Assembly: GCF_006538745.1 (NCBI RefSeq)
Contig: NZ_BJLR01000012.1
Span: 1-38,909, forward strand
Direction: 5' to 3'
Length of the DNA: 38,909 nt
DNA from: Cellulomonas cellasea
Lineage (GTDB): Bacteria; Actinomycetota; Actinomycetes; Actinomycetales; Cellulomonadaceae
Shown here: positions 1-38,909 of the stretch, one piece after another
Position numbering within the stretch: position 1 is the stretch's first letter
How the letters are laid out: each line of letters starts with the position of its first letter
Translations under genes and position numbers: made by a program
The notes under the pieces: generated by a model
What the model was told of the DNA's origin: nothing
The model's input: only the letters and a program-made list of their open reading frames with translations
Databases searched by the model: none

Positions 1-70
1 GTGCTGCGCCCGCCACGGGCACCACGAGCAGAACCGCCAGCCACGCCGTCGCACGTCGTGCACCGTTCAC
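1..70 (-). CDS. N-terminus of a secreted protein, cut by the left window edge
   Basis: Reading leftwards from a GTG at 70-68, the frame stays open to the edge and encodes a classical signal peptide. It has a short basic n-region with two arginines, then a hydrophobic stretch (WLAVLLVVPVAG) and a small-residue AA end that suits signal peptidase I. A G-rich ribosome-binding stretch (GGGGGTGG) lies just upstream of the GTG. It follows the beta-helix gene on the same strand, with a hairpin in the 82-bp gap. The mature part is outside the window, so no function can be given. The call rests only on the signal peptide and the start context. Confidence 0.5.
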   Translation of the reverse strand, partial: MNGARRATAWLAVLLVVPVAGAA

Positions 71-120
71 CGTCGCCACCCCCGTCGAGCACGCGGCAGC
101 CCGTCCGCCGCGGTGGTCCT

Positions 121-147
121 CCGTCCGGTCCCCCCGGAGCCGGACGG
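121..147 (-). terminator. hairpin downstream of the beta-helix gene
   Basis: A perfect 8-bp inverted repeat, CCGTCCGG (121-128) with CCGGACGG (140-147), encloses an 11-base loop. It begins 6 bases beyond the stop of the minus-strand gene ending at 153. There is no T-tract, as is usual for terminators in such GC-rich genomes. Confidence 0.45.
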
Positions 148-152
148 CCCTG

Positions 153-1262
153 TCAGCTGCGTCGTCCGAGGCACACCACGCCCGTGCACTGCGGCTCGCG
201 TGCGTTGCCCCAGGCCCGGTTGCCGCCGAGGTCCACGGCACCGGGGGCGTAGATGCCCCAGCCGGTGCTGCCGGTCACGACGTTGTCCCCGAGGTGGAGG
301 TCCGCGCCGGGCTCGCTCACGATCGCGTCGTGGTTGCCGCGGAACACGTTGTCCACGACCACGTTCGGGCCGTCCCCCCAGCCGATCCACCACCGCATCC
401 CCGCGCCGACCGCGAGCCCGTTGCCCGCGAACGTGTTGCCGTGCACCTGCCGGCCGGCCCCGCTCGCAGCGACGACCACGTCGTTGTCGACGAACGTGTT
501 CCCGATGAGCGTCGCGCCCGACCAGTACGGGGAGACGACCTCGTCGCTGCCCCGCACCTCGCTGTCCAGCAGGGTCAGGAAGCCGATGTCGGAGATGGTG
601 GCGAACAGCCGGTTGTCGACCATCACGCAGTCCCGGAACTCGAAGCCCCCGTCGGCCCCGCCGATCAGGAGCTCGTTGCGCTCGAACCGGGTCCCCTCGG
701 ACAGGGCGCGCGCGGGGTAGCCCAGGGAGAAGACCACGTCGGCCCCGGTCACCACGCTGTCCCGCAGGGAGACGTCCATCCCGAGGATGGTGGCGTTCTC
801 GTCGCGGAAGACGACCCCGACGTCCTCGAACGTCACCCCGTCGGCGTGGTTCCCGGGCGGTCCGATGCCCCCCGCCCGCTCGCGGAAGCCGTAGTCCCAC
901 CCGCGGACGACGCCGTCCAGGACCGTCGCGGCAGCCTCGTCGTCCTCGCTGTCGTCCTCGACCCGGAGGAAGGCGACTCCCGAGCCTCCCCCGTCGAGGG
1001 TGTGGCCGGCCAGGTCGAGCGTGACGCTCCCCGCGAGGGTGAGCCCCACGCCGTCGCACACGAGGTCCCCCGTCAGCCGGTGCTCGCCCGTGAGCGTGTC
1101 GCCGCACCGGACCTCGTCGACGGGCGGCGGTGACGCGGTGACCGCGGGCGTCGGCGTCCCGTCCCCGGGCGACGGACCGGCACCCGCCGCCGCCGGCCCG
1201 AGCCCGACCCCCGCCACCAGCGCCACCCCGACCGCCCACGCCCCCGACCACCGTGCACGCAT
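153..1262 (-). CDS. secreted right-handed parallel beta-helix protein
   Basis: The 369-residue product starts at ATG 1262, preceded by a G-rich ribosome-binding stretch. The longer frame upstream has no comparable signal. Residues 1-30 are a signal peptide (basic start, hydrophobic core, AAAGA cleavage region), followed by a Pro/Thr-rich linker and a domain with two cysteines (VRCGDT and LVCDG). The rest is made of short repeated turns rich in G-N-x-V and D-x-V patterns (for example GNTFVDNDVVV, DNVFRGNHDAIV), typical of NosD/Beta_helix solenoids. Such proteins are usually secreted carbohydrate-binding or carbohydrate-cleaving proteins, or surface structural proteins. I see no clear polysaccharide-lyase active site, so the substrate is unknown. 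It probably heads a unit with the partial gene downstream. Confidence 0.75.
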   Translation of the reverse strand: MRARWSGAWAVGVALVAGVGLGPAAAGAGPSPGDGTPTPAVTASPPPVDEVRCGDTLTGEHRLTGDLVCDGVGLTLAGSVTLDLAGHTLDGGGSGVAFLRVEDDSEDDEAAATVLDGVVRGWDYGFRERAGGIGPPGNHADGVTFEDVGVVFRDENATILGMDVSLRDSVVTGADVVFSLGYPARALSEGTRFERNELLIGGADGGFEFRDCVMVDNRLFATISDIGFLTLLDSEVRGSDEVVSPYWSGATLIGNTFVDNDVVVAASGAGRQVHGNTFAGNGLAVGAGMRWWIGWGDGPNVVVDNVFRGNHDAIVSEPGADLHLGDNVVTGSTGWGIYAPGAVDLGGNRAWGNAREPQCTGVVCLGRRS

Positions 1263-1615
1263 CGCGCCCACCGCCCCCCGGCTCGTGCACCCGGCAGCCT
1301 GACGCCCCCGTGCGCACCTCACGGCTTACGCCCACCGGGACCGGACCACCAGGGTGAAAACGGACATCGGCACGTCGGCGGACGGCCCACGTGCGGGATC
1401 GGGCCGACGGCGCCGGCCGGACCGCCCGAACGTGCGGGCGACGCACCCCGGACCGGGCTGCCCGCGACGACCGCTCGTGCACCGCACGGGGTCGGGTCCG
1501 CGCAGGGACCGGAGCCGAGGCACGCCGGTCCCGTCCTGCCGTGGCCGTGGCCGTGGCGCGCGGGACGTGCCCGACGAGCGTCGCCGCCCGGTGCAGCGAC
1601 GGGAGGAGGCCCGTC
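1263..1615. other. 353-bp intergenic region between the GGDEF-EAL gene and the beta-helix gene
   Basis: No convincing ORF is present. The stretch must hold the 3' end signals of the GGDEF-EAL gene and the promoter of the beta-helix gene. A weak hairpin (CGTCGC 1579-1584 with GCGACG 1596-1601) lies near the GGDEF-EAL stop, and a second small one (GTGCG 1432-1436 with CGCAC 1442-1446) further left. A short triple repeat of TGGCCG-type hexamers lies around 1540-1557. I see no confident promoter. Confidence 0.4.
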
Positions 1616-3571
1616 CTACGCGCCGAGCCGGCCCGCCGCGCGCCGCTCCCCCACCCCTGCCGACTCCAGGATCGCGTCCGTGAGCGCGTCGGGGTGCTGG
1701 GGCAGCGCAAGGTGGAAGCCCTGGAAGTGCGTCGTGCCGAGCTCCTGCAGCGCGCGCAGCGCCTCCTCGGTCTCGACGCCCTCCACGACGACGGTGCGCC
1801 GCAGGTTGTGCCCGAGCAGGAGCGCCGAGGAGATGACGGCGGCCGACTCGAGGCTGCCGGGGAGCGCGCTGCTGAACGACCGGTCGATCTTGAGCACCGA
1901 CGCGGGGATCTCGACGACCCGGCCGAGCGTCGAGTGCCCCGTGCCGAAGTCGTCGATCGCGAGGTGGCAGCCGAGCCGGCGCAGGCCGTCGACGACCTCG
2001 GCGGGGAACGACGAGGAGTCGAGCGGGCCGTTCTCGGTGATCTCCAGGGTCAGCCGGTCACCCGCGAGGCCCGCCGCGGTCAGGTCGCGCGTGATCCGCT
2101 CGAGCAGGCCCGGGTCGCTCAGCTCGGCCGGCGAGACGTTGACGAACAGCCGCCGCGGCGCGCGCCGGCCCAGCACCGCGTCCCACGTCACGAGCTGGCG
2201 GCACGCGGTCCGCAGCACCCACGCGCCGAGCTCGACGATGAAGCCGCTGCGCACCGCCGCGCCGATGAACGCGCCCGCGGAGAGCAGGCCGTGGCGCGGG
2301 TGCCGCCACCGCACGAGCGCCTCGACCGCGTACAGCGAACCGGGGACCGTGAGCGGGTCGGGGCGGGCGGAGCCGATGCGCGGGTCCACGATCTCGAGGA
2401 TCGGCTGGTAGTGGACCTCGAGCTGCTCCTCGCGGATCGCCGTCTCGAGCTCGCTCGAGAGCTGCTCGTACGAGATCGCCTCGGCCTGCTCGGACGCGTG
2501 CACGACCGGGTCGAACAGCTGGAAGCTGCCCTTGCGCCGGCGCTTGGCCCGGTACATCGCGGCGTCGGCCTGCGAGACGAGCAGGTCGGACGTGACCCCG
2601 GGCTCGTCGCTCACCGCGATGCCGATGCTCGCGGACGGCTGCAGGACGTGACCCTCGGTGAGCATCGGCAGCGCGAGGCTGTCGCAGATGCGCTGCGCGA
2701 CCGCGCACGCGACGTCGGCGGACGCGAGGTGCTCGAGCACGACCACGAACTCGTCGCCGGCGAGGCGCGCGAGCAGGTCGTCGGGCCGCAGCGCCGCCCG
2801 GATCCGCTCGGCGCACGTGAGCAGGAGCTGGTCGCCGAGCGCGTGGCCGTACGTGTCGTTGACGCGCTTGAGCCCGTCGACGTCGATGAACAGCACCCCG
2901 ACGGTCGACAGGTCGCGGCGCACGAGCGTGAGCGCCTCGTCGAGCTGCTCGAAGAAGACCCGCCGCGTCGGCAGCCCCGTGAGCGGGTCGTGCGCGGCCT
3001 GGTGCGCGAGCTCGCCCTGCGTCTGGGCGGCGGCCTCCCGGTCGATCGCGACGACGAGGTACGACGCCGCGAGGTTCGCGAGGGTCCGCGCGGCGGCGAG
3101 CTCGGCCCGCCCGAGCGGCACCGGCTCGGCGCGGTACAGCGTCAGGACGCCGAGCGCCTCGCCGCGCGCCCGCAGCGGGACGGCCGTGACGCTGGCCAGT
3201 CCGAGCTCGGTCGCGCGCTCCTGGAAGTGTGGCCACTCGCCGACGACGGCCAGGTCCGGCGACGCGACGACCCGCCCCGAGGCGTGCGCGTCCGGCGCCG
3301 GGCCCGCCTGGAGCGCCTCCTGGACGCGGTCGAGCTGCTCGACGCGGCGCTGCGTCGCGTAGGCGACGACGAGGAGCTCGCCCCGCGGGCTCGGCGTCGA
3401 GACGCCCGCTCCGGCGAGGCCCAGCAGGTCGACGATGCCCTCGGCGAGCTCCTGCAGGATGTCCTGGACCGAGAAGTCGCCCGTGACGGTCGCCGAGAGC
3501 TCGTCGAGCAGCGACAGCATCGCGCCCGCGTCGACGCGTGCGACCACGTCGCCGTCCGGGGTGTGGGTCAT
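1616..3571 (-). CDS. GAF-GGDEF-EAL protein (c-di-GMP turnover)
   Basis: The 651-residue cytoplasmic protein has a GAF-like sensor (about 15-175), a GGDEF domain (about 190-350) and an EAL domain (about 370-645). The cyclase signature is AGDEF (271-275), a tolerated variant, and an RxxD product-inhibition site (RPDD, 262-265) lies exactly five residues before it. The phosphodiesterase motifs look complete: EAL at 417-419, N478, E513, DDFGTG at 540-545, K561, EGVE at 597-600 and Q617. Either or both activities are therefore possible; from the motifs I would expect phosphodiesterase activity at least. No membrane segment is seen. Start ATG 3571 has GGAG five to six bases upstream; the frame extends further up but without a ribosome-binding site. 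Confidence 0.9.
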   Translation of the reverse strand: MTHTPDGDVVARVDAGAMLSLLDELSATVTGDFSVQDILQELAEGIVDLLGLAGAGVSTPSPRGELLVVAYATQRRVEQLDRVQEALQAGPAPDAHASGRVVASPDLAVVGEWPHFQERATELGLASVTAVPLRARGEALGVLTLYRAEPVPLGRAELAAARTLANLAASYLVVAIDREAAAQTQGELAHQAAHDPLTGLPTRRVFFEQLDEALTLVRRDLSTVGVLFIDVDGLKRVNDTYGHALGDQLLLTCAERIRAALRPDDLLARLAGDEFVVVLEHLASADVACAVAQRICDSLALPMLTEGHVLQPSASIGIAVSDEPGVTSDLLVSQADAAMYRAKRRRKGSFQLFDPVVHASEQAEAISYEQLSSELETAIREEQLEVHYQPILEIVDPRIGSARPDPLTVPGSLYAVEALVRWRHPRHGLLSAGAFIGAAVRSGFIVELGAWVLRTACRQLVTWDAVLGRRAPRRLFVNVSPAELSDPGLLERITRDLTAAGLAGDRLTLEITENGPLDSSSFPAEVVDGLRRLGCHLAIDDFGTGHSTLGRVVEIPASVLKIDRSFSSALPGSLESAAVISSALLLGHNLRRTVVVEGVETEEALRALQELGTTHFQGFHLALPQHPDALTDAILESAGVGERRAAGRLGA

Positions 3572-3730
3572 TGTGCGCTCCGTGCCCTGCTCGACCAACG
3601 ATGCCCACGGGGGTGGCGGGCACCTGCGCCGGGTCACGCGGGGACAGCACCCCGGTCGGACGCTCGCACGTCATCCCTGCCCCCGTTGGCGACGCTAGCG
3701 CGCGCACCGCGGGCACGCCCGTCCCGGGCT

Positions 3731-3753
3731 TCACCCGGGTGAGCATTCACCCG
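3731..3753. promoter_or_regulatory. TCACCC-GGGTGA-gcat-TCACCC operator-like element
   Basis: TCACCCGGGTGA (3731-3742) is a perfect 12-bp palindrome. Its right half, extended to CGGGTGA (3736-3742), pairs again with TCACCCG at 3747-3753 across a 4-base spacer. The result is three TCACCC half-sites in alternating orientation, about 35 bases upstream of the proposed -10 of the GGDEF-EAL gene. This is a plausible activator or repressor site; the regulator is unknown. Confidence 0.4.
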
Positions 3754-3821
3754 ACGGACCTGGGCATACCGGGAGCATCCGCCGGGCGGGGTGGGCCGGC
3801 CGGGCGACGGCCGGGAACGAC

Positions 3822-3851
3822 GACGGCCGGCACGCTCCCGTGCCGGCCGTC
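3822..3851 (-). terminator. strong hairpin terminating map
   Basis: A perfect 13-bp stem, GACGGCCGGCACG (3822-3834) with CGTGCCGGCCGTC (3839-3851), closes a 4-base loop. It sits 34 bases beyond the map stop codon. It lacks a U-tract but is among the most stable short hairpins in the window. Confidence 0.7.
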
Positions 3852-3885
3852 CGCGACCCGTGGGCCCGAGCGCATCAGCGCGCCG

Positions 3886-4656
3886 TCAGGCGCTGCGCTC
3901 CGTGAGCACGACCGGGCCGTCGGGCGTGATCGCGACGGTGTGCTCGGCGTGCGCGGCGAGCGAGCCGTCGGCGGAGCGGATCGTCCAGCCGTCGGGGTCC
4001 ATCACGTAGCCGTCGCCGCCGGCCATGAACCACGGCTCGATCGCGATGACGAGGCCCGGCTTGAGCCGCTGGCCCGAGCCCTTGCGGCCGAGGTTCGGCA
4101 CGTGCGGCTCCTCGTGCATCGTGCGCCCGACGCCGTGCCCGCCGAAGTCGGCGTTGATCCCGTACCCCGCGCTGCGGCCGACCTCGCCGATCGCCGCGGA
4201 GATGTCGCCCATGCGGCCCCCGGGCTGCGCGGCGGCGATGCCCGCGGCGAGCGCGCGCTCGGTGGTCTCGATGAGCCGCGCGGCCTCGGGGCTCGGCGTG
4301 CCGACCTGGAACGTGAGCGCGGAGTCGGCGACCCAGCCCTCGACCTGCGCGGCGAAGTCGATGCTCAGCACGTCGCCGTCGCGCAGCACGTAGTCGGACG
4401 GCAGCCCGTGCAGCGCGGCGTCGTTGACCGACGTGCACAGCACGCCCGGGTACGGGATCGCGCCGAACGACGGGTGGTACCCGAGGTACACCGAGTGCGC
4501 GCCGGCCTCCCGGATGAGGCCGTGCGCGTGCGCGTCGAGGTCGCGCAGGCTCACGCCCACGGCCGCGACCGACCGCAGCGACGTCAGGACGTGCGCGATG
4601 AACGCGCCCGCGGGTCGCATCTCGTCGATCTCGGCAGGAGTCTTCAGCTGGGCCAT
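3886..4656 (-). CDS. map: type I methionine aminopeptidase
   Basis: The 256-residue enzyme removes the initiator methionine from nascent proteins. All five metal ligands of the pita-bread fold are visible: D100 (in SIDFAA), D111 (in VADSALTF), H174 (in GGHGVGRTMHEEP), E207 (in AIEPWF) and E238 (in AEHTVAI). The substrate-contacting histidine (H83 in ALHGLP) is also present. Length and motif spacing are normal for bacterial MetAP type I without an N-terminal extension. Upstream of ATG 4656 there is GAGAGG at ribosome-binding distance, but also GAGGCT exactly six bases before the ATG, so leaderless translation is possible. It stands alone rather than in the common secY-adk-map cluster, so it may be a second copy. 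Confidence 0.95.
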   Translation of the reverse strand: MAQLKTPAEIDEMRPAGAFIAHVLTSLRSVAAVGVSLRDLDAHAHGLIREAGAHSVYLGYHPSFGAIPYPGVLCTSVNDAALHGLPSDYVLRDGDVLSIDFAAQVEGWVADSALTFQVGTPSPEAARLIETTERALAAGIAAAQPGGRMGDISAAIGEVGRSAGYGINADFGGHGVGRTMHEEPHVPNLGRKGSGQRLKPGLVIAIEPWFMAGGDGYVMDPDGWTIRSADGSLAAHAEHTVAITPDGPVVLTERSA

Positions 4657-4851
4657 CGCACTAGCCTCTCACCGCCGCACGCCGGTCCGTGGCGCGCTCC
4701 GCCAGCCGGGCACCGCCTCGTCGGGCCCCGGCCGGCGCGCCCACCGCGCCCGTCACGACGGCGATGCGGCCTACTGTGGCTGGTGGGCGTCGACGCTCGG
4801 CAGTTGCGCGGTGACGGTCGGTCTCGGGATGCTGACGGCCGGGGGGTGGCG

Positions 4852-5937
4852 ATGGGTCCGGACGTCGCGGTGCGCCGCGAGCAGGCCGACCTGCTCCTGG
4901 TGGTCCTGCTGCTGGTGACGGCAGCGGTCCAGCTCATGGTGATGGCTCTGCCCGCGTCCGCAGCCTTCGACGCCGCGGAAGCCCTGTCGATCCTCTTCCG
5001 CGTCGGCGCCGCGCTCTGGCTGCTCACCACCCGGAGGCTCGACCGCGGCCCGCGGACGTTCGCCGTCATCCTCACCCTCGACGTGCTGCTGTTCCTCGCC
5101 AGCTACGCGCTCCTCGGGCAGGCCGGGAACGCCGGGGTCCCCCTGGCGCTGATCAGCCGCGTCCCCTTCATCGTCGCGGTGCTCCCGCTCCGGCAGATCC
5201 AGTTCCTGACCGGCCTCGTCCTGCTCGGCTGCGACGGGATCCTCCTGTGGCAGGTGAGCCAGGGCAACCCGTTCCCGGCCGGGCTGGCGCTGCTGTTCAC
5301 CACGGTCGTGCTCGTCACCGGGTACACCGTGCGCGCCCTGACCTCCTCGCTCGCCGCCAGCGCCCGCGGCGCACGCGAGCTCGCCGCCCAGCTCGAGCAC
5401 GCTGCGCTGCACGACCCCCTCACCGGGCTGCCCAACCGCGCCCTGTACGCCGACCGCCTCGAGAACGCCGTCGCCCACACCCTGCGCACCGGCCACGACG
5501 TCGCTGTCCTCCTGCTCGACCTCGACCGGTTCAAGGACGTCAACGACACGCACGGCCACGCCACCGGTGACGCCCTCCTCGTCGCGGTCGCCGCACGACT
5601 GCGCGCATCCGTGCGCGCCGGAGACACCGTCGCCCGCTTCGGCGGCGACGAGTTCCTCGTCATCGTCGACGACATCACCGCCCCGAGCGACGCCCTCGAC
5701 GTCGCCCGCCACCTGCGTGACGCCCTGATCCGCCCCTTCGGCATCGAGGACCTGCAGATCCGGTCCAGCGCGAGCATCGGCGTGGCCTTCGCCCGCAACC
5801 GCGCCCACGAGCTCGGCGCGGTCCTGCGCGAGGCCGACGTCGCCATGTACCGTGCGAAGGACCAGGGACCCGGCCGCATCGAGGTGTTCGACCCCGCCCC
5901 TCGCTCCTCCCCACGCCCTGCCCTCGACGGCCCGTAG
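4852..5937 (+). CDS. membrane-anchored diguanylate cyclase (GGDEF)
   Basis: The 361-residue protein has about six hydrophobic segments (roughly 13-33, 40-60, 70-90, 98-113, 117-135, 142-162), then a short linker and a C-terminal GGDEF domain. The active-site motif is an intact FGGDEF (263-268), with an RxxD inhibition site (RAGD, 255-258) five residues before it. The LDLDRFKDVNDTHGH metal and substrate segment is present. No EAL domain follows, so it should synthesise c-di-GMP at the membrane. The membrane part is not a family I can name. ATG 4852 has GGGGGG upstream. An in-frame GTG at 4783, five bases after a TACTGT -10-like box (4772-4777), would give a 384-residue leaderless alternative. 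Confidence 0.88.
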   Translation: MGPDVAVRREQADLLLVVLLLVTAAVQLMVMALPASAAFDAAEALSILFRVGAALWLLTTRRLDRGPRTFAVILTLDVLLFLASYALLGQAGNAGVPLALISRVPFIVAVLPLRQIQFLTGLVLLGCDGILLWQVSQGNPFPAGLALLFTTVVLVTGYTVRALTSSLAASARGARELAAQLEHAALHDPLTGLPNRALYADRLENAVAHTLRTGHDVAVLLLDLDRFKDVNDTHGHATGDALLVAVAARLRASVRAGDTVARFGGDEFLVIVDDITAPSDALDVARHLRDALIRPFGIEDLQIRSSASIGVAFARNRAHELGAVLREADVAMYRAKDQGPGRIEVFDPAPRSSPRPALDGP

Positions 5938-5962
5938 CCGTACCCGTGCCGTTGTCCCACGC

Positions 5963-5991
5963 GCAGGTGCACGGGACGATCCTTCACCTGC
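5963..5991. terminator. hairpin between convergent GGDEF and VWA genes
   Basis: GCAGGTG (5963-5969) and CACCTGC (5985-5991) form a 7-bp stem with a 15-base loop in the 107-bp gap between two convergent genes. It could serve both strands. The stem is short, so support is moderate. Confidence 0.4.
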
Positions 5992-6044
5992 ACGTCTCCA
6001 CCGCAGCGTCGCCCGGGGCGTCCCGGCCTGCGCCGCCAGCGCGG

Positions 6045-6749
6045 TCAGCGCAGGATGCCGCGTCCCCGCACCTCGGCGAGCCACTCCGGGTACTCGACGA
6101 GCAGCAGGTCGAACAGCGCCTGGTCCTGGACCAGCGTCAGGTCGCCGACGGGCTGGTAGTCCGCGTTGTCGACGACCCGGTCCGACAGGTCGTCGAGCTT
6201 CTGCAGGAACGGGATGTCCTCGTCGCCGATGCTGAGGAACTTCCAGAACACCGGGCTGCCCGACGCGTCGCGCAGCTCGTTCGTCGCCGCGGTCCGGTGG
6301 GTCGGGGCGCCGTCGGTCAGGAACAGCACGTACACGGGGACGTCCGCCGTCGCACCAGGGCCGGCCAGCCCGTAGTGCTCGCGCACCGCGCGGATCGCGC
6401 CGGCGTAGTCGGTCAGCCCGAGGTGGCGCCCGGCGCGCAGCCGGTCGACGCCGCCGCGGTAGTCGTCGAGCGTGAGCTCCCCGGCGTGCCACGCCTCGGT
6501 GCCGAAGAAGAACACGTCGATCGAGCCGTCGTCGTCGAGCTGGGTCCCGAGCGCGAGCACCCGCTCCGCGAGCGCCTGCATCTGCCCGCTCGCGTACGAC
6601 GCGCGCATCGAGCCCGAGTGGTCGAGGCACAGCGCGACCTTCGCCGCGTGACCGTCGAGGTCGTGCTTGCTGAGGTTGAACTGCGCCTTCTTGGCGAGGT
6701 TGACCAGCTCGGGCGCGCGGGTCTGGAGCTTCTCGAACGAGATCGCCAT
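6045..6749 (-). CDS. TerF-like VWA domain protein
   Basis: The 234-residue protein is essentially one von Willebrand A domain with an intact metal-ion-dependent adhesion site: DHSGS (43-47) and, later, the FLTDGAP segment. The overall pattern (MAISFEKLQ start, KVALCLDHSGSM, SIDVFFFG, PVFWKFLSIG, VDNADYQ) matches the C-terminal VWA half of TerF-type tellurium-resistance proteins, found in actinobacteria as stand-alone proteins. The cellular role of these solo forms is not established. ATG 6749 has GGAAGG about six bases upstream. No other ter genes (terB, terD, terY) are in the window, so a tellurite phenotype should not be assumed. Confidence 0.8.
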   Translation of the reverse strand: MAISFEKLQTRAPELVNLAKKAQFNLSKHDLDGHAAKVALCLDHSGSMRASYASGQMQALAERVLALGTQLDDDGSIDVFFFGTEAWHAGELTLDDYRGGVDRLRAGRHLGLTDYAGAIRAVREHYGLAGPGATADVPVYVLFLTDGAPTHRTAATNELRDASGSPVFWKFLSIGDEDIPFLQKLDDLSDRVVDNADYQPVGDLTLVQDQALFDLLLVEYPEWLAEVRGRGILR

Positions 6750-6959
6750 GAGGGGCCTTCCGGGGGTGCGGTGCGGGGTGCCGGACCACCCTGCCCCACG
6801 GTGGCGCCGCACGCGGGTGATTCCCGCGCCGGTCGCGACATGGACCTCGTTGATCGTGTGAGTGCAGCGACCTTCACTTGTCTCTGGGGACCGCTTCGCG
6901 TGCGGCGAGCTTCCGTTCGTCGGCGCCTTCCGGCAGCGTCCGGTGCGCGGCCCGCTGGT

Positions 6960-7913
6960 CTAGTCGTCGGCCGAGGCGGCGCCCGCGGCCATGGTGGTGA
7001 TCGAGACGTCATGCACCACGAGCCGCTGGGTCGGGAAACGCTCCCGCCGGCTCGGACCGTCGAACTTGCCGTCCCCGGCGGGGCCCTTGAACACCTCGGT
7101 CTGCATGATGACGTTCCACGGACGGCTCATGATCTCGGCGCAGGTGAAGTCGTTGTTCGGCTTGGGGTTGGTGCCGCACACGTGCCTGGCGACACGGACC
7201 CCGTTGACCCGGTACGTGACCGTGGACCCGCGCTTGGTGGCCGTGAAGGTGGTGCGCTCGGCGGGGTCGAAGGCCTCCGTCCCCTTGGTGGTGGTGGTGC
7301 TGAGCTCGTGCTGGCCGTCACCGGTGGTGATGCACCCCGCGTGGGTCGACTGGGTCGTCTGGTTCGGCTTCGCGGAGTACCACTCGATGACGTCGATCTC
7401 ACCGAGCGGGCTCGTGCTCTGCGCTCCGCAGTAGCCGACCCCGGGCCCCTGGTCGACGTTGTTGGCCCAGAGGGCGCTGCGTGCACCGGCGCTGTGCCGC
7501 TGCGGCATCGTCGCGACGAACTTCAGGGTGAAGTCCTGGCCCTGGGGGACGACGCCGAACAGGTTGAGCCGACCGATCGAGTACTTCGTGTCCGAGAGGT
7601 CGGCGCACGGCTCCGGGTGCGGGTCGTCGCTGCCGGTCAGGCTCCCTGGGGTGCAGTGGCGCATCGCGGTGATGACGAGATCGCCGTTGTCCTTCACGCG
7701 CACGTTCTCCGTGCGGTACACCCCCTGGTGACCGCCGCCCGAACCCAGGCGCTCCCACTCGTAGCCGTCCCAGGCCAGGGTGTCGTTGGGGGGTACGGCC
7801 GCAGCCGCAGCGGTGACGGCCGGCGCGCTGGTCGCCGTCACCGCGCCGACCACGACCATGGCCGTCGCCATGGTCGTCGTCGCCAGCATCCTCGTCAGCT
7901 TCCGGACCGTCAT
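6960..7913 (-). CDS. secreted GH16-like glycoside hydrolase
   Basis: The 317-residue protein begins with a signal peptide (basic MTVRKLTRM, a hydrophobic core, then an Ala-rich cleavage zone near 30-40). The mature part looks like a GH16 beta-jelly-roll. The diagnostic catalytic ExDxxE motif is visible as GEIDVIEWYS with E172, D174 and E177, and LWANN and a C-terminal RLVVHDVSI strand are also consistent. GH16 members cleave beta-1,3- or mixed-linked glucans or galactans; the specificity here cannot be read. Four or more cysteines suggest disulphides outside the cell. Start ATG 7913 has GAGAGG upstream. It is a single-gene unit. Confidence 0.75.
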   Translation of the reverse strand: MTVRKLTRMLATTTMATAMVVVGAVTATSAPAVTAAAAAVPPNDTLAWDGYEWERLGSGGGHQGVYRTENVRVKDNGDLVITAMRHCTPGSLTGSDDPHPEPCADLSDTKYSIGRLNLFGVVPQGQDFTLKFVATMPQRHSAGARSALWANNVDQGPGVGYCGAQSTSPLGEIDVIEWYSAKPNQTTQSTHAGCITTGDGQHELSTTTTKGTEAFDPAERTTFTATKRGSTVTYRVNGVRVARHVCGTNPKPNNDFTCAEIMSRPWNVIMQTEVFKGPAGDGKFDGPSRRERFPTQRLVVHDVSITTMAAGAASADD

Positions 7914-7941
7914 GCGGAGCACCTCTCGCGTGGACGTGCCG

Positions 7942-7972
7942 GAGGGCTCTCCCTCGAGCGTGTGTGAGCCTA
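7942..7972 (-). promoter_or_regulatory. promoter and 5' UTR dyad of the GH16-like gene
   Basis: Reading leftwards, TAGGCT at 7972-7967 fits an actinobacterial -10 box, about 54 bases before the ATG at 7913. Just inside the predicted leader, GAGGG (7942-7946) and CCCTC (7951-7955) form a 5-bp inverted repeat around CTCT. It could be an operator or a leader hairpin. No good -35 hexamer is seen. Confidence 0.35.
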
Positions 7973-8090
7973 GGCGCGCATGGTGACCGCGCGGAAGCCC
8001 CTGGCCGACGACGAGAAGCGACCTTCGCACCGCGTCAGCACCTGGGCGCCCGGCCGGCCGTCGGTGTCGCCTGCTCACGAGCCGCGCCGG

Positions 8091-9029
8091 TCAGTCGCCG
8101 GACGGGACGATCACGACCTTGCCGTGGACGTGCCCCGCCTCGGCCTGCTCGTGGAGCGCGGGCAGCTCGCTGAGCGGCACGCGAGCGGCGATCTCCACCC
8201 GGAGCTCGCCGCTGTCGACGAGCGCGACCAGCCGGGAGAGCACGTCGGCGTCGGGGTGGAGGTAGACCGTCGCCGCGCGCACCCCGCGCTCCGGGTCGTC
8301 GGGCGTCCCGACCCTCGGGGTGGTGGAGACGACGACGCCGCCGTCGCGCACCCGCGCCGCCAGGGCGGCGAACCGCTCCGCGGTGATCGGCGCGAGGTTG
8401 AGCAGCACGTCGACCGGTTCGACGACCGCGTCCAGGAGCGAGGTCGTCGTGTGGTCGACGATCTCGTCGGCCCCCGACGCCCGCACGCTGTCCCGGCTGC
8501 GGGGGCTCGCGGTGGCGACGACGTGGGCGCCTGCACGCTTCGCGAGCTGCACGGCGTACCCGCCGACGGGGCCGCCCGCGCCGTTGACCAGGACGCGCTG
8601 GCCCGCCACGAGCCCGCCCGCCTCGAACAGCGCCTGCCAGGCGGTGAGCCCGACGGACGGCAGCCCGGCGGCGTCGGGGAGGGAGATGCGGGTCGGCGCC
8701 GGGACCAGGGCGTCGGCGGGTGCGACGACGTACTCGGCGGCGGAGCCGTCCGCGGTCATCGGGAGGAACCCGACGACGGCGTCGCCCACCGCGAGGCCGG
8801 AGACCCCGTCACCGAGGGCGTCCACCGTCCCCGCGACGTCGTAGCCCGGGATGTGGGGCAGCGTGATCGGGATCGGCAGGAACCCGCCGCGCATCCCGCC
8901 GTCCGCGGGGTTGAACGCCGAGCCGGCGACCCGGACCCGCACCTCGCCGGCGCCGGGCACGGGCTGGGGGACGTCCTCGTAGCGCAGGACCTCGGGACCG
9001 CCGGTCTGGTGGAAACGCACTGCCTTCAT
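8091..9029 (-). CDS. NADP-dependent MDR oxidoreductase (quinone oxidoreductase-like)
   Basis: This 312-residue medium-chain dehydrogenase/reductase begins with the GroES-like half (MKAVRFHQTGGPEVLRYEDV). It has the NPADGGMRGG and HIPGYDVAGTV segments, then a Rossmann half with an NGAGGPVGGYAVQLAK nucleotide-binding loop. The structural and catalytic zinc ligands of alcohol dehydrogenases are absent, as in the quinone oxidoreductase subgroup that reduces quinones or activated enones with NADPH. The ATG at 9029 has GGAGAG upstream. It is divergent from a MarR gene; three identical-type operators fill the 112-bp gap, so it is very probably the MarR target. The natural inducer may be an electrophile or quinone. 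Confidence 0.88.
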   Translation of the reverse strand: MKAVRFHQTGGPEVLRYEDVPQPVPGAGEVRVRVAGSAFNPADGGMRGGFLPIPITLPHIPGYDVAGTVDALGDGVSGLAVGDAVVGFLPMTADGSAAEYVVAPADALVPAPTRISLPDAAGLPSVGLTAWQALFEAGGLVAGQRVLVNGAGGPVGGYAVQLAKRAGAHVVATASPRSRDSVRASGADEIVDHTTTSLLDAVVEPVDVLLNLAPITAERFAALAARVRDGGVVVSTTPRVGTPDDPERGVRAATVYLHPDADVLSRLVALVDSGELRVEIAARVPLSELPALHEQAEAGHVHGKVVIVPSGD

Positions 9030-9049
9030 GATGCTCTCCGTCCGTCATG

Positions 9050-9125
9050 TGCTTCGGGTTCGAAGCAACTGCGGACGACGCTACCGCTGCTTCGAATCAG
9101 AAGCAAGTGCTACGGGTTCGAAGCA
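9050..9125. promoter_or_regulatory. three 18-bp MarR operators in the divergent promoter
   Basis: The same 18-bp dyad occurs three times. Site 1 (9050-9067) is TGCTTCGGGTTCGAAGCA with perfect 7-bp arms. Site 2 (9088-9105) is TGCTTCGAATCAGAAGCA. Site 3 (9108-9125) is TGCTACGGGTTCGAAGCA with one arm mismatch. Site starts are 38 and 20 bases apart. Site 3 lies immediately upstream of the marR -10 box, and sites 1 and 2 cover the oxidoreductase promoter. This is a textbook layout for an autoregulated MarR that controls the divergent gene. Confidence 0.8.
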
Positions 9126-9129
9126 TGGG

Positions 9130-9135
9130 TAGACT
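9130..9135 (+). promoter_or_regulatory. -10 box of leaderless marR
   Basis: TAGACT ends six bases before the ATG at 9142, with only CGGGAC between. There is no ribosome-binding site, so the transcript probably starts at the A of the ATG. Confidence 0.6.
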
Positions 9136-9141
9136 CGGGAC

Positions 9142-9660
9142 ATGTCCTCGCCCCCGCGATCCCTGGATGCCGTGCAGCTCGGCGCGTACTTCGCGCTCAT
9201 CGAGGCGAGCAGCCTGCTCAAGCACGCCGTCGAGCAGCAGCTGCAGGACGCGGGCGGCCTCAGCTACGTCCAGTTCCAGCTGCTCGCGACGCTCGGCGAC
9301 GCGCCCGGGGGCAGCCGGCGGATGACCGACCTAGCCGACGGCGTCGTCTACAGCCGCAGCGGCCTGACGTACCAGGCGCAGATGCTCGAGAAGCGCGGGC
9401 TCGTGGTCCGCACGCCGTCCCTCGAGGACGAGCGCAGCGTGACCGTGACCCTCACCGACGAGGGTCGCGCGGTCCTCGGCGGCGTGCTGCCGGGCCACGT
9501 CGCGGTGGTCGACGACCTGCTGCTCGCACCGCTGTCGCGGGAGGACGTCGAGACGCTCGCCGACATCCTGGGCCGGGCGAGGGACCACATGCGCCGGACG
9601 CCGCCGCGGTCGGCGGCACCACGACGCCGCAAGGCCGCTGCGGGGAGCGGCGAGGGCTGA
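9142..9660 (+). CDS. MarR-family transcriptional regulator
   Basis: The 172-residue protein has the MarR layout: an N-terminal dimerisation helix, a winged helix with MTDLADGVVYSRSGLTYQAQMLEKRGLV as the recognition region, and the wing DERSVTVTLTDEGR. The long C-terminal helix ends in a basic tail (RRTPPRSAAPRRRK) beyond the usual domain. It is transcribed away from an MDR oxidoreductase and shares three 18-bp operators with it. It is therefore probably an autorepressing regulator relieved by a small ligand of that enzyme. Translation is probably leaderless. No ligand-sensing cysteine is obvious. Confidence 0.9.
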   Translation: MSSPPRSLDAVQLGAYFALIEASSLLKHAVEQQLQDAGGLSYVQFQLLATLGDAPGGSRRMTDLADGVVYSRSGLTYQAQMLEKRGLVVRTPSLEDERSVTVTLTDEGRAVLGGVLPGHVAVVDDLLLAPLSREDVETLADILGRARDHMRRTPPRSAAPRRRKAAAGSGEG

Positions 9661-9696
9661 GGGCCGGCGCTGTCCCGCCCGGGTCCGGGCAGGGAA

Positions 9697-9765
9697 CAGC
9701 CCGTGGGCCGGAACCCCTTGACGGGGCCCTGCCGCGCTGGACGAGTGCGCGGCTCCCACGGGCTG
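9697..9765. ncRNA. candidate structured RNA element, strand unknown
   Basis: CAGCCCGTGGG (9697-9707) is the exact reverse complement of CCCACGGGCTG (9755-9765). Between them lie a perfect hairpin, GCCGCGC (9731-9737) with GCGCGGC (9747-9753), and a small CCCC/GGGG hairpin (9714-9726). A closing stem with two inner hairpins is the shape of a junction-type RNA. I do not recognise a known riboswitch consensus. It could equally be the 3' UTR of marR or part of a minus-strand transcript. Confidence 0.35.
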
Positions 9766-9791
9766 CGGTGGCTGCCTGGATCTCGCTCGCC

Positions 9792-9819
9792 GCCCGGCGG
9801 TCCTCGAGGACCAGCGGGC
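9792..9819. repeat. extended palindrome or hairpin
   Basis: GGTCCTCGAGGACC (9799-9812) is a perfect 14-bp palindrome. It is flanked, after a 2-by-2 internal mismatch, by GCCCG (9792-9796) and CGGGC (9815-9819), which also pair. It could be a protein-binding dyad or an RNA hairpin on either strand. Confidence 0.4.
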
Positions 9820-9859
9820 ACCGGGTGGATCGAAGCAATCCGTCCGAGTACTCGGGCGA

Positions 9860-9898
9860 CTAGCGGACAGTCACCTCACGCGTCCGAAGAGAAATCAC
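9860..9898 (-). CDS. 12-residue mini-ORF behind a near-perfect Shine-Dalgarno
   Basis: Reading leftwards, AAAGGAGGTGGTCC (9916-9903) matches the complement of the 16S 3' tail almost completely. Ten bases after its GGAGG a GTG (9898) opens a frame encoding MISLRTREVTVR, then TAG at 9862-9860. Such a strong ribosome site in front of so short a frame is unusual in this window, where many genes have weak sites or none. The peptide might be a leader or a small protein. I have an unverified impression that similar TREVxVR mini-frames recur in actinobacteria. It lies about 160 bases downstream of aceB on the same strand. Confidence 0.35.
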   Translation of the reverse strand: MISLRTREVTVR

Positions 9899-10059
9899 TT
9901 CAGGACCACCTCCTTTCCCATGTGCCCACGACGCTACGTCCGGCTCCGGAGATCCGCCAGAGGTTTTTTCTTCGCTGACGGCGGACAGACGCCGGGCCTC
10001 CTGCGGCACCCAGGAGCCGGCCGCCGACGCGTCGGGACACGACCGGCGACCGGCCGCCG

Positions 10060-11736
10060 TCAGGGCGCGGACCGCTCCACGAGGTGCTGCGTGTACGCAG
10101 GCACGGTCAGGAACGTCGGGTAGTGCTCGTCGAGGGCGACCTCGCGCAGCAGCCGGGCTGCATCGTCGAACCGGTCGCCGCCCGAGCGCGGCAGCTCACC
10201 GAGGACCGAGCCCAGCACGCGCTCGACGTGCTCGGCAGTGATGGTCGTGCCCTCCGCCGTGACGATCCCGTGGTGCACCCACTGCCACAGCTGCGAGCGG
10301 GAGATCTCGGCGGTCGCGGCGTCCTCCATGAGGTTGTCGATCGCGACGGCGCCGCTCCCCCGCAGCCACGCCTCGAGGTAGCGCAGCGCGACGGAGACGT
10401 TGCTGCGGACGCCCGCGTCGGTGACCGCGCCGGGCTCGCCCCCGCCGGCCGACGGGATGTCGAGCAGCTCGGCCGCGGTGACCCGGACGTCGTCGCGGAG
10501 CCGGTCGCGCTGGTCCGGGCGGTCCCCCAGCGCCTCGTCGAACACCGCGCGGGCCACCGGGACGAGGTCCGGGTGCGCGACCCACGTGCCGTCGTACCCC
10601 TGCCCGGCCTCGCGCTCCTTGTCCGCTCGGACCTGCTCCAGCGCGCGCTCGGTGACCTCCGGGTCGCGGCGGTTGGGGATGAACGCCGACATGCCGCCGA
10701 TCGCGTGCGCCCCGCGCCGGTGGCACGTCGCGACGAGCAGCTCGGTGTAGGCGCGCATGAACGGGACCGTCATGGTGACGCGCGCCCGGTCGGGCAGCAC
10801 GAACCGCGGACCGCGCGACCGGAAGCTCTTGATGATGCTGAAGATGTAGTCCCACCGGCCCGCGTTGAGGCCCGCGCAGTGCTCGCGGAGCTCGTAGAGG
10901 ATCTCCTCCATCTCGAACGCCGCCGTGATCGTCTCGATGAGGACGGTCGCGCGAATCGACCCGCGCGGGAGACGCAGCTCCTGCTCGACGAACACGAACA
11001 CGTCGTTCCACAGCCGCGCCTCGAGATAGCCCTCGATCTTGGGCAGGTACAGGTACGGGCCCCGCCCGTGGGCGATGAGCGCGTGCGCGTTGTGGAACAG
11101 GTAGAGCCCGGCGTCGACGAGGCTGGCGGACGCCGGCGTGCGCTGGCCGGCGCGGTCGGTGAACCGCAGGTGCTTCTCGGCGAGGTGCCAGCCGCGCGGG
11201 CGCATGACGATGGTCGGCGTGGTCGGGCCCACGCGGTACTCCTTGCCCTCGTCGGACGTGAAGTCGACGCGGCCCCTGATCGCGAGCGCGAGGTTCGCCT
11301 GCCCGCCGACGACGTTCTCCCACGTCGGCGACGTCGCGTCCTCGAGGTCCGCGAGCCACACCTTCGCGCCCGAGTTGAGCGCATTGACCGTCATCTTCCG
11401 GTCGGTCGGGCCGGTGATCTCGACGCGGCGGTCCTCCAGCCCCGGGCCGGGACCGGCGACGCGCCACGTCGGGTCCTCACGGATGTGGCGCGTCTCCGGG
11501 CGGAAGTCGGGGTCGAGGCCGTTGGCGAAGCGCTCGCGGCGGCGCTGGCGGGCGAGCAGCAGGTCGTGGCGGGGACCCGCGAACCGGGCGTGCAGCTCGG
11601 CGACGAACGCCAGCGCGTCGGGGGTCAGGACGGTGTCGCTCCCGGGCACGACGGCGCCCAGGACCTCGATCGTCGGGGTGGTGGTGCTCGGCAGGGGGGT
11701 CGACGGGGTGGTCGTCGGCTCGGTCAGCGTGGACAT
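10060..11736 (-). CDS. aceB: malate synthase A
   Basis: The 558-residue enzyme condenses glyoxylate with acetyl-CoA to malate, the second step of the glyoxylate shunt. It has A-type (not G-type) length and landmarks: [58 protein letters not shown] and [10 protein letters not shown], with a conserved arginine and acidic residues around the active site. ATG 11736 has GAGAGGAG seven bases upstream, and the N-terminal 20 residues are a Thr/Pro-rich tail. It follows aceA on the same strand, separated by 242 bp containing the aceA terminator hairpin and a tandem repeat. It may be transcribed separately or by read-through. Confidence 0.97.
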
Positions 11737-11801
11737 GGCGTGCTCCTCTCGGGGCGTGCGGGGGCGTGCGTGGTGGCGTGCGGCGCGGCGGCCGTGGTGA
11801 C

Positions 11802-11910
11802 GGCGGTGCGCGACGACTGCGGTGGCCGGTGGTGCGGGACGGCCGCAGTCGCGCGGGTGGTGCCGGACGGCCGCGGTCGCGCAGGTGGTGCGGGACGGCC
11901 GGGGCCGGAG
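11802..11910. repeat. degenerate 28-bp tandem repeat between aceA and aceB
   Basis: Copies starting at 11828, 11856 and 11884 share GGTGGTGCGGGACGGCCG-type sequence with a 28-bp period; the third diverges after 18 bases. A weaker 26-bp copy begins at 11802. The array lies between the aceA terminator and the aceB start, within the likely aceB promoter or leader. Confidence 0.55.
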
Positions 11911-11916
11911 GGCGGA

Positions 11917-11959
11917 CGGTGCGGGGCAACGGGCCCCGGGTCGCGGGGGCCCCGCACCG
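11917..11959 (-). terminator. hairpin after aceA
   Basis: CGGTGCGGGGC (11917-11927) pairs perfectly over 11 bp with GCCCCGCACCG (11949-11959). The loop contains a further GGGCCCC palindrome. It begins 19 bases after the aceA stop codon, so it is a likely terminator or attenuator for aceB read-through. Confidence 0.6.
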
Positions 11960-11978
11960 CCCGCGGGCGTGCGTCCGC

Positions 11979-13358
11979 TCAGTGGGCGAACTGCGACGCC
12001 TCCGTGGACCCGGCGAGCGCGAGCGTGGCGCTCCGGGGGTCGATCGCGGTGGCGACCTTGTCGAAGTAGCCGGTGCCGACCTCGCGCTGGTGGCGCGTGG
12101 CGGTGTAGCCGTCGGGCTCCGACGCGAACTCGGCCTCCTGCAGCTCGACGTAGGCGCTCATGCCGCGCTCGGCGTAGCCGCGGGCGAGCGAGAACATCGA
12201 GTGGTTGAGCGCGTGGAAGCCGGCCAGGGTGATGAACTGGAACGCGTACCCGCTGGCCGCGAGCTCCTTCTGGAAGCGCGCGATCGTGGCGTCGTCGAGG
12301 TGCGAGCGCCAGTTGAACGACGGCGAGCAGTTGTAGGCGAGGAGCTTGCCGGGGAACCTCTCGTGGATCCGCTCGGCGAACTCCCGCGCGAGCCCGAGGT
12401 CCGGCGTCGACGTCTCGACCCACAGCAGGTCGGCGTACTCGGCGTAGGCGGTCGCCCGGGAGGCGACCGCGTCGAGCCCCGAGCGGACCCGGAAGTAGCC
12501 CTCGGGCGTGCGCTCCCCGGTGAGGAACGGCTGGTCGCGCTCGTCGACGTCGGACGTGAGCAGGTCCGCGCCGAGCGCGTCGGTCCGGGCGACGACGACG
12601 GTGGGGACGCCCGCGACGTCGGCGGCGAGGCGCGCGGCGCTCAGCGTGCGGACGTGCTGGCTCGTCGGGACCAGGACCTTGCCGCCCAGGTGGCCGCACT
12701 TCTTCTCGGCCGCGAGCTGGTCCTCCCAGTGCACCCCGGCGGCGCCGGCCGCGATCATCGCGGCCATGAGCTCGTAGGCGTTGAGCGGTCCCCCGAAGCC
12801 GGCCTCGGCGTCGGCCACGATCGGCGCGAGCCACTCGCGCGTCCGGCGCCCGCCGTTCTCCGACGCCTCGATCTGGTCGGCCCGCAGCAGCGCGTTGTTG
12901 ATGCGGCGCACGACCGCGGGGACGCTGTTCGCCGGGTAGAGGCTCTGGTCCGGGTAGGTCTGGCCGGAGAGGTTCGCGTCGGCGGCGACCTGCCAGCCGG
13001 AGAGGTAGATGGCCTCGAGGCCGGCTTTGACCTGCTGCACGGCCTGGTTGCCGGTCAGCGCGCCGAGCGCCGGGACCCACTCGCGGGTGTGCAGCAGCTC
13101 CCAGAGCCGCTCCGCCCCGCGGCGGGCGAGCGTGTGCTCCTCACGGACCGAGCCGCGCAGCGCCACGACGTCCTCGGCGCTGTGGTCGCGGCGGACGCCG
13201 GCCCAGCGCGGGTCGGTGGCCCACTCGTGAGCCAGCTCCTCGGGCGTCTGCAGCTGGTCACCGGGCCGGGTCGTGCCGCCGGGGCGGGACGTGCCGGCGG
13301 ACCGCTCCCGTGCCGTGCTCGTGCTCGTCGGCCCCGTCGTCGCGGTCGTCTCGTTCAC
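11979..13358 (-). CDS. aceA: isocitrate lyase
   Basis: The 459-residue enzyme cleaves isocitrate to glyoxylate and succinate. The catalytic-loop signature [13 protein letters not shown], with the active-site cysteine, is intact. So are [12 protein letters not shown], the substrate loop NCSPSFNW and the C-terminal STEASQF end. The first 33 residues are a Thr/Ser-rich tail. The start is GTG 13358, with GGAGG six bases upstream; there is no better ATG. It is divergent from a RamB-type regulator, as in corynebacteria, where RamB controls aceA and aceB according to acetate. The 140-bp shared promoter holds a 20-bp dyad. Confidence 0.97.
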
Positions 13359-13447
13359 GATGTCCTCCGGTTCTTCTCGATGGTTCCCTCGTGCAACTCA
13401 CTCTGGCGCCGCATCACCGTGCGGGAGCCCTCCCATCGAGCAGAAGA

Positions 13448-13467
13448 TCGAGGATCCTTCTCCTCGA
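13448..13467. promoter_or_regulatory. 20-bp dyad in the aceA/ramB divergent promoter
   Basis: TCGAGGA (13448-13454) and TCCTCGA (13461-13467) form perfect 7-bp arms around a 6-base centre. It lies 90 bp from the aceA start and about 31 bp from the proposed regulator start, so it is a candidate operator. It does not match the AAAGTTTGCAAA-like RamB box known in Corynebacterium, although a TTGCA appears closer to aceA (about 13394-13398, minus strand). Confidence 0.4.
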
Positions 13468-13498
13468 CAGAAGCAGAGCCCGTCTGCGACCGTCGAGC

Positions 13499-15157
13499 AT
13501 GGCGATCTCCACCGAGGCGACGAGGCCCGGGCAGTCCCCCGACCCGACGAGGTCGGGCGGTCCGGGCGCCCGGACCACCGCGGACCGGCGCGGGCCCGGA
13601 GCGAGGGCCGCGGCCGACGAGCGGACCCTCGTGCCCCGGACCACGGCTGCCGAGCCCCCCGCGCGGCCGCGGACCCGGTCCGCCGAGCCCCCCGCGCGAG
13701 CCCGGACCGTGCCCGACGACGACGCGCAGCAGGGCGTGGACACGCTCGTGCTCGGGCGCCGCGTCCGGCACCTGCGCACCGCCCGCGGCATGACGCTCGA
13801 CGACCTCGGCGCGGCGATCGGGCGCGCGGCCTCCCAGGTGTCGATGCTCGAGAACGGCCACCGCGAGCCCAAGCTGTCGCTGCTCCAGCAGGTCGCGCAC
13901 GCGCTCGACGTCCCGCTCGCCGAGCTGCTGCGCGACGAGGCCCCGAGCCGGCGCGCGGCCCTCGAGGTCGAGCTCGAGCGGGCCCAGCGCGGCCCGCTGT
14001 TCGCGTCGCTGCAGGTCCCGCTGGTCAAGGTGGGGCGGTCGCTGCCGAGCGACGCGCTCGAGGCGCTCGTCCGGCTCCAGGCCGAGGTCCAGCGGCTGCT
14101 CACCGAGAAGGCCGCGACCCCGGAGGAGGCCCGCCGCGCCAACGCCGAGCTGCGGGCGACGATGCGCGCGCAGGACAACTACTTCCCCGACCTCGAGGAG
14201 CACGCGCGCGGCCTGCTCGCCGCCGTCGGGCACCCGGGCGGACCCCTGTCGCAGCGCGGCACCGCCGACATCGCCGCGCACCTCGGCTTCTCCCTGCACT
14301 ACGTGCACGACCTGCCGCACTCGACCCGCTCGGTCACCGACCTCGAGCACGGCCGCATCTACCTGCCGCACGGTCTCACGTCCTCGGCGGACCCCCGCTC
14401 GGCGCTGCTCCAGGCCGTCGCGAGCCACGTCCTCGGGCACACCGAGCCGCGCGACTACGGGGACTTCCTGCGCCAGCGCGTCGAGACGAACTACCTGACG
14501 GCCGCGCTCCTGCTGCCCGAGGACGGCACCGTGGCGCTGCTGCGCGAGGCCAAGGCCGAGCGCCGGCTCTCCGTCGAGGACCTGCGTGACGCGTTCGCCG
14601 TGACCTACGAGACCGCCGCGCACCGGTTCACGAACCTCGCGACCCGGCACCTGGGCATCCCGGTGCACTTCATGAAGGTCCACGAGAGCGGCACCCTGCA
14701 CAAGGCGTACGAGAACGACGGCGTGCGCTTCCCGTCGGACCCGCTCGGCGCGATCGAGGGGCAGCCGGTGTGCAAGCAGTGGACCGCGCGCGTCGTGTTC
14801 TCGATCCCCGACCGGTTCAGCCCGTACTACCAGTACACCGACACCTCGTCGGGCACGTACTGGTGCACCTCCCGCGTGCAAGGGTCGCCCGAGGGCGAGT
14901 TCTCCGTGTCCGTCGGCGTGCCGTTCGCGCACGTGCGGTGGTTCCGTGGGCGCGAGACGTCCGAGCGGGCGGCGTCCCGCTGCCCCGACGCCGCGTGCTG
15001 CCGCGAGGCGCCCGCGGAGCTCTCGGCGCGGTGGGCCGGGCGGTCGTGGCCCAGCGCCCGGCCCCACGCCAGCACGCTCGCGGCGCTGCCGACCGGGGCG
15101 TTCCCGGGGGTCGACGCGACCGAGGTGTACGAGTTCCTGGACCGCCACGCGCCGTGA
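13499..15157 (+). CDS. ramB: RamB-type short-chain fatty acyl regulator (XRE-IrrE-DUF2083)
   Basis: The 552-residue regulator has an XRE helix-turn-helix (about 86-145: GRRVRHLRTARGMTLDDLG and SQVSMLENG), an IrrE/ImmA-like middle (about 250-390) and a C-terminal ScfR/DUF2083 region with a cysteine cluster, CPDAACC. This is the RamB architecture, whose members sense acyl-CoA status and control glyoxylate or propionate genes; the divergent aceA supports that. The usual HExxH metalloprotease motif reads HVLGH here, so protease activity is unlikely. Residues 1-70 are Pro/Arg-rich and repetitive. A GTG at 13709 would give 482 residues, closer to RamB length, so the start is uncertain. Confidence 0.85.
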   Translation: MAISTEATRPGQSPDPTRSGGPGARTTADRRGPGARAAADERTLVPRTTAAEPPARPRTRSAEPPARARTVPDDDAQQGVDTLVLGRRVRHLRTARGMTLDDLGAAIGRAASQVSMLENGHREPKLSLLQQVAHALDVPLAELLRDEAPSRRAALEVELERAQRGPLFASLQVPLVKVGRSLPSDALEALVRLQAEVQRLLTEKAATPEEARRANAELRATMRAQDNYFPDLEEHARGLLAAVGHPGGPLSQRGTADIAAHLGFSLHYVHDLPHSTRSVTDLEHGRIYLPHGLTSSADPRSALLQAVASHVLGHTEPRDYGDFLRQRVETNYLTAALLLPEDGTVALLREAKAERRLSVEDLRDAFAVTYETAAHRFTNLATRHLGIPVHFMKVHESGTLHKAYENDGVRFPSDPLGAIEGQPVCKQWTARVVFSIPDRFSPYYQYTDTSSGTYWCTSRVQGSPEGEFSVSVGVPFAHVRWFRGRETSERAASRCPDAACCREAPAELSARWAGRSWPSARPHASTLAALPTGAFPGVDATEVYEFLDRHAP

Positions 15158-15213
15158 GCCCCGGCAGGCAGGCGCCGTGAGCCCGGCGCAGGCAGGCGCG
15201 AGGTCCGTCGCGG

Positions 15214-15219
15214 GATACT
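15214..15219 (+). promoter_or_regulatory. -10 box of a leaderless gene
   Basis: GATACT ends six bases before the GTG at 15226, with no ribosome-binding site between. This is the same geometry as the marR, lacI, dedA-leader and glycerophosphodiesterase starts in this window. Confidence 0.5.
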
Positions 15220-15225
15220 TCTCCC

Positions 15226-15459
15226 GTGACCTCCGACGCGATCCTGCTGCCGGCCCCGTGGGCGATCCTCCTCGTGGTGACCGGGCTGTGGAACCTGCTG
15301 ATCTGGCCGCGCTTCTGGCAGCGCATCGCCGCCGACCCGCGCTCGCGTGATGCGTCCGGGCGCGCGACCCGGTTCCTGACGGTGCACGCGGTGCTGATCG
15401 GGGTCTCGCTCGTGCTCGGCGTCGCGGTCGGCGTGCTGGGCGTGCTCGCGCTCGTCTGA
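15226..15459 (+). CDS. SCO4848-family small membrane protein
   Basis: The 77-residue protein has two hydrophobic helices (about 8-25 and 52-75) flanking a short loop, PRFWQRIAADPRSRD. The pattern PWAILLVVTGLWNLLIWPRFW fits the SCO4848 family of actinobacterial integral membrane proteins, whose function is unknown. Translation is probably leaderless from GTG 15226. It lies between the RamB-type regulator and a convergent LacI gene and need not be linked to either. Confidence 0.75.
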   Translation: MTSDAILLPAPWAILLVVTGLWNLLIWPRFWQRIAADPRSRDASGRATRFLTVHAVLIGVSLVLGVAVGVLGVLALV

Positions 15460-15516
15460 CCCGGCTCGTCGGCGCGACGCGTCGACGGCGTCCCGGCACC
15501 TGGTGGGCTGCCACGA

Positions 15517-15531
15517 CCGGCGGCGCGCCGG
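15517..15531. terminator. hairpin between convergent genes
   Basis: CCGGCG (15517-15522) and CGCCGG (15526-15531) form a 6-bp stem with a 3-base loop, three bases before the lacI stop codon triplet. It is placed to end both convergent transcripts. The short stem makes this tentative. Confidence 0.35.
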
Positions 15532-15534
15532 GCG

Positions 15535-16584
15535 TCAGGCGGACTCGCGCACCACGAGGGTCGGCTCGAAGATCGACGACTGCACGAGCGGCTCCCCGGC
15601 GTCGATCTGCGCGAGCAGCAGCCGGGCCATCTCGGCGGCCATCTGCTCGACGGGCTGCCGCACCGTGGTCAGCCGCGGGCGCGCCTGCTCGGCCGCGGCG
15701 CTGTCGTCGAACCCGACCACCGCGACGTCGTCGGGCACGCGCCGGCCCGCGGCGTCCAGCGCGCGCAGCGCACCCTGCGCCATGAGGTCGTTCGCCGCGA
15801 AGATCCCGTCGAGCCCGGGGTTCTGCTCGAGGAGCACCGTGGCCGCGGCCTCGCCGCTGTCGAACGTGAAGCCGCCCTCGACGCTCGGCACGAACGCGTG
15901 CCCGCGGCGGGCGGCCGCGTCGCGGAAGCCGCTGAGCCGCTCGCGTGCAGCGCGGACGTCCTCGGGACCGGCGACGGCGCCGAGCGAGCGGCACCCGCGG
16001 TCGAGCAGGTGGTGCGCCGCGAGCCGGCCGCCGTCCGCGTTCGCGACGTCGACGTAGCTCACGGGCATGGGCTCGGGCGGGTGCGCGAACACGACGACCG
16101 GGCGCCCCGTGCCCATGACGAGGCGCGGCAGCGGGTCGGACCCGTGCGTCGAGACGAGCAGCGCACCGTCGGCGTTGCCGAAGCGCAGGTAGGCGAGGGC
16201 CTGGTCGCGCGCGGCGTCGCTGTCGGCGACGAGGAGCACCGGGTGGACGTCGTGCGGGCGCAGGGCGCGGATGAACGAGCCGACGGTCCGGCCGAAGAAC
16301 GGGTCCGCGAGGACGCCGGGCAGGTAGAGCTCGTCGTCGGGCTCCTGCTCCGTGCCCGAGATGATCACGGCGACCGTGCCGGTGCGCCGCGTGACGAGCG
16401 AGCGCGCGGCACGGTTCGGCACGTAGCCGGTGGTCGCGACGGCCTCCATGACCGTGGCCTGGAGGCTGGGCTTCACGTGGCGCTGGCCGTTGATCACGCG
16501 GGAGACGGTCGCGCGCGAGACGCCGGCGACGCGGGCGACGTCCTCGAGCGTCGGGGCCGCGACGGGCGTGCGGGTCAGGTCCAC
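15535..16584 (-). CDS. LacI-family repressor (CelR-like)
   Basis: The 349-residue regulator begins with a LacI helix-turn-helix and hinge (TLEDVARVAGVSRATVSRVINGQRHV). A periplasmic-binding-protein-like sensor follows, with GIFAANDLMAQGALRAL and VAVVGFDDSAAAE segments. Divergent transcription from a secreted glycosidase, and a 14-bp GAGAGCGCTCTC-type operator in front of each gene, indicate a local sugar-responsive repressor, probably for an oligosaccharide released by the enzyme. The start is GTG 16584: TATCGT ends exactly six bases upstream, so the gene is probably leaderless. A TTG 18 bases further up is less likely. Confidence 0.9.
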   Translation of the reverse strand: MDLTRTPVAAPTLEDVARVAGVSRATVSRVINGQRHVKPSLQATVMEAVATTGYVPNRAARSLVTRRTGTVAVIISGTEQEPDDELYLPGVLADPFFGRTVGSFIRALRPHDVHPVLLVADSDAARDQALAYLRFGNADGALLVSTHGSDPLPRLVMGTGRPVVVFAHPPEPMPVSYVDVANADGGRLAAHHLLDRGCRSLGAVAGPEDVRAARERLSGFRDAAARRGHAFVPSVEGGFTFDSGEAAATVLLEQNPGLDGIFAANDLMAQGALRALDAAGRRVPDDVAVVGFDDSAAAEQARPRLTTVRQPVEQMAAEMARLLLAQIDAGEPLVQSSIFEPTLVVRESA

Positions 16585-16603
16585 GTGCCGACGATACCGC
16601 AAC

Positions 16604-16617
16604 GGAGAGCGCTCTCA
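16604..16617. promoter_or_regulatory. LacI-type operator O1 (lacI side)
   Basis: GGAGAGCGCTCTCA contains the 12-bp perfect palindrome GAGAGCGCTCTC (16605-16616). Its central CG and length resemble CelR sites (TGGGAGCGCTCCCA). It overlaps the spacer of the leaderless lacI promoter, so it should give autorepression. Confidence 0.75.
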
Positions 16618-16712
16618 GTTTTCTTCCGATCCGAGCGCCTGAGGCGCCGCTCCCTAGCGCGATCGGCCCAGCACGACGGTCCAGATCCAGTCGGATAACC
16701 GAAATCGCGCCC

Positions 16713-16741
16713 TTGACACCCACGACCGACCGGCTCAGACT
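16713..16741 (+). promoter_or_regulatory. promoter of the discoidin glycosidase gene
   Basis: TTGACA (16713-16718) and CAGACT (16736-16741) are separated by exactly 17 bases. The -35 is a perfect consensus. Transcription should start near 16748, at the edge of operator O2. Confidence 0.65.
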
Positions 16742-16749
16742 CGCCGAAT

Positions 16750-16763
16750 TGAGAGCGCTCTCC
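16750..16763. promoter_or_regulatory. LacI-type operator O2 (glycosidase side)
   Basis: TGAGAGCGCTCTCC is the exact reverse complement of O1. It begins about nine bases after the -10 box, so a bound repressor would block initiation or early elongation. Confidence 0.75.
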
Positions 16764-16910
16764 GAACGAGCCCGCGGCTCGCAGCGACAGGCCGGCCGCC
16801 GGACCCGACGCCACCCGCACCCGCACCCGCACCACCAGCGCCGCACGACCGGCCCGACGACGAGCCGGTGAGCCACCCGGGACAGAGCCGTCCCGCAGAG
16901 AGGACCGACG

Positions 16911-19238
16911 ATGCGCATCCCTCCCCCGCCCGCACCGACGCCCGCGCCGAGCCCCGGAGCGCCGAGCTCTGTCGCGCACCGCCCCACGCCCGGTCGCGCC
17001 GCGTCCGCCCGCAGGTCACGGCCCCGCCGCCGAGCCGCCCTCGCCGCCGCCACCGTCGCCGGCCTGCTCGGCTCGACCCTGGTCGTCGCCGGCGCCACCG
17101 CAGCCCACGCCGCCCCGGTCCTGCTGTCCCAGGGCCGCCCCGCGACGGCGTCGTCCGTCGAGAGCGCCGACTACACCCCGGCCCGCGCCGCGTTCGACGG
17201 CGACCTGACGACCCGCTGGTCCAGCGCGTTCCGCGACCCGCAGTGGCTCCAGGTCGACCTGGAGCAGCGGGCCGCGCTCGACCGCGTCGAGCTCGTCTGG
17301 GAGGGCGCCTACGCGACCGCCTACCAGGTCCAGGTGTCCGACGACGCGTCCTCCTGGACCACCGTGCACTCGACGACCTCGGGCGACGGCGGCACCGACG
17401 TGCTCGACGTCGACGGGACCGGCCGGTACGTCCGCCTGCTGTCGACCGCGCGCTCAGGCGGCTACGGCAACTCCCTGTGGGAGATGCGCGTCCTCGGCAC
17501 ACCGGCGGGCACCGACCCGACCGACCCCACCGACCCGACCGACCCGGACCCGGCGTACGTCGACCCCGGCCACCCGAACGTCCCCGTGCGCGACTCCGCG
17601 CCGAGCCGGGTCGAGGTCGTCGGCACCGAGGGCAGCTGGGACCTGCAGGTCGACGGCCGCCCGTTCACGGTCCGGGGCTTCACGTGGGGCCCGTCGTTCA
17701 GCGCCGCCGAGCACTACATGGGCCCGCTCGCCGCGACCGGGGCCAACACGATCCGCACGTGGGGCACCGGCGCGGACACGCTGCAGCTGCTCGACGCGGC
17801 CGCCGCCCGCGACGTCCGCGTCGTCATGGGCTTCTGGCTGCTCCCCGGCGGCGGCCCCGGCAGCGGCGGGTGCATCGACTACCGCACCGACGCCGCGTAC
17901 CGGTCGACGACGAAGGCCGACATCCTGCGCTGGGTCGAGCAGTACAAGGGCCACCCGGGCGTGCTGATGTGGAACATCGGCAACGAGGCGATCCTCGGGC
18001 TGCAGAACTGCTTCTCGGGCACCGACCTCGAGCAGGTCCGCCACGCCTACGCCGCGTTCGTGAACGAGGTCAGCGTCGCGATCCACGCCGTCGACCCGAA
18101 CCACCCGACCACGAACACCGACGCGTGGGCCGGCGCGTGGCCGTACCTCAAGGCGAGCGCCCCCGACCTGGACCTGCTGTCGATCAACGCCTACGGCGAC
18201 GTCTGCAACATCCGGGAGAGCTGGGAGGCCGGCGGCTACGGCAAGCCGTACGTCCTCACCGAGGGCGGCGCGGCCGGGGAGTGGGAGGTGCCGGACGACG
18301 AGAACGGCGTGCCCGACGAGCCGAGCGACCTCGAGAAGGGCGCCGCGTACGTCAGCTCGTGGCGCTGCATCCGGGAGCACGAGGGCGTCGGTCTCGGCGC
18401 CACGTTCTTCCACTTCGGCACCGAGGGCGACTTCGGCGGCGTGTGGTTCAACGTCCTGCCGGGCGACAACAAGCGGCTCGGCTACTACGCGATCGCGCGG
18501 GCCTGGGGCGTCGACACCTCCGCCATGAACACCCCGCCGCGGATCACGGCGATGCGGGTCCTGGGTGCGACGAGCGTGGCCGCCGGCCGGACGTTCACCG
18601 TCGAGGTCGACGTCACCGACCCGGACGGCGACCCCGTCGAGCACCACGTGATGCTCAACAGCAAGTACGTCAACGACGCCGGCGGCATCGCGGAGGCCCG
18701 GTTCACCCGGACCGGCCCGGGGCGCTTCGAGGTCACGGCACCCCAGCTGCTCGGGGTCTGGAAGGTGTACGTCTTCGCGGAGGACGGCCGGGGCAACGTC
18801 GGCGTCGAGACCCGGTCGTTCCGCGTCGTCGCGCCCGCGGTGCCCGGTACGAACGTGGCCCTGGGCGCGGCCGCGAGCGCGTCGTCGTTCGACCCGTGGA
18901 ACGGGGACTTCTCCCCGGCGCGTGCCGTCGACGGCGACCCGGCGACCCGGTGGGCGAGCCAGTGGGGGCCCACCGCCTGGTACCAGCTCGACCTCGGGTC
19001 GGTGCAGTCGTTCGACCACCTGCAGCTCGTCTGGGAGGCGGCGTTCGCCCGGTCGTACACCGTGCAGACGTCGGACGACGGCACGACGTGGCGGACGCTG
19101 CGGACCGTCACGGGCGGCGACGGCGGGATCGACGGCCTCGACGTCGCCGGCCGCGGGCGCTACGTCCGGCTGGACCTGACCGAGCGGGGCACCGACTGGG
19201 GCTTCTCGCTCTACGAGCTCGGCGTCTACCGGCGCTGA
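16911..19238 (+). CDS. secreted discoidin-flanked TIM-barrel glycoside hydrolase
   Basis: The 775-residue protein has a long Pro/Arg-rich n-region and signal peptide (cleavage near AAHA, residue 68). It then has a discoidin/CBM32-like domain (about 70-197), a TDP-repeat linker (201-214), a TIM-barrel glycosidase domain (about 236-530), an Ig-like domain (about 540-640) and a second discoidin domain (about 650-775). The proposed acid/base is E359 in WNIGNEAI, and the nucleophile E451 in VLTEGG, a clan GH-A pattern as in GH2 and GH5. The substrate is not readable; beta-glucan is a reasonable guess because a CelR-like LacI repressor controls it. ATG 16911 has AGAGGA upstream. Confidence 0.82.
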   Translation: MRIPPPPAPTPAPSPGAPSSVAHRPTPGRAASARRSRPRRRAALAAATVAGLLGSTLVVAGATAAHAAPVLLSQGRPATASSVESADYTPARAAFDGDLTTRWSSAFRDPQWLQVDLEQRAALDRVELVWEGAYATAYQVQVSDDASSWTTVHSTTSGDGGTDVLDVDGTGRYVRLLSTARSGGYGNSLWEMRVLGTPAGTDPTDPTDPTDPDPAYVDPGHPNVPVRDSAPSRVEVVGTEGSWDLQVDGRPFTVRGFTWGPSFSAAEHYMGPLAATGANTIRTWGTGADTLQLLDAAAARDVRVVMGFWLLPGGGPGSGGCIDYRTDAAYRSTTKADILRWVEQYKGHPGVLMWNIGNEAILGLQNCFSGTDLEQVRHAYAAFVNEVSVAIHAVDPNHPTTNTDAWAGAWPYLKASAPDLDLLSINAYGDVCNIRESWEAGGYGKPYVLTEGGAAGEWEVPDDENGVPDEPSDLEKGAAYVSSWRCIREHEGVGLGATFFHFGTEGDFGGVWFNVLPGDNKRLGYYAIARAWGVDTSAMNTPPRITAMRVLGATSVAAGRTFTVEVDVTDPDGDPVEHHVMLNSKYVNDAGGIAEARFTRTGPGRFEVTAPQLLGVWKVYVFAEDGRGNVGVETRSFRVVAPAVPGTNVALGAAASASSFDPWNGDFSPARAVDGDPATRWASQWGPTAWYQLDLGSVQSFDHLQLVWEAAFARSYTVQTSDDGTTWRTLRTVTGGDGGIDGLDVAGRGRYVRLDLTERGTDWGFSLYELGVYRR

Positions 19239-19243
19239 CTGCT

Positions 19244-19276
19244 GGGCGGGAGCGGCTCCCCCGGCCGCTCCCGCCC
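19244..19276 (+). terminator. terminator after the discoidin glycosidase
   Basis: GGGCGGGAGCGGC (19244-19256) pairs perfectly over 13 bp with GCCGCTCCCGCCC (19264-19276) across a 7-base loop. It starts six bases after the stop codon. Some read-through into the DUF1996 gene is possible. Confidence 0.7.
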
Positions 19277-19354
19277 GCACCCCGCCCGCCCGGTCCCCGG
19301 ACGGGTGCTGCCTCCGCGCAGCCGCGCGGCGACGACGACGTCGAAGGAGCACGC

Positions 19355-20845
19355 ATGCGCACCAGCCACGAGCTCGCCACCGCCCGGCCCCCCGGCCCGC
19401 GGTCCGCCTCTCCCGGGCCCCGGCCCTCGCCCGGCTCACGCACGGGCCGACTGCCGCACCCGCACCGGACCTCGGCACGCGCCCGCGCCCGCGCCCGCGC
19501 TCAGGGCGTCCTGCTCGCGGCCGGGCTCGTCGCCGCGTCCGCCTTCGCCACCTCGGTCGCCACCGCGGACGACGCCGCCGCCGCCCCGGGCACCCTGTTG
19601 TCCCGCGGCGCGCTGACCGCGGCGTCGAGCTCGGAGTCCGGCGGCCTCGGGCCGCGCTTCGCGGTCGACGGCGACCGCACGACCCGCTGGGCGAGCGCCC
19701 CGAGCGACGACCAGTGGCTGCGCGTCGACCTCGGCGAGCCGCACCCGCTCGACCGCGTCGTCCTCGACTGGGAGGCGGCGTTCGGCAGGGACTTCACGCT
19801 GCAGGTGTCCGACGACGCGCGCACCTGGCGCACGGTCGCGACCGTCACCGGCGGCCGGGGCGGCGTCCAGTCGTTCGCCGTCGACGCGTCGGGCCGGTAC
19901 GTGCAGCTGGTCGGGACCGCGCGCGGCACCGGGTACGGGTACTCGCTGCACGAGCTCGAGGTGTTCGGCGACGGCGAGCCCGTGACGCCCGTCGACCCGC
20001 CCGCGCACGGCGACGAGGTCACGCACCACGAGTTCCAGGCGAACTGCTCGTTCTCGCACCTGCTGCGCGACGACCCGATCGTCTTCCCCGGGCGGCCCGG
20101 CGCGTCGCACCTGCACACGTTCGTCGGCAACCGCTCGACCGACGCCTTCTCGACCCCGGCGTCGCTGCGCGCCAGCCCGGCCTCGACGTGCACCGTGCCG
20201 CAGGACCGCTCGTCGTACTGGTTCCCGGCGCTCTACGAGGGCGACACCCCGGTCCGCCCGGACATCCCCATGACGATCTACTACAAGTCCGGGATCGACG
20301 ACCACACCGAGGTCGTGCCGTTCCCCGCGGGCCTGCGCTTCGTGGCCGGCGACATGATGGCCACGCCCGAGACGTTCCGGACCGCGCCGGGTGCGGTCGA
20401 GGGCTGGGAGTGCGGCGACCTCGCGAAGAGCTGGGAGATCCCGGCGCACTGCCCCGCGGGCACGCAGCTCAACATCCGCTACCAGGCCCCGAGCTGCTGG
20501 GACGGCGTGCACCTCTCGCCCGACGCCGCGTCGCACATGGGGCACGGCACGCACATGGCCTATCCCGTCGACGGCCAGTGCCCGCTGACCCACCCGGTCG
20601 CCGTCCCGATGCTCGAGTTCAAGATCGCGTGGCCCGTGAGCGGCGACATGGCGGACGTGCGCCTCGCGAGCGGGAGCGACCAGTCCTGGCACTACGACTT
20701 CGTCAACGCCTGGGAGCCCGAGGTGCTCGAGCGGCTCGTCGAGCACTGCATCAACGGCGGCCTGCAGTGCAACCCGCGCGGGTACGACCTGTACAAGCCG
20801 CACCGCGGCACGGTGCTCGACGAGCAGTACCGCCTGGTCGGGTGA
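19355..20845 (+). CDS. secreted discoidin-DUF1996 protein
   Basis: The 496-residue protein has an unusually long basic n-region with an RARARARARAQ run, then a hydrophobic signal core (about 50-70). A discoidin/CBM32-like domain (about 78-205) and a DUF1996 domain (about 222-460) follow. The DUF1996 part is recognisable from HHEFQANCSFSHLLRDDPIV, ASHLHTFVGN, YWFPALYEGD, IYYKSG, CWDGVHL and SWHYDFVNAW. DUF1996 is common in secreted fungal and actinobacterial proteins and has no settled function. ATG 19355 has AAGGAG seven bases upstream. Its discoidin domain closely resembles those of the preceding glycosidase, so the two probably bind the same polysaccharide and may be partly co-transcribed. 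Confidence 0.85.
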   Translation: MRTSHELATARPPGPRSASPGPRPSPGSRTGRLPHPHRTSARARARARAQGVLLAAGLVAASAFATSVATADDAAAAPGTLLSRGALTAASSSESGGLGPRFAVDGDRTTRWASAPSDDQWLRVDLGEPHPLDRVVLDWEAAFGRDFTLQVSDDARTWRTVATVTGGRGGVQSFAVDASGRYVQLVGTARGTGYGYSLHELEVFGDGEPVTPVDPPAHGDEVTHHEFQANCSFSHLLRDDPIVFPGRPGASHLHTFVGNRSTDAFSTPASLRASPASTCTVPQDRSSYWFPALYEGDTPVRPDIPMTIYYKSGIDDHTEVVPFPAGLRFVAGDMMATPETFRTAPGAVEGWECGDLAKSWEIPAHCPAGTQLNIRYQAPSCWDGVHLSPDAASHMGHGTHMAYPVDGQCPLTHPVAVPMLEFKIAWPVSGDMADVRLASGSDQSWHYDFVNAWEPEVLERLVEHCINGGLQCNPRGYDLYKPHRGTVLDEQYRLVG

Positions 20846-20866
20846 CGCCGGCGCCGGCGACGGCCG

Positions 20867-21574
20867 TCAGCCCCCGGCGACGCTGAGCACCGGTGGTTCC
20901 CCGCAGCGGGGGACCGCCGGTGCGTCGGCGCGCACGGCGTCGTCCACTTCGCCCGGGTCCCGCGCACCGCGGCGCGGTCGGAGGCGCGACCGCAGCCGCA
21001 GCCGCACGACACGGTCGAGGACGAGCCCGAGCAGCAACCCCCCGACGACCCCGACGCCCGCGACGACCGCCGGGTGCTGCCCGGCGAGCAGGTGCCCGGC
21101 CCCGACCCCGAGCAGCACCGAGTACCCCGCCCACAGCACCGCGGCCAGCGCGGCGATCGCGCTGAACCGTCCGCGCGGGAACCCGACGGCGCCCGCGGCC
21201 ATGTTGACGAGCACCCGGCCCCCCGGCGTGAACCGTGCGGCGAGGATGAGCACGCCGCCGCGCCGGGCGAGCGCGCCCTCGGCCCACGCGAGCACGTGCT
21301 GCGCGCGCCGCGAGCGCACGAGGCTGCGGCCGCCCCGGGGCAGCCGGCGTCCGAGGGTGTACGCGACCTGGTCGCCCGCGAACGCCCCGAGCGCCGCGAC
21401 GGACCCGACGGCCCACAGCCCGGGTCCCCGGCCCGCGGTCGACAGCGCGGCGAGGGCCACGACGGCCGACTCGCTCGGGACCGGCGGGAAGAACCCGTCG
21501 ACGGTCGTGACGACGCCGAGCAGCAGCACGGCCCACGGGGTGTCCGCGAGCTGCGCGACCCAGTCGGCCGTCAT
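20867..21574 (-). CDS. DedA-family (SNARE-associated/VTT) membrane protein
   Basis: The 235-residue protein has the DedA pattern: an N-terminal hydrophobic segment, FFPPVPSESAVVALAALS, GDQVAYTLGR, a re-entrant region with ARFTPGGRVLVNMAAGAVGFP and several C-terminal helices. DedA/VTT proteins are linked to membrane lipid flipping and proton-dependent homeostasis. The C-terminal 40 residues are Arg/Pro-rich and not typical. The ATG at 21574 overlaps the stop of a 23-codon leader ORF (ATGA), so translation is probably coupled. It is convergent with the DUF1996 gene, and a large hairpin lies inside its last codons. Confidence 0.88.
   Translation of the reverse strand: MTADWVAQLADTPWAVLLLGVVTTVDGFFPPVPSESAVVALAALSTAGRGPGLWAVGSVAALGAFAGDQVAYTLGRRLPRGGRSLVRSRRAQHVLAWAEGALARRGGVLILAARFTPGGRVLVNMAAGAVGFPRGRFSAIAALAAVLWAGYSVLLGVGAGHLLAGQHPAVVAGVGVVGGLLLGLVLDRVVRLRLRSRLRPRRGARDPGEVDDAVRADAPAVPRCGEPPVLSVAGG
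20887..20923 (+). terminator. large hairpin inside the 3' end of dedA
   Basis: The 18-base arms 20887-20904 and 20906-20923 pair over their full length with two G:T wobbles. The plus-strand hairpin begins 42 bases after the DUF1996 stop and would terminate that gene, while on the minus strand the same bases encode the DedA C-terminus. Confidence 0.6.
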
Positions 21575-21642
21575 GCGACGCCCCCGCGCGGGCCCGGCAC
21601 GGCGCCCAACTCGTGCCGTGGGTGCGCGCCGTCCGCCGTCAT
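21571..21642 (-). CDS. leaderless 23-codon leader ORF coupled to dedA
   Basis: A consensus-like promoter (TTGACT, 17 bases, GAGGAT) ends six bases before the ATG at 21642, so this ATG should be the first base of the transcript. The frame encodes a 23-residue Gly/Pro/Arg-rich peptide beginning MTADGAHPRHELG. Its TGA (21573-21571) overlaps the dedA ATG as ATGA. This geometry suggests that translation of the leader delivers ribosomes to dedA, which has only a G-rich stretch as its own site. No regulatory codon run is seen. Confidence 0.5.
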   Translation of the reverse strand: MTADGAHPRHELGAVPGPRGGVA

Positions 21643-21648
21643 GCCCCG

Positions 21649-21677
21649 ATCCTCCCGGCGCACCTATCGACAGTCAA
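21649..21677 (-). promoter_or_regulatory. promoter of the dedA leader transcript
   Basis: Reading leftwards, TTGACT (21677-21672) and GAGGAT (21654-21649) are 17 bases apart. The ATG follows six bases after the -10. Confidence 0.6.
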
Positions 21678-21691
21678 TCGGTTTCTGTCGA
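21667..21691. promoter_or_regulatory. dyad over the dedA -35 region
   Basis: TCGACAG (21667-21673) and CTGTCGA (21685-21691) are perfect 7-bp arms around an 11-base spacer, in an unusually AT-rich patch. The left arm overlaps the -35 hexamer of the dedA leader promoter, so a bound protein would repress it. The nitroreductase gene starts 125 bp to the right. Confidence 0.4.
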
Positions 21692-21815
21692 CATTCGGTG
21701 AACACGAGGCGAAGGTCCGGCGACGCTCATCGGCGCCCTCCGCGCGCGGTGGTGCTGTGACGGACGCCACCGCCGCCGTCGGAATCGCGCACCGGCATTG
21801 ACGCTTCAAGTAATC

Positions 21816-22460
21816 ATGACGACCGACACCCTGAGCCCGTCCGAGACCCCGCTCCTCCTCGACGCGCAGACCGCCGACCTCCTCTTCCGGGAGGCCCGCA
21901 CGGTCAACACGTTCTCCCCCGACGAGATCACCGACGAGCAGCTCGCCGCCGTCTACGACCTCGTCCGCTGGGGACCGACGGCGATGAACATCAGCCCGTT
22001 GCGTGTGCTCGTCGTCCGCACGCCCGAGGGCCGCGAGCGCCTCGCCGCGCACATGGCCGACGGCAACCGCGCCAAGACCGAGCGCGCGCCGCTGAGCCTC
22101 GTCGTCGCGACGGACGTCGACTTCCACGAGCACATGGGCCGCCTGGCCCCGCACATGGGCGCGGTCGCCGAGGGACTCGCCGGCGCCCCCGAGGCGCGCG
22201 CCGCGATGGCCCGCGACAACGCGTTCCTGCAGGTGGGCTACCTGATCGTGGGGCTGCGCGCCGCCGGGCTGCACGCCGGGCCCATGGGCGGCTTCGACGC
22301 CGCCGCGCTCGACGCCGACCTGCTCGCCGGCACGTCGTGGCGCTCGGTCCTCGTCATCAACGTCGGCCAGGCTCCCGCCGAGCACGACGACCTCCAGACG
22401 CCCTCGACGTACCCGCGCCAGACGCGCCTCGACTTCGCCGAGGTCGCCCGCACCGTCTGA
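21816..22460 (+). CDS. nitroreductase-family protein (malonic semialdehyde reductase-like)
   Basis: The 214-residue protein matches the RutE-like branch of the nitroreductase fold. It has an N-terminal FREARTVNTFSPDEITDEQL, the FMN-site segment WGPTAMNISPLRV, then NAFLQVGYLIVGLRAAGLHAGPMGGFD and a C-terminal VLVINVGQ strand. Members use FMN and NAD(P)H; RutE reduces malonic semialdehyde in pyrimidine degradation, but no other rut gene is present, so the substrate here is open. ATG 21816 is preferred to the upstream ATG at 21798 because family members begin near this point. It is convergent with a MarR gene. Confidence 0.85.
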   Translation: MTTDTLSPSETPLLLDAQTADLLFREARTVNTFSPDEITDEQLAAVYDLVRWGPTAMNISPLRVLVVRTPEGRERLAAHMADGNRAKTERAPLSLVVATDVDFHEHMGRLAPHMGAVAEGLAGAPEARAAMARDNAFLQVGYLIVGLRAAGLHAGPMGGFDAAALDADLLAGTSWRSVLVINVGQAPAEHDDLQTPSTYPRQTRLDFAEVARTV

Positions 22461-22540
22461 CGGCACGCCGGACCGGCCGACTGCACGCCGGCACCGCCGG
22501 GCAGCGCGACCCGCAGCACGAGCGGTCGCCCGCACCGCCT

Positions 22541-22571
22541 GAGCCCGGCCCGACCCCCCGGGGCCGGGTTC
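22541..22571. terminator. bidirectional terminator between nitroreductase and MarR genes
   Basis: GAGCCCGGCCC (22541-22551) pairs with GGGCCGGGTTC (22561-22571) over 11 bp with one wobble. It overlaps the stop codon of the convergent marR-type gene. Confidence 0.6.
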
Positions 22572-23031
22572 AGCCCTCGCTCGAGAGCACCTTGATCGCG
22601 CGCTCGAGCAGGGAGCGCAGCTGCTCCTGGTCCTCGCGGTCGAACTCCGCGGAGAGCCGGTCCTCGACGGCCCGCGCCGCGGCGTCCGCCTCGCTGAGCA
22701 CGGCCCGACCGGTGCGCGTCAGCTCCGTCACGAGCACCTTCTTGTGCACGGAGGACGGGTCGCGCCGGATGAGCCCCTTCGTCTTGAGGTTGCCGAGCAC
22801 GGTCGCCATGGTCTGCGGCGTGACCATGCACGCCCGCGCGAGCTGGGCGCCGGAGAGTCCCGGGGAGTAGGACAGGACCATGAGCGCGGCGTACTGCGGC
22901 ACCGTCAGGTCGAACGGCCGCAGCGCCTGGCTCTTGCGCGCGATGAGCGCCTGCTCGGCCCGCTTGATCGACTGCCCCAGGCGCGCGGCGATCTCCGCCT
23001 CGATCCTGGCCGACTCCGCCTTGCTGCTCAT
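22570..23031 (-). CDS. MarR-family transcriptional regulator
   Basis: The 153-residue protein has an N-terminal dimerisation helix (IKRAEQALIARKSQALRPFD), a winged helix with LSGAQLARACMVTPQTMATVLGNLKTKGLI as the recognition part, a short wing (VHKKVLVTELTRTG) and a C-terminal coiled helix. The ATG at 23031 has GAAGGGG upstream. A -10-like TAGGCT and a GCTGATCAGC palindrome lie about 45-60 bases before the start. It follows the MDR reductase gene of the afsA-type locus on the same strand and is convergent with the nitroreductase; either could be its target. Confidence 0.88.
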   Translation of the reverse strand: MSSKAESARIEAEIAARLGQSIKRAEQALIARKSQALRPFDLTVPQYAALMVLSYSPGLSGAQLARACMVTPQTMATVLGNLKTKGLIRRDPSSVHKKVLVTELTRTGRAVLSEADAAARAVEDRLSAEFDREDQEQLRSLLERAIKVLSSEG

Positions 23032-23072
23032 GGGACCCCTTCGTCGCGTCGTGTCAGGGCTCTGATTGACGT

Positions 23073-23088
23073 GCTGATCAGCCTACTG
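23073..23088 (-). promoter_or_regulatory. promoter and palindrome of the second MarR gene
   Basis: Reading leftwards, TAGGCT (23088-23083) fits a -10 box and is followed at once by the 10-bp palindrome GCTGATCAGC (23082-23073), at the expected transcription start. This could be an autoregulatory MarR site. Confidence 0.4.
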
Positions 23089-23139
23089 GTCCCCACCGGA
23101 CCACGGTTTCCCTCCGGTCACCAATCGGCGCGCGACCCG

Positions 23140-24147
23140 TCACCCGACTGCCGGGCGGGGCCGGGAGCGTGCGCCGGGGCCCTCGACGCGCAGCACGTGC
23201 GTGCCCGTCGAGGCCCGTGACTCGAGCGCCGCGTGGGCCAGGGCGACGTCCGCGAGCGGGTGCTCGGTCACGTCGAGCCCGACGGTCCCGTCCGCGACCG
23301 CGTGCAGCGCCTCGGTGAGGTACGTCCGCAGCCGCTCGGGTTCGGCGGCCGCCAGAGCGCCGAGGTTGTGGCCGACGAGGCTCGTCCCCGTGAGCCACAC
23401 GGCGTTCGTGGAGGTGACGACGTCGGTCGCGGACGCGTCGCCGTAGACCACGTGCCGCCCGCCGAACCCGAGGGTCGCCGCCGCGGCCCGCCGGACCGGA
23501 CCGCCGACCGCGTCGAGCACGACGTCGACCCGTCGCCCGCCGAGCAGGTCGTCCAGGTCGCCGAGCTCGTCGTACGTCACGACGTGCCGGGCACCCCAGC
23601 TGCGGGCCGCGGCCCGCTTGGCGCCGTGCCCGACGGCGGCCAGCACGGTCGCCCCCTGCGCGACCGCGAGCTGGACCGCCGCCGAGCCGACACCACCGGC
23701 CGCGGCGAGGACGAGGACCGTCTCGCCCGGCTGGACGTGCGCCGCCTCGAGGAGCCCCCAGGCGGTGGTCACGCTGCACGGGACCGCGGCCGCGACGGCG
23801 TCCGAGAGCCGGTCGAGCTCGCCCTCGAGCGCGACGACCGTCGACTCCGGCGCGATTACGAGCTCCGCTCCCCCACCGCCGGCCAGAGTCAGTGCCGCGA
23901 CCCGCTGACCGGGGCGCAGGGTCGTCACCGCGTCGCCGACCTCGACGACCCGGCCGCTGACCGCGAGCCCCGGGACGTGCGGGAGGCTCACCGGGAGCTG
24001 ACCCCGGCGGAGCATCACCTCGGCGAACGTGACGCCCGCGCACACCACCTCGAGCAGCACGTCCGCGCGCCCCGGCACGGGCTCCGGGACCTCGGCGACG
24101 CGGAGGACCTCCGGCGGGCCGTGCTCGGAGAACTGGACGGCGCGCAC
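23140..24147 (-). CDS. MDR quinone/enone reductase-like protein
   Basis: The 335-residue medium-chain dehydrogenase/reductase has a GroES-like half (VRAVQFSEHGPPEVLRVAEV, HVPGLAVSGRVVEVG). Its Rossmann half carries LAAAGGVGSAAVQLAVAQGA for NADPH binding. Zinc ligands are absent. It starts at GTG 24147 with GGAGGAG six bases upstream; a longer upstream frame has no ribosome site. It lies downstream of the HAD phosphatase, monooxygenase and afsA-type genes on the same strand. In that setting an NADPH enone reductase could reduce a butenolide double bond, but this is inference from context. It is only distantly similar to the MDR at 8091-9029. Confidence 0.85.
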   Translation of the reverse strand: MRAVQFSEHGPPEVLRVAEVPEPVPGRADVLLEVVCAGVTFAEVMLRRGQLPVSLPHVPGLAVSGRVVEVGDAVTTLRPGQRVAALTLAGGGGAELVIAPESTVVALEGELDRLSDAVAAAVPCSVTTAWGLLEAAHVQPGETVLVLAAAGGVGSAAVQLAVAQGATVLAAVGHGAKRAAARSWGARHVVTYDELGDLDDLLGGRRVDVVLDAVGGPVRRAAAATLGFGGRHVVYGDASATDVVTSTNAVWLTGTSLVGHNLGALAAAEPERLRTYLTEALHAVADGTVGLDVTEHPLADVALAHAALESRASTGTHVLRVEGPGARSRPRPAVG

Positions 24148-24270
24148 GGCGGCTCCTCCTGAGGGTCGGTCGGGGCGGACGGGACGGGCGGGAGCGGCGG
24201 TAGCGCGCACCCGCTCACCGGCGCGGCCCGCCGCACCCGCCCTCGTGAGGCCCCGACCTCGACGCCCCTC

Positions 24271-24309
24271 GCACCGGAGCGGCCGCGCGAGCGGCGCGCG
24301 TCCCGGTGC
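24271..24309 (-). terminator. hairpin after the HAD gene
   Basis: GCACCGG (24271-24277) pairs with CCGGTGC (24303-24309). The interior carries further self-complementary CGCGCG stretches, giving a long GC stem about 18 bases after the HAD stop. It would partly insulate the MDR gene. Confidence 0.4.
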
Positions 24310-24326
24310 CGCCGAGGCCGGGGCTG

Positions 24327-25082
24327 TCAGCGGGCCCCGGCCCCCGCACGGACCGGGTCGGCGGGCGCCGCGAGCGGACCGTCGCCGACGAGGACGTCCC
24401 AGCCGCGCTCGCGTGCGAGGCGGGTGAGCGTCGCGTCGGCGCCGACGACGACCGGCGTGCGGACCTGCTCGAGCATCGGCAGGTCGGACTCGTGGTCCCC
24501 GTACGCCCACGAGGGCGTGCCGGGCGGCAGCTCGTCGAGCACCGCGGCGACCGCGGCCGCCTTCGCGTCGCCGATCATCGGGGTGCCGAGCCAGCCGGTG
24601 TACCGCCCGTGCGCGATCTCGGGGCGCGAGCACAGCACGCGGTCGACGCCGAGGTGCGCGGCGACGGGCTCGAGGCACGCCGGGAAGGAGCCGGAGACGA
24701 GCACGACCGTGCGGCCCGCGGCGCGGTGCACGTCGAGCTGCGCGTGGACCGCGGCGTCGACGAAGCCCTGCACGAGCACCTGCGCGAACCAGCGGCGCCC
24801 GGCGGCGGCCATCTCGGCGACCGGCTCGCCGGCGATGAGCCGGTAGTAGGCCGCGTTGGCCTCCTCGCGCGGGAGGTCCGCGCGCAGCAGGTCCGCGAGC
24901 GCGTCGAGGCTGCGGGCCCGCTCGACCGGGGCGAAGCCGCGGACGTAGTACTCGTAGAACGACACGAGGCTCGTGAGCCGCAGGAGCGTGCCGTCGACGT
25001 CGAAGAAGGCGATGCCGGCCGGCTCGTCACCGCCCTGGGCGGACGCCGGGCCGTCGGGGAGACGGGGGATGGTGGCGGTCAT
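24327..25082 (-). CDS. HAD-IB family phosphatase (SerB-like)
   Basis: The 251-residue protein carries all HAD motifs: motif I FFDVDGTLL (nucleophile D28, acid/base D30), motif II LVSGSF, the conserved lysine in GDAKAAAV and motif III/IV GDHESDLPML. A helical cap lies between motifs I and II, as in the IB subgroup of phosphoserine-type phosphatases. It has its own AT-rich promoter with a dyad, 138 bp downstream of the monooxygenase. Butanolide synthesis by AfsA-type enzymes needs an unassigned dephosphorylation step, so this is a candidate phosphatase for that pathway, by context only. ATG 25082 has GGAGG upstream. Confidence 0.85.
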   Translation of the reverse strand: MTATIPRLPDGPASAQGGDEPAGIAFFDVDGTLLRLTSLVSFYEYYVRGFAPVERARSLDALADLLRADLPREEANAAYYRLIAGEPVAEMAAAGRRWFAQVLVQGFVDAAVHAQLDVHRAAGRTVVLVSGSFPACLEPVAAHLGVDRVLCSRPEIAHGRYTGWLGTPMIGDAKAAAVAAVLDELPPGTPSWAYGDHESDLPMLEQVRTPVVVGADATLTRLARERGWDVLVGDGPLAAPADPVRAGAGAR

Positions 25083-25145
25083 GTCAGCCTCCAGGTGAGC
25101 ACGGTGCAGAGCTGGCGAGCGACGGCCGCGGCCTCCGTCGGTCCC

Positions 25146-25192
25146 GACACTATCAGAACGCGTATGTGTAGCAGAACCCTGACACATAGTGT
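25146..25192 (-). promoter_or_regulatory. promoter and operator region of the HAD gene
   Basis: This AT-rich patch contains TATGTGT (25163-25169) and ACACATA (25182-25188), a 26-bp dyad with perfect 7-bp arms. A wider ACACTAT/ATAGTGT pair occupies 25147-25153 and 25186-25192, and CAGAAC is repeated. A -10-like TAGTGT reads leftwards at 25152-25147. GACACTATCAG (25146-25156) recurs almost unchanged in the afsA promoter. Confidence 0.5.
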
Positions 25193-25220
25193 TCAGCGCA
25201 CGTTCGCGCACCCGACCCGC

Positions 25221-26834
25221 TCACGCCGGAGGACGCGCCGCCACCGCCGCCGTACCCGCCGTCGCGGCACCCGCACCCGTCGCCGCCGTCGCCGCCGCCG
25301 GGAGCACCGCAAGGACCGCGTCGACGGTCGTCGCGGTCCCGCCGAGGGCGCCGTGCGCCGCGAGGTGCCCGTCCGGCCGCACGAGCAGGAACCGCGGCGC
25401 CCTGCCCAGCACGCGCTGCAGCGCCGGCGAGACGAGCGGCGCGAGGTCGGTCACATGGACGTCGGGGAGCTCGGCGGCGAGCGTCCCGGCGCGCCCCGGG
25501 TCCGCCGCACGGCCCGAGCGTCCCGGCCACAGCAGCAGCGTCCACGCGTCGGCGTCGAGCACCGGCCACGCGCGCGCCGCCGGCCAGCCGGCGCCGTCGT
25601 CCACGAACGCCGGGACCCGGTCCCCCACCCGCAGCCCGCGGGTCCGCAGGAGCGGCGTACGCCCGGGCGCGTAGCTCGTGTCGAGCTGGGCGAACATCGG
25701 CGCGGCGCGCCGGAGCAGCCGCGTCCGGTCCGCGACGACCACGCCGGCGTCACGCAGCCGCCGGCGCCACGGGCTGCCCAGGAGACCCAGCCGCGTCTGC
25801 ACGCCGGTCGCGGCGGTGACCCGCACGGCCGCCGCGCGGCGCTCGGTCTCGTAGGTGTCGAGCAGCGCGTCAGGGGCCTCGCCGCGGATCACGGCCGCGA
25901 GCTTCCAGCCGAGGTTCACCGCGTCCTGGATGCCGGTGTTCATGCCCTGACCGTTGGCCGGGCTCATGATGTGCGCGGCGTCGCCCACGAGGAAGCACGA
26001 GCCCGTCCGGAACGCCCCGGCCGTCCCGAAGCGCACCGCGAAGGCCGCGGTCCACTCGGGCTCGCCGACCGTGCCCGAGCCCGGTGCCCGCTCGTCGAGC
26101 AGGCGCTGGAACAGCTCGCGCGGCGGCGGCGGGCCCTCGGCCGTGGGCAGGCTCATCGCGACCCGGTAGACGCCCTCGCGCAGCGGGGCGAGGCCGATCA
26201 TCCCGGCGCCGGACCAGAAGTAGTGCACCGTGCGGTCGGACGGCCCGCCCTCGACGGGGGCGTCGCAGATGCCGAACGCGACGTTGACGGGGGCGGCCGC
26301 GAACGGCACGTCGAGGAGGCGGCGCACCGTGCTGTGCGCGCCGTCCGCGCCGATCACCCAGTCGAACCGCTCGTAGGTCACCTCGCCCGCCGCACCGCGC
26401 AGGGACACGTGCGGGCCCCCGTCGCGCGGGTCGGGGTGCGACAGCACGAGCAGCTCGGTGCCGGTCTCGACGGTCCCGCCGAGCTCGACGACCCGCTGCG
26501 CGAGGATCTCCTCGGTCGCGGTCTGCGGGATCGTCACCGCGAACGGGTAGAGCGCGTCGGGGATCGTGCCGATCCGCACGGTGCCCTTGCGCTTCCCCTC
26601 GGACCAGAACGCGACGGCGTCGACCCGGTGCCCGCGCTCGACCAGCCGCGGCGTCACGCCGGTGCGGCGCAGGAGCTCGAGCTGGCGCGGCCAGAGGATC
26701 GCCGCCCGGGAGTGCGCCGGGGCCTGCGTGCGCTTGTCGACGACGCGCACGCCGATCCCGCGCCGCAGCAGCTCGCACGCCAGGACGAGACCGACGGGCC
26801 CGGCGCCCACGACCAGGACGCGGGGCTCAGGCAC
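25221..26834 (-). CDS. FAD-dependent aromatic-hydroxylase-type monooxygenase
   Basis: The 537-residue flavoprotein shows the PHBH-fold motifs: an N-terminal GxGxxG (VVGAGPVGLVLACELLRRG), the DG motif (GADGAHSTVRRLL) and the GD motif (FLVGDAAHIMSPANGQGMNTGIQDAVNLGWKL). A C-terminal thioredoxin-like extension is typical of group A hydroxylases of about 530 residues. The last 25 residues are Ala/Thr-rich. GTG 26834 lies 30 bp after the afsA-type stop, so the two genes are probably co-transcribed. The substrate is unknown. In this locus it could tailor a signalling molecule or hydroxylate an aromatic. Confidence 0.9.
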   Translation of the reverse strand: MPEPRVLVVGAGPVGLVLACELLRRGIGVRVVDKRTQAPAHSRAAILWPRQLELLRRTGVTPRLVERGHRVDAVAFWSEGKRKGTVRIGTIPDALYPFAVTIPQTATEEILAQRVVELGGTVETGTELLVLSHPDPRDGGPHVSLRGAAGEVTYERFDWVIGADGAHSTVRRLLDVPFAAAPVNVAFGICDAPVEGGPSDRTVHYFWSGAGMIGLAPLREGVYRVAMSLPTAEGPPPPRELFQRLLDERAPGSGTVGEPEWTAAFAVRFGTAGAFRTGSCFLVGDAAHIMSPANGQGMNTGIQDAVNLGWKLAAVIRGEAPDALLDTYETERRAAAVRVTAATGVQTRLGLLGSPWRRRLRDAGVVVADRTRLLRRAAPMFAQLDTSYAPGRTPLLRTRGLRVGDRVPAFVDDGAGWPAARAWPVLDADAWTLLLWPGRSGRAADPGRAGTLAAELPDVHVTDLAPLVSPALQRVLGRAPRFLLVRPDGHLAAHGALGGTATTVDAVLAVLPAAATAATGAGAATAGTAAVAARPPA

Positions 26835-26864
26835 GAGCGCGCTCCGGGGACAGCGGCGCGGGGC

Positions 26865-27862
26865 TCACGCGATCGCCCTGCGGACCGCGAGCGGGCCGGG
26901 CAGCGTGTCGAGCGCGAGCTCGATCGTCGCGGCGGCGCGGTCGCCCTGGACGACGCGTACCGCGGCGGTCGAGCGCGGCGGGTGGTCGGGAGCGGCCCGC
27001 ACCGGCGGCGAGGGGAGCTCCAGGTGCAGCACCGTCGGCTCGTCGAGCTCGACGTACTGCAGGAACCGGCCCGTGATCGCGCTGACGTGCGTGTGCTGCG
27101 TCGAGAGCCCGTGGGTGTCCGCGAGCGCGACGAGGGCGAGCTGGCGGGCCGCCTCGGTGAGCACCATCGCGGGCACGTGGTCCTGCGCGTGGTCGAACAG
27201 GCTCGGGTTCGCGAACGGCAGGCGCAGGACGCCACGGACCTCGCGCTCGTCGGCCTCGACCGAGGTCAGCACGACGTTGCGCTCGTTCGTGCGCGCGACC
27301 AGCGCGGGCTCGACGGGCGGCGGGACCGGGGTGTCGCGCAGGCCGGCGCTCGTGACGAGCGTGGTGCGGCGGCGCGTGTCGCGCAGCGCCCGGTAGGCCA
27401 TCGGCGAGGCGAACATGACCTCGGTCGACAGGTGCCCGACCTCGGACTCCCCCACGGGCTGCTCGACGAAGAGCGTGACCCGGTAGGTCAGCGAGCGCAG
27501 CACCCCGTGCACCGTGCGGGGCTGCTCGATCTCGACGAGCAGGCGCAGCGTCGGGGGCGCGTAGCCGACCGGGATCTCGCCGATCCCGGGGAACGCCATG
27601 TCCCACGAGCGCAGGACGAAGTGCTGGCCGAGCGGGACGCCGAGGTACGCGTGCGCGACGAGCGTCTCCGCCTGCCGGCAGCACTCGAGCAGCAGCAGCG
27701 GGTCGACGCGCGGGACCCGGCCGGTGTGGTCGCCGAAGTAGCCGTGCTGCGGGGGGAGCTGGGCGCCGACCGGTGGACGAGCCGGCGGTCCGCGGTCGTC
27801 CGGTCGCTGAGCCCCGCACCGCCGAGCGTGGTCCGCGGTCGTTCGAGGGACTCGGTGACCAT
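26865..27862 (-). pseudogene. afsA-type hotdog gene, disrupted near the 5' end
   Basis: From a well-placed ATG (27862, preceded by AGGGGGAAG) the frame reads into a family-like N-terminus ending in RRLVHR. It then runs into a nonsense frame with a stop at 27488. The other AfsA landmarks continue in a different frame directly after LVHR: VGAQLPPQHGYFGDH, DPLLLLECCRQAE, AHAYLGVPLGQHFVLRS, then the second hotdog repeat with LFDHAQDHVPAMVLTEAARQ, to the stop at 26865. Family members normally have about 20 residues between LVHR and GAQLP. A deletion of roughly 60 bp, of length 3n+1, therefore seems to have shifted the frame. An in-frame ATG at 27881 without a ribosome site could still yield a 338-residue variant. 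AfsA enzymes condense a beta-ketoacyl group with dihydroxyacetone phosphate. Confidence 0.75.
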
Positions 27863-27941
27863 GTACTTCCCCCTGAAGCATGAGCGGAGCCGAAGCCGGG
27901 CCGTCCTCCCGGCGCACGGAGCACGTGCCGACGTGCGTCTG

Positions 27942-27980
27942 CTGACACCTATCAGTGCTCTGTGAACCGTTCGGACAGTA
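27942..27980 (-). promoter_or_regulatory. afsA promoter with two dyads
   Basis: Reading leftwards, TACTGT (27980-27975) is a -10 candidate. It overlaps an imperfect dyad (CTGT 27960-27963, GAACCGTTC 27964-27972, ACAG 27975-27978) of about 19 bp, the size range of autoregulator-receptor sites. Further in, CTGACACCTATCAG (27942-27955) contains GACACCTATCAG, nearly identical to the GACACTATCAG element at the HAD promoter. Confidence 0.4.
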
Positions 27981-28034
27981 GCAGAGGCCTCCCGGCCCAA
28001 ACCAGCGACAAAGGGATGAACGAGACACGTCGTC

Positions 28035-28054
28035 GAAGCGCTTCCGGATACCGT
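28035..28054 (+). promoter_or_regulatory. promoter with GAAGCGCTTC palindrome
   Basis: GAAGCGCTTC (28035-28044) is a 10-bp palindrome with a central CG, as bound by LacI-family repressors. It lies just upstream of a -10-like TACCGT (28049-28054) for the reductase gene starting at 28125. Confidence 0.4.
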
Positions 28055-28124
28055 CGCCGCGGGTGTCGGAGGTGCGCCCGGAGCGGTCGGGAACATGTCG
28101 GGGCCGCCCGCGGTTCACGCCGTC

Positions 28125-28772
28125 ATGACGACCCTCGGACTGATCGGCAGCGGACACATCGGCGGGACGCTCGCGCGCCTCGCCGTCGAGCACGGGTACG
28201 ACGTGGTGGTGAGCAACTCGCGCGGGCCGGAGACCCTCACGGACCTCGTCGCCGAGCTGGGCGACCGGGCGCGCGCCGGGACGGCCCAGGAGGCCGCCGA
28301 GGCGGGGGACGTCGTCGTCGTGACGATCCCGCTCAAGGCCTACCGGAGCGTCCCCGTCGAGCCGCTCGCGGGCAAGGTCGTGATCGACACGAACAACTAC
28401 TACTGGCAGCGCGACGGCCGGATCCCCGAGCTCGACGCCCAGGAGACGACGAGCGCGGCGCTGCTCCAGGAGCACCTGCCGCAGTCGCACGTCGTCAAGG
28501 CGTTCAACCACATCACCGCCGCCGACCTCGGCTCGCGCAGCACGCCCGCCGGGACGCCCGGTCGGCGCGCGCTCGCCGTGGCGTCCGACCACGACGACGC
28601 CAAGGCCCGGGTCAGCGCGCTGCTCGACGAGCTCGGCTTCGACCCCGTCGACGCCGGCACGCTCGCGGACAGCTGGCGCATCGAGCCCGGGACGCCCGGC
28701 TACGGGCCCGACCTCGACGCCGACGGGCTGCGCGCCGCCCTCGCCGCGGCCACGCGGGACGCCGCCGCCTGA
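28125..28772 (+). CDS. NADPH-dependent F420 reductase-like Rossmann protein
   Basis: The 215-residue protein starts with a dinucleotide-binding fold (TLGLIGSGHIGGTLARLA) and an NSRGPETL segment expected to bind the NADP 2'-phosphate. It continues with VVVTIPLKAYRSVP, DTNNYYWQRDGRIPEL and VVKAFNHI, as in F420-dependent NADP reductases and related NAD(P)-binding proteins. The exact substrate is uncertain. It is divergent from the afsA-type gene, 262 bp apart, so it could supply a reductive step to that locus or be unrelated. ATG 28125 matches family starts; an ATG at 28095 with a slightly better ribosome site would add ten residues. Confidence 0.85.
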   Translation: MTTLGLIGSGHIGGTLARLAVEHGYDVVVSNSRGPETLTDLVAELGDRARAGTAQEAAEAGDVVVVTIPLKAYRSVPVEPLAGKVVIDTNNYYWQRDGRIPELDAQETTSAALLQEHLPQSHVVKAFNHITAADLGSRSTPAGTPGRRALAVASDHDDAKARVSALLDELGFDPVDAGTLADSWRIEPGTPGYGPDLDADGLRAALAAATRDAAA

Positions 28773-28819
28773 CCCCGGCCGGGCCCCCCACGCGGCGCCC
28801 GCGAACCGCACGACCACCC

Positions 28820-28854
28820 GCCCGCCCGGCACGCCCTCGCGCTGCCGGGCGGGC
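28820..28854 (+). terminator. terminator after the F420 reductase-like gene
   Basis: GCCCGCCCGGC (28820-28830) and GCCGGGCGGGC (28844-28854) form a perfect 11-bp stem, plus one A-T pair, with an 11-base loop. It starts 47 bases after the stop codon. Confidence 0.65.
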
Positions 28855-28950
28855 GCCTGCGTGGGTGCCTGACCTCCGAGGAGAGGACTCTCACCCGCTG
28901 CTGGACGCCTGCCCAGGCGGGATCGGCCCGGGAGTGCCAAGGTGTGCGCC

Positions 28951-29733
28951 ATGAACACGTCAGTGCGCTCCGCGGCAGCCGGAGCGGGCAACCACCGCCT
29001 CCTCGAGACGGGGGCACGCCTCGGCTACGCCGCGAGCGGGCTCCTGCACCTGCTCATCGCGTTCGTCGCGCTCCAGCTCGCGTGGTCGACCGGCGCGCAG
29101 GAGGCCAGCCAGGCCGGCGCGCTCCAGACGCTCGCGAGCACCGGCCCGGGCTCCGTCGCGCTGTGGGTCATGGTCGTCGGGCTCGCGCTGCTCGGCCTCT
29201 GGCAGCTCACCGAGGCCGCCGTGCTCCAGGAGACGGGCGACCGGCTCAAGGCCGCCGGCAAGGGCGTCGTCTACCTCGTGCTCGCGTGGACGGCGTTCGG
29301 CGTCGCGCGCGGCTCGGGCTCGGGCGGCGGCTCCGACCAGTCGATGAGCGTCACCGCGTCCCTCATGGAGAAGCCGTTCGGCCTCGTGCTGGTCGGCGCC
29401 GTGGGCCTCGGCATCGTCGCCGTCGCCGTCTACCACCTGCACAAGGGCTGGAAGAAGACGTTCCTGCGCGACCTCACCGGGCACCCCGGCACGTTCGTCG
29501 TGCGCGCGGGGCAGGCCGGGTACGTCGCCCGCGGCATCGCGCTCGGGATCGTCGGCGTGCTGCTCGTGTCCGCCGCGCTGACGCACGACCCGGCGCAGTC
29601 CCAGGGGCTCGACGGCGCCCTGCGCGCGCTGCTCGACGCGCCGTTCGGCAAGCTCCTGCTGACCCTCGTCGCGCTCGGCTTCGCGGCGTTCGGCGTCTAC
29701 TCCTTCGCGCGCGCCCGGTACGCGCGCGTCTGA
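28951..29733 (+). CDS. DUF1206 membrane protein
   Basis: The 260-residue protein has six hydrophobic segments arranged as three helix pairs, the DUF1206 pattern. Each pair starts with an ARxGYxxxG-like element: GARLGYAASGLLHLLIAF, then KAAGKGVVYLVLAW, then RAGQAGYVARGIALG. The function of the family is unknown. A Gly/Ser-rich loop (GSGSGGGSDQS) lies in the middle. ATG 28951 has AAGGTG seven bases upstream; a GTG nine bases earlier is possible. It is a single-gene unit. Confidence 0.9.
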   Translation: MNTSVRSAAAGAGNHRLLETGARLGYAASGLLHLLIAFVALQLAWSTGAQEASQAGALQTLASTGPGSVALWVMVVGLALLGLWQLTEAAVLQETGDRLKAAGKGVVYLVLAWTAFGVARGSGSGGGSDQSMSVTASLMEKPFGLVLVGAVGLGIVAVAVYHLHKGWKKTFLRDLTGHPGTFVVRAGQAGYVARGIALGIVGVLLVSAALTHDPAQSQGLDGALRALLDAPFGKLLLTLVALGFAAFGVYSFARARYARV

Positions 29734-29803
29734 CCTCGTCGGCACCCCACGGCGCTCCCGGTCCCCGGGGGTGCCGCGCGGGTGCGGACGGCGCCGCCGG
29801 CCC

Positions 29804-29831
29804 GGCCCCGGGACAACGACGTCCCGGGGTC
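29804..29831. terminator. bidirectional terminator between DUF1206 and glycerophosphodiesterase genes
   Basis: CCCCGGGAC (29806-29814) and GTCCCGGGG (29821-29829) pair perfectly around a 6-base loop, and the stem extends by a wobble and a G-C pair on the outside. It sits in the middle of a 179-bp gap between convergent genes. Confidence 0.65.
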
Positions 29832-29914
29832 CGGCCACGTGGCGGCGGTCGGGTCAACCGGCCGCGACGGGCGGGCCGGCGCCGGTCCGGGGGTCCGGCC
29901 ACGCGGCGGCGGTC
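29826..29914. repeat. 25-bp direct repeat, two copies
   Basis: The 25-bp sequence at 29826-29850 recurs at 29890-29914 with one substitution (T to C in the CCACGTGG/CCACGCGG part). The copies are 64 bp apart. The first overlaps the terminator stem and the second ends in the glycerophosphodiesterase stop codon. Confidence 0.6.
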
Positions 29915-30695
29915 AGCGCCAGGTACCGCGCTCGCGCAGCACGTCGCGCAGGAGGTCCGCGCGGTCGGTGACCAGTCCGTCGACGCCGAGGTCCAGCAGC
30001 GCGCGCATCTGCGCCGGGTCGTTCACCGTCCACACGTGCACCTGGCGGCCCGCCGCGTGCGCCGCCGCGACCGTGCCGGCGTCGACGACCCGCAGCCGCC
30101 CCTGCGCGACCGGGACCTGGAGGCAGTCGACGGCGCGCAGCGCCCGGGCCGCCGCTCGGGTCAGCCCGGTGCGGCGGCCCGCGACGAACCGTGCCACCTC
30201 CCCCGTCGCCGCCGACGTCGCGACGGGGCGGGTCAGCGCGGCGAGGGTCGCCCGGCGCCGGGCCGCCGAGAACGACGCGACGCAGACCCGGTCGTGCGCC
30301 CGCGTGCGCTCGATCGCCGCCGCGACCGGGGCGGCAGCGCGCGCGTCCTTGACGTCGACGTTGACCCGCAGCCCGGGCCACGTGCCGAGCACGTCCTCGA
30401 GCAGCGGGACCGGCTCGCGACCCCCGATGAGCGCGCGCCGCACCGTCGCCCACGGGAGGTCCCCGACGCGGCCGCGCGCGTCCGTCGTCCGGTCGAGCGT
30501 CGCGTCGTGCAGGGCGACGGCCACGCCGTCGGCGGTCGCGTGCGCGTCCGTCTCGACGTACCGGAACCCGAGGTCGCGGGCCGCCGCGAACGCCGCGAGG
30601 GAGTTCTCCCCGCCGTCGGGCGCGAAGCCGCGGTGCGCGAGCGCGACGAACCCGCTGGGGTCGTCGAGGTAGGGGTGCCGGGGGGTGCCGGTCAT
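29913..30695 (-). CDS. glycerophosphodiester phosphodiesterase
   Basis: The 260-residue enzyme has the GDPD TIM-barrel motifs: AHRGFAPDGGENSLAAF (catalytic histidine and metal glutamate), VETDAHATADGVAVALHDATLDRTT (metal ligands and second catalytic histidine), VNVDVK and VHVWTVND near the end. It hydrolyses deacylated phospholipids to glycerol-3-phosphate and an alcohol. No signal peptide is seen, so it is cytoplasmic (UgpQ-like). Translation is probably leaderless: TAGGGT ends six bases before the ATG at 30695. Confidence 0.92.
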   Translation of the reverse strand: MTGTPRHPYLDDPSGFVALAHRGFAPDGGENSLAAFAAARDLGFRYVETDAHATADGVAVALHDATLDRTTDARGRVGDLPWATVRRALIGGREPVPLLEDVLGTWPGLRVNVDVKDARAAAPVAAAIERTRAHDRVCVASFSAARRRATLAALTRPVATSAATGEVARFVAGRRTGLTRAAARALRAVDCLQVPVAQGRLRVVDAGTVAAAHAAGRQVHVWTVNDPAQMRALLDLGVDGLVTDRADLLRDVLRERGTWR

Positions 30696-30701
30696 GGGGC
30701 G

Positions 30702-30707
30702 ACCCTA
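30702..30707 (-). promoter_or_regulatory. -10 box of leaderless glycerophosphodiesterase gene
   Basis: Reading leftwards, TAGGGT is followed by six bases (CGCCCC) and the ATG at 30695. No ribosome-binding site intervenes. Confidence 0.55.
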
Positions 30708-30821
30708 GTCGCGGGGCGAGGGGGGACGGGTGCGGGACAGCGCCGGAGAGGGTCGATCTCGACGTGCGACACGCCGCGCGAGCGGTCGGGGAGAACTCGT
30801 CCGAGATCCCTTCGCCCGAGG

Positions 30822-30848
30822 TGTCCTCCTCGCGGGATCCCGTTCGTC
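30822..30848 (+). promoter_or_regulatory. candidate ECF promoter of the YciI-sigma operon
   Basis: TGTCCT (30822-30827) and CGTC (30845-30848) are 17 bases apart, resembling TGTC...CGTC promoters of ECF sigma factors. The first YciI gene starts about 52 bases downstream. This would allow autoregulation by the operon's own sigma factor. Confidence 0.35.
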
Positions 30849-30899
30849 GTGCCAGTACGGAGCCGCCCCGACCCGGGGTGCACGATCCAGGAGGTCCCC

Positions 30900-31229
30900 A
30901 TGCAGTTCGTGATGCTCGTCCGTGTCGACCCGACCGCGACCCCCACGCCCGACGAGAGCGACCCGAACGCCTGGGTCGACGTGCACGTCCCGCGCCTGGG
31001 CAAGCGCCTCGAGGGCAACGGCCTGCGCGACGTCGAGACCGCCACGACGGTCCGGGTCCGCGACGGGCGCACGGTCGTCGCCGACGGCCCGTTCGCCGAG
31101 TACAAGGAGATCGTCGCGGGCTACGACCTCATCGAGGCCGAGAGCATCGACCGCGCCGTCGAGATCGCCGCGCTGCACCCGGTGGCCCGCTTCGGGTCGA
31201 TCGAGGTGCGCGAGGTCTGGCCGTTCTGA
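30900..31229 (+). CDS. YciI/DGPF-family protein, copy 1
   Basis: The 109-residue protein is a single YciI-like ferredoxin-fold domain (MQFVMLVRVDP start) with the DGPF signature in VADGPFAEYKEIVAGYDLIEAES. Such proteins are encoded next to ECF42-type sigma factors and are thought to modulate them or act in the same stress response; their biochemical activity is unclear. ATG 30900 has AGGAGG six bases upstream. It is the first gene of a three-gene operon. Confidence 0.92.
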   Translation: MQFVMLVRVDPTATPTPDESDPNAWVDVHVPRLGKRLEGNGLRDVETATTVRVRDGRTVVADGPFAEYKEIVAGYDLIEAESIDRAVEIAALHPVARFGSIEVREVWPF

Positions 31230-31296
31230 GCCGGACGCTCCGCACCGCACCGGCACCGGCCCGGCACCCTTCCCGTCGCACTCCCCAGGAGGAACC

Positions 31297-31626
31297 ATGC
31301 AGTACATGCTTCTGATCGCCGCCGTCCCCGACGCCCCCGCGCACGAGCCCGACCGGACGCCCCCGACCGCGTGGGTCGAGGAGATGCAGCAGCGCGGCGT
31401 CGACCGCGGCGGCTACCGGCTCCGGCTGCCCGACGAGGCCTGCACGGTGCGGGTCCAGCGCGGCGAGACCCTCGTCGTGCACGGCCCCTACGCCGAGGCC
31501 GCCGAGCAGGTCGCCGGCATCGGGATCATCGAGGCCGCCGACCTGGACGAGGCGATCGAGATCGCCGCGAAGCACCCGTCGGCCGGCCAGGGCGCGATCG
31601 AGATCCGGCCGCTGTGGGCGGAGTGA
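31297..31626 (+). CDS. YciI/DGPF-family protein, copy 2
   Basis: The 109-residue protein is a diverged paralogue of the gene 67 bp upstream (MQYMLLIAAVPD start). The signature reads HGPYAEAAEQVAGIGIIEAADLDEA, so DGPF has become HGPY. ATG 31297 has AGGAGG five bases upstream. Its TGA overlaps the GTG of the sigma-factor gene (GTGA), which shows tight translational coupling. Confidence 0.92.
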   Translation: MQYMLLIAAVPDAPAHEPDRTPPTAWVEEMQQRGVDRGGYRLRLPDEACTVRVQRGETLVVHGPYAEAAEQVAGIGIIEAADLDEAIEIAAKHPSAGQGAIEIRPLWAE

Positions 31627-32879
31627 CCGACGTCGACGCGGCCCTCACCTCGGCGTTCAGCGCCGAGTGGGGGCGCGTCGTCGCGACCCTGATCCGGCTC
31701 ACGGGCGACTTCGCGCTCGCCGAGGACGCCGCGCAGGACGCCTTCGTCGCGGCCGCCAAGCGGTGGCCGGTCGACGGCGTGCCCGACCGGCCGGGCGCGT
31801 GGCTCACGACCACGGCACGCAACGGCGCGCTGGACCGTCTCCGGCGCGCGACCACAGAGGCACGCAAGCTCCGGGAGGTGGCGGCGATGGAGGCGCTCGA
31901 GCTGCACGGCCACGTCGCGGAGGACCCTGCCGACGGCACCGGGAGCGCCGTGACCGACGACCGGCTGCGGCTCATCTTCACGTGCTGCCACCCGGCGCTC
32001 CCGCTCGAGTCCCGGGTCGCGCTGACGCTGCGGACCCTGTGCGGGCTCACGGTCCCGGAGATCGCGCGGGCGTTCGGCGTCGGCGAGGCGGCGATGACCA
32101 AGCGGCTCGTGCGGGCCCGGCAGAAGATCGCGCAGGCCGGGATCCCGTACCGCGTCCCGGCCGACGACGTGCTGCCCGAGCGGCTCGACGGGGTGCTCGC
32201 GGTGCTCTACCTGCTGTTCACCGAGGGCTACTCGGCGACCGCGGGGCCCGGGGTCGTGCGGGAGGACCTGTCCGCGGAGGCGATCCGGCTCACGCGCGTG
32301 CTCGCCGAGCTCGTGCCCGACGACGCCGAGGTGCACGGCCTGCTCGCGCTCGAGCTCGCGCACGACGCCCGGCGCGCCGCCCGGACCGACGCCGCGGGCG
32401 AGCTCGTCCCGCTCGAGGAGCAGGACCGCGCGCGCTGGGACGCCGGCCAGGCCGCGGACGCCGCCGCGGTGCTGCACCGCGCGCGGACGCTCACCGCGGA
32501 GCCCGGGCCGTACCTGCTGCAGGCGGAGGTCGCGGTGCGGCACGCGACGGCGGCGACCCCGGAGGCGACGGACTGGGCGGCGATCGCGGCGGTCTACGCC
32601 CGGCTCGCGCGCCGGGCGCCGTCCCCGTACGTCGAGCTCAGCCGCGCGGTCGCGGTCGCGATGGCCCACGGGGTCGACGCCGGGCTCGCGCTGCTCGACC
32701 AGCTCGGGGCGTCCGGGGGGCTCGACGGCAACCACTACCTCCCGGCGGCGCGCGCGGACCTCCTGCGGCGGGCCGGGCGGCACCCCGAGTCGGCCGAGGC
32801 GTACCGCGCGGCGCTCACCCGCGTGACGAACGACGCCGAGCGGCGGTACCTGCGGCGGCGGCTCGCGGAGGTGTCGTGA
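31623..32879 (+). CDS. ECF42-type sigma factor with C-terminal extension
   Basis: The 418-residue protein has sigma-2 (about 8-80: LIRLTGDFALAEDAAQDAFVAAAKRWP, WLTTTARNGALDRLRR) and sigma-4 (about 125-180: LRTLCGLTVPEIARAFGVGEAAMTKRLVRARQKI). A long C-terminal DUF6596/TPR-like extension follows, with LFTEGYSAT and a final NDAERRYLRRRLAEV. Linkage to YciI/DGPF genes and this extension define the ECF42 group, which lacks a classical anti-sigma factor; the extension is thought to control activity. The GTG at 31623 overlaps the preceding stop. Confidence 0.93.
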   Translation: MTDVDAALTSAFSAEWGRVVATLIRLTGDFALAEDAAQDAFVAAAKRWPVDGVPDRPGAWLTTTARNGALDRLRRATTEARKLREVAAMEALELHGHVAEDPADGTGSAVTDDRLRLIFTCCHPALPLESRVALTLRTLCGLTVPEIARAFGVGEAAMTKRLVRARQKIAQAGIPYRVPADDVLPERLDGVLAVLYLLFTEGYSATAGPGVVREDLSAEAIRLTRVLAELVPDDAEVHGLLALELAHDARRAARTDAAGELVPLEEQDRARWDAGQAADAAAVLHRARTLTAEPGPYLLQAEVAVRHATAATPEATDWAAIAAVYARLARRAPSPYVELSRAVAVAMAHGVDAGLALLDQLGASGGLDGNHYLPAARADLLRRAGRHPESAEAYRAALTRVTNDAERRYLRRRLAEVS

Positions 32880-33003
32880 GGGGTCTGCGGCGCAGTCCGG
32901 CGTCCCGGTCGCACCCTGCGGCTGCCCGGTCGGCGGGCCGGGGCGACGGGGTGCAGCAATCAGCACGACCCGGGCCGGTGGCGACGCCTACCATCTGGCT
33001 CTT

Positions 33004-34269
33004 GTGAGCCGCCTCGTCGAGACCGTCGTCCCCGGGCGCCTCGGCGTGTCCTTCCGGTGGCTCGTGACCTCCGCGTTCGTCACGAACCTCGGTGACGGGC
33101 TCGCGCTCGCCGCCGGGCCGCTGCTCGTCGCGTCGCTCACGGACGACGCCCGGCTCGTCGCCCTCGCCGCGACGCTGCAGTGGCTGCCGCCGCTGCTGTT
33201 CGGGCTGTTCGCGGGTGCGATCACCGACCGGCTCGACCGTCGGCTCATCGTCGTGTCGGTCGACGGCGCGCGCGCCGTCGTGCTCGGGGTGCTCGCCGCG
33301 GTGATCGCGACCGGGCACGTGTCGATCGCGATCGTGCTGGGCTCGCTGTTCCTGCTCGGCACCGCCGAGGTCTTCGCGGACAACGCGTCGGGGACGCTCG
33401 TGCCGACGCTCGTGCACCGCGACGACCTCGCGGTCGCGAACTCCCGCATCCAGACGGCGTTCCTCACGATGAACCAGCTCGCCGGGCCGCCGATCGGCGC
33501 GGCGCTGTTCGCGGCCGGGACGGTGCTGCCGTTCGGCACCCAGGCGGTCGCCGTGCTGCTCGGCGCGGTGCTCGTCTCGCGCGTCGTCCTGCCCGCGCGG
33601 GACCCCGCCGACGAGGCGCCCCGCACGCACCTGCGCCACGACATCACGGAGGGCTTCCGGTGGGTCACGCACCACGCGGCGGTCCGCACCCTCGTCCTGA
33701 CGATCCTCATCTTCAACGTGACGTTCGGCGCCGCGTGGTCGGTGCTCGTGCTCTACGCGACCGAGCGGCTCGGGCTCGGCGAGGTCGGCTTCGGGCTGCT
33801 CACGACCGTGGGCGCGGTCGGCGGGCTCGCCGGGACCGCGTCGTACGGCTGGATCACGCGGCGCGTGAGCCTCGGTGACCTCATGCGGATCGGGCTCGTC
33901 ATCGAGACGCTCACGCACCTCGCGCTCGCGCTGACCCGGACGGCGTGGGTCGCGCTCGCGATCTTCTTCGTCTTCGGGGCGCACGCGTTCATCTGGGGCA
34001 CGACGTCGGTCACGGTGCGCCAGCGCGCGGTCCCGACGGCGCTCCAGGGCCGGGTCGGGAGCGTCCACCTCGTCGGGGTCTTCGGCGGGCTGGTCGTCGG
34101 CTCGGGGATCGGCGGGCTGCTCGCCGAGCGCTGGGGCGTGACGGCGCCGTTCTGGTTCGCGTTCGCGGGATCGGCCGTGTTCGTCGTGCTGCTGTGGCGC
34201 CAGCTCGCGCACATCGCGCACGCCGACGAGGCACCGGTGGCCGCCGCGGCTCCGGTCGCCGACGACTAG
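33004..34269 (+). CDS. MFS exporter (MFS_3/EntS-like)
   Basis: The 421-residue protein has about 12 hydrophobic segments. The MFS loop 2-3 motif appears as GLFAGAITDRLDRRLIVV. Other features (FVTNLGDGLALAAGPLLVASLT at the start, NSRIQTAFLTMNQLAGPPIGAALF in the middle) fit the MFS_3 group of drug or siderophore exporters. The substrate is unknown. GTG 33004 follows TACCAT (32989-32994) by nine bases with no ribosome site, so the mRNA is probably leaderless or nearly so. It starts 124 bp after the sigma-factor gene and may be part of its regulon. Confidence 0.9.
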   Translation: MSRLVETVVPGRLGVSFRWLVTSAFVTNLGDGLALAAGPLLVASLTDDARLVALAATLQWLPPLLFGLFAGAITDRLDRRLIVVSVDGARAVVLGVLAAVIATGHVSIAIVLGSLFLLGTAEVFADNASGTLVPTLVHRDDLAVANSRIQTAFLTMNQLAGPPIGAALFAAGTVLPFGTQAVAVLLGAVLVSRVVLPARDPADEAPRTHLRHDITEGFRWVTHHAAVRTLVLTILIFNVTFGAAWSVLVLYATERLGLGEVGFGLLTTVGAVGGLAGTASYGWITRRVSLGDLMRIGLVIETLTHLALALTRTAWVALAIFFVFGAHAFIWGTTSVTVRQRAVPTALQGRVGSVHLVGVFGGLVVGSGIGGLLAERWGVTAPFWFAFAGSAVFVVLLWRQLAHIAHADEAPVAAAAPVADD

Positions 34270-34346
34270 GGCAACCGGACACAGCCCGTCCGGCGCGAGG
34301 CGGCCCAGCGCGCGACAGCCACGCGACACCGAACCGTGTCCGGCCC

Positions 34347-34352
34347 TACGGT
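34347..34352 (+). promoter_or_regulatory. -10 box of the small ORF-SARP unit
   Basis: TACGGT lies 48 bases before the ATG of the small ORF. CCGGACAC (34275-34282) and GTGTCCGG (34336-34343), perfect 8-bp inverted repeats about 50 bp apart, flank the region upstream of it. No good -35 is seen. Confidence 0.35.
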
Positions 34353-34400
34353 CGGGGCAGCGTTCCAGGACGAGCACAAGCGGCGGGGGCACAGGTGTCG

Positions 34401-34526
34401 ATGGACACGACGTTCGAGGACTTCGACGAGGCGGCGCACGAGGCGCCGGCGACGAAGGAGGAGACGCAGGCGCACGGCAGGCGTCACACCGCCGGCGAGT
34501 GGTTCTCTCGGGACCGCTGGTCGTGA
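34401..34526 (+). CDS. small ORF translationally coupled to the SARP regulator
   Basis: The frame encodes 41 residues (43 if it starts at GTG 34395). The N-terminal half is acidic (MDTTFEDFDEAAHEA) and the C-terminus is basic and aromatic (HTAGEWFSRDRWS). A GGGGGC stretch precedes it. Its TGA overlaps the GTG of the regulator as GTGA. There is no signal peptide, cysteine or membrane segment. I do not recognise the family. It may be a leader that couples translation, a small partner or ligand of the regulator, or a peptide precursor; the aromatic, basic end is its most distinctive feature. Confidence 0.55.
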   Translation: MDTTFEDFDEAAHEAPATKEETQAHGRRHTAGEWFSRDRWS

Positions 34527-37500
34527 CCGAGCCCGTCGAGCAGCTCGCCACACTTCTGCGCAAGGCCCGCGTCCAGGCCGGGTTGAGCCAGGACGAGGTC
34601 GCCCGAGTCAGCGGACTGAGCGTGCGAGGGTTGCGCGACCTCGAGCGTGGGCGGGTCCGCAAGCCGCGTGAGGAGTCCCTTCGGCGCCTCTTCGCCGTCC
34701 TCGGGATCCACGGCTCGGACCGGGAGCGGATCCTGGCGAGCGTCGCCCAGCATCCGCGGCCAGCTCTGGCGGAGCAGACGTCGCCTCTTCCGTCGGTCAC
34801 GGTCGACGTCCTCGGCGCCTTGACGCTGTGCCGGGACGGCGCCGAGGTGCCCGTCTCCGGGTCCGTCCCCCGGGCTGTGCTGGGGCTTGCCGCCCTGCGT
34901 CTCGGCCGGCCCGTGTCGCGGGAGGAGATCGTCGATGCGCTGTGGGGGGATCGCCCGCCCGCCACCTGGGTCAGCCAGGTGCACACGGCCGTGGGTCAGC
35001 TCCGCAGGCTGCTCGATCCCCAGCATGCCCGCGGCAGCCGTACCGGGAGGTTGGCCCTCGCCCGCACCGGCTACGTGCTGGACCTGGAGGCGGATGCCGT
35101 CGACCTGCACCGGTTCAGCCGTCGCTTCCAGGGGGCCCGCGCCGGGGTGGACGGTGGTGCGCGCGACGAGCCGCCATCGGAGGTCGCCATGGAGGCTGCG
35201 CTGGTCACGCTCGACGTGGCGCTGAGGGACTGGCGAGGCCCGGTGCTGAGCGGCGAGCCCGTCGGCGTGCGCGACCAGCCGGTGGCTCTCGCCGCGGCCG
35301 GCCAGCGCCTGGAGGCCGTGCTCCTGCTCGCGGATCTCGCCCTTCGCCTGCGGCGGGCCGACCTCGCGATCGAGCACCTGGGGCCGCTCGCCCGCGCTGA
35401 GCCGTACCACGAGGGGCTGCAGGCTCGGCTCATCCTCGCCCTTGCCGCGCGTGGCGAGCAAGCAGCCGCGCTGGAGAGCTTCGCCGCTGTCAGGAGGCAG
35501 CTGGTCACCGATCTCGGGATCGAGCCAGGTCCGCAGCTGCGCTACGCCCAGACCCTGGTCCTGGACGGCGAGCACACGCGATCGCTCGACCCGCGGTTCG
35601 CTGACTCGAGCACGGAGGCGTACCGCGGGCCGGAACCGGTCCAGGACGACTGGACCGCACCTCGCATGCTGCCCGTCGACCTGCCCGACTACACCGGGCG
35701 CGACCACGAGCTGAGCCTGATCACGGACCTGCTGACCTGCACCGGGGACGGCGCCGCTCCACCGGCCCGCCGGCCCGTGGTGGCGGTCGCCGGCATGGCG
35801 GGGGTCGGCAAGACGGCACTGATCGTGCGCGCAGCGCACCGGCTGGCGCCGGCGCATCCGGACGGCCTCCTCTACGTCAACCTCCGGGGTGCGGACGACG
35901 CCCCGCTCCGGCCGGCCGACGTCCTGGCCCGCTTCCTGCGCGCCACCGGCGTCAACGGTCCCGCCATCCCCCAGGACGCCGCCAGCCGCGAGGACATGTA
36001 CCGCAGCCGCACCGCGCAGCGACGCCTGCTGGTCGTGCTGGACAACGCCTCGTCGGCGGCACAGCTGCGTCCCCTCCTTCCCGGCGGCACGGGCTGCTCG
36101 GTCCTGGTCAGCGCGCGCACGCGGCTCTCCGCACTGGAGGGCGCACGCTGGATCGCCCTCGACGTCCTGCCGTCCGAGCAGTCCCTCGCCCTGCTGGAAC
36201 GGGTCGCCGGGCACGACCGGGTGCACACGGACCGGGCCGGCGCGGAGGAGATCATCCACCTGTGCGGCAATCTGCCCCTGGCGGTGCGCATCGCCGGAGC
36301 CCGGCTGGCCGAGCACCCGAGATGGCCGATGAGCCGGCTCGCAGCCCCGCTGCGGCAGGAGCGCCAGCGGTTGGATCAGCTCACCGTCGGGGACCTCGCC
36401 GTCCGCGCGTCGGTGGAGATCAGCTACCGGGACCTCCGGCCCCGGGCGCGCCAGCTCTTCCGGCTGGTGAGTCTGCTCGACTCCCCGGACTTCCCGGCCC
36501 GCGTCGCCGGGGCCGTGCTCGGAACGCCTGCCGCAGAAGCCCTCGTTCCCCTCACCGAGCTCGTCGACGCCAACCTGGTCGCCGAGACCGACCCGGACGA
36601 GGCCGGGCAGCTGCGCTACCGGTTCCACGACCTGGTACGCCTCTACGCCCGAGAGCGCGCCGAGGCCGAAGACGGTGCCGAGGTCACTCAGACGGCCGTC
36701 CGGCGCGCTCTGGGGGCATGGCTGACCCTGGCGGAACGGTTCGCCCGTGACGTGCCCGGTCCGTGCTACGCCGCACTCGCCGGATGCGCCGAGCGACCCG
36801 ATCTCGCGGACCTCACGGACTTCGCGCACGTCGACCCGCTGCGGTGGTTCGACGCTGAGCAAGCCGCGTTGCGGGCCGGCGTCCTCCAGGCCTGCCGCGG
36901 CGGCCTGGACGAGCTCGCCTACGAGCTCGCCGGCAGCCTGGAGAAGTACTTCGACCTGCGAGGGATGTACGAGGAGTGGCGGGCGACCAACGAGCAGGTC
37001 CTGCGCCTGTGTCACGCGAGGGGCAACGTGCGTGGCGAGGCGGTCATGCTGCGCGGTCTGATCGACGTCCGGACCTGGAACACCTCCCACCACGGCGACG
37101 ACGGACGCGACGGCAGCGGCACGGCGATGGGCCGCATGCTGACCGACGCCCTGCGGCTGGCCGAGATGTTCGAACGCCTGGAGGAGCCTCGTGGTCGCAG
37201 CGACGCCGAGGTCGCCGTCGCGTGGGGGTACTGCGCCGCCGGCGAGGTGGACGAGGGTCTCCGCCACGCGGGACGTGCCCTCGACCTGGCCGCGGGCGCA
37301 GGCCATGTGGGCGGGGTCGCCCGAGCCCAGGTCGCGTTGGCGCTGGCCGGGCACGTCACGCCCGGCGGCGGCGCCCGCGCCCTGCATCATCTGGAGAAGG
37401 CCCTGGTGGCGGCCCGCGCGCTCGGCAACGCCCGCTACGAGGCGAGCGTGCTCCAGTTCCTGGGGATGACGTACGGGGCGATGGGGGATGCCGCCCGCAG

Positions 37501-38008
37501 CGGCGCCTGCCTGGACGAGTCGCTCGCCATCTCGCGCCGGTACTCGGACCGGTTCACCGAGGCCTTGACGATGCTCGCCCTCGCCCGCCTGCACCTGACC
37601 ACGGCCGATCCTCGGGCCCGGTCCGAGATCGAGACCGCACTCGCCCTGGGGCGCCGCTTCGCCATGCCGCACCATGTCGCCGGCGCACTGACCTTGCTCG
37701 GACAGCAGGCGCTCGCCTCCGGCGACGCCCCGGAGGCGGTGGCGTGCCTGGGCGAGGCGGTCGACCTGTGGCGCACCCGCGGCTGGCCCCGGTACCTGGC
37801 CGAGGCGCTGACCGCCTGCGGGGCCGCCCACCGCGAGGTGGGCGACCCCGAGGCCGCGCAGAGGTGCTGGACGGAAGCAGCCGACCTGTTCACGACCCTC
37901 AGCGACGAGGAGGCCGCGAACCAGGTCAGGGATCTGCTCACCAGGGGGACGGCGACCCCGTTGGCCAGCCCGGTCGCCGTCCCGTCGTCAGGTCACCAGC
38001 TGGAGTAG
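34523..38008 (+). CDS. large SARP/AfsR-type regulator (HTH-SARP-BTAD-NB-ARC-TPR)
   Basis: The 1161-residue protein has an N-terminal XRE helix-turn-helix (about 5-65: ARVQAGLSQDEVARVSGLS), an OmpR-like SARP DNA-binding domain (about 92-178) and a BTAD domain (about 185-335). An NB-ARC ATPase follows (P-loop GMAGVGKTAL near 423-432, Walker B LLVVLDNA, GNLPLAVRIAG), then a C-terminal array of TPR-like repeats (about 790-1140). This is the AfsR-like SNaRe layout with an extra HTH, usually an activator of secondary metabolism or secreted enzymes. It starts at GTG 34523, overlapping the small ORF stop. Its codon use looks less GC3-extreme than its neighbours', which hints at transfer. Its stop overlaps the convergent lipase gene by 16 bp. 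Confidence 0.92.
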   Translation: MTEPVEQLATLLRKARVQAGLSQDEVARVSGLSVRGLRDLERGRVRKPREESLRRLFAVLGIHGSDRERILASVAQHPRPALAEQTSPLPSVTVDVLGALTLCRDGAEVPVSGSVPRAVLGLAALRLGRPVSREEIVDALWGDRPPATWVSQVHTAVGQLRRLLDPQHARGSRTGRLALARTGYVLDLEADAVDLHRFSRRFQGARAGVDGGARDEPPSEVAMEAALVTLDVALRDWRGPVLSGEPVGVRDQPVALAAAGQRLEAVLLLADLALRLRRADLAIEHLGPLARAEPYHEGLQARLILALAARGEQAAALESFAAVRRQLVTDLGIEPGPQLRYAQTLVLDGEHTRSLDPRFADSSTEAYRGPEPVQDDWTAPRMLPVDLPDYTGRDHELSLITDLLTCTGDGAAPPARRPVVAVAGMAGVGKTALIVRAAHRLAPAHPDGLLYVNLRGADDAPLRPADVLARFLRATGVNGPAIPQDAASREDMYRSRTAQRRLLVVLDNASSAAQLRPLLPGGTGCSVLVSARTRLSALEGARWIALDVLPSEQSLALLERVAGHDRVHTDRAGAEEIIHLCGNLPLAVRIAGARLAEHPRWPMSRLAAPLRQERQRLDQLTVGDLAVRASVEISYRDLRPRARQLFRLVSLLDSPDFPARVAGAVLGTPAAEALVPLTELVDANLVAETDPDEAGQLRYRFHDLVRLYARERAEAEDGAEVTQTAVRRALGAWLTLAERFARDVPGPCYAALAGCAERPDLADLTDFAHVDPLRWFDAEQAALRAGVLQACRGGLDELAYELAGSLEKYFDLRGMYEEWRATNEQVLRLCHARGNVRGEAVMLRGLIDVRTWNTSHHGDDGRDGSGTAMGRMLTDALRLAEMFERLEEPRGRSDAEVAVAWGYCAAGEVDEGLRHAGRALDLAAGAGHVGGVARAQVALALAGHVTPGGGARALHHLEKALVAARALGNARYEASVLQFLGMTYGAMGDAARSGACLDESLAISRRYSDRFTEALTMLALARLHLTTADPRARSEIETALALGRRFAMPHHVAGALTLLGQQALASGDAPEAVACLGEAVDLWRTRGWPRYLAEALTACGAAHREVGDPEAAQRCWTEAADLFTTLSDEEAANQVRDLLTRGTATPLASPVAVPSSGHQLE

Positions 38009-38909
38009 TACACCGCGTTCGCCGCCACCCACAGCGGCCCCGCCCCCCTGGCGATCTGAGGCCAGCCGTCCCAGTTGGCCTTGTTGCACGACGCGTTGTA
38101 GTGGCAGTACTTGATCGGGTAGTTGAAGCCGCGACCGTCCTCGGTGATGCTGGACATCTTGGCGTGGTCCAGCCCGGAGCCGCTGAGGAAGAGGTACTTG
38201 TGCCCCGGATGCCTCGACGCCTTGGTGTTGAGCGCGCTGCCGGTGTTCACCACCCAGTCCGCCCCCGAGCCGACGGCGGACCAGTCGGTGCCCATCTTGG
38301 ACTGGGGGTTGCCGTAGGGGGCGATCCAGGAGCGCATGAAGCTGCTGCCCGGGATCATCTCGCACACCTGGAAGCGGGACGTGGAGCAGCCTCCCCACAC
38401 GGAGGCCCGGGCCCCTTCGTGCGGGCTGGACAGGGTCGCGACGTCCTCGATGTAGAGGTACGGCGGGAAGGTGCGGCCTGAGGCGGTCCTCCACTGCTTC
38501 TGCGTCCCGGTGATCGCCGTCCGGGTGACGAGCCCGCCCATGGAGTGGGCGATCACGTCGACCGGCACCCCGTTGCGCGAGTACGTGTTGTAGATGTACC
38601 AGGCGAAGGCCGAGCCCAGGTCCTCGATCGCATGGCCCGCGCCACCCGCCCCTGGGATCCGGGTGCAGCCGCTCCCGCCGGACCAGTAGTAGGTCAGCTT
38701 CCTGACCTTGCCGCCCCACCCTCGCGTGTTGTTGAGATACCTCTCGACCTTGCCGTCGCCCCAGTAGTCGTTGCAGTTGACGGAAGCATTCTTGTTGAAG
38801 CCGTGCAGCAGGATCAGCGTCTTGTACCCGTTGCTGCGACCCGGCGCCGCTGCGGCGCTGCCCAGGTCTGCCCCGGACGCCGAGTCGCAGTCGGCCGAGG
38901 GCGCCGGGA
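37993..38909 (-). CDS. secreted alpha/beta-hydrolase (lipase/esterase), 5' end beyond the window
   Basis: The frame is open from the stop at 37993 to the right edge, giving 304 residues without a start; the ATG/GTG codons inside are internal. The visible part begins with an Ala/Ser-rich stretch like the linker of an exported protein. Then come TLILLHGFN (oxyanion region), VDVIAHSMGGLVTR with the nucleophilic serine, TLSSPHEGA and, near the C-terminus, GLDHAKM, whose histidine may complete the triad. Several cysteines suggest an extracellular enzyme. The fold fits triacylglycerol lipases or esterases, substrate unknown. It may be a target of the adjacent SARP regulator. Confidence 0.85.
   Translation of the reverse strand, partial: PAPSADCDSASGADLGSAAAAPGRSNGYKTLILLHGFNKNASVNCNDYWGDGKVERYLNNTRGWGGKVRKLTYYWSGGSGCTRIPGAGGAGHAIEDLGSAFAWYIYNTYSRNGVPVDVIAHSMGGLVTRTAITGTQKQWRTASGRTFPPYLYIEDVATLSSPHEGARASVWGGCSTSRFQVCEMIPGSSFMRSWIAPYGNPQSKMGTDWSAVGSGADWVVNTGSALNTKASRHPGHKYLFLSGSGLDHAKMSSITEDGRGFNYPIKYCHYNASCNKANWDGWPQIARGAGPLWVAANAVYYSSW

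Follow-up and report, generated by a model that had tools for sequence, protein, structure and literature searches.

Results

A Five-Gene Unit on One Strand

The window, i.e., the whole 38,909-nucleotide stretch of Cellulomonas cellasea contig NZ_BJLR01000012.1 that was analyzed, carries on its minus strand a unit of five genes, marR-MDR-HAD-FMO-afsA (Table 1). Read from the afsA side (afsA-FMO-HAD-MDR-marR), the genes are separated by gaps of ~30, 138, 182, and 108 bases. All of the gene families were verified with Pfam (two AfsA domains, FAD_binding_3, HAD, ADH_zinc_N, F420_oxidored, and MarR), and the original prediction was correct in its gene families and in their order, with the reductase divergent and marR ending the cluster. 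Neighbor-family clustering of ORFs from a simple ORF caller was used solely to pick proteins for annotation.

Table 1. Positions of the cassette genes and flanking features in the window.
Feature	Position	Strand	Evidence
afsA, two AfsA hotdog domains, frameshifted; putative phosphorylated-butenolide synthase	26865..27862	-	PF03756 x2, E 1.4e-38
Junction of 61-bp deletion relative to sister species	27771..27772	-	Alignment with sister stretch L009
Group A FAD monooxygenase (FMO)	25221..26834	-	PF01494 (FAD_binding_3), E 5.7e-70; motifs; FMO tree
HAD-IB phosphatase	24327..25082	-	PF12710, E 2.9e-36; TIGR01490; motifs; tree
MDR (PIG3/quinone-oxidoreductase-like) reductase, candidate enone reductase	23140..24144	-	PF00107 (ADH_zinc_N, E 2.6e-19)/PF08240
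MarR-family regulator, last gene of unit	22570..23031	-	PF12802, E 2.1e-11
Divergent NADPH/F420-type reductase, neighbor, probably outside unit	28095..28772	+	PF03807 (F420_oxidored), E 1.6e-19
Malonic semialdehyde reductase-like nitroreductase, convergent neighbor, outside unit	21816..22460	+	NF003768 above cut-off

Neither flanking gene was retained as a member of the unit. Relatives of the divergent reductase, at 58–74% identity, occur in three congeners without afsA, and it therefore probably lies outside the unit; the convergent nitroreductase has DNA relatives in all five congeners that lack afsA. No relatives of KASIII (two queries), FabF, or MFS proteins were found in the window or in the 19 kb stretch of the sister species (L009). 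The cassette thus has fewer genes than its relatives, and its substrate may be a different one. Upstream of marR and afsA, the window has a single imperfect pair of inverted repeats and the sister a single short pair, and none is common to both.

The afsA Frame Is Disrupted

Alignment with the sister's copy revealed that 61 bp are missing near the 5′ end of afsA, which disrupts its frame. The frame of the likely ATG (27862) ends after 124 aa at 27488, and the AfsA domains are encoded in a different frame that ends at 26865. Because of this frameshift, the Pfam match of the first AfsA domain begins only at profile position 25. The AfsA domains are present, but the afsA frame is not intact. The afsA of the sister species, on the other hand, is open, and its product scores above the cut-off of the curated ScbA/BarX family NF041195 (207.3 vs. 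200 bits); a search of the PDB with this protein returned no sequence relative at E 1. Judged from the reading frames, the first pathway step is probably dead in this strain, and if the deletion is real, the cassette would be silent here.

Could the locus be an acquired island in decay, formerly a larger KASIII/ACP/AfsA cluster that is now reduced and non-functional, with afsA as its latest loss? The deletion would fit such a history, as would the presence of the five-gene unit in just two of the seven genomes of the genus and the failure to find in the window the KASIII that most relatives in the pattern-chosen sample (see below) possess. The sister, however, retains all five frames of the unit open, with 90–98% protein identity to the window except for MDR (72%), and in the window itself, the catalytic motifs of HAD and the GxGxxG, DG, and GD motifs of the group A FMO are intact. 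We consider this history quite improbable.

AfsA, FMO, and HAD Travel Together

Relatives of the cassette genes and of KASIII were counted around 71 AfsA loci chosen by pattern and, at the same cut-off, in 40 control regions that were each 20 kb long. KASIII was found in 60 of the 71 loci (0/40 controls), HAD in 48 (1/40), FMO in 47 (0/40), and MarR relatives, at 45–59% identity, in 25 (0/40). Three plasmid loci in which HAD and FMO had been seen beforehand served as seeds for this sample, which inflates these rates; in addition, some of its loci are near-copies or belong to the class-wide sample as well. Both HAD and FMO were present at 45 of the 71 loci. The linkage of AfsA, FMO, and HAD is above chance, so that the phosphatase, and not the monooxygenase alone, accompanies afsA. 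Cassettes of this kind are widespread among actinobacteria, and their occurrence outside Streptomyces, noted in the original prediction, is ordinary (32/71 related loci).

The predicted cohesion of the entire set held for afsA, FMO, and HAD, often joined by MarR, but not for the divergent reductase, which is not cluster-specific, nor for MDR, whose linkage over all loci is close to background (10/71 vs. 3/40 controls; p 0.37) and which was rejected as a generally conserved partner. Within the FMO group of the window, MDR was commoner, at 4 of 10 (p 0.023, in a test chosen after the tree was seen). MarR failed as an AfsA-specific marker, since its best foreign matches genome-wide lie on contigs that have no AfsA among the matches listed.

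A class-wide sample of 60 AfsA loci contained ScbR in 44, FMO in 18, HAD in 11, KASIII in 9, and MarR in 4, with ScbR and HAD together in 3. HAD and FMO are minority features in this sample.

The Window AfsA Falls on the Receptor-Poor Side of the Family

In the AfsA tree, a branch of support 99 separates two sides. On the receptor-linked side, ScbR lies within 10 kb in 47 of 50 rows, whereas on the receptor-poor side it does so in 7 of 91, with KASIII in 72, FMO in 62, HAD in 61, and MarR in 33. The window AfsA was placed on the receptor-poor side, and forcing window and sister onto the other side, a group named after the tree was seen, was rejected (p-AU 0.0086). Window and sister clustered with Microbacterium paulum in both the AfsA tree (support 97) and the FMO tree (support 94).

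Two TetR queries for an ScbR-type receptor gave no match in the window or the sister stretch, in agreement with the prediction that no TetR-type receptor is present. Genome-wide, the best match to one further ScbR query scored 52 bits, compared with 85–198 bits, from a different program, for AfsA-adjacent ScbR matches. A classical ScbR-type locus was thus rejected on the tree side, the p-AU test, and this weak match. Receptors can be unlinked from AfsA, and the genome-wide check comprised one query.

Could the locus instead specify a butanolide-like autoregulator, as originally predicted, with a hydroxylated signal and MarR replacing the TetR receptor? The sister AfsA passes the curated ScbA/BarX cut-off, MarR recurs near AfsA and could be the receptor, and a small cassette without KASIII fits a signal made at low levels. 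On the other hand, AfsA lies outside the receptor-linked side, no ScbR-like receptor was found in the window and at best a weak TetR match in the genome, the MarR family is not AfsA-specific, and most relatives in the pattern-chosen sample carry a biosynthetic ketosynthase. Since AfsA is on the receptor-poor side, a signal is the weaker reading of the product, and we regard an autoregulator locus of this kind as rather unlikely.

The Tailoring Enzymes and the Methylenomycin Comparison

In the FMO tree, the window belongs to a group of 13 rows, all AfsA-linked (support 100), and when 118 genomes were searched with no AfsA anchor, the best foreign FMO match lay 1.3 kb from AfsA. The relatives of FMO in the PDB are varied (polyketide oxygenases, rifampin and phenol monooxygenases, and one named Baeyer-Villiger enzyme) and so do not fix its reaction. 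MDR matched TIGR02824 with a score under its cut-off. As with FMO, each of the five best foreign HAD matches in the 118 genomes shared its contig with an AfsA-type gene no more than 25 kb away.

On Streptomyces anthocyanicus plasmids, gene order points to the presumed methylenomycin furan genes mmfL-mmfH-mmfP and the neighboring mmy cluster. The window HAD shares 41% identity with the presumed MmfP and 47% with a second HAD-IB protein of the same methylenomycin-type cluster. The HAD tree set 28 rows, of which 27 come from outside AfsA loci, apart from 74 others at support 98; the window HAD is among the latter, on the same side as butenolide-synthase loci, including the presumed MmfP. In this unrooted tree, it adjoins the non-AfsA HADs, next to the 98 branch (support 72).

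These likenesses raise the question of whether the cassette is a methylenomycin-furan-like (AHFCA) pathway, with AfsA, the flavoenzyme, and HAD corresponding to MmfL, MmfH, and MmfP. PMC7037778 gives the same three reaction labels (butenolide synthase, phosphatase, and flavin-dependent monooxygenase, AhfaH), and the HAD tree would agree. The presumed mmfH, however, carries an acyl-CoA dehydrogenase family annotation, unlike the window FMO, and has no homologue in the unit; as a query, it matched the window only at 8373-8675 (31 bits), outside the unit. Furthermore, the window AfsA is ~26% identical to the presumed MmfL, which falls on the receptor-linked side, and no ScbR/MmyR-type repressor was found in the window. 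The methylenomycin cluster gave no match to the window's FMO, MDR, or MarR; its regulators are TetR and its mmy part uses AvrD, unlike the window, although an F420-type reductase (37% identity) occurs in this part as well. A furan pathway is therefore highly improbable.

Discussion

The earlier reading is partly supported. The locus is best read as a minimal specialized-metabolite cassette and not as a butanolide hormone locus of the classical kind, and we consider it fairly likely that it is a compact, strain-variable cassette of the receptor-poor AfsA lineage. Its gene content, linkage, tree placement, limitation to two of the seven genomes of the genus, and afsA frameshift were observed directly, whereas we infer every reaction, the substrate, the ligand of the regulator, and the role of the product as follows. 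AfsA would join a beta-ketoacyl thioester and dihydroxyacetone phosphate in a condensation that yields a phosphorylated butenolide; as no KASIII turned up and an ACP gene would not fit into the unit, the thioester would presumably come from general fatty-acid synthesis. The HAD-IB enzyme would then take off the phosphate, FMO may oxidize the ring or side chain, and MDR may reduce an enone, while MarR would control the set, its probable ligand being the product or a related compound. The cassette probably makes an oxidized butenolide-type small molecule, which is more likely a small bioactive metabolite than an ScbR-type hormone.

The A-factor/gamma-butyrolactone loci (AfsA-ArpA, ScbA-ScbR) share with the window an AfsA-family enzyme and the presumed DHAP condensation. 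They differ in that the window AfsA lies on the opposite side of the AfsA tree, no ScbR-type receptor was found, and the window has its own HAD phosphatase, FMO, and MarR regulator. Receptor-poor AfsA clusters, such as those of the Streptomyces linear plasmids NZ_CP108163 and NZ_CP108444 and of Microbacterium paulum (L080), share with the window the AfsA clade, HAD, FMO, and MarR, with MDR and the reductase also in M. paulum. Unlike the five-gene unit, the plasmid clusters add KASIII, MFS, SDR, and cyclase genes, and M. paulum adds KASIII and FabF. Among the papers listed in the literature search, none gave a product for receptor-poor AfsA clusters, and we know of none for those with KASIII, HAD-IB, FMO, and MarR.

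In Ruegeria pomeroyi DSS-3, the SPOA0342-region cluster, on which killing depends (PMC7426152), combines an AfsA domain with a HAD-IB enzyme as the window does, but it belongs to a different phylum, has LysR regulators, and has no gene annotated as FMO, MDR, or MarR. For gladiostatin, PMC7756379 describes an AfsA-like PBS domain whose condensation yields a metabolite and not a hormone; unlike the window AfsA, it forms the terminal domain of a polyketide synthase. As for the phosphatase, which had been called long unassigned, PMC5735094 bears this out for A-factor-type pathways, where a non-specific phosphatase is assumed, but MmfP, SrrP, and SabP appear as phosphatases or candidates in PMC7037778, PMC12301235, and PMC7756379.

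We tentatively suggest, as a possibility short of an even chance, that the receptor-poor AfsA clusters constitute a separate, widespread family of natural-product pathways that has a HAD-IB phosphatase of its own for butenolide phosphates, oxidizes by FMO, and senses its products through MarR. Window and sister would then represent the minimal five-gene form of this family, with an acyl chain supplied by primary fatty-acid synthesis and an undescribed oxidized butenolide as the product. The HAD-IB group that accompanies AfsA or AvrD, including the presumed MmfP, offers a concrete candidate enzyme family for the dephosphorylation after AfsA. Furthermore, as AfsA splits into receptor-linked and receptor-poor sides, a "butyrolactone" call made from AfsA alone need not denote a hormone system.

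Genes and Borders of the Unit

The window is the entire contig C12 of a 4.73 Mb, high-GC genome in 50 contigs. The genes that the original prediction had read as a butanolide-like signal locus are real and linked: each is assigned to its family by Pfam, and five of them follow one another on the minus strand. The intergenic gaps from afsA to marR, about 30, 138, 182 and 108 bases, are too small for an ACP gene and would be compatible with a single transcript for the five genes. The HAD and flavin monooxygenase (FMO) proteins carry the motifs typical of their families.

Features of the window
Feature	Position	Strand	Basis
afsA	likely ATG 27862, end 26865	minus	Pfam
Group A FAD monooxygenase	26834-25221	minus	Pfam
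HAD-IB phosphatase	25082-24327	minus	Pfam; NCBIfam TIGR01490/TIGR01488
MDR reductase	24144-23140	minus	Pfam
MarR regulator	23031-22570	minus	Pfam
PF03807 reductase, divergent from unit	28095-28772	plus	Pfam
Second MDR reductase	8091-9029	minus	
Second MarR gene	9142-9660	plus	
Large regulator resembling AfsR/SARP type	34499-38008	plus	by eye: HTH, BTAD-like, NB-ARC-like and TPR-like stretches

The DNA of positions 20867-34269 was searched against the seven genomes of the genus. Between about 22524 and 28070, long matches came, among the matches listed, from the sister genome G005 only, and the five other congeners had no listed match longer than 185 bases. The neighbouring nitroreductase has relatives in all five of these congeners, and the divergent reductase has relatives in three (58-74% protein identity). 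We therefore delimit the unit as marR-MDR-HAD-FMO-afsA, and the divergent reductase, previously counted in the cluster, drops out. In protein searches, AfsA was present in two of the seven genomes of the genus and in 6 of 221 genomes of the family, with E below 1e-20 in three of these six only.

The contig also holds a second MDR reductase, which adjoins a second MarR gene and is 38% identical to the unit MDR over 216 residues. The large regulator is separated from the unit by ~6 kb; butyrolactone cascades classically act on SARP proteins.

The Frameshifted afsA

The sister locus, L009, matches this neighbourhood, its main blocks being about 85-93% identical in DNA. Its afsA is open, and NCBIfam assigns the protein to ScbA/BarX (207.3 bits, where the cut-off is 200). 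The window afsA is without 61 bp of the sister sequence at junction 27771/27772; the original frame stops after 124 residues, with the AfsA domains encoded in a different one. No second AfsA match was found in the 50-contig assembly of this genome. Unless the 61-bp deletion is an assembly error, an ordinary AfsA is beyond the reach of the window strain. The unit MDR is 72% identical to its sister copy (L009 13243-14256), compared with 90-98% for its neighbours, and has no frameshift relative to it, which suggests faster evolution or replacement.

Linkage of HAD, FMO and MarR to AfsA

Linkage was counted by blastp against six-frame ORFs, with one cut-off, in three samples: 71 loci found by scanning named genomes with an AfsA alignment (pattern sample); the best 60 AfsA places of the class, where 61 of 394 genomes had AfsA and some stretches end at contig ends (class-wide sample); and 40 control stretches of 20 kb at round coordinates in 16 of the class-wide genomes. 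The pattern sample, which is biased because its AfsA alignment included three plasmid loci already known for HAD and FMO, gave HAD in 48 loci, FMO in 47, MarR in 25 and MDR in 10, compared with 1, 0, 0 and 3 in the control (Fisher p 1.2e-12, 1.0e-13, 2.5e-6 and 0.37, on the assumption of independent loci, which near-copies break). It also gave KASIII in 60, the ScbR-type TetR receptor in 7, the divergent reductase in 1 and the nitroreductase in 0; in the control, ScbR occurred once, and KASIII and the divergent reductase were absent. The class-wide sample, which shares a few loci with the pattern sample, gave ScbR in 44, FMO in 18, HAD in 11, KASIII in 9, MarR and MDR in 4 each and the divergent reductase in 0; 13 of its 16 loci without ScbR carry HAD, FMO or KASIII. 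HAD and FMO occur together in 45 of the 71 pattern loci, across 12 genera, and in all 48 pattern loci with a HAD the best one follows AfsA on its strand, on the downstream side; the midpoints are no more than 1.3 kb apart in 32. HAD, FMO and, less often, MarR recur around afsA; MDR is near background and remains uncertain as a pathway member.

The sister HAD, searched against 118 genomes, gave five matches of 132 to 176 bits outside its own genome, the next scoring 108. Each of the five shares its contig with an AfsA-type gene at a distance of about 2 to 25 kb (four from the class-wide listing; that of G677 from a profile search). The proposed place of the HAD in the pathway gains support. An unrooted tree of 102 HADs, short pieces left out, sets 28 rows apart from 74 at support 98. 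The 28 comprise 24 genome-wide rows (genomes not listed with AfsA), two own paralogues, one control and one HAD with a receptor-linked AfsA at 7 kb; the 74 include the window, every other HAD from AfsA loci in the tree, and the presumed MmfP and another HAD-IB of a methylenomycin-type cluster. As the tree has no root and the window HAD adjoins the separating branch (its grouping with the 28 has support 72), we only infer a dedicated phosphatase.

The methylenomycin-type clusters on Streptomyces anthocyanicus plasmids (L106/L107) encode two HADs that belong to the AfsA-linked kind, as well as an F420-type reductase that shares 37% identity with the divergent reductase of the window; the names MmfL, MmfH and MmfP are given here to genes of L106 on the basis of gene order. 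A Klebsiella michiganensis plasmid piece (L033) is annotated with a row of HAD-IB, AfsA-domain protein, ACP and asnB.

The FMO search covered 118 genomes with at most 12 candidates scored per genome. The two best foreign matches (387 bits, 47%; and 214 bits) have an AfsA gene at 1.3 kb and 8.6 kb, respectively; the third (212 bits) comes from a genome not listed with AfsA, and the rest score close behind. Among the 104 FMOs of a tree, the window falls within a 13-row group (support 100) that consists of AfsA-locus rows only and includes 0 of 27 genome-wide rows without known AfsA. Of 11 FMOs from ScbR loci, 8 belong to a different branch, and the other 3 fall with a large KASIII-type group. 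Relatives of the MarR at 45-59% often occur beside AfsA, and none of the best genome-wide MarR matches is on a contig listed with AfsA; MarR is a regulator frequent in such clusters but does not mark them out.

The AfsA Tree and the Proposed Product

A quick AfsA tree of 141 rows (71 pattern, 60 class-wide, 9 others and the window) has a branch with support 99 that splits off 50 rows. On this receptor-linked side, an ScbR-type match lies within 10 kb in 47 rows, with FMO in 9, HAD in 5, KASIII in 1 and MarR in 0. The 91-row, receptor-poor side has ScbR in 7, KASIII in 72, FMO in 62, HAD in 61 and MarR in 33. The window and its sister are among the 91, beside Microbacterium paulum (support 97), itself on a long branch. 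Forcing both into the 50-row side was rejected (p-AU 0.0086), a value flattered by the choice of the tested group after the tree had been seen.

The M. paulum locus (L080, 6023-19679) is the fullest relative, with a reductase, an MFS-type gene, FMO, AfsA, KASIII, an ACP-sized short protein, FabF, HAD, a 3-hydroxyacyl-CoA dehydrogenase-like gene, MarR and an MDR match, all within 14 kb.

From the AfsA chemistry described in PMC7756379 we would expect a phosphorylated butenolide as the first product, from which the HAD-IB enzyme may remove the phosphate; MmfP-type enzymes are published candidates for this step (PMC7037778). The FMO would then oxidise the dephosphorylated product, and the MDR enzyme may reduce an enone. 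As no KASIII was found, the acyl chain would derive from general metabolism.

AfsA and HAD-IB are also annotated in a Ruegeria killing cluster, which shows that antagonism is a possible role of genes of this kind (PMC7426152), although the authors liken the cluster to signalling systems. Our search of the open-licence literature found no named product for receptor-poor AfsA clusters. The proposal of a signal is weakened: the position in the AfsA tree, the lack of a receptor and the biosynthetic genes that accompany the relatives lead us to favour a metabolite, rather than a hormone, as the product.
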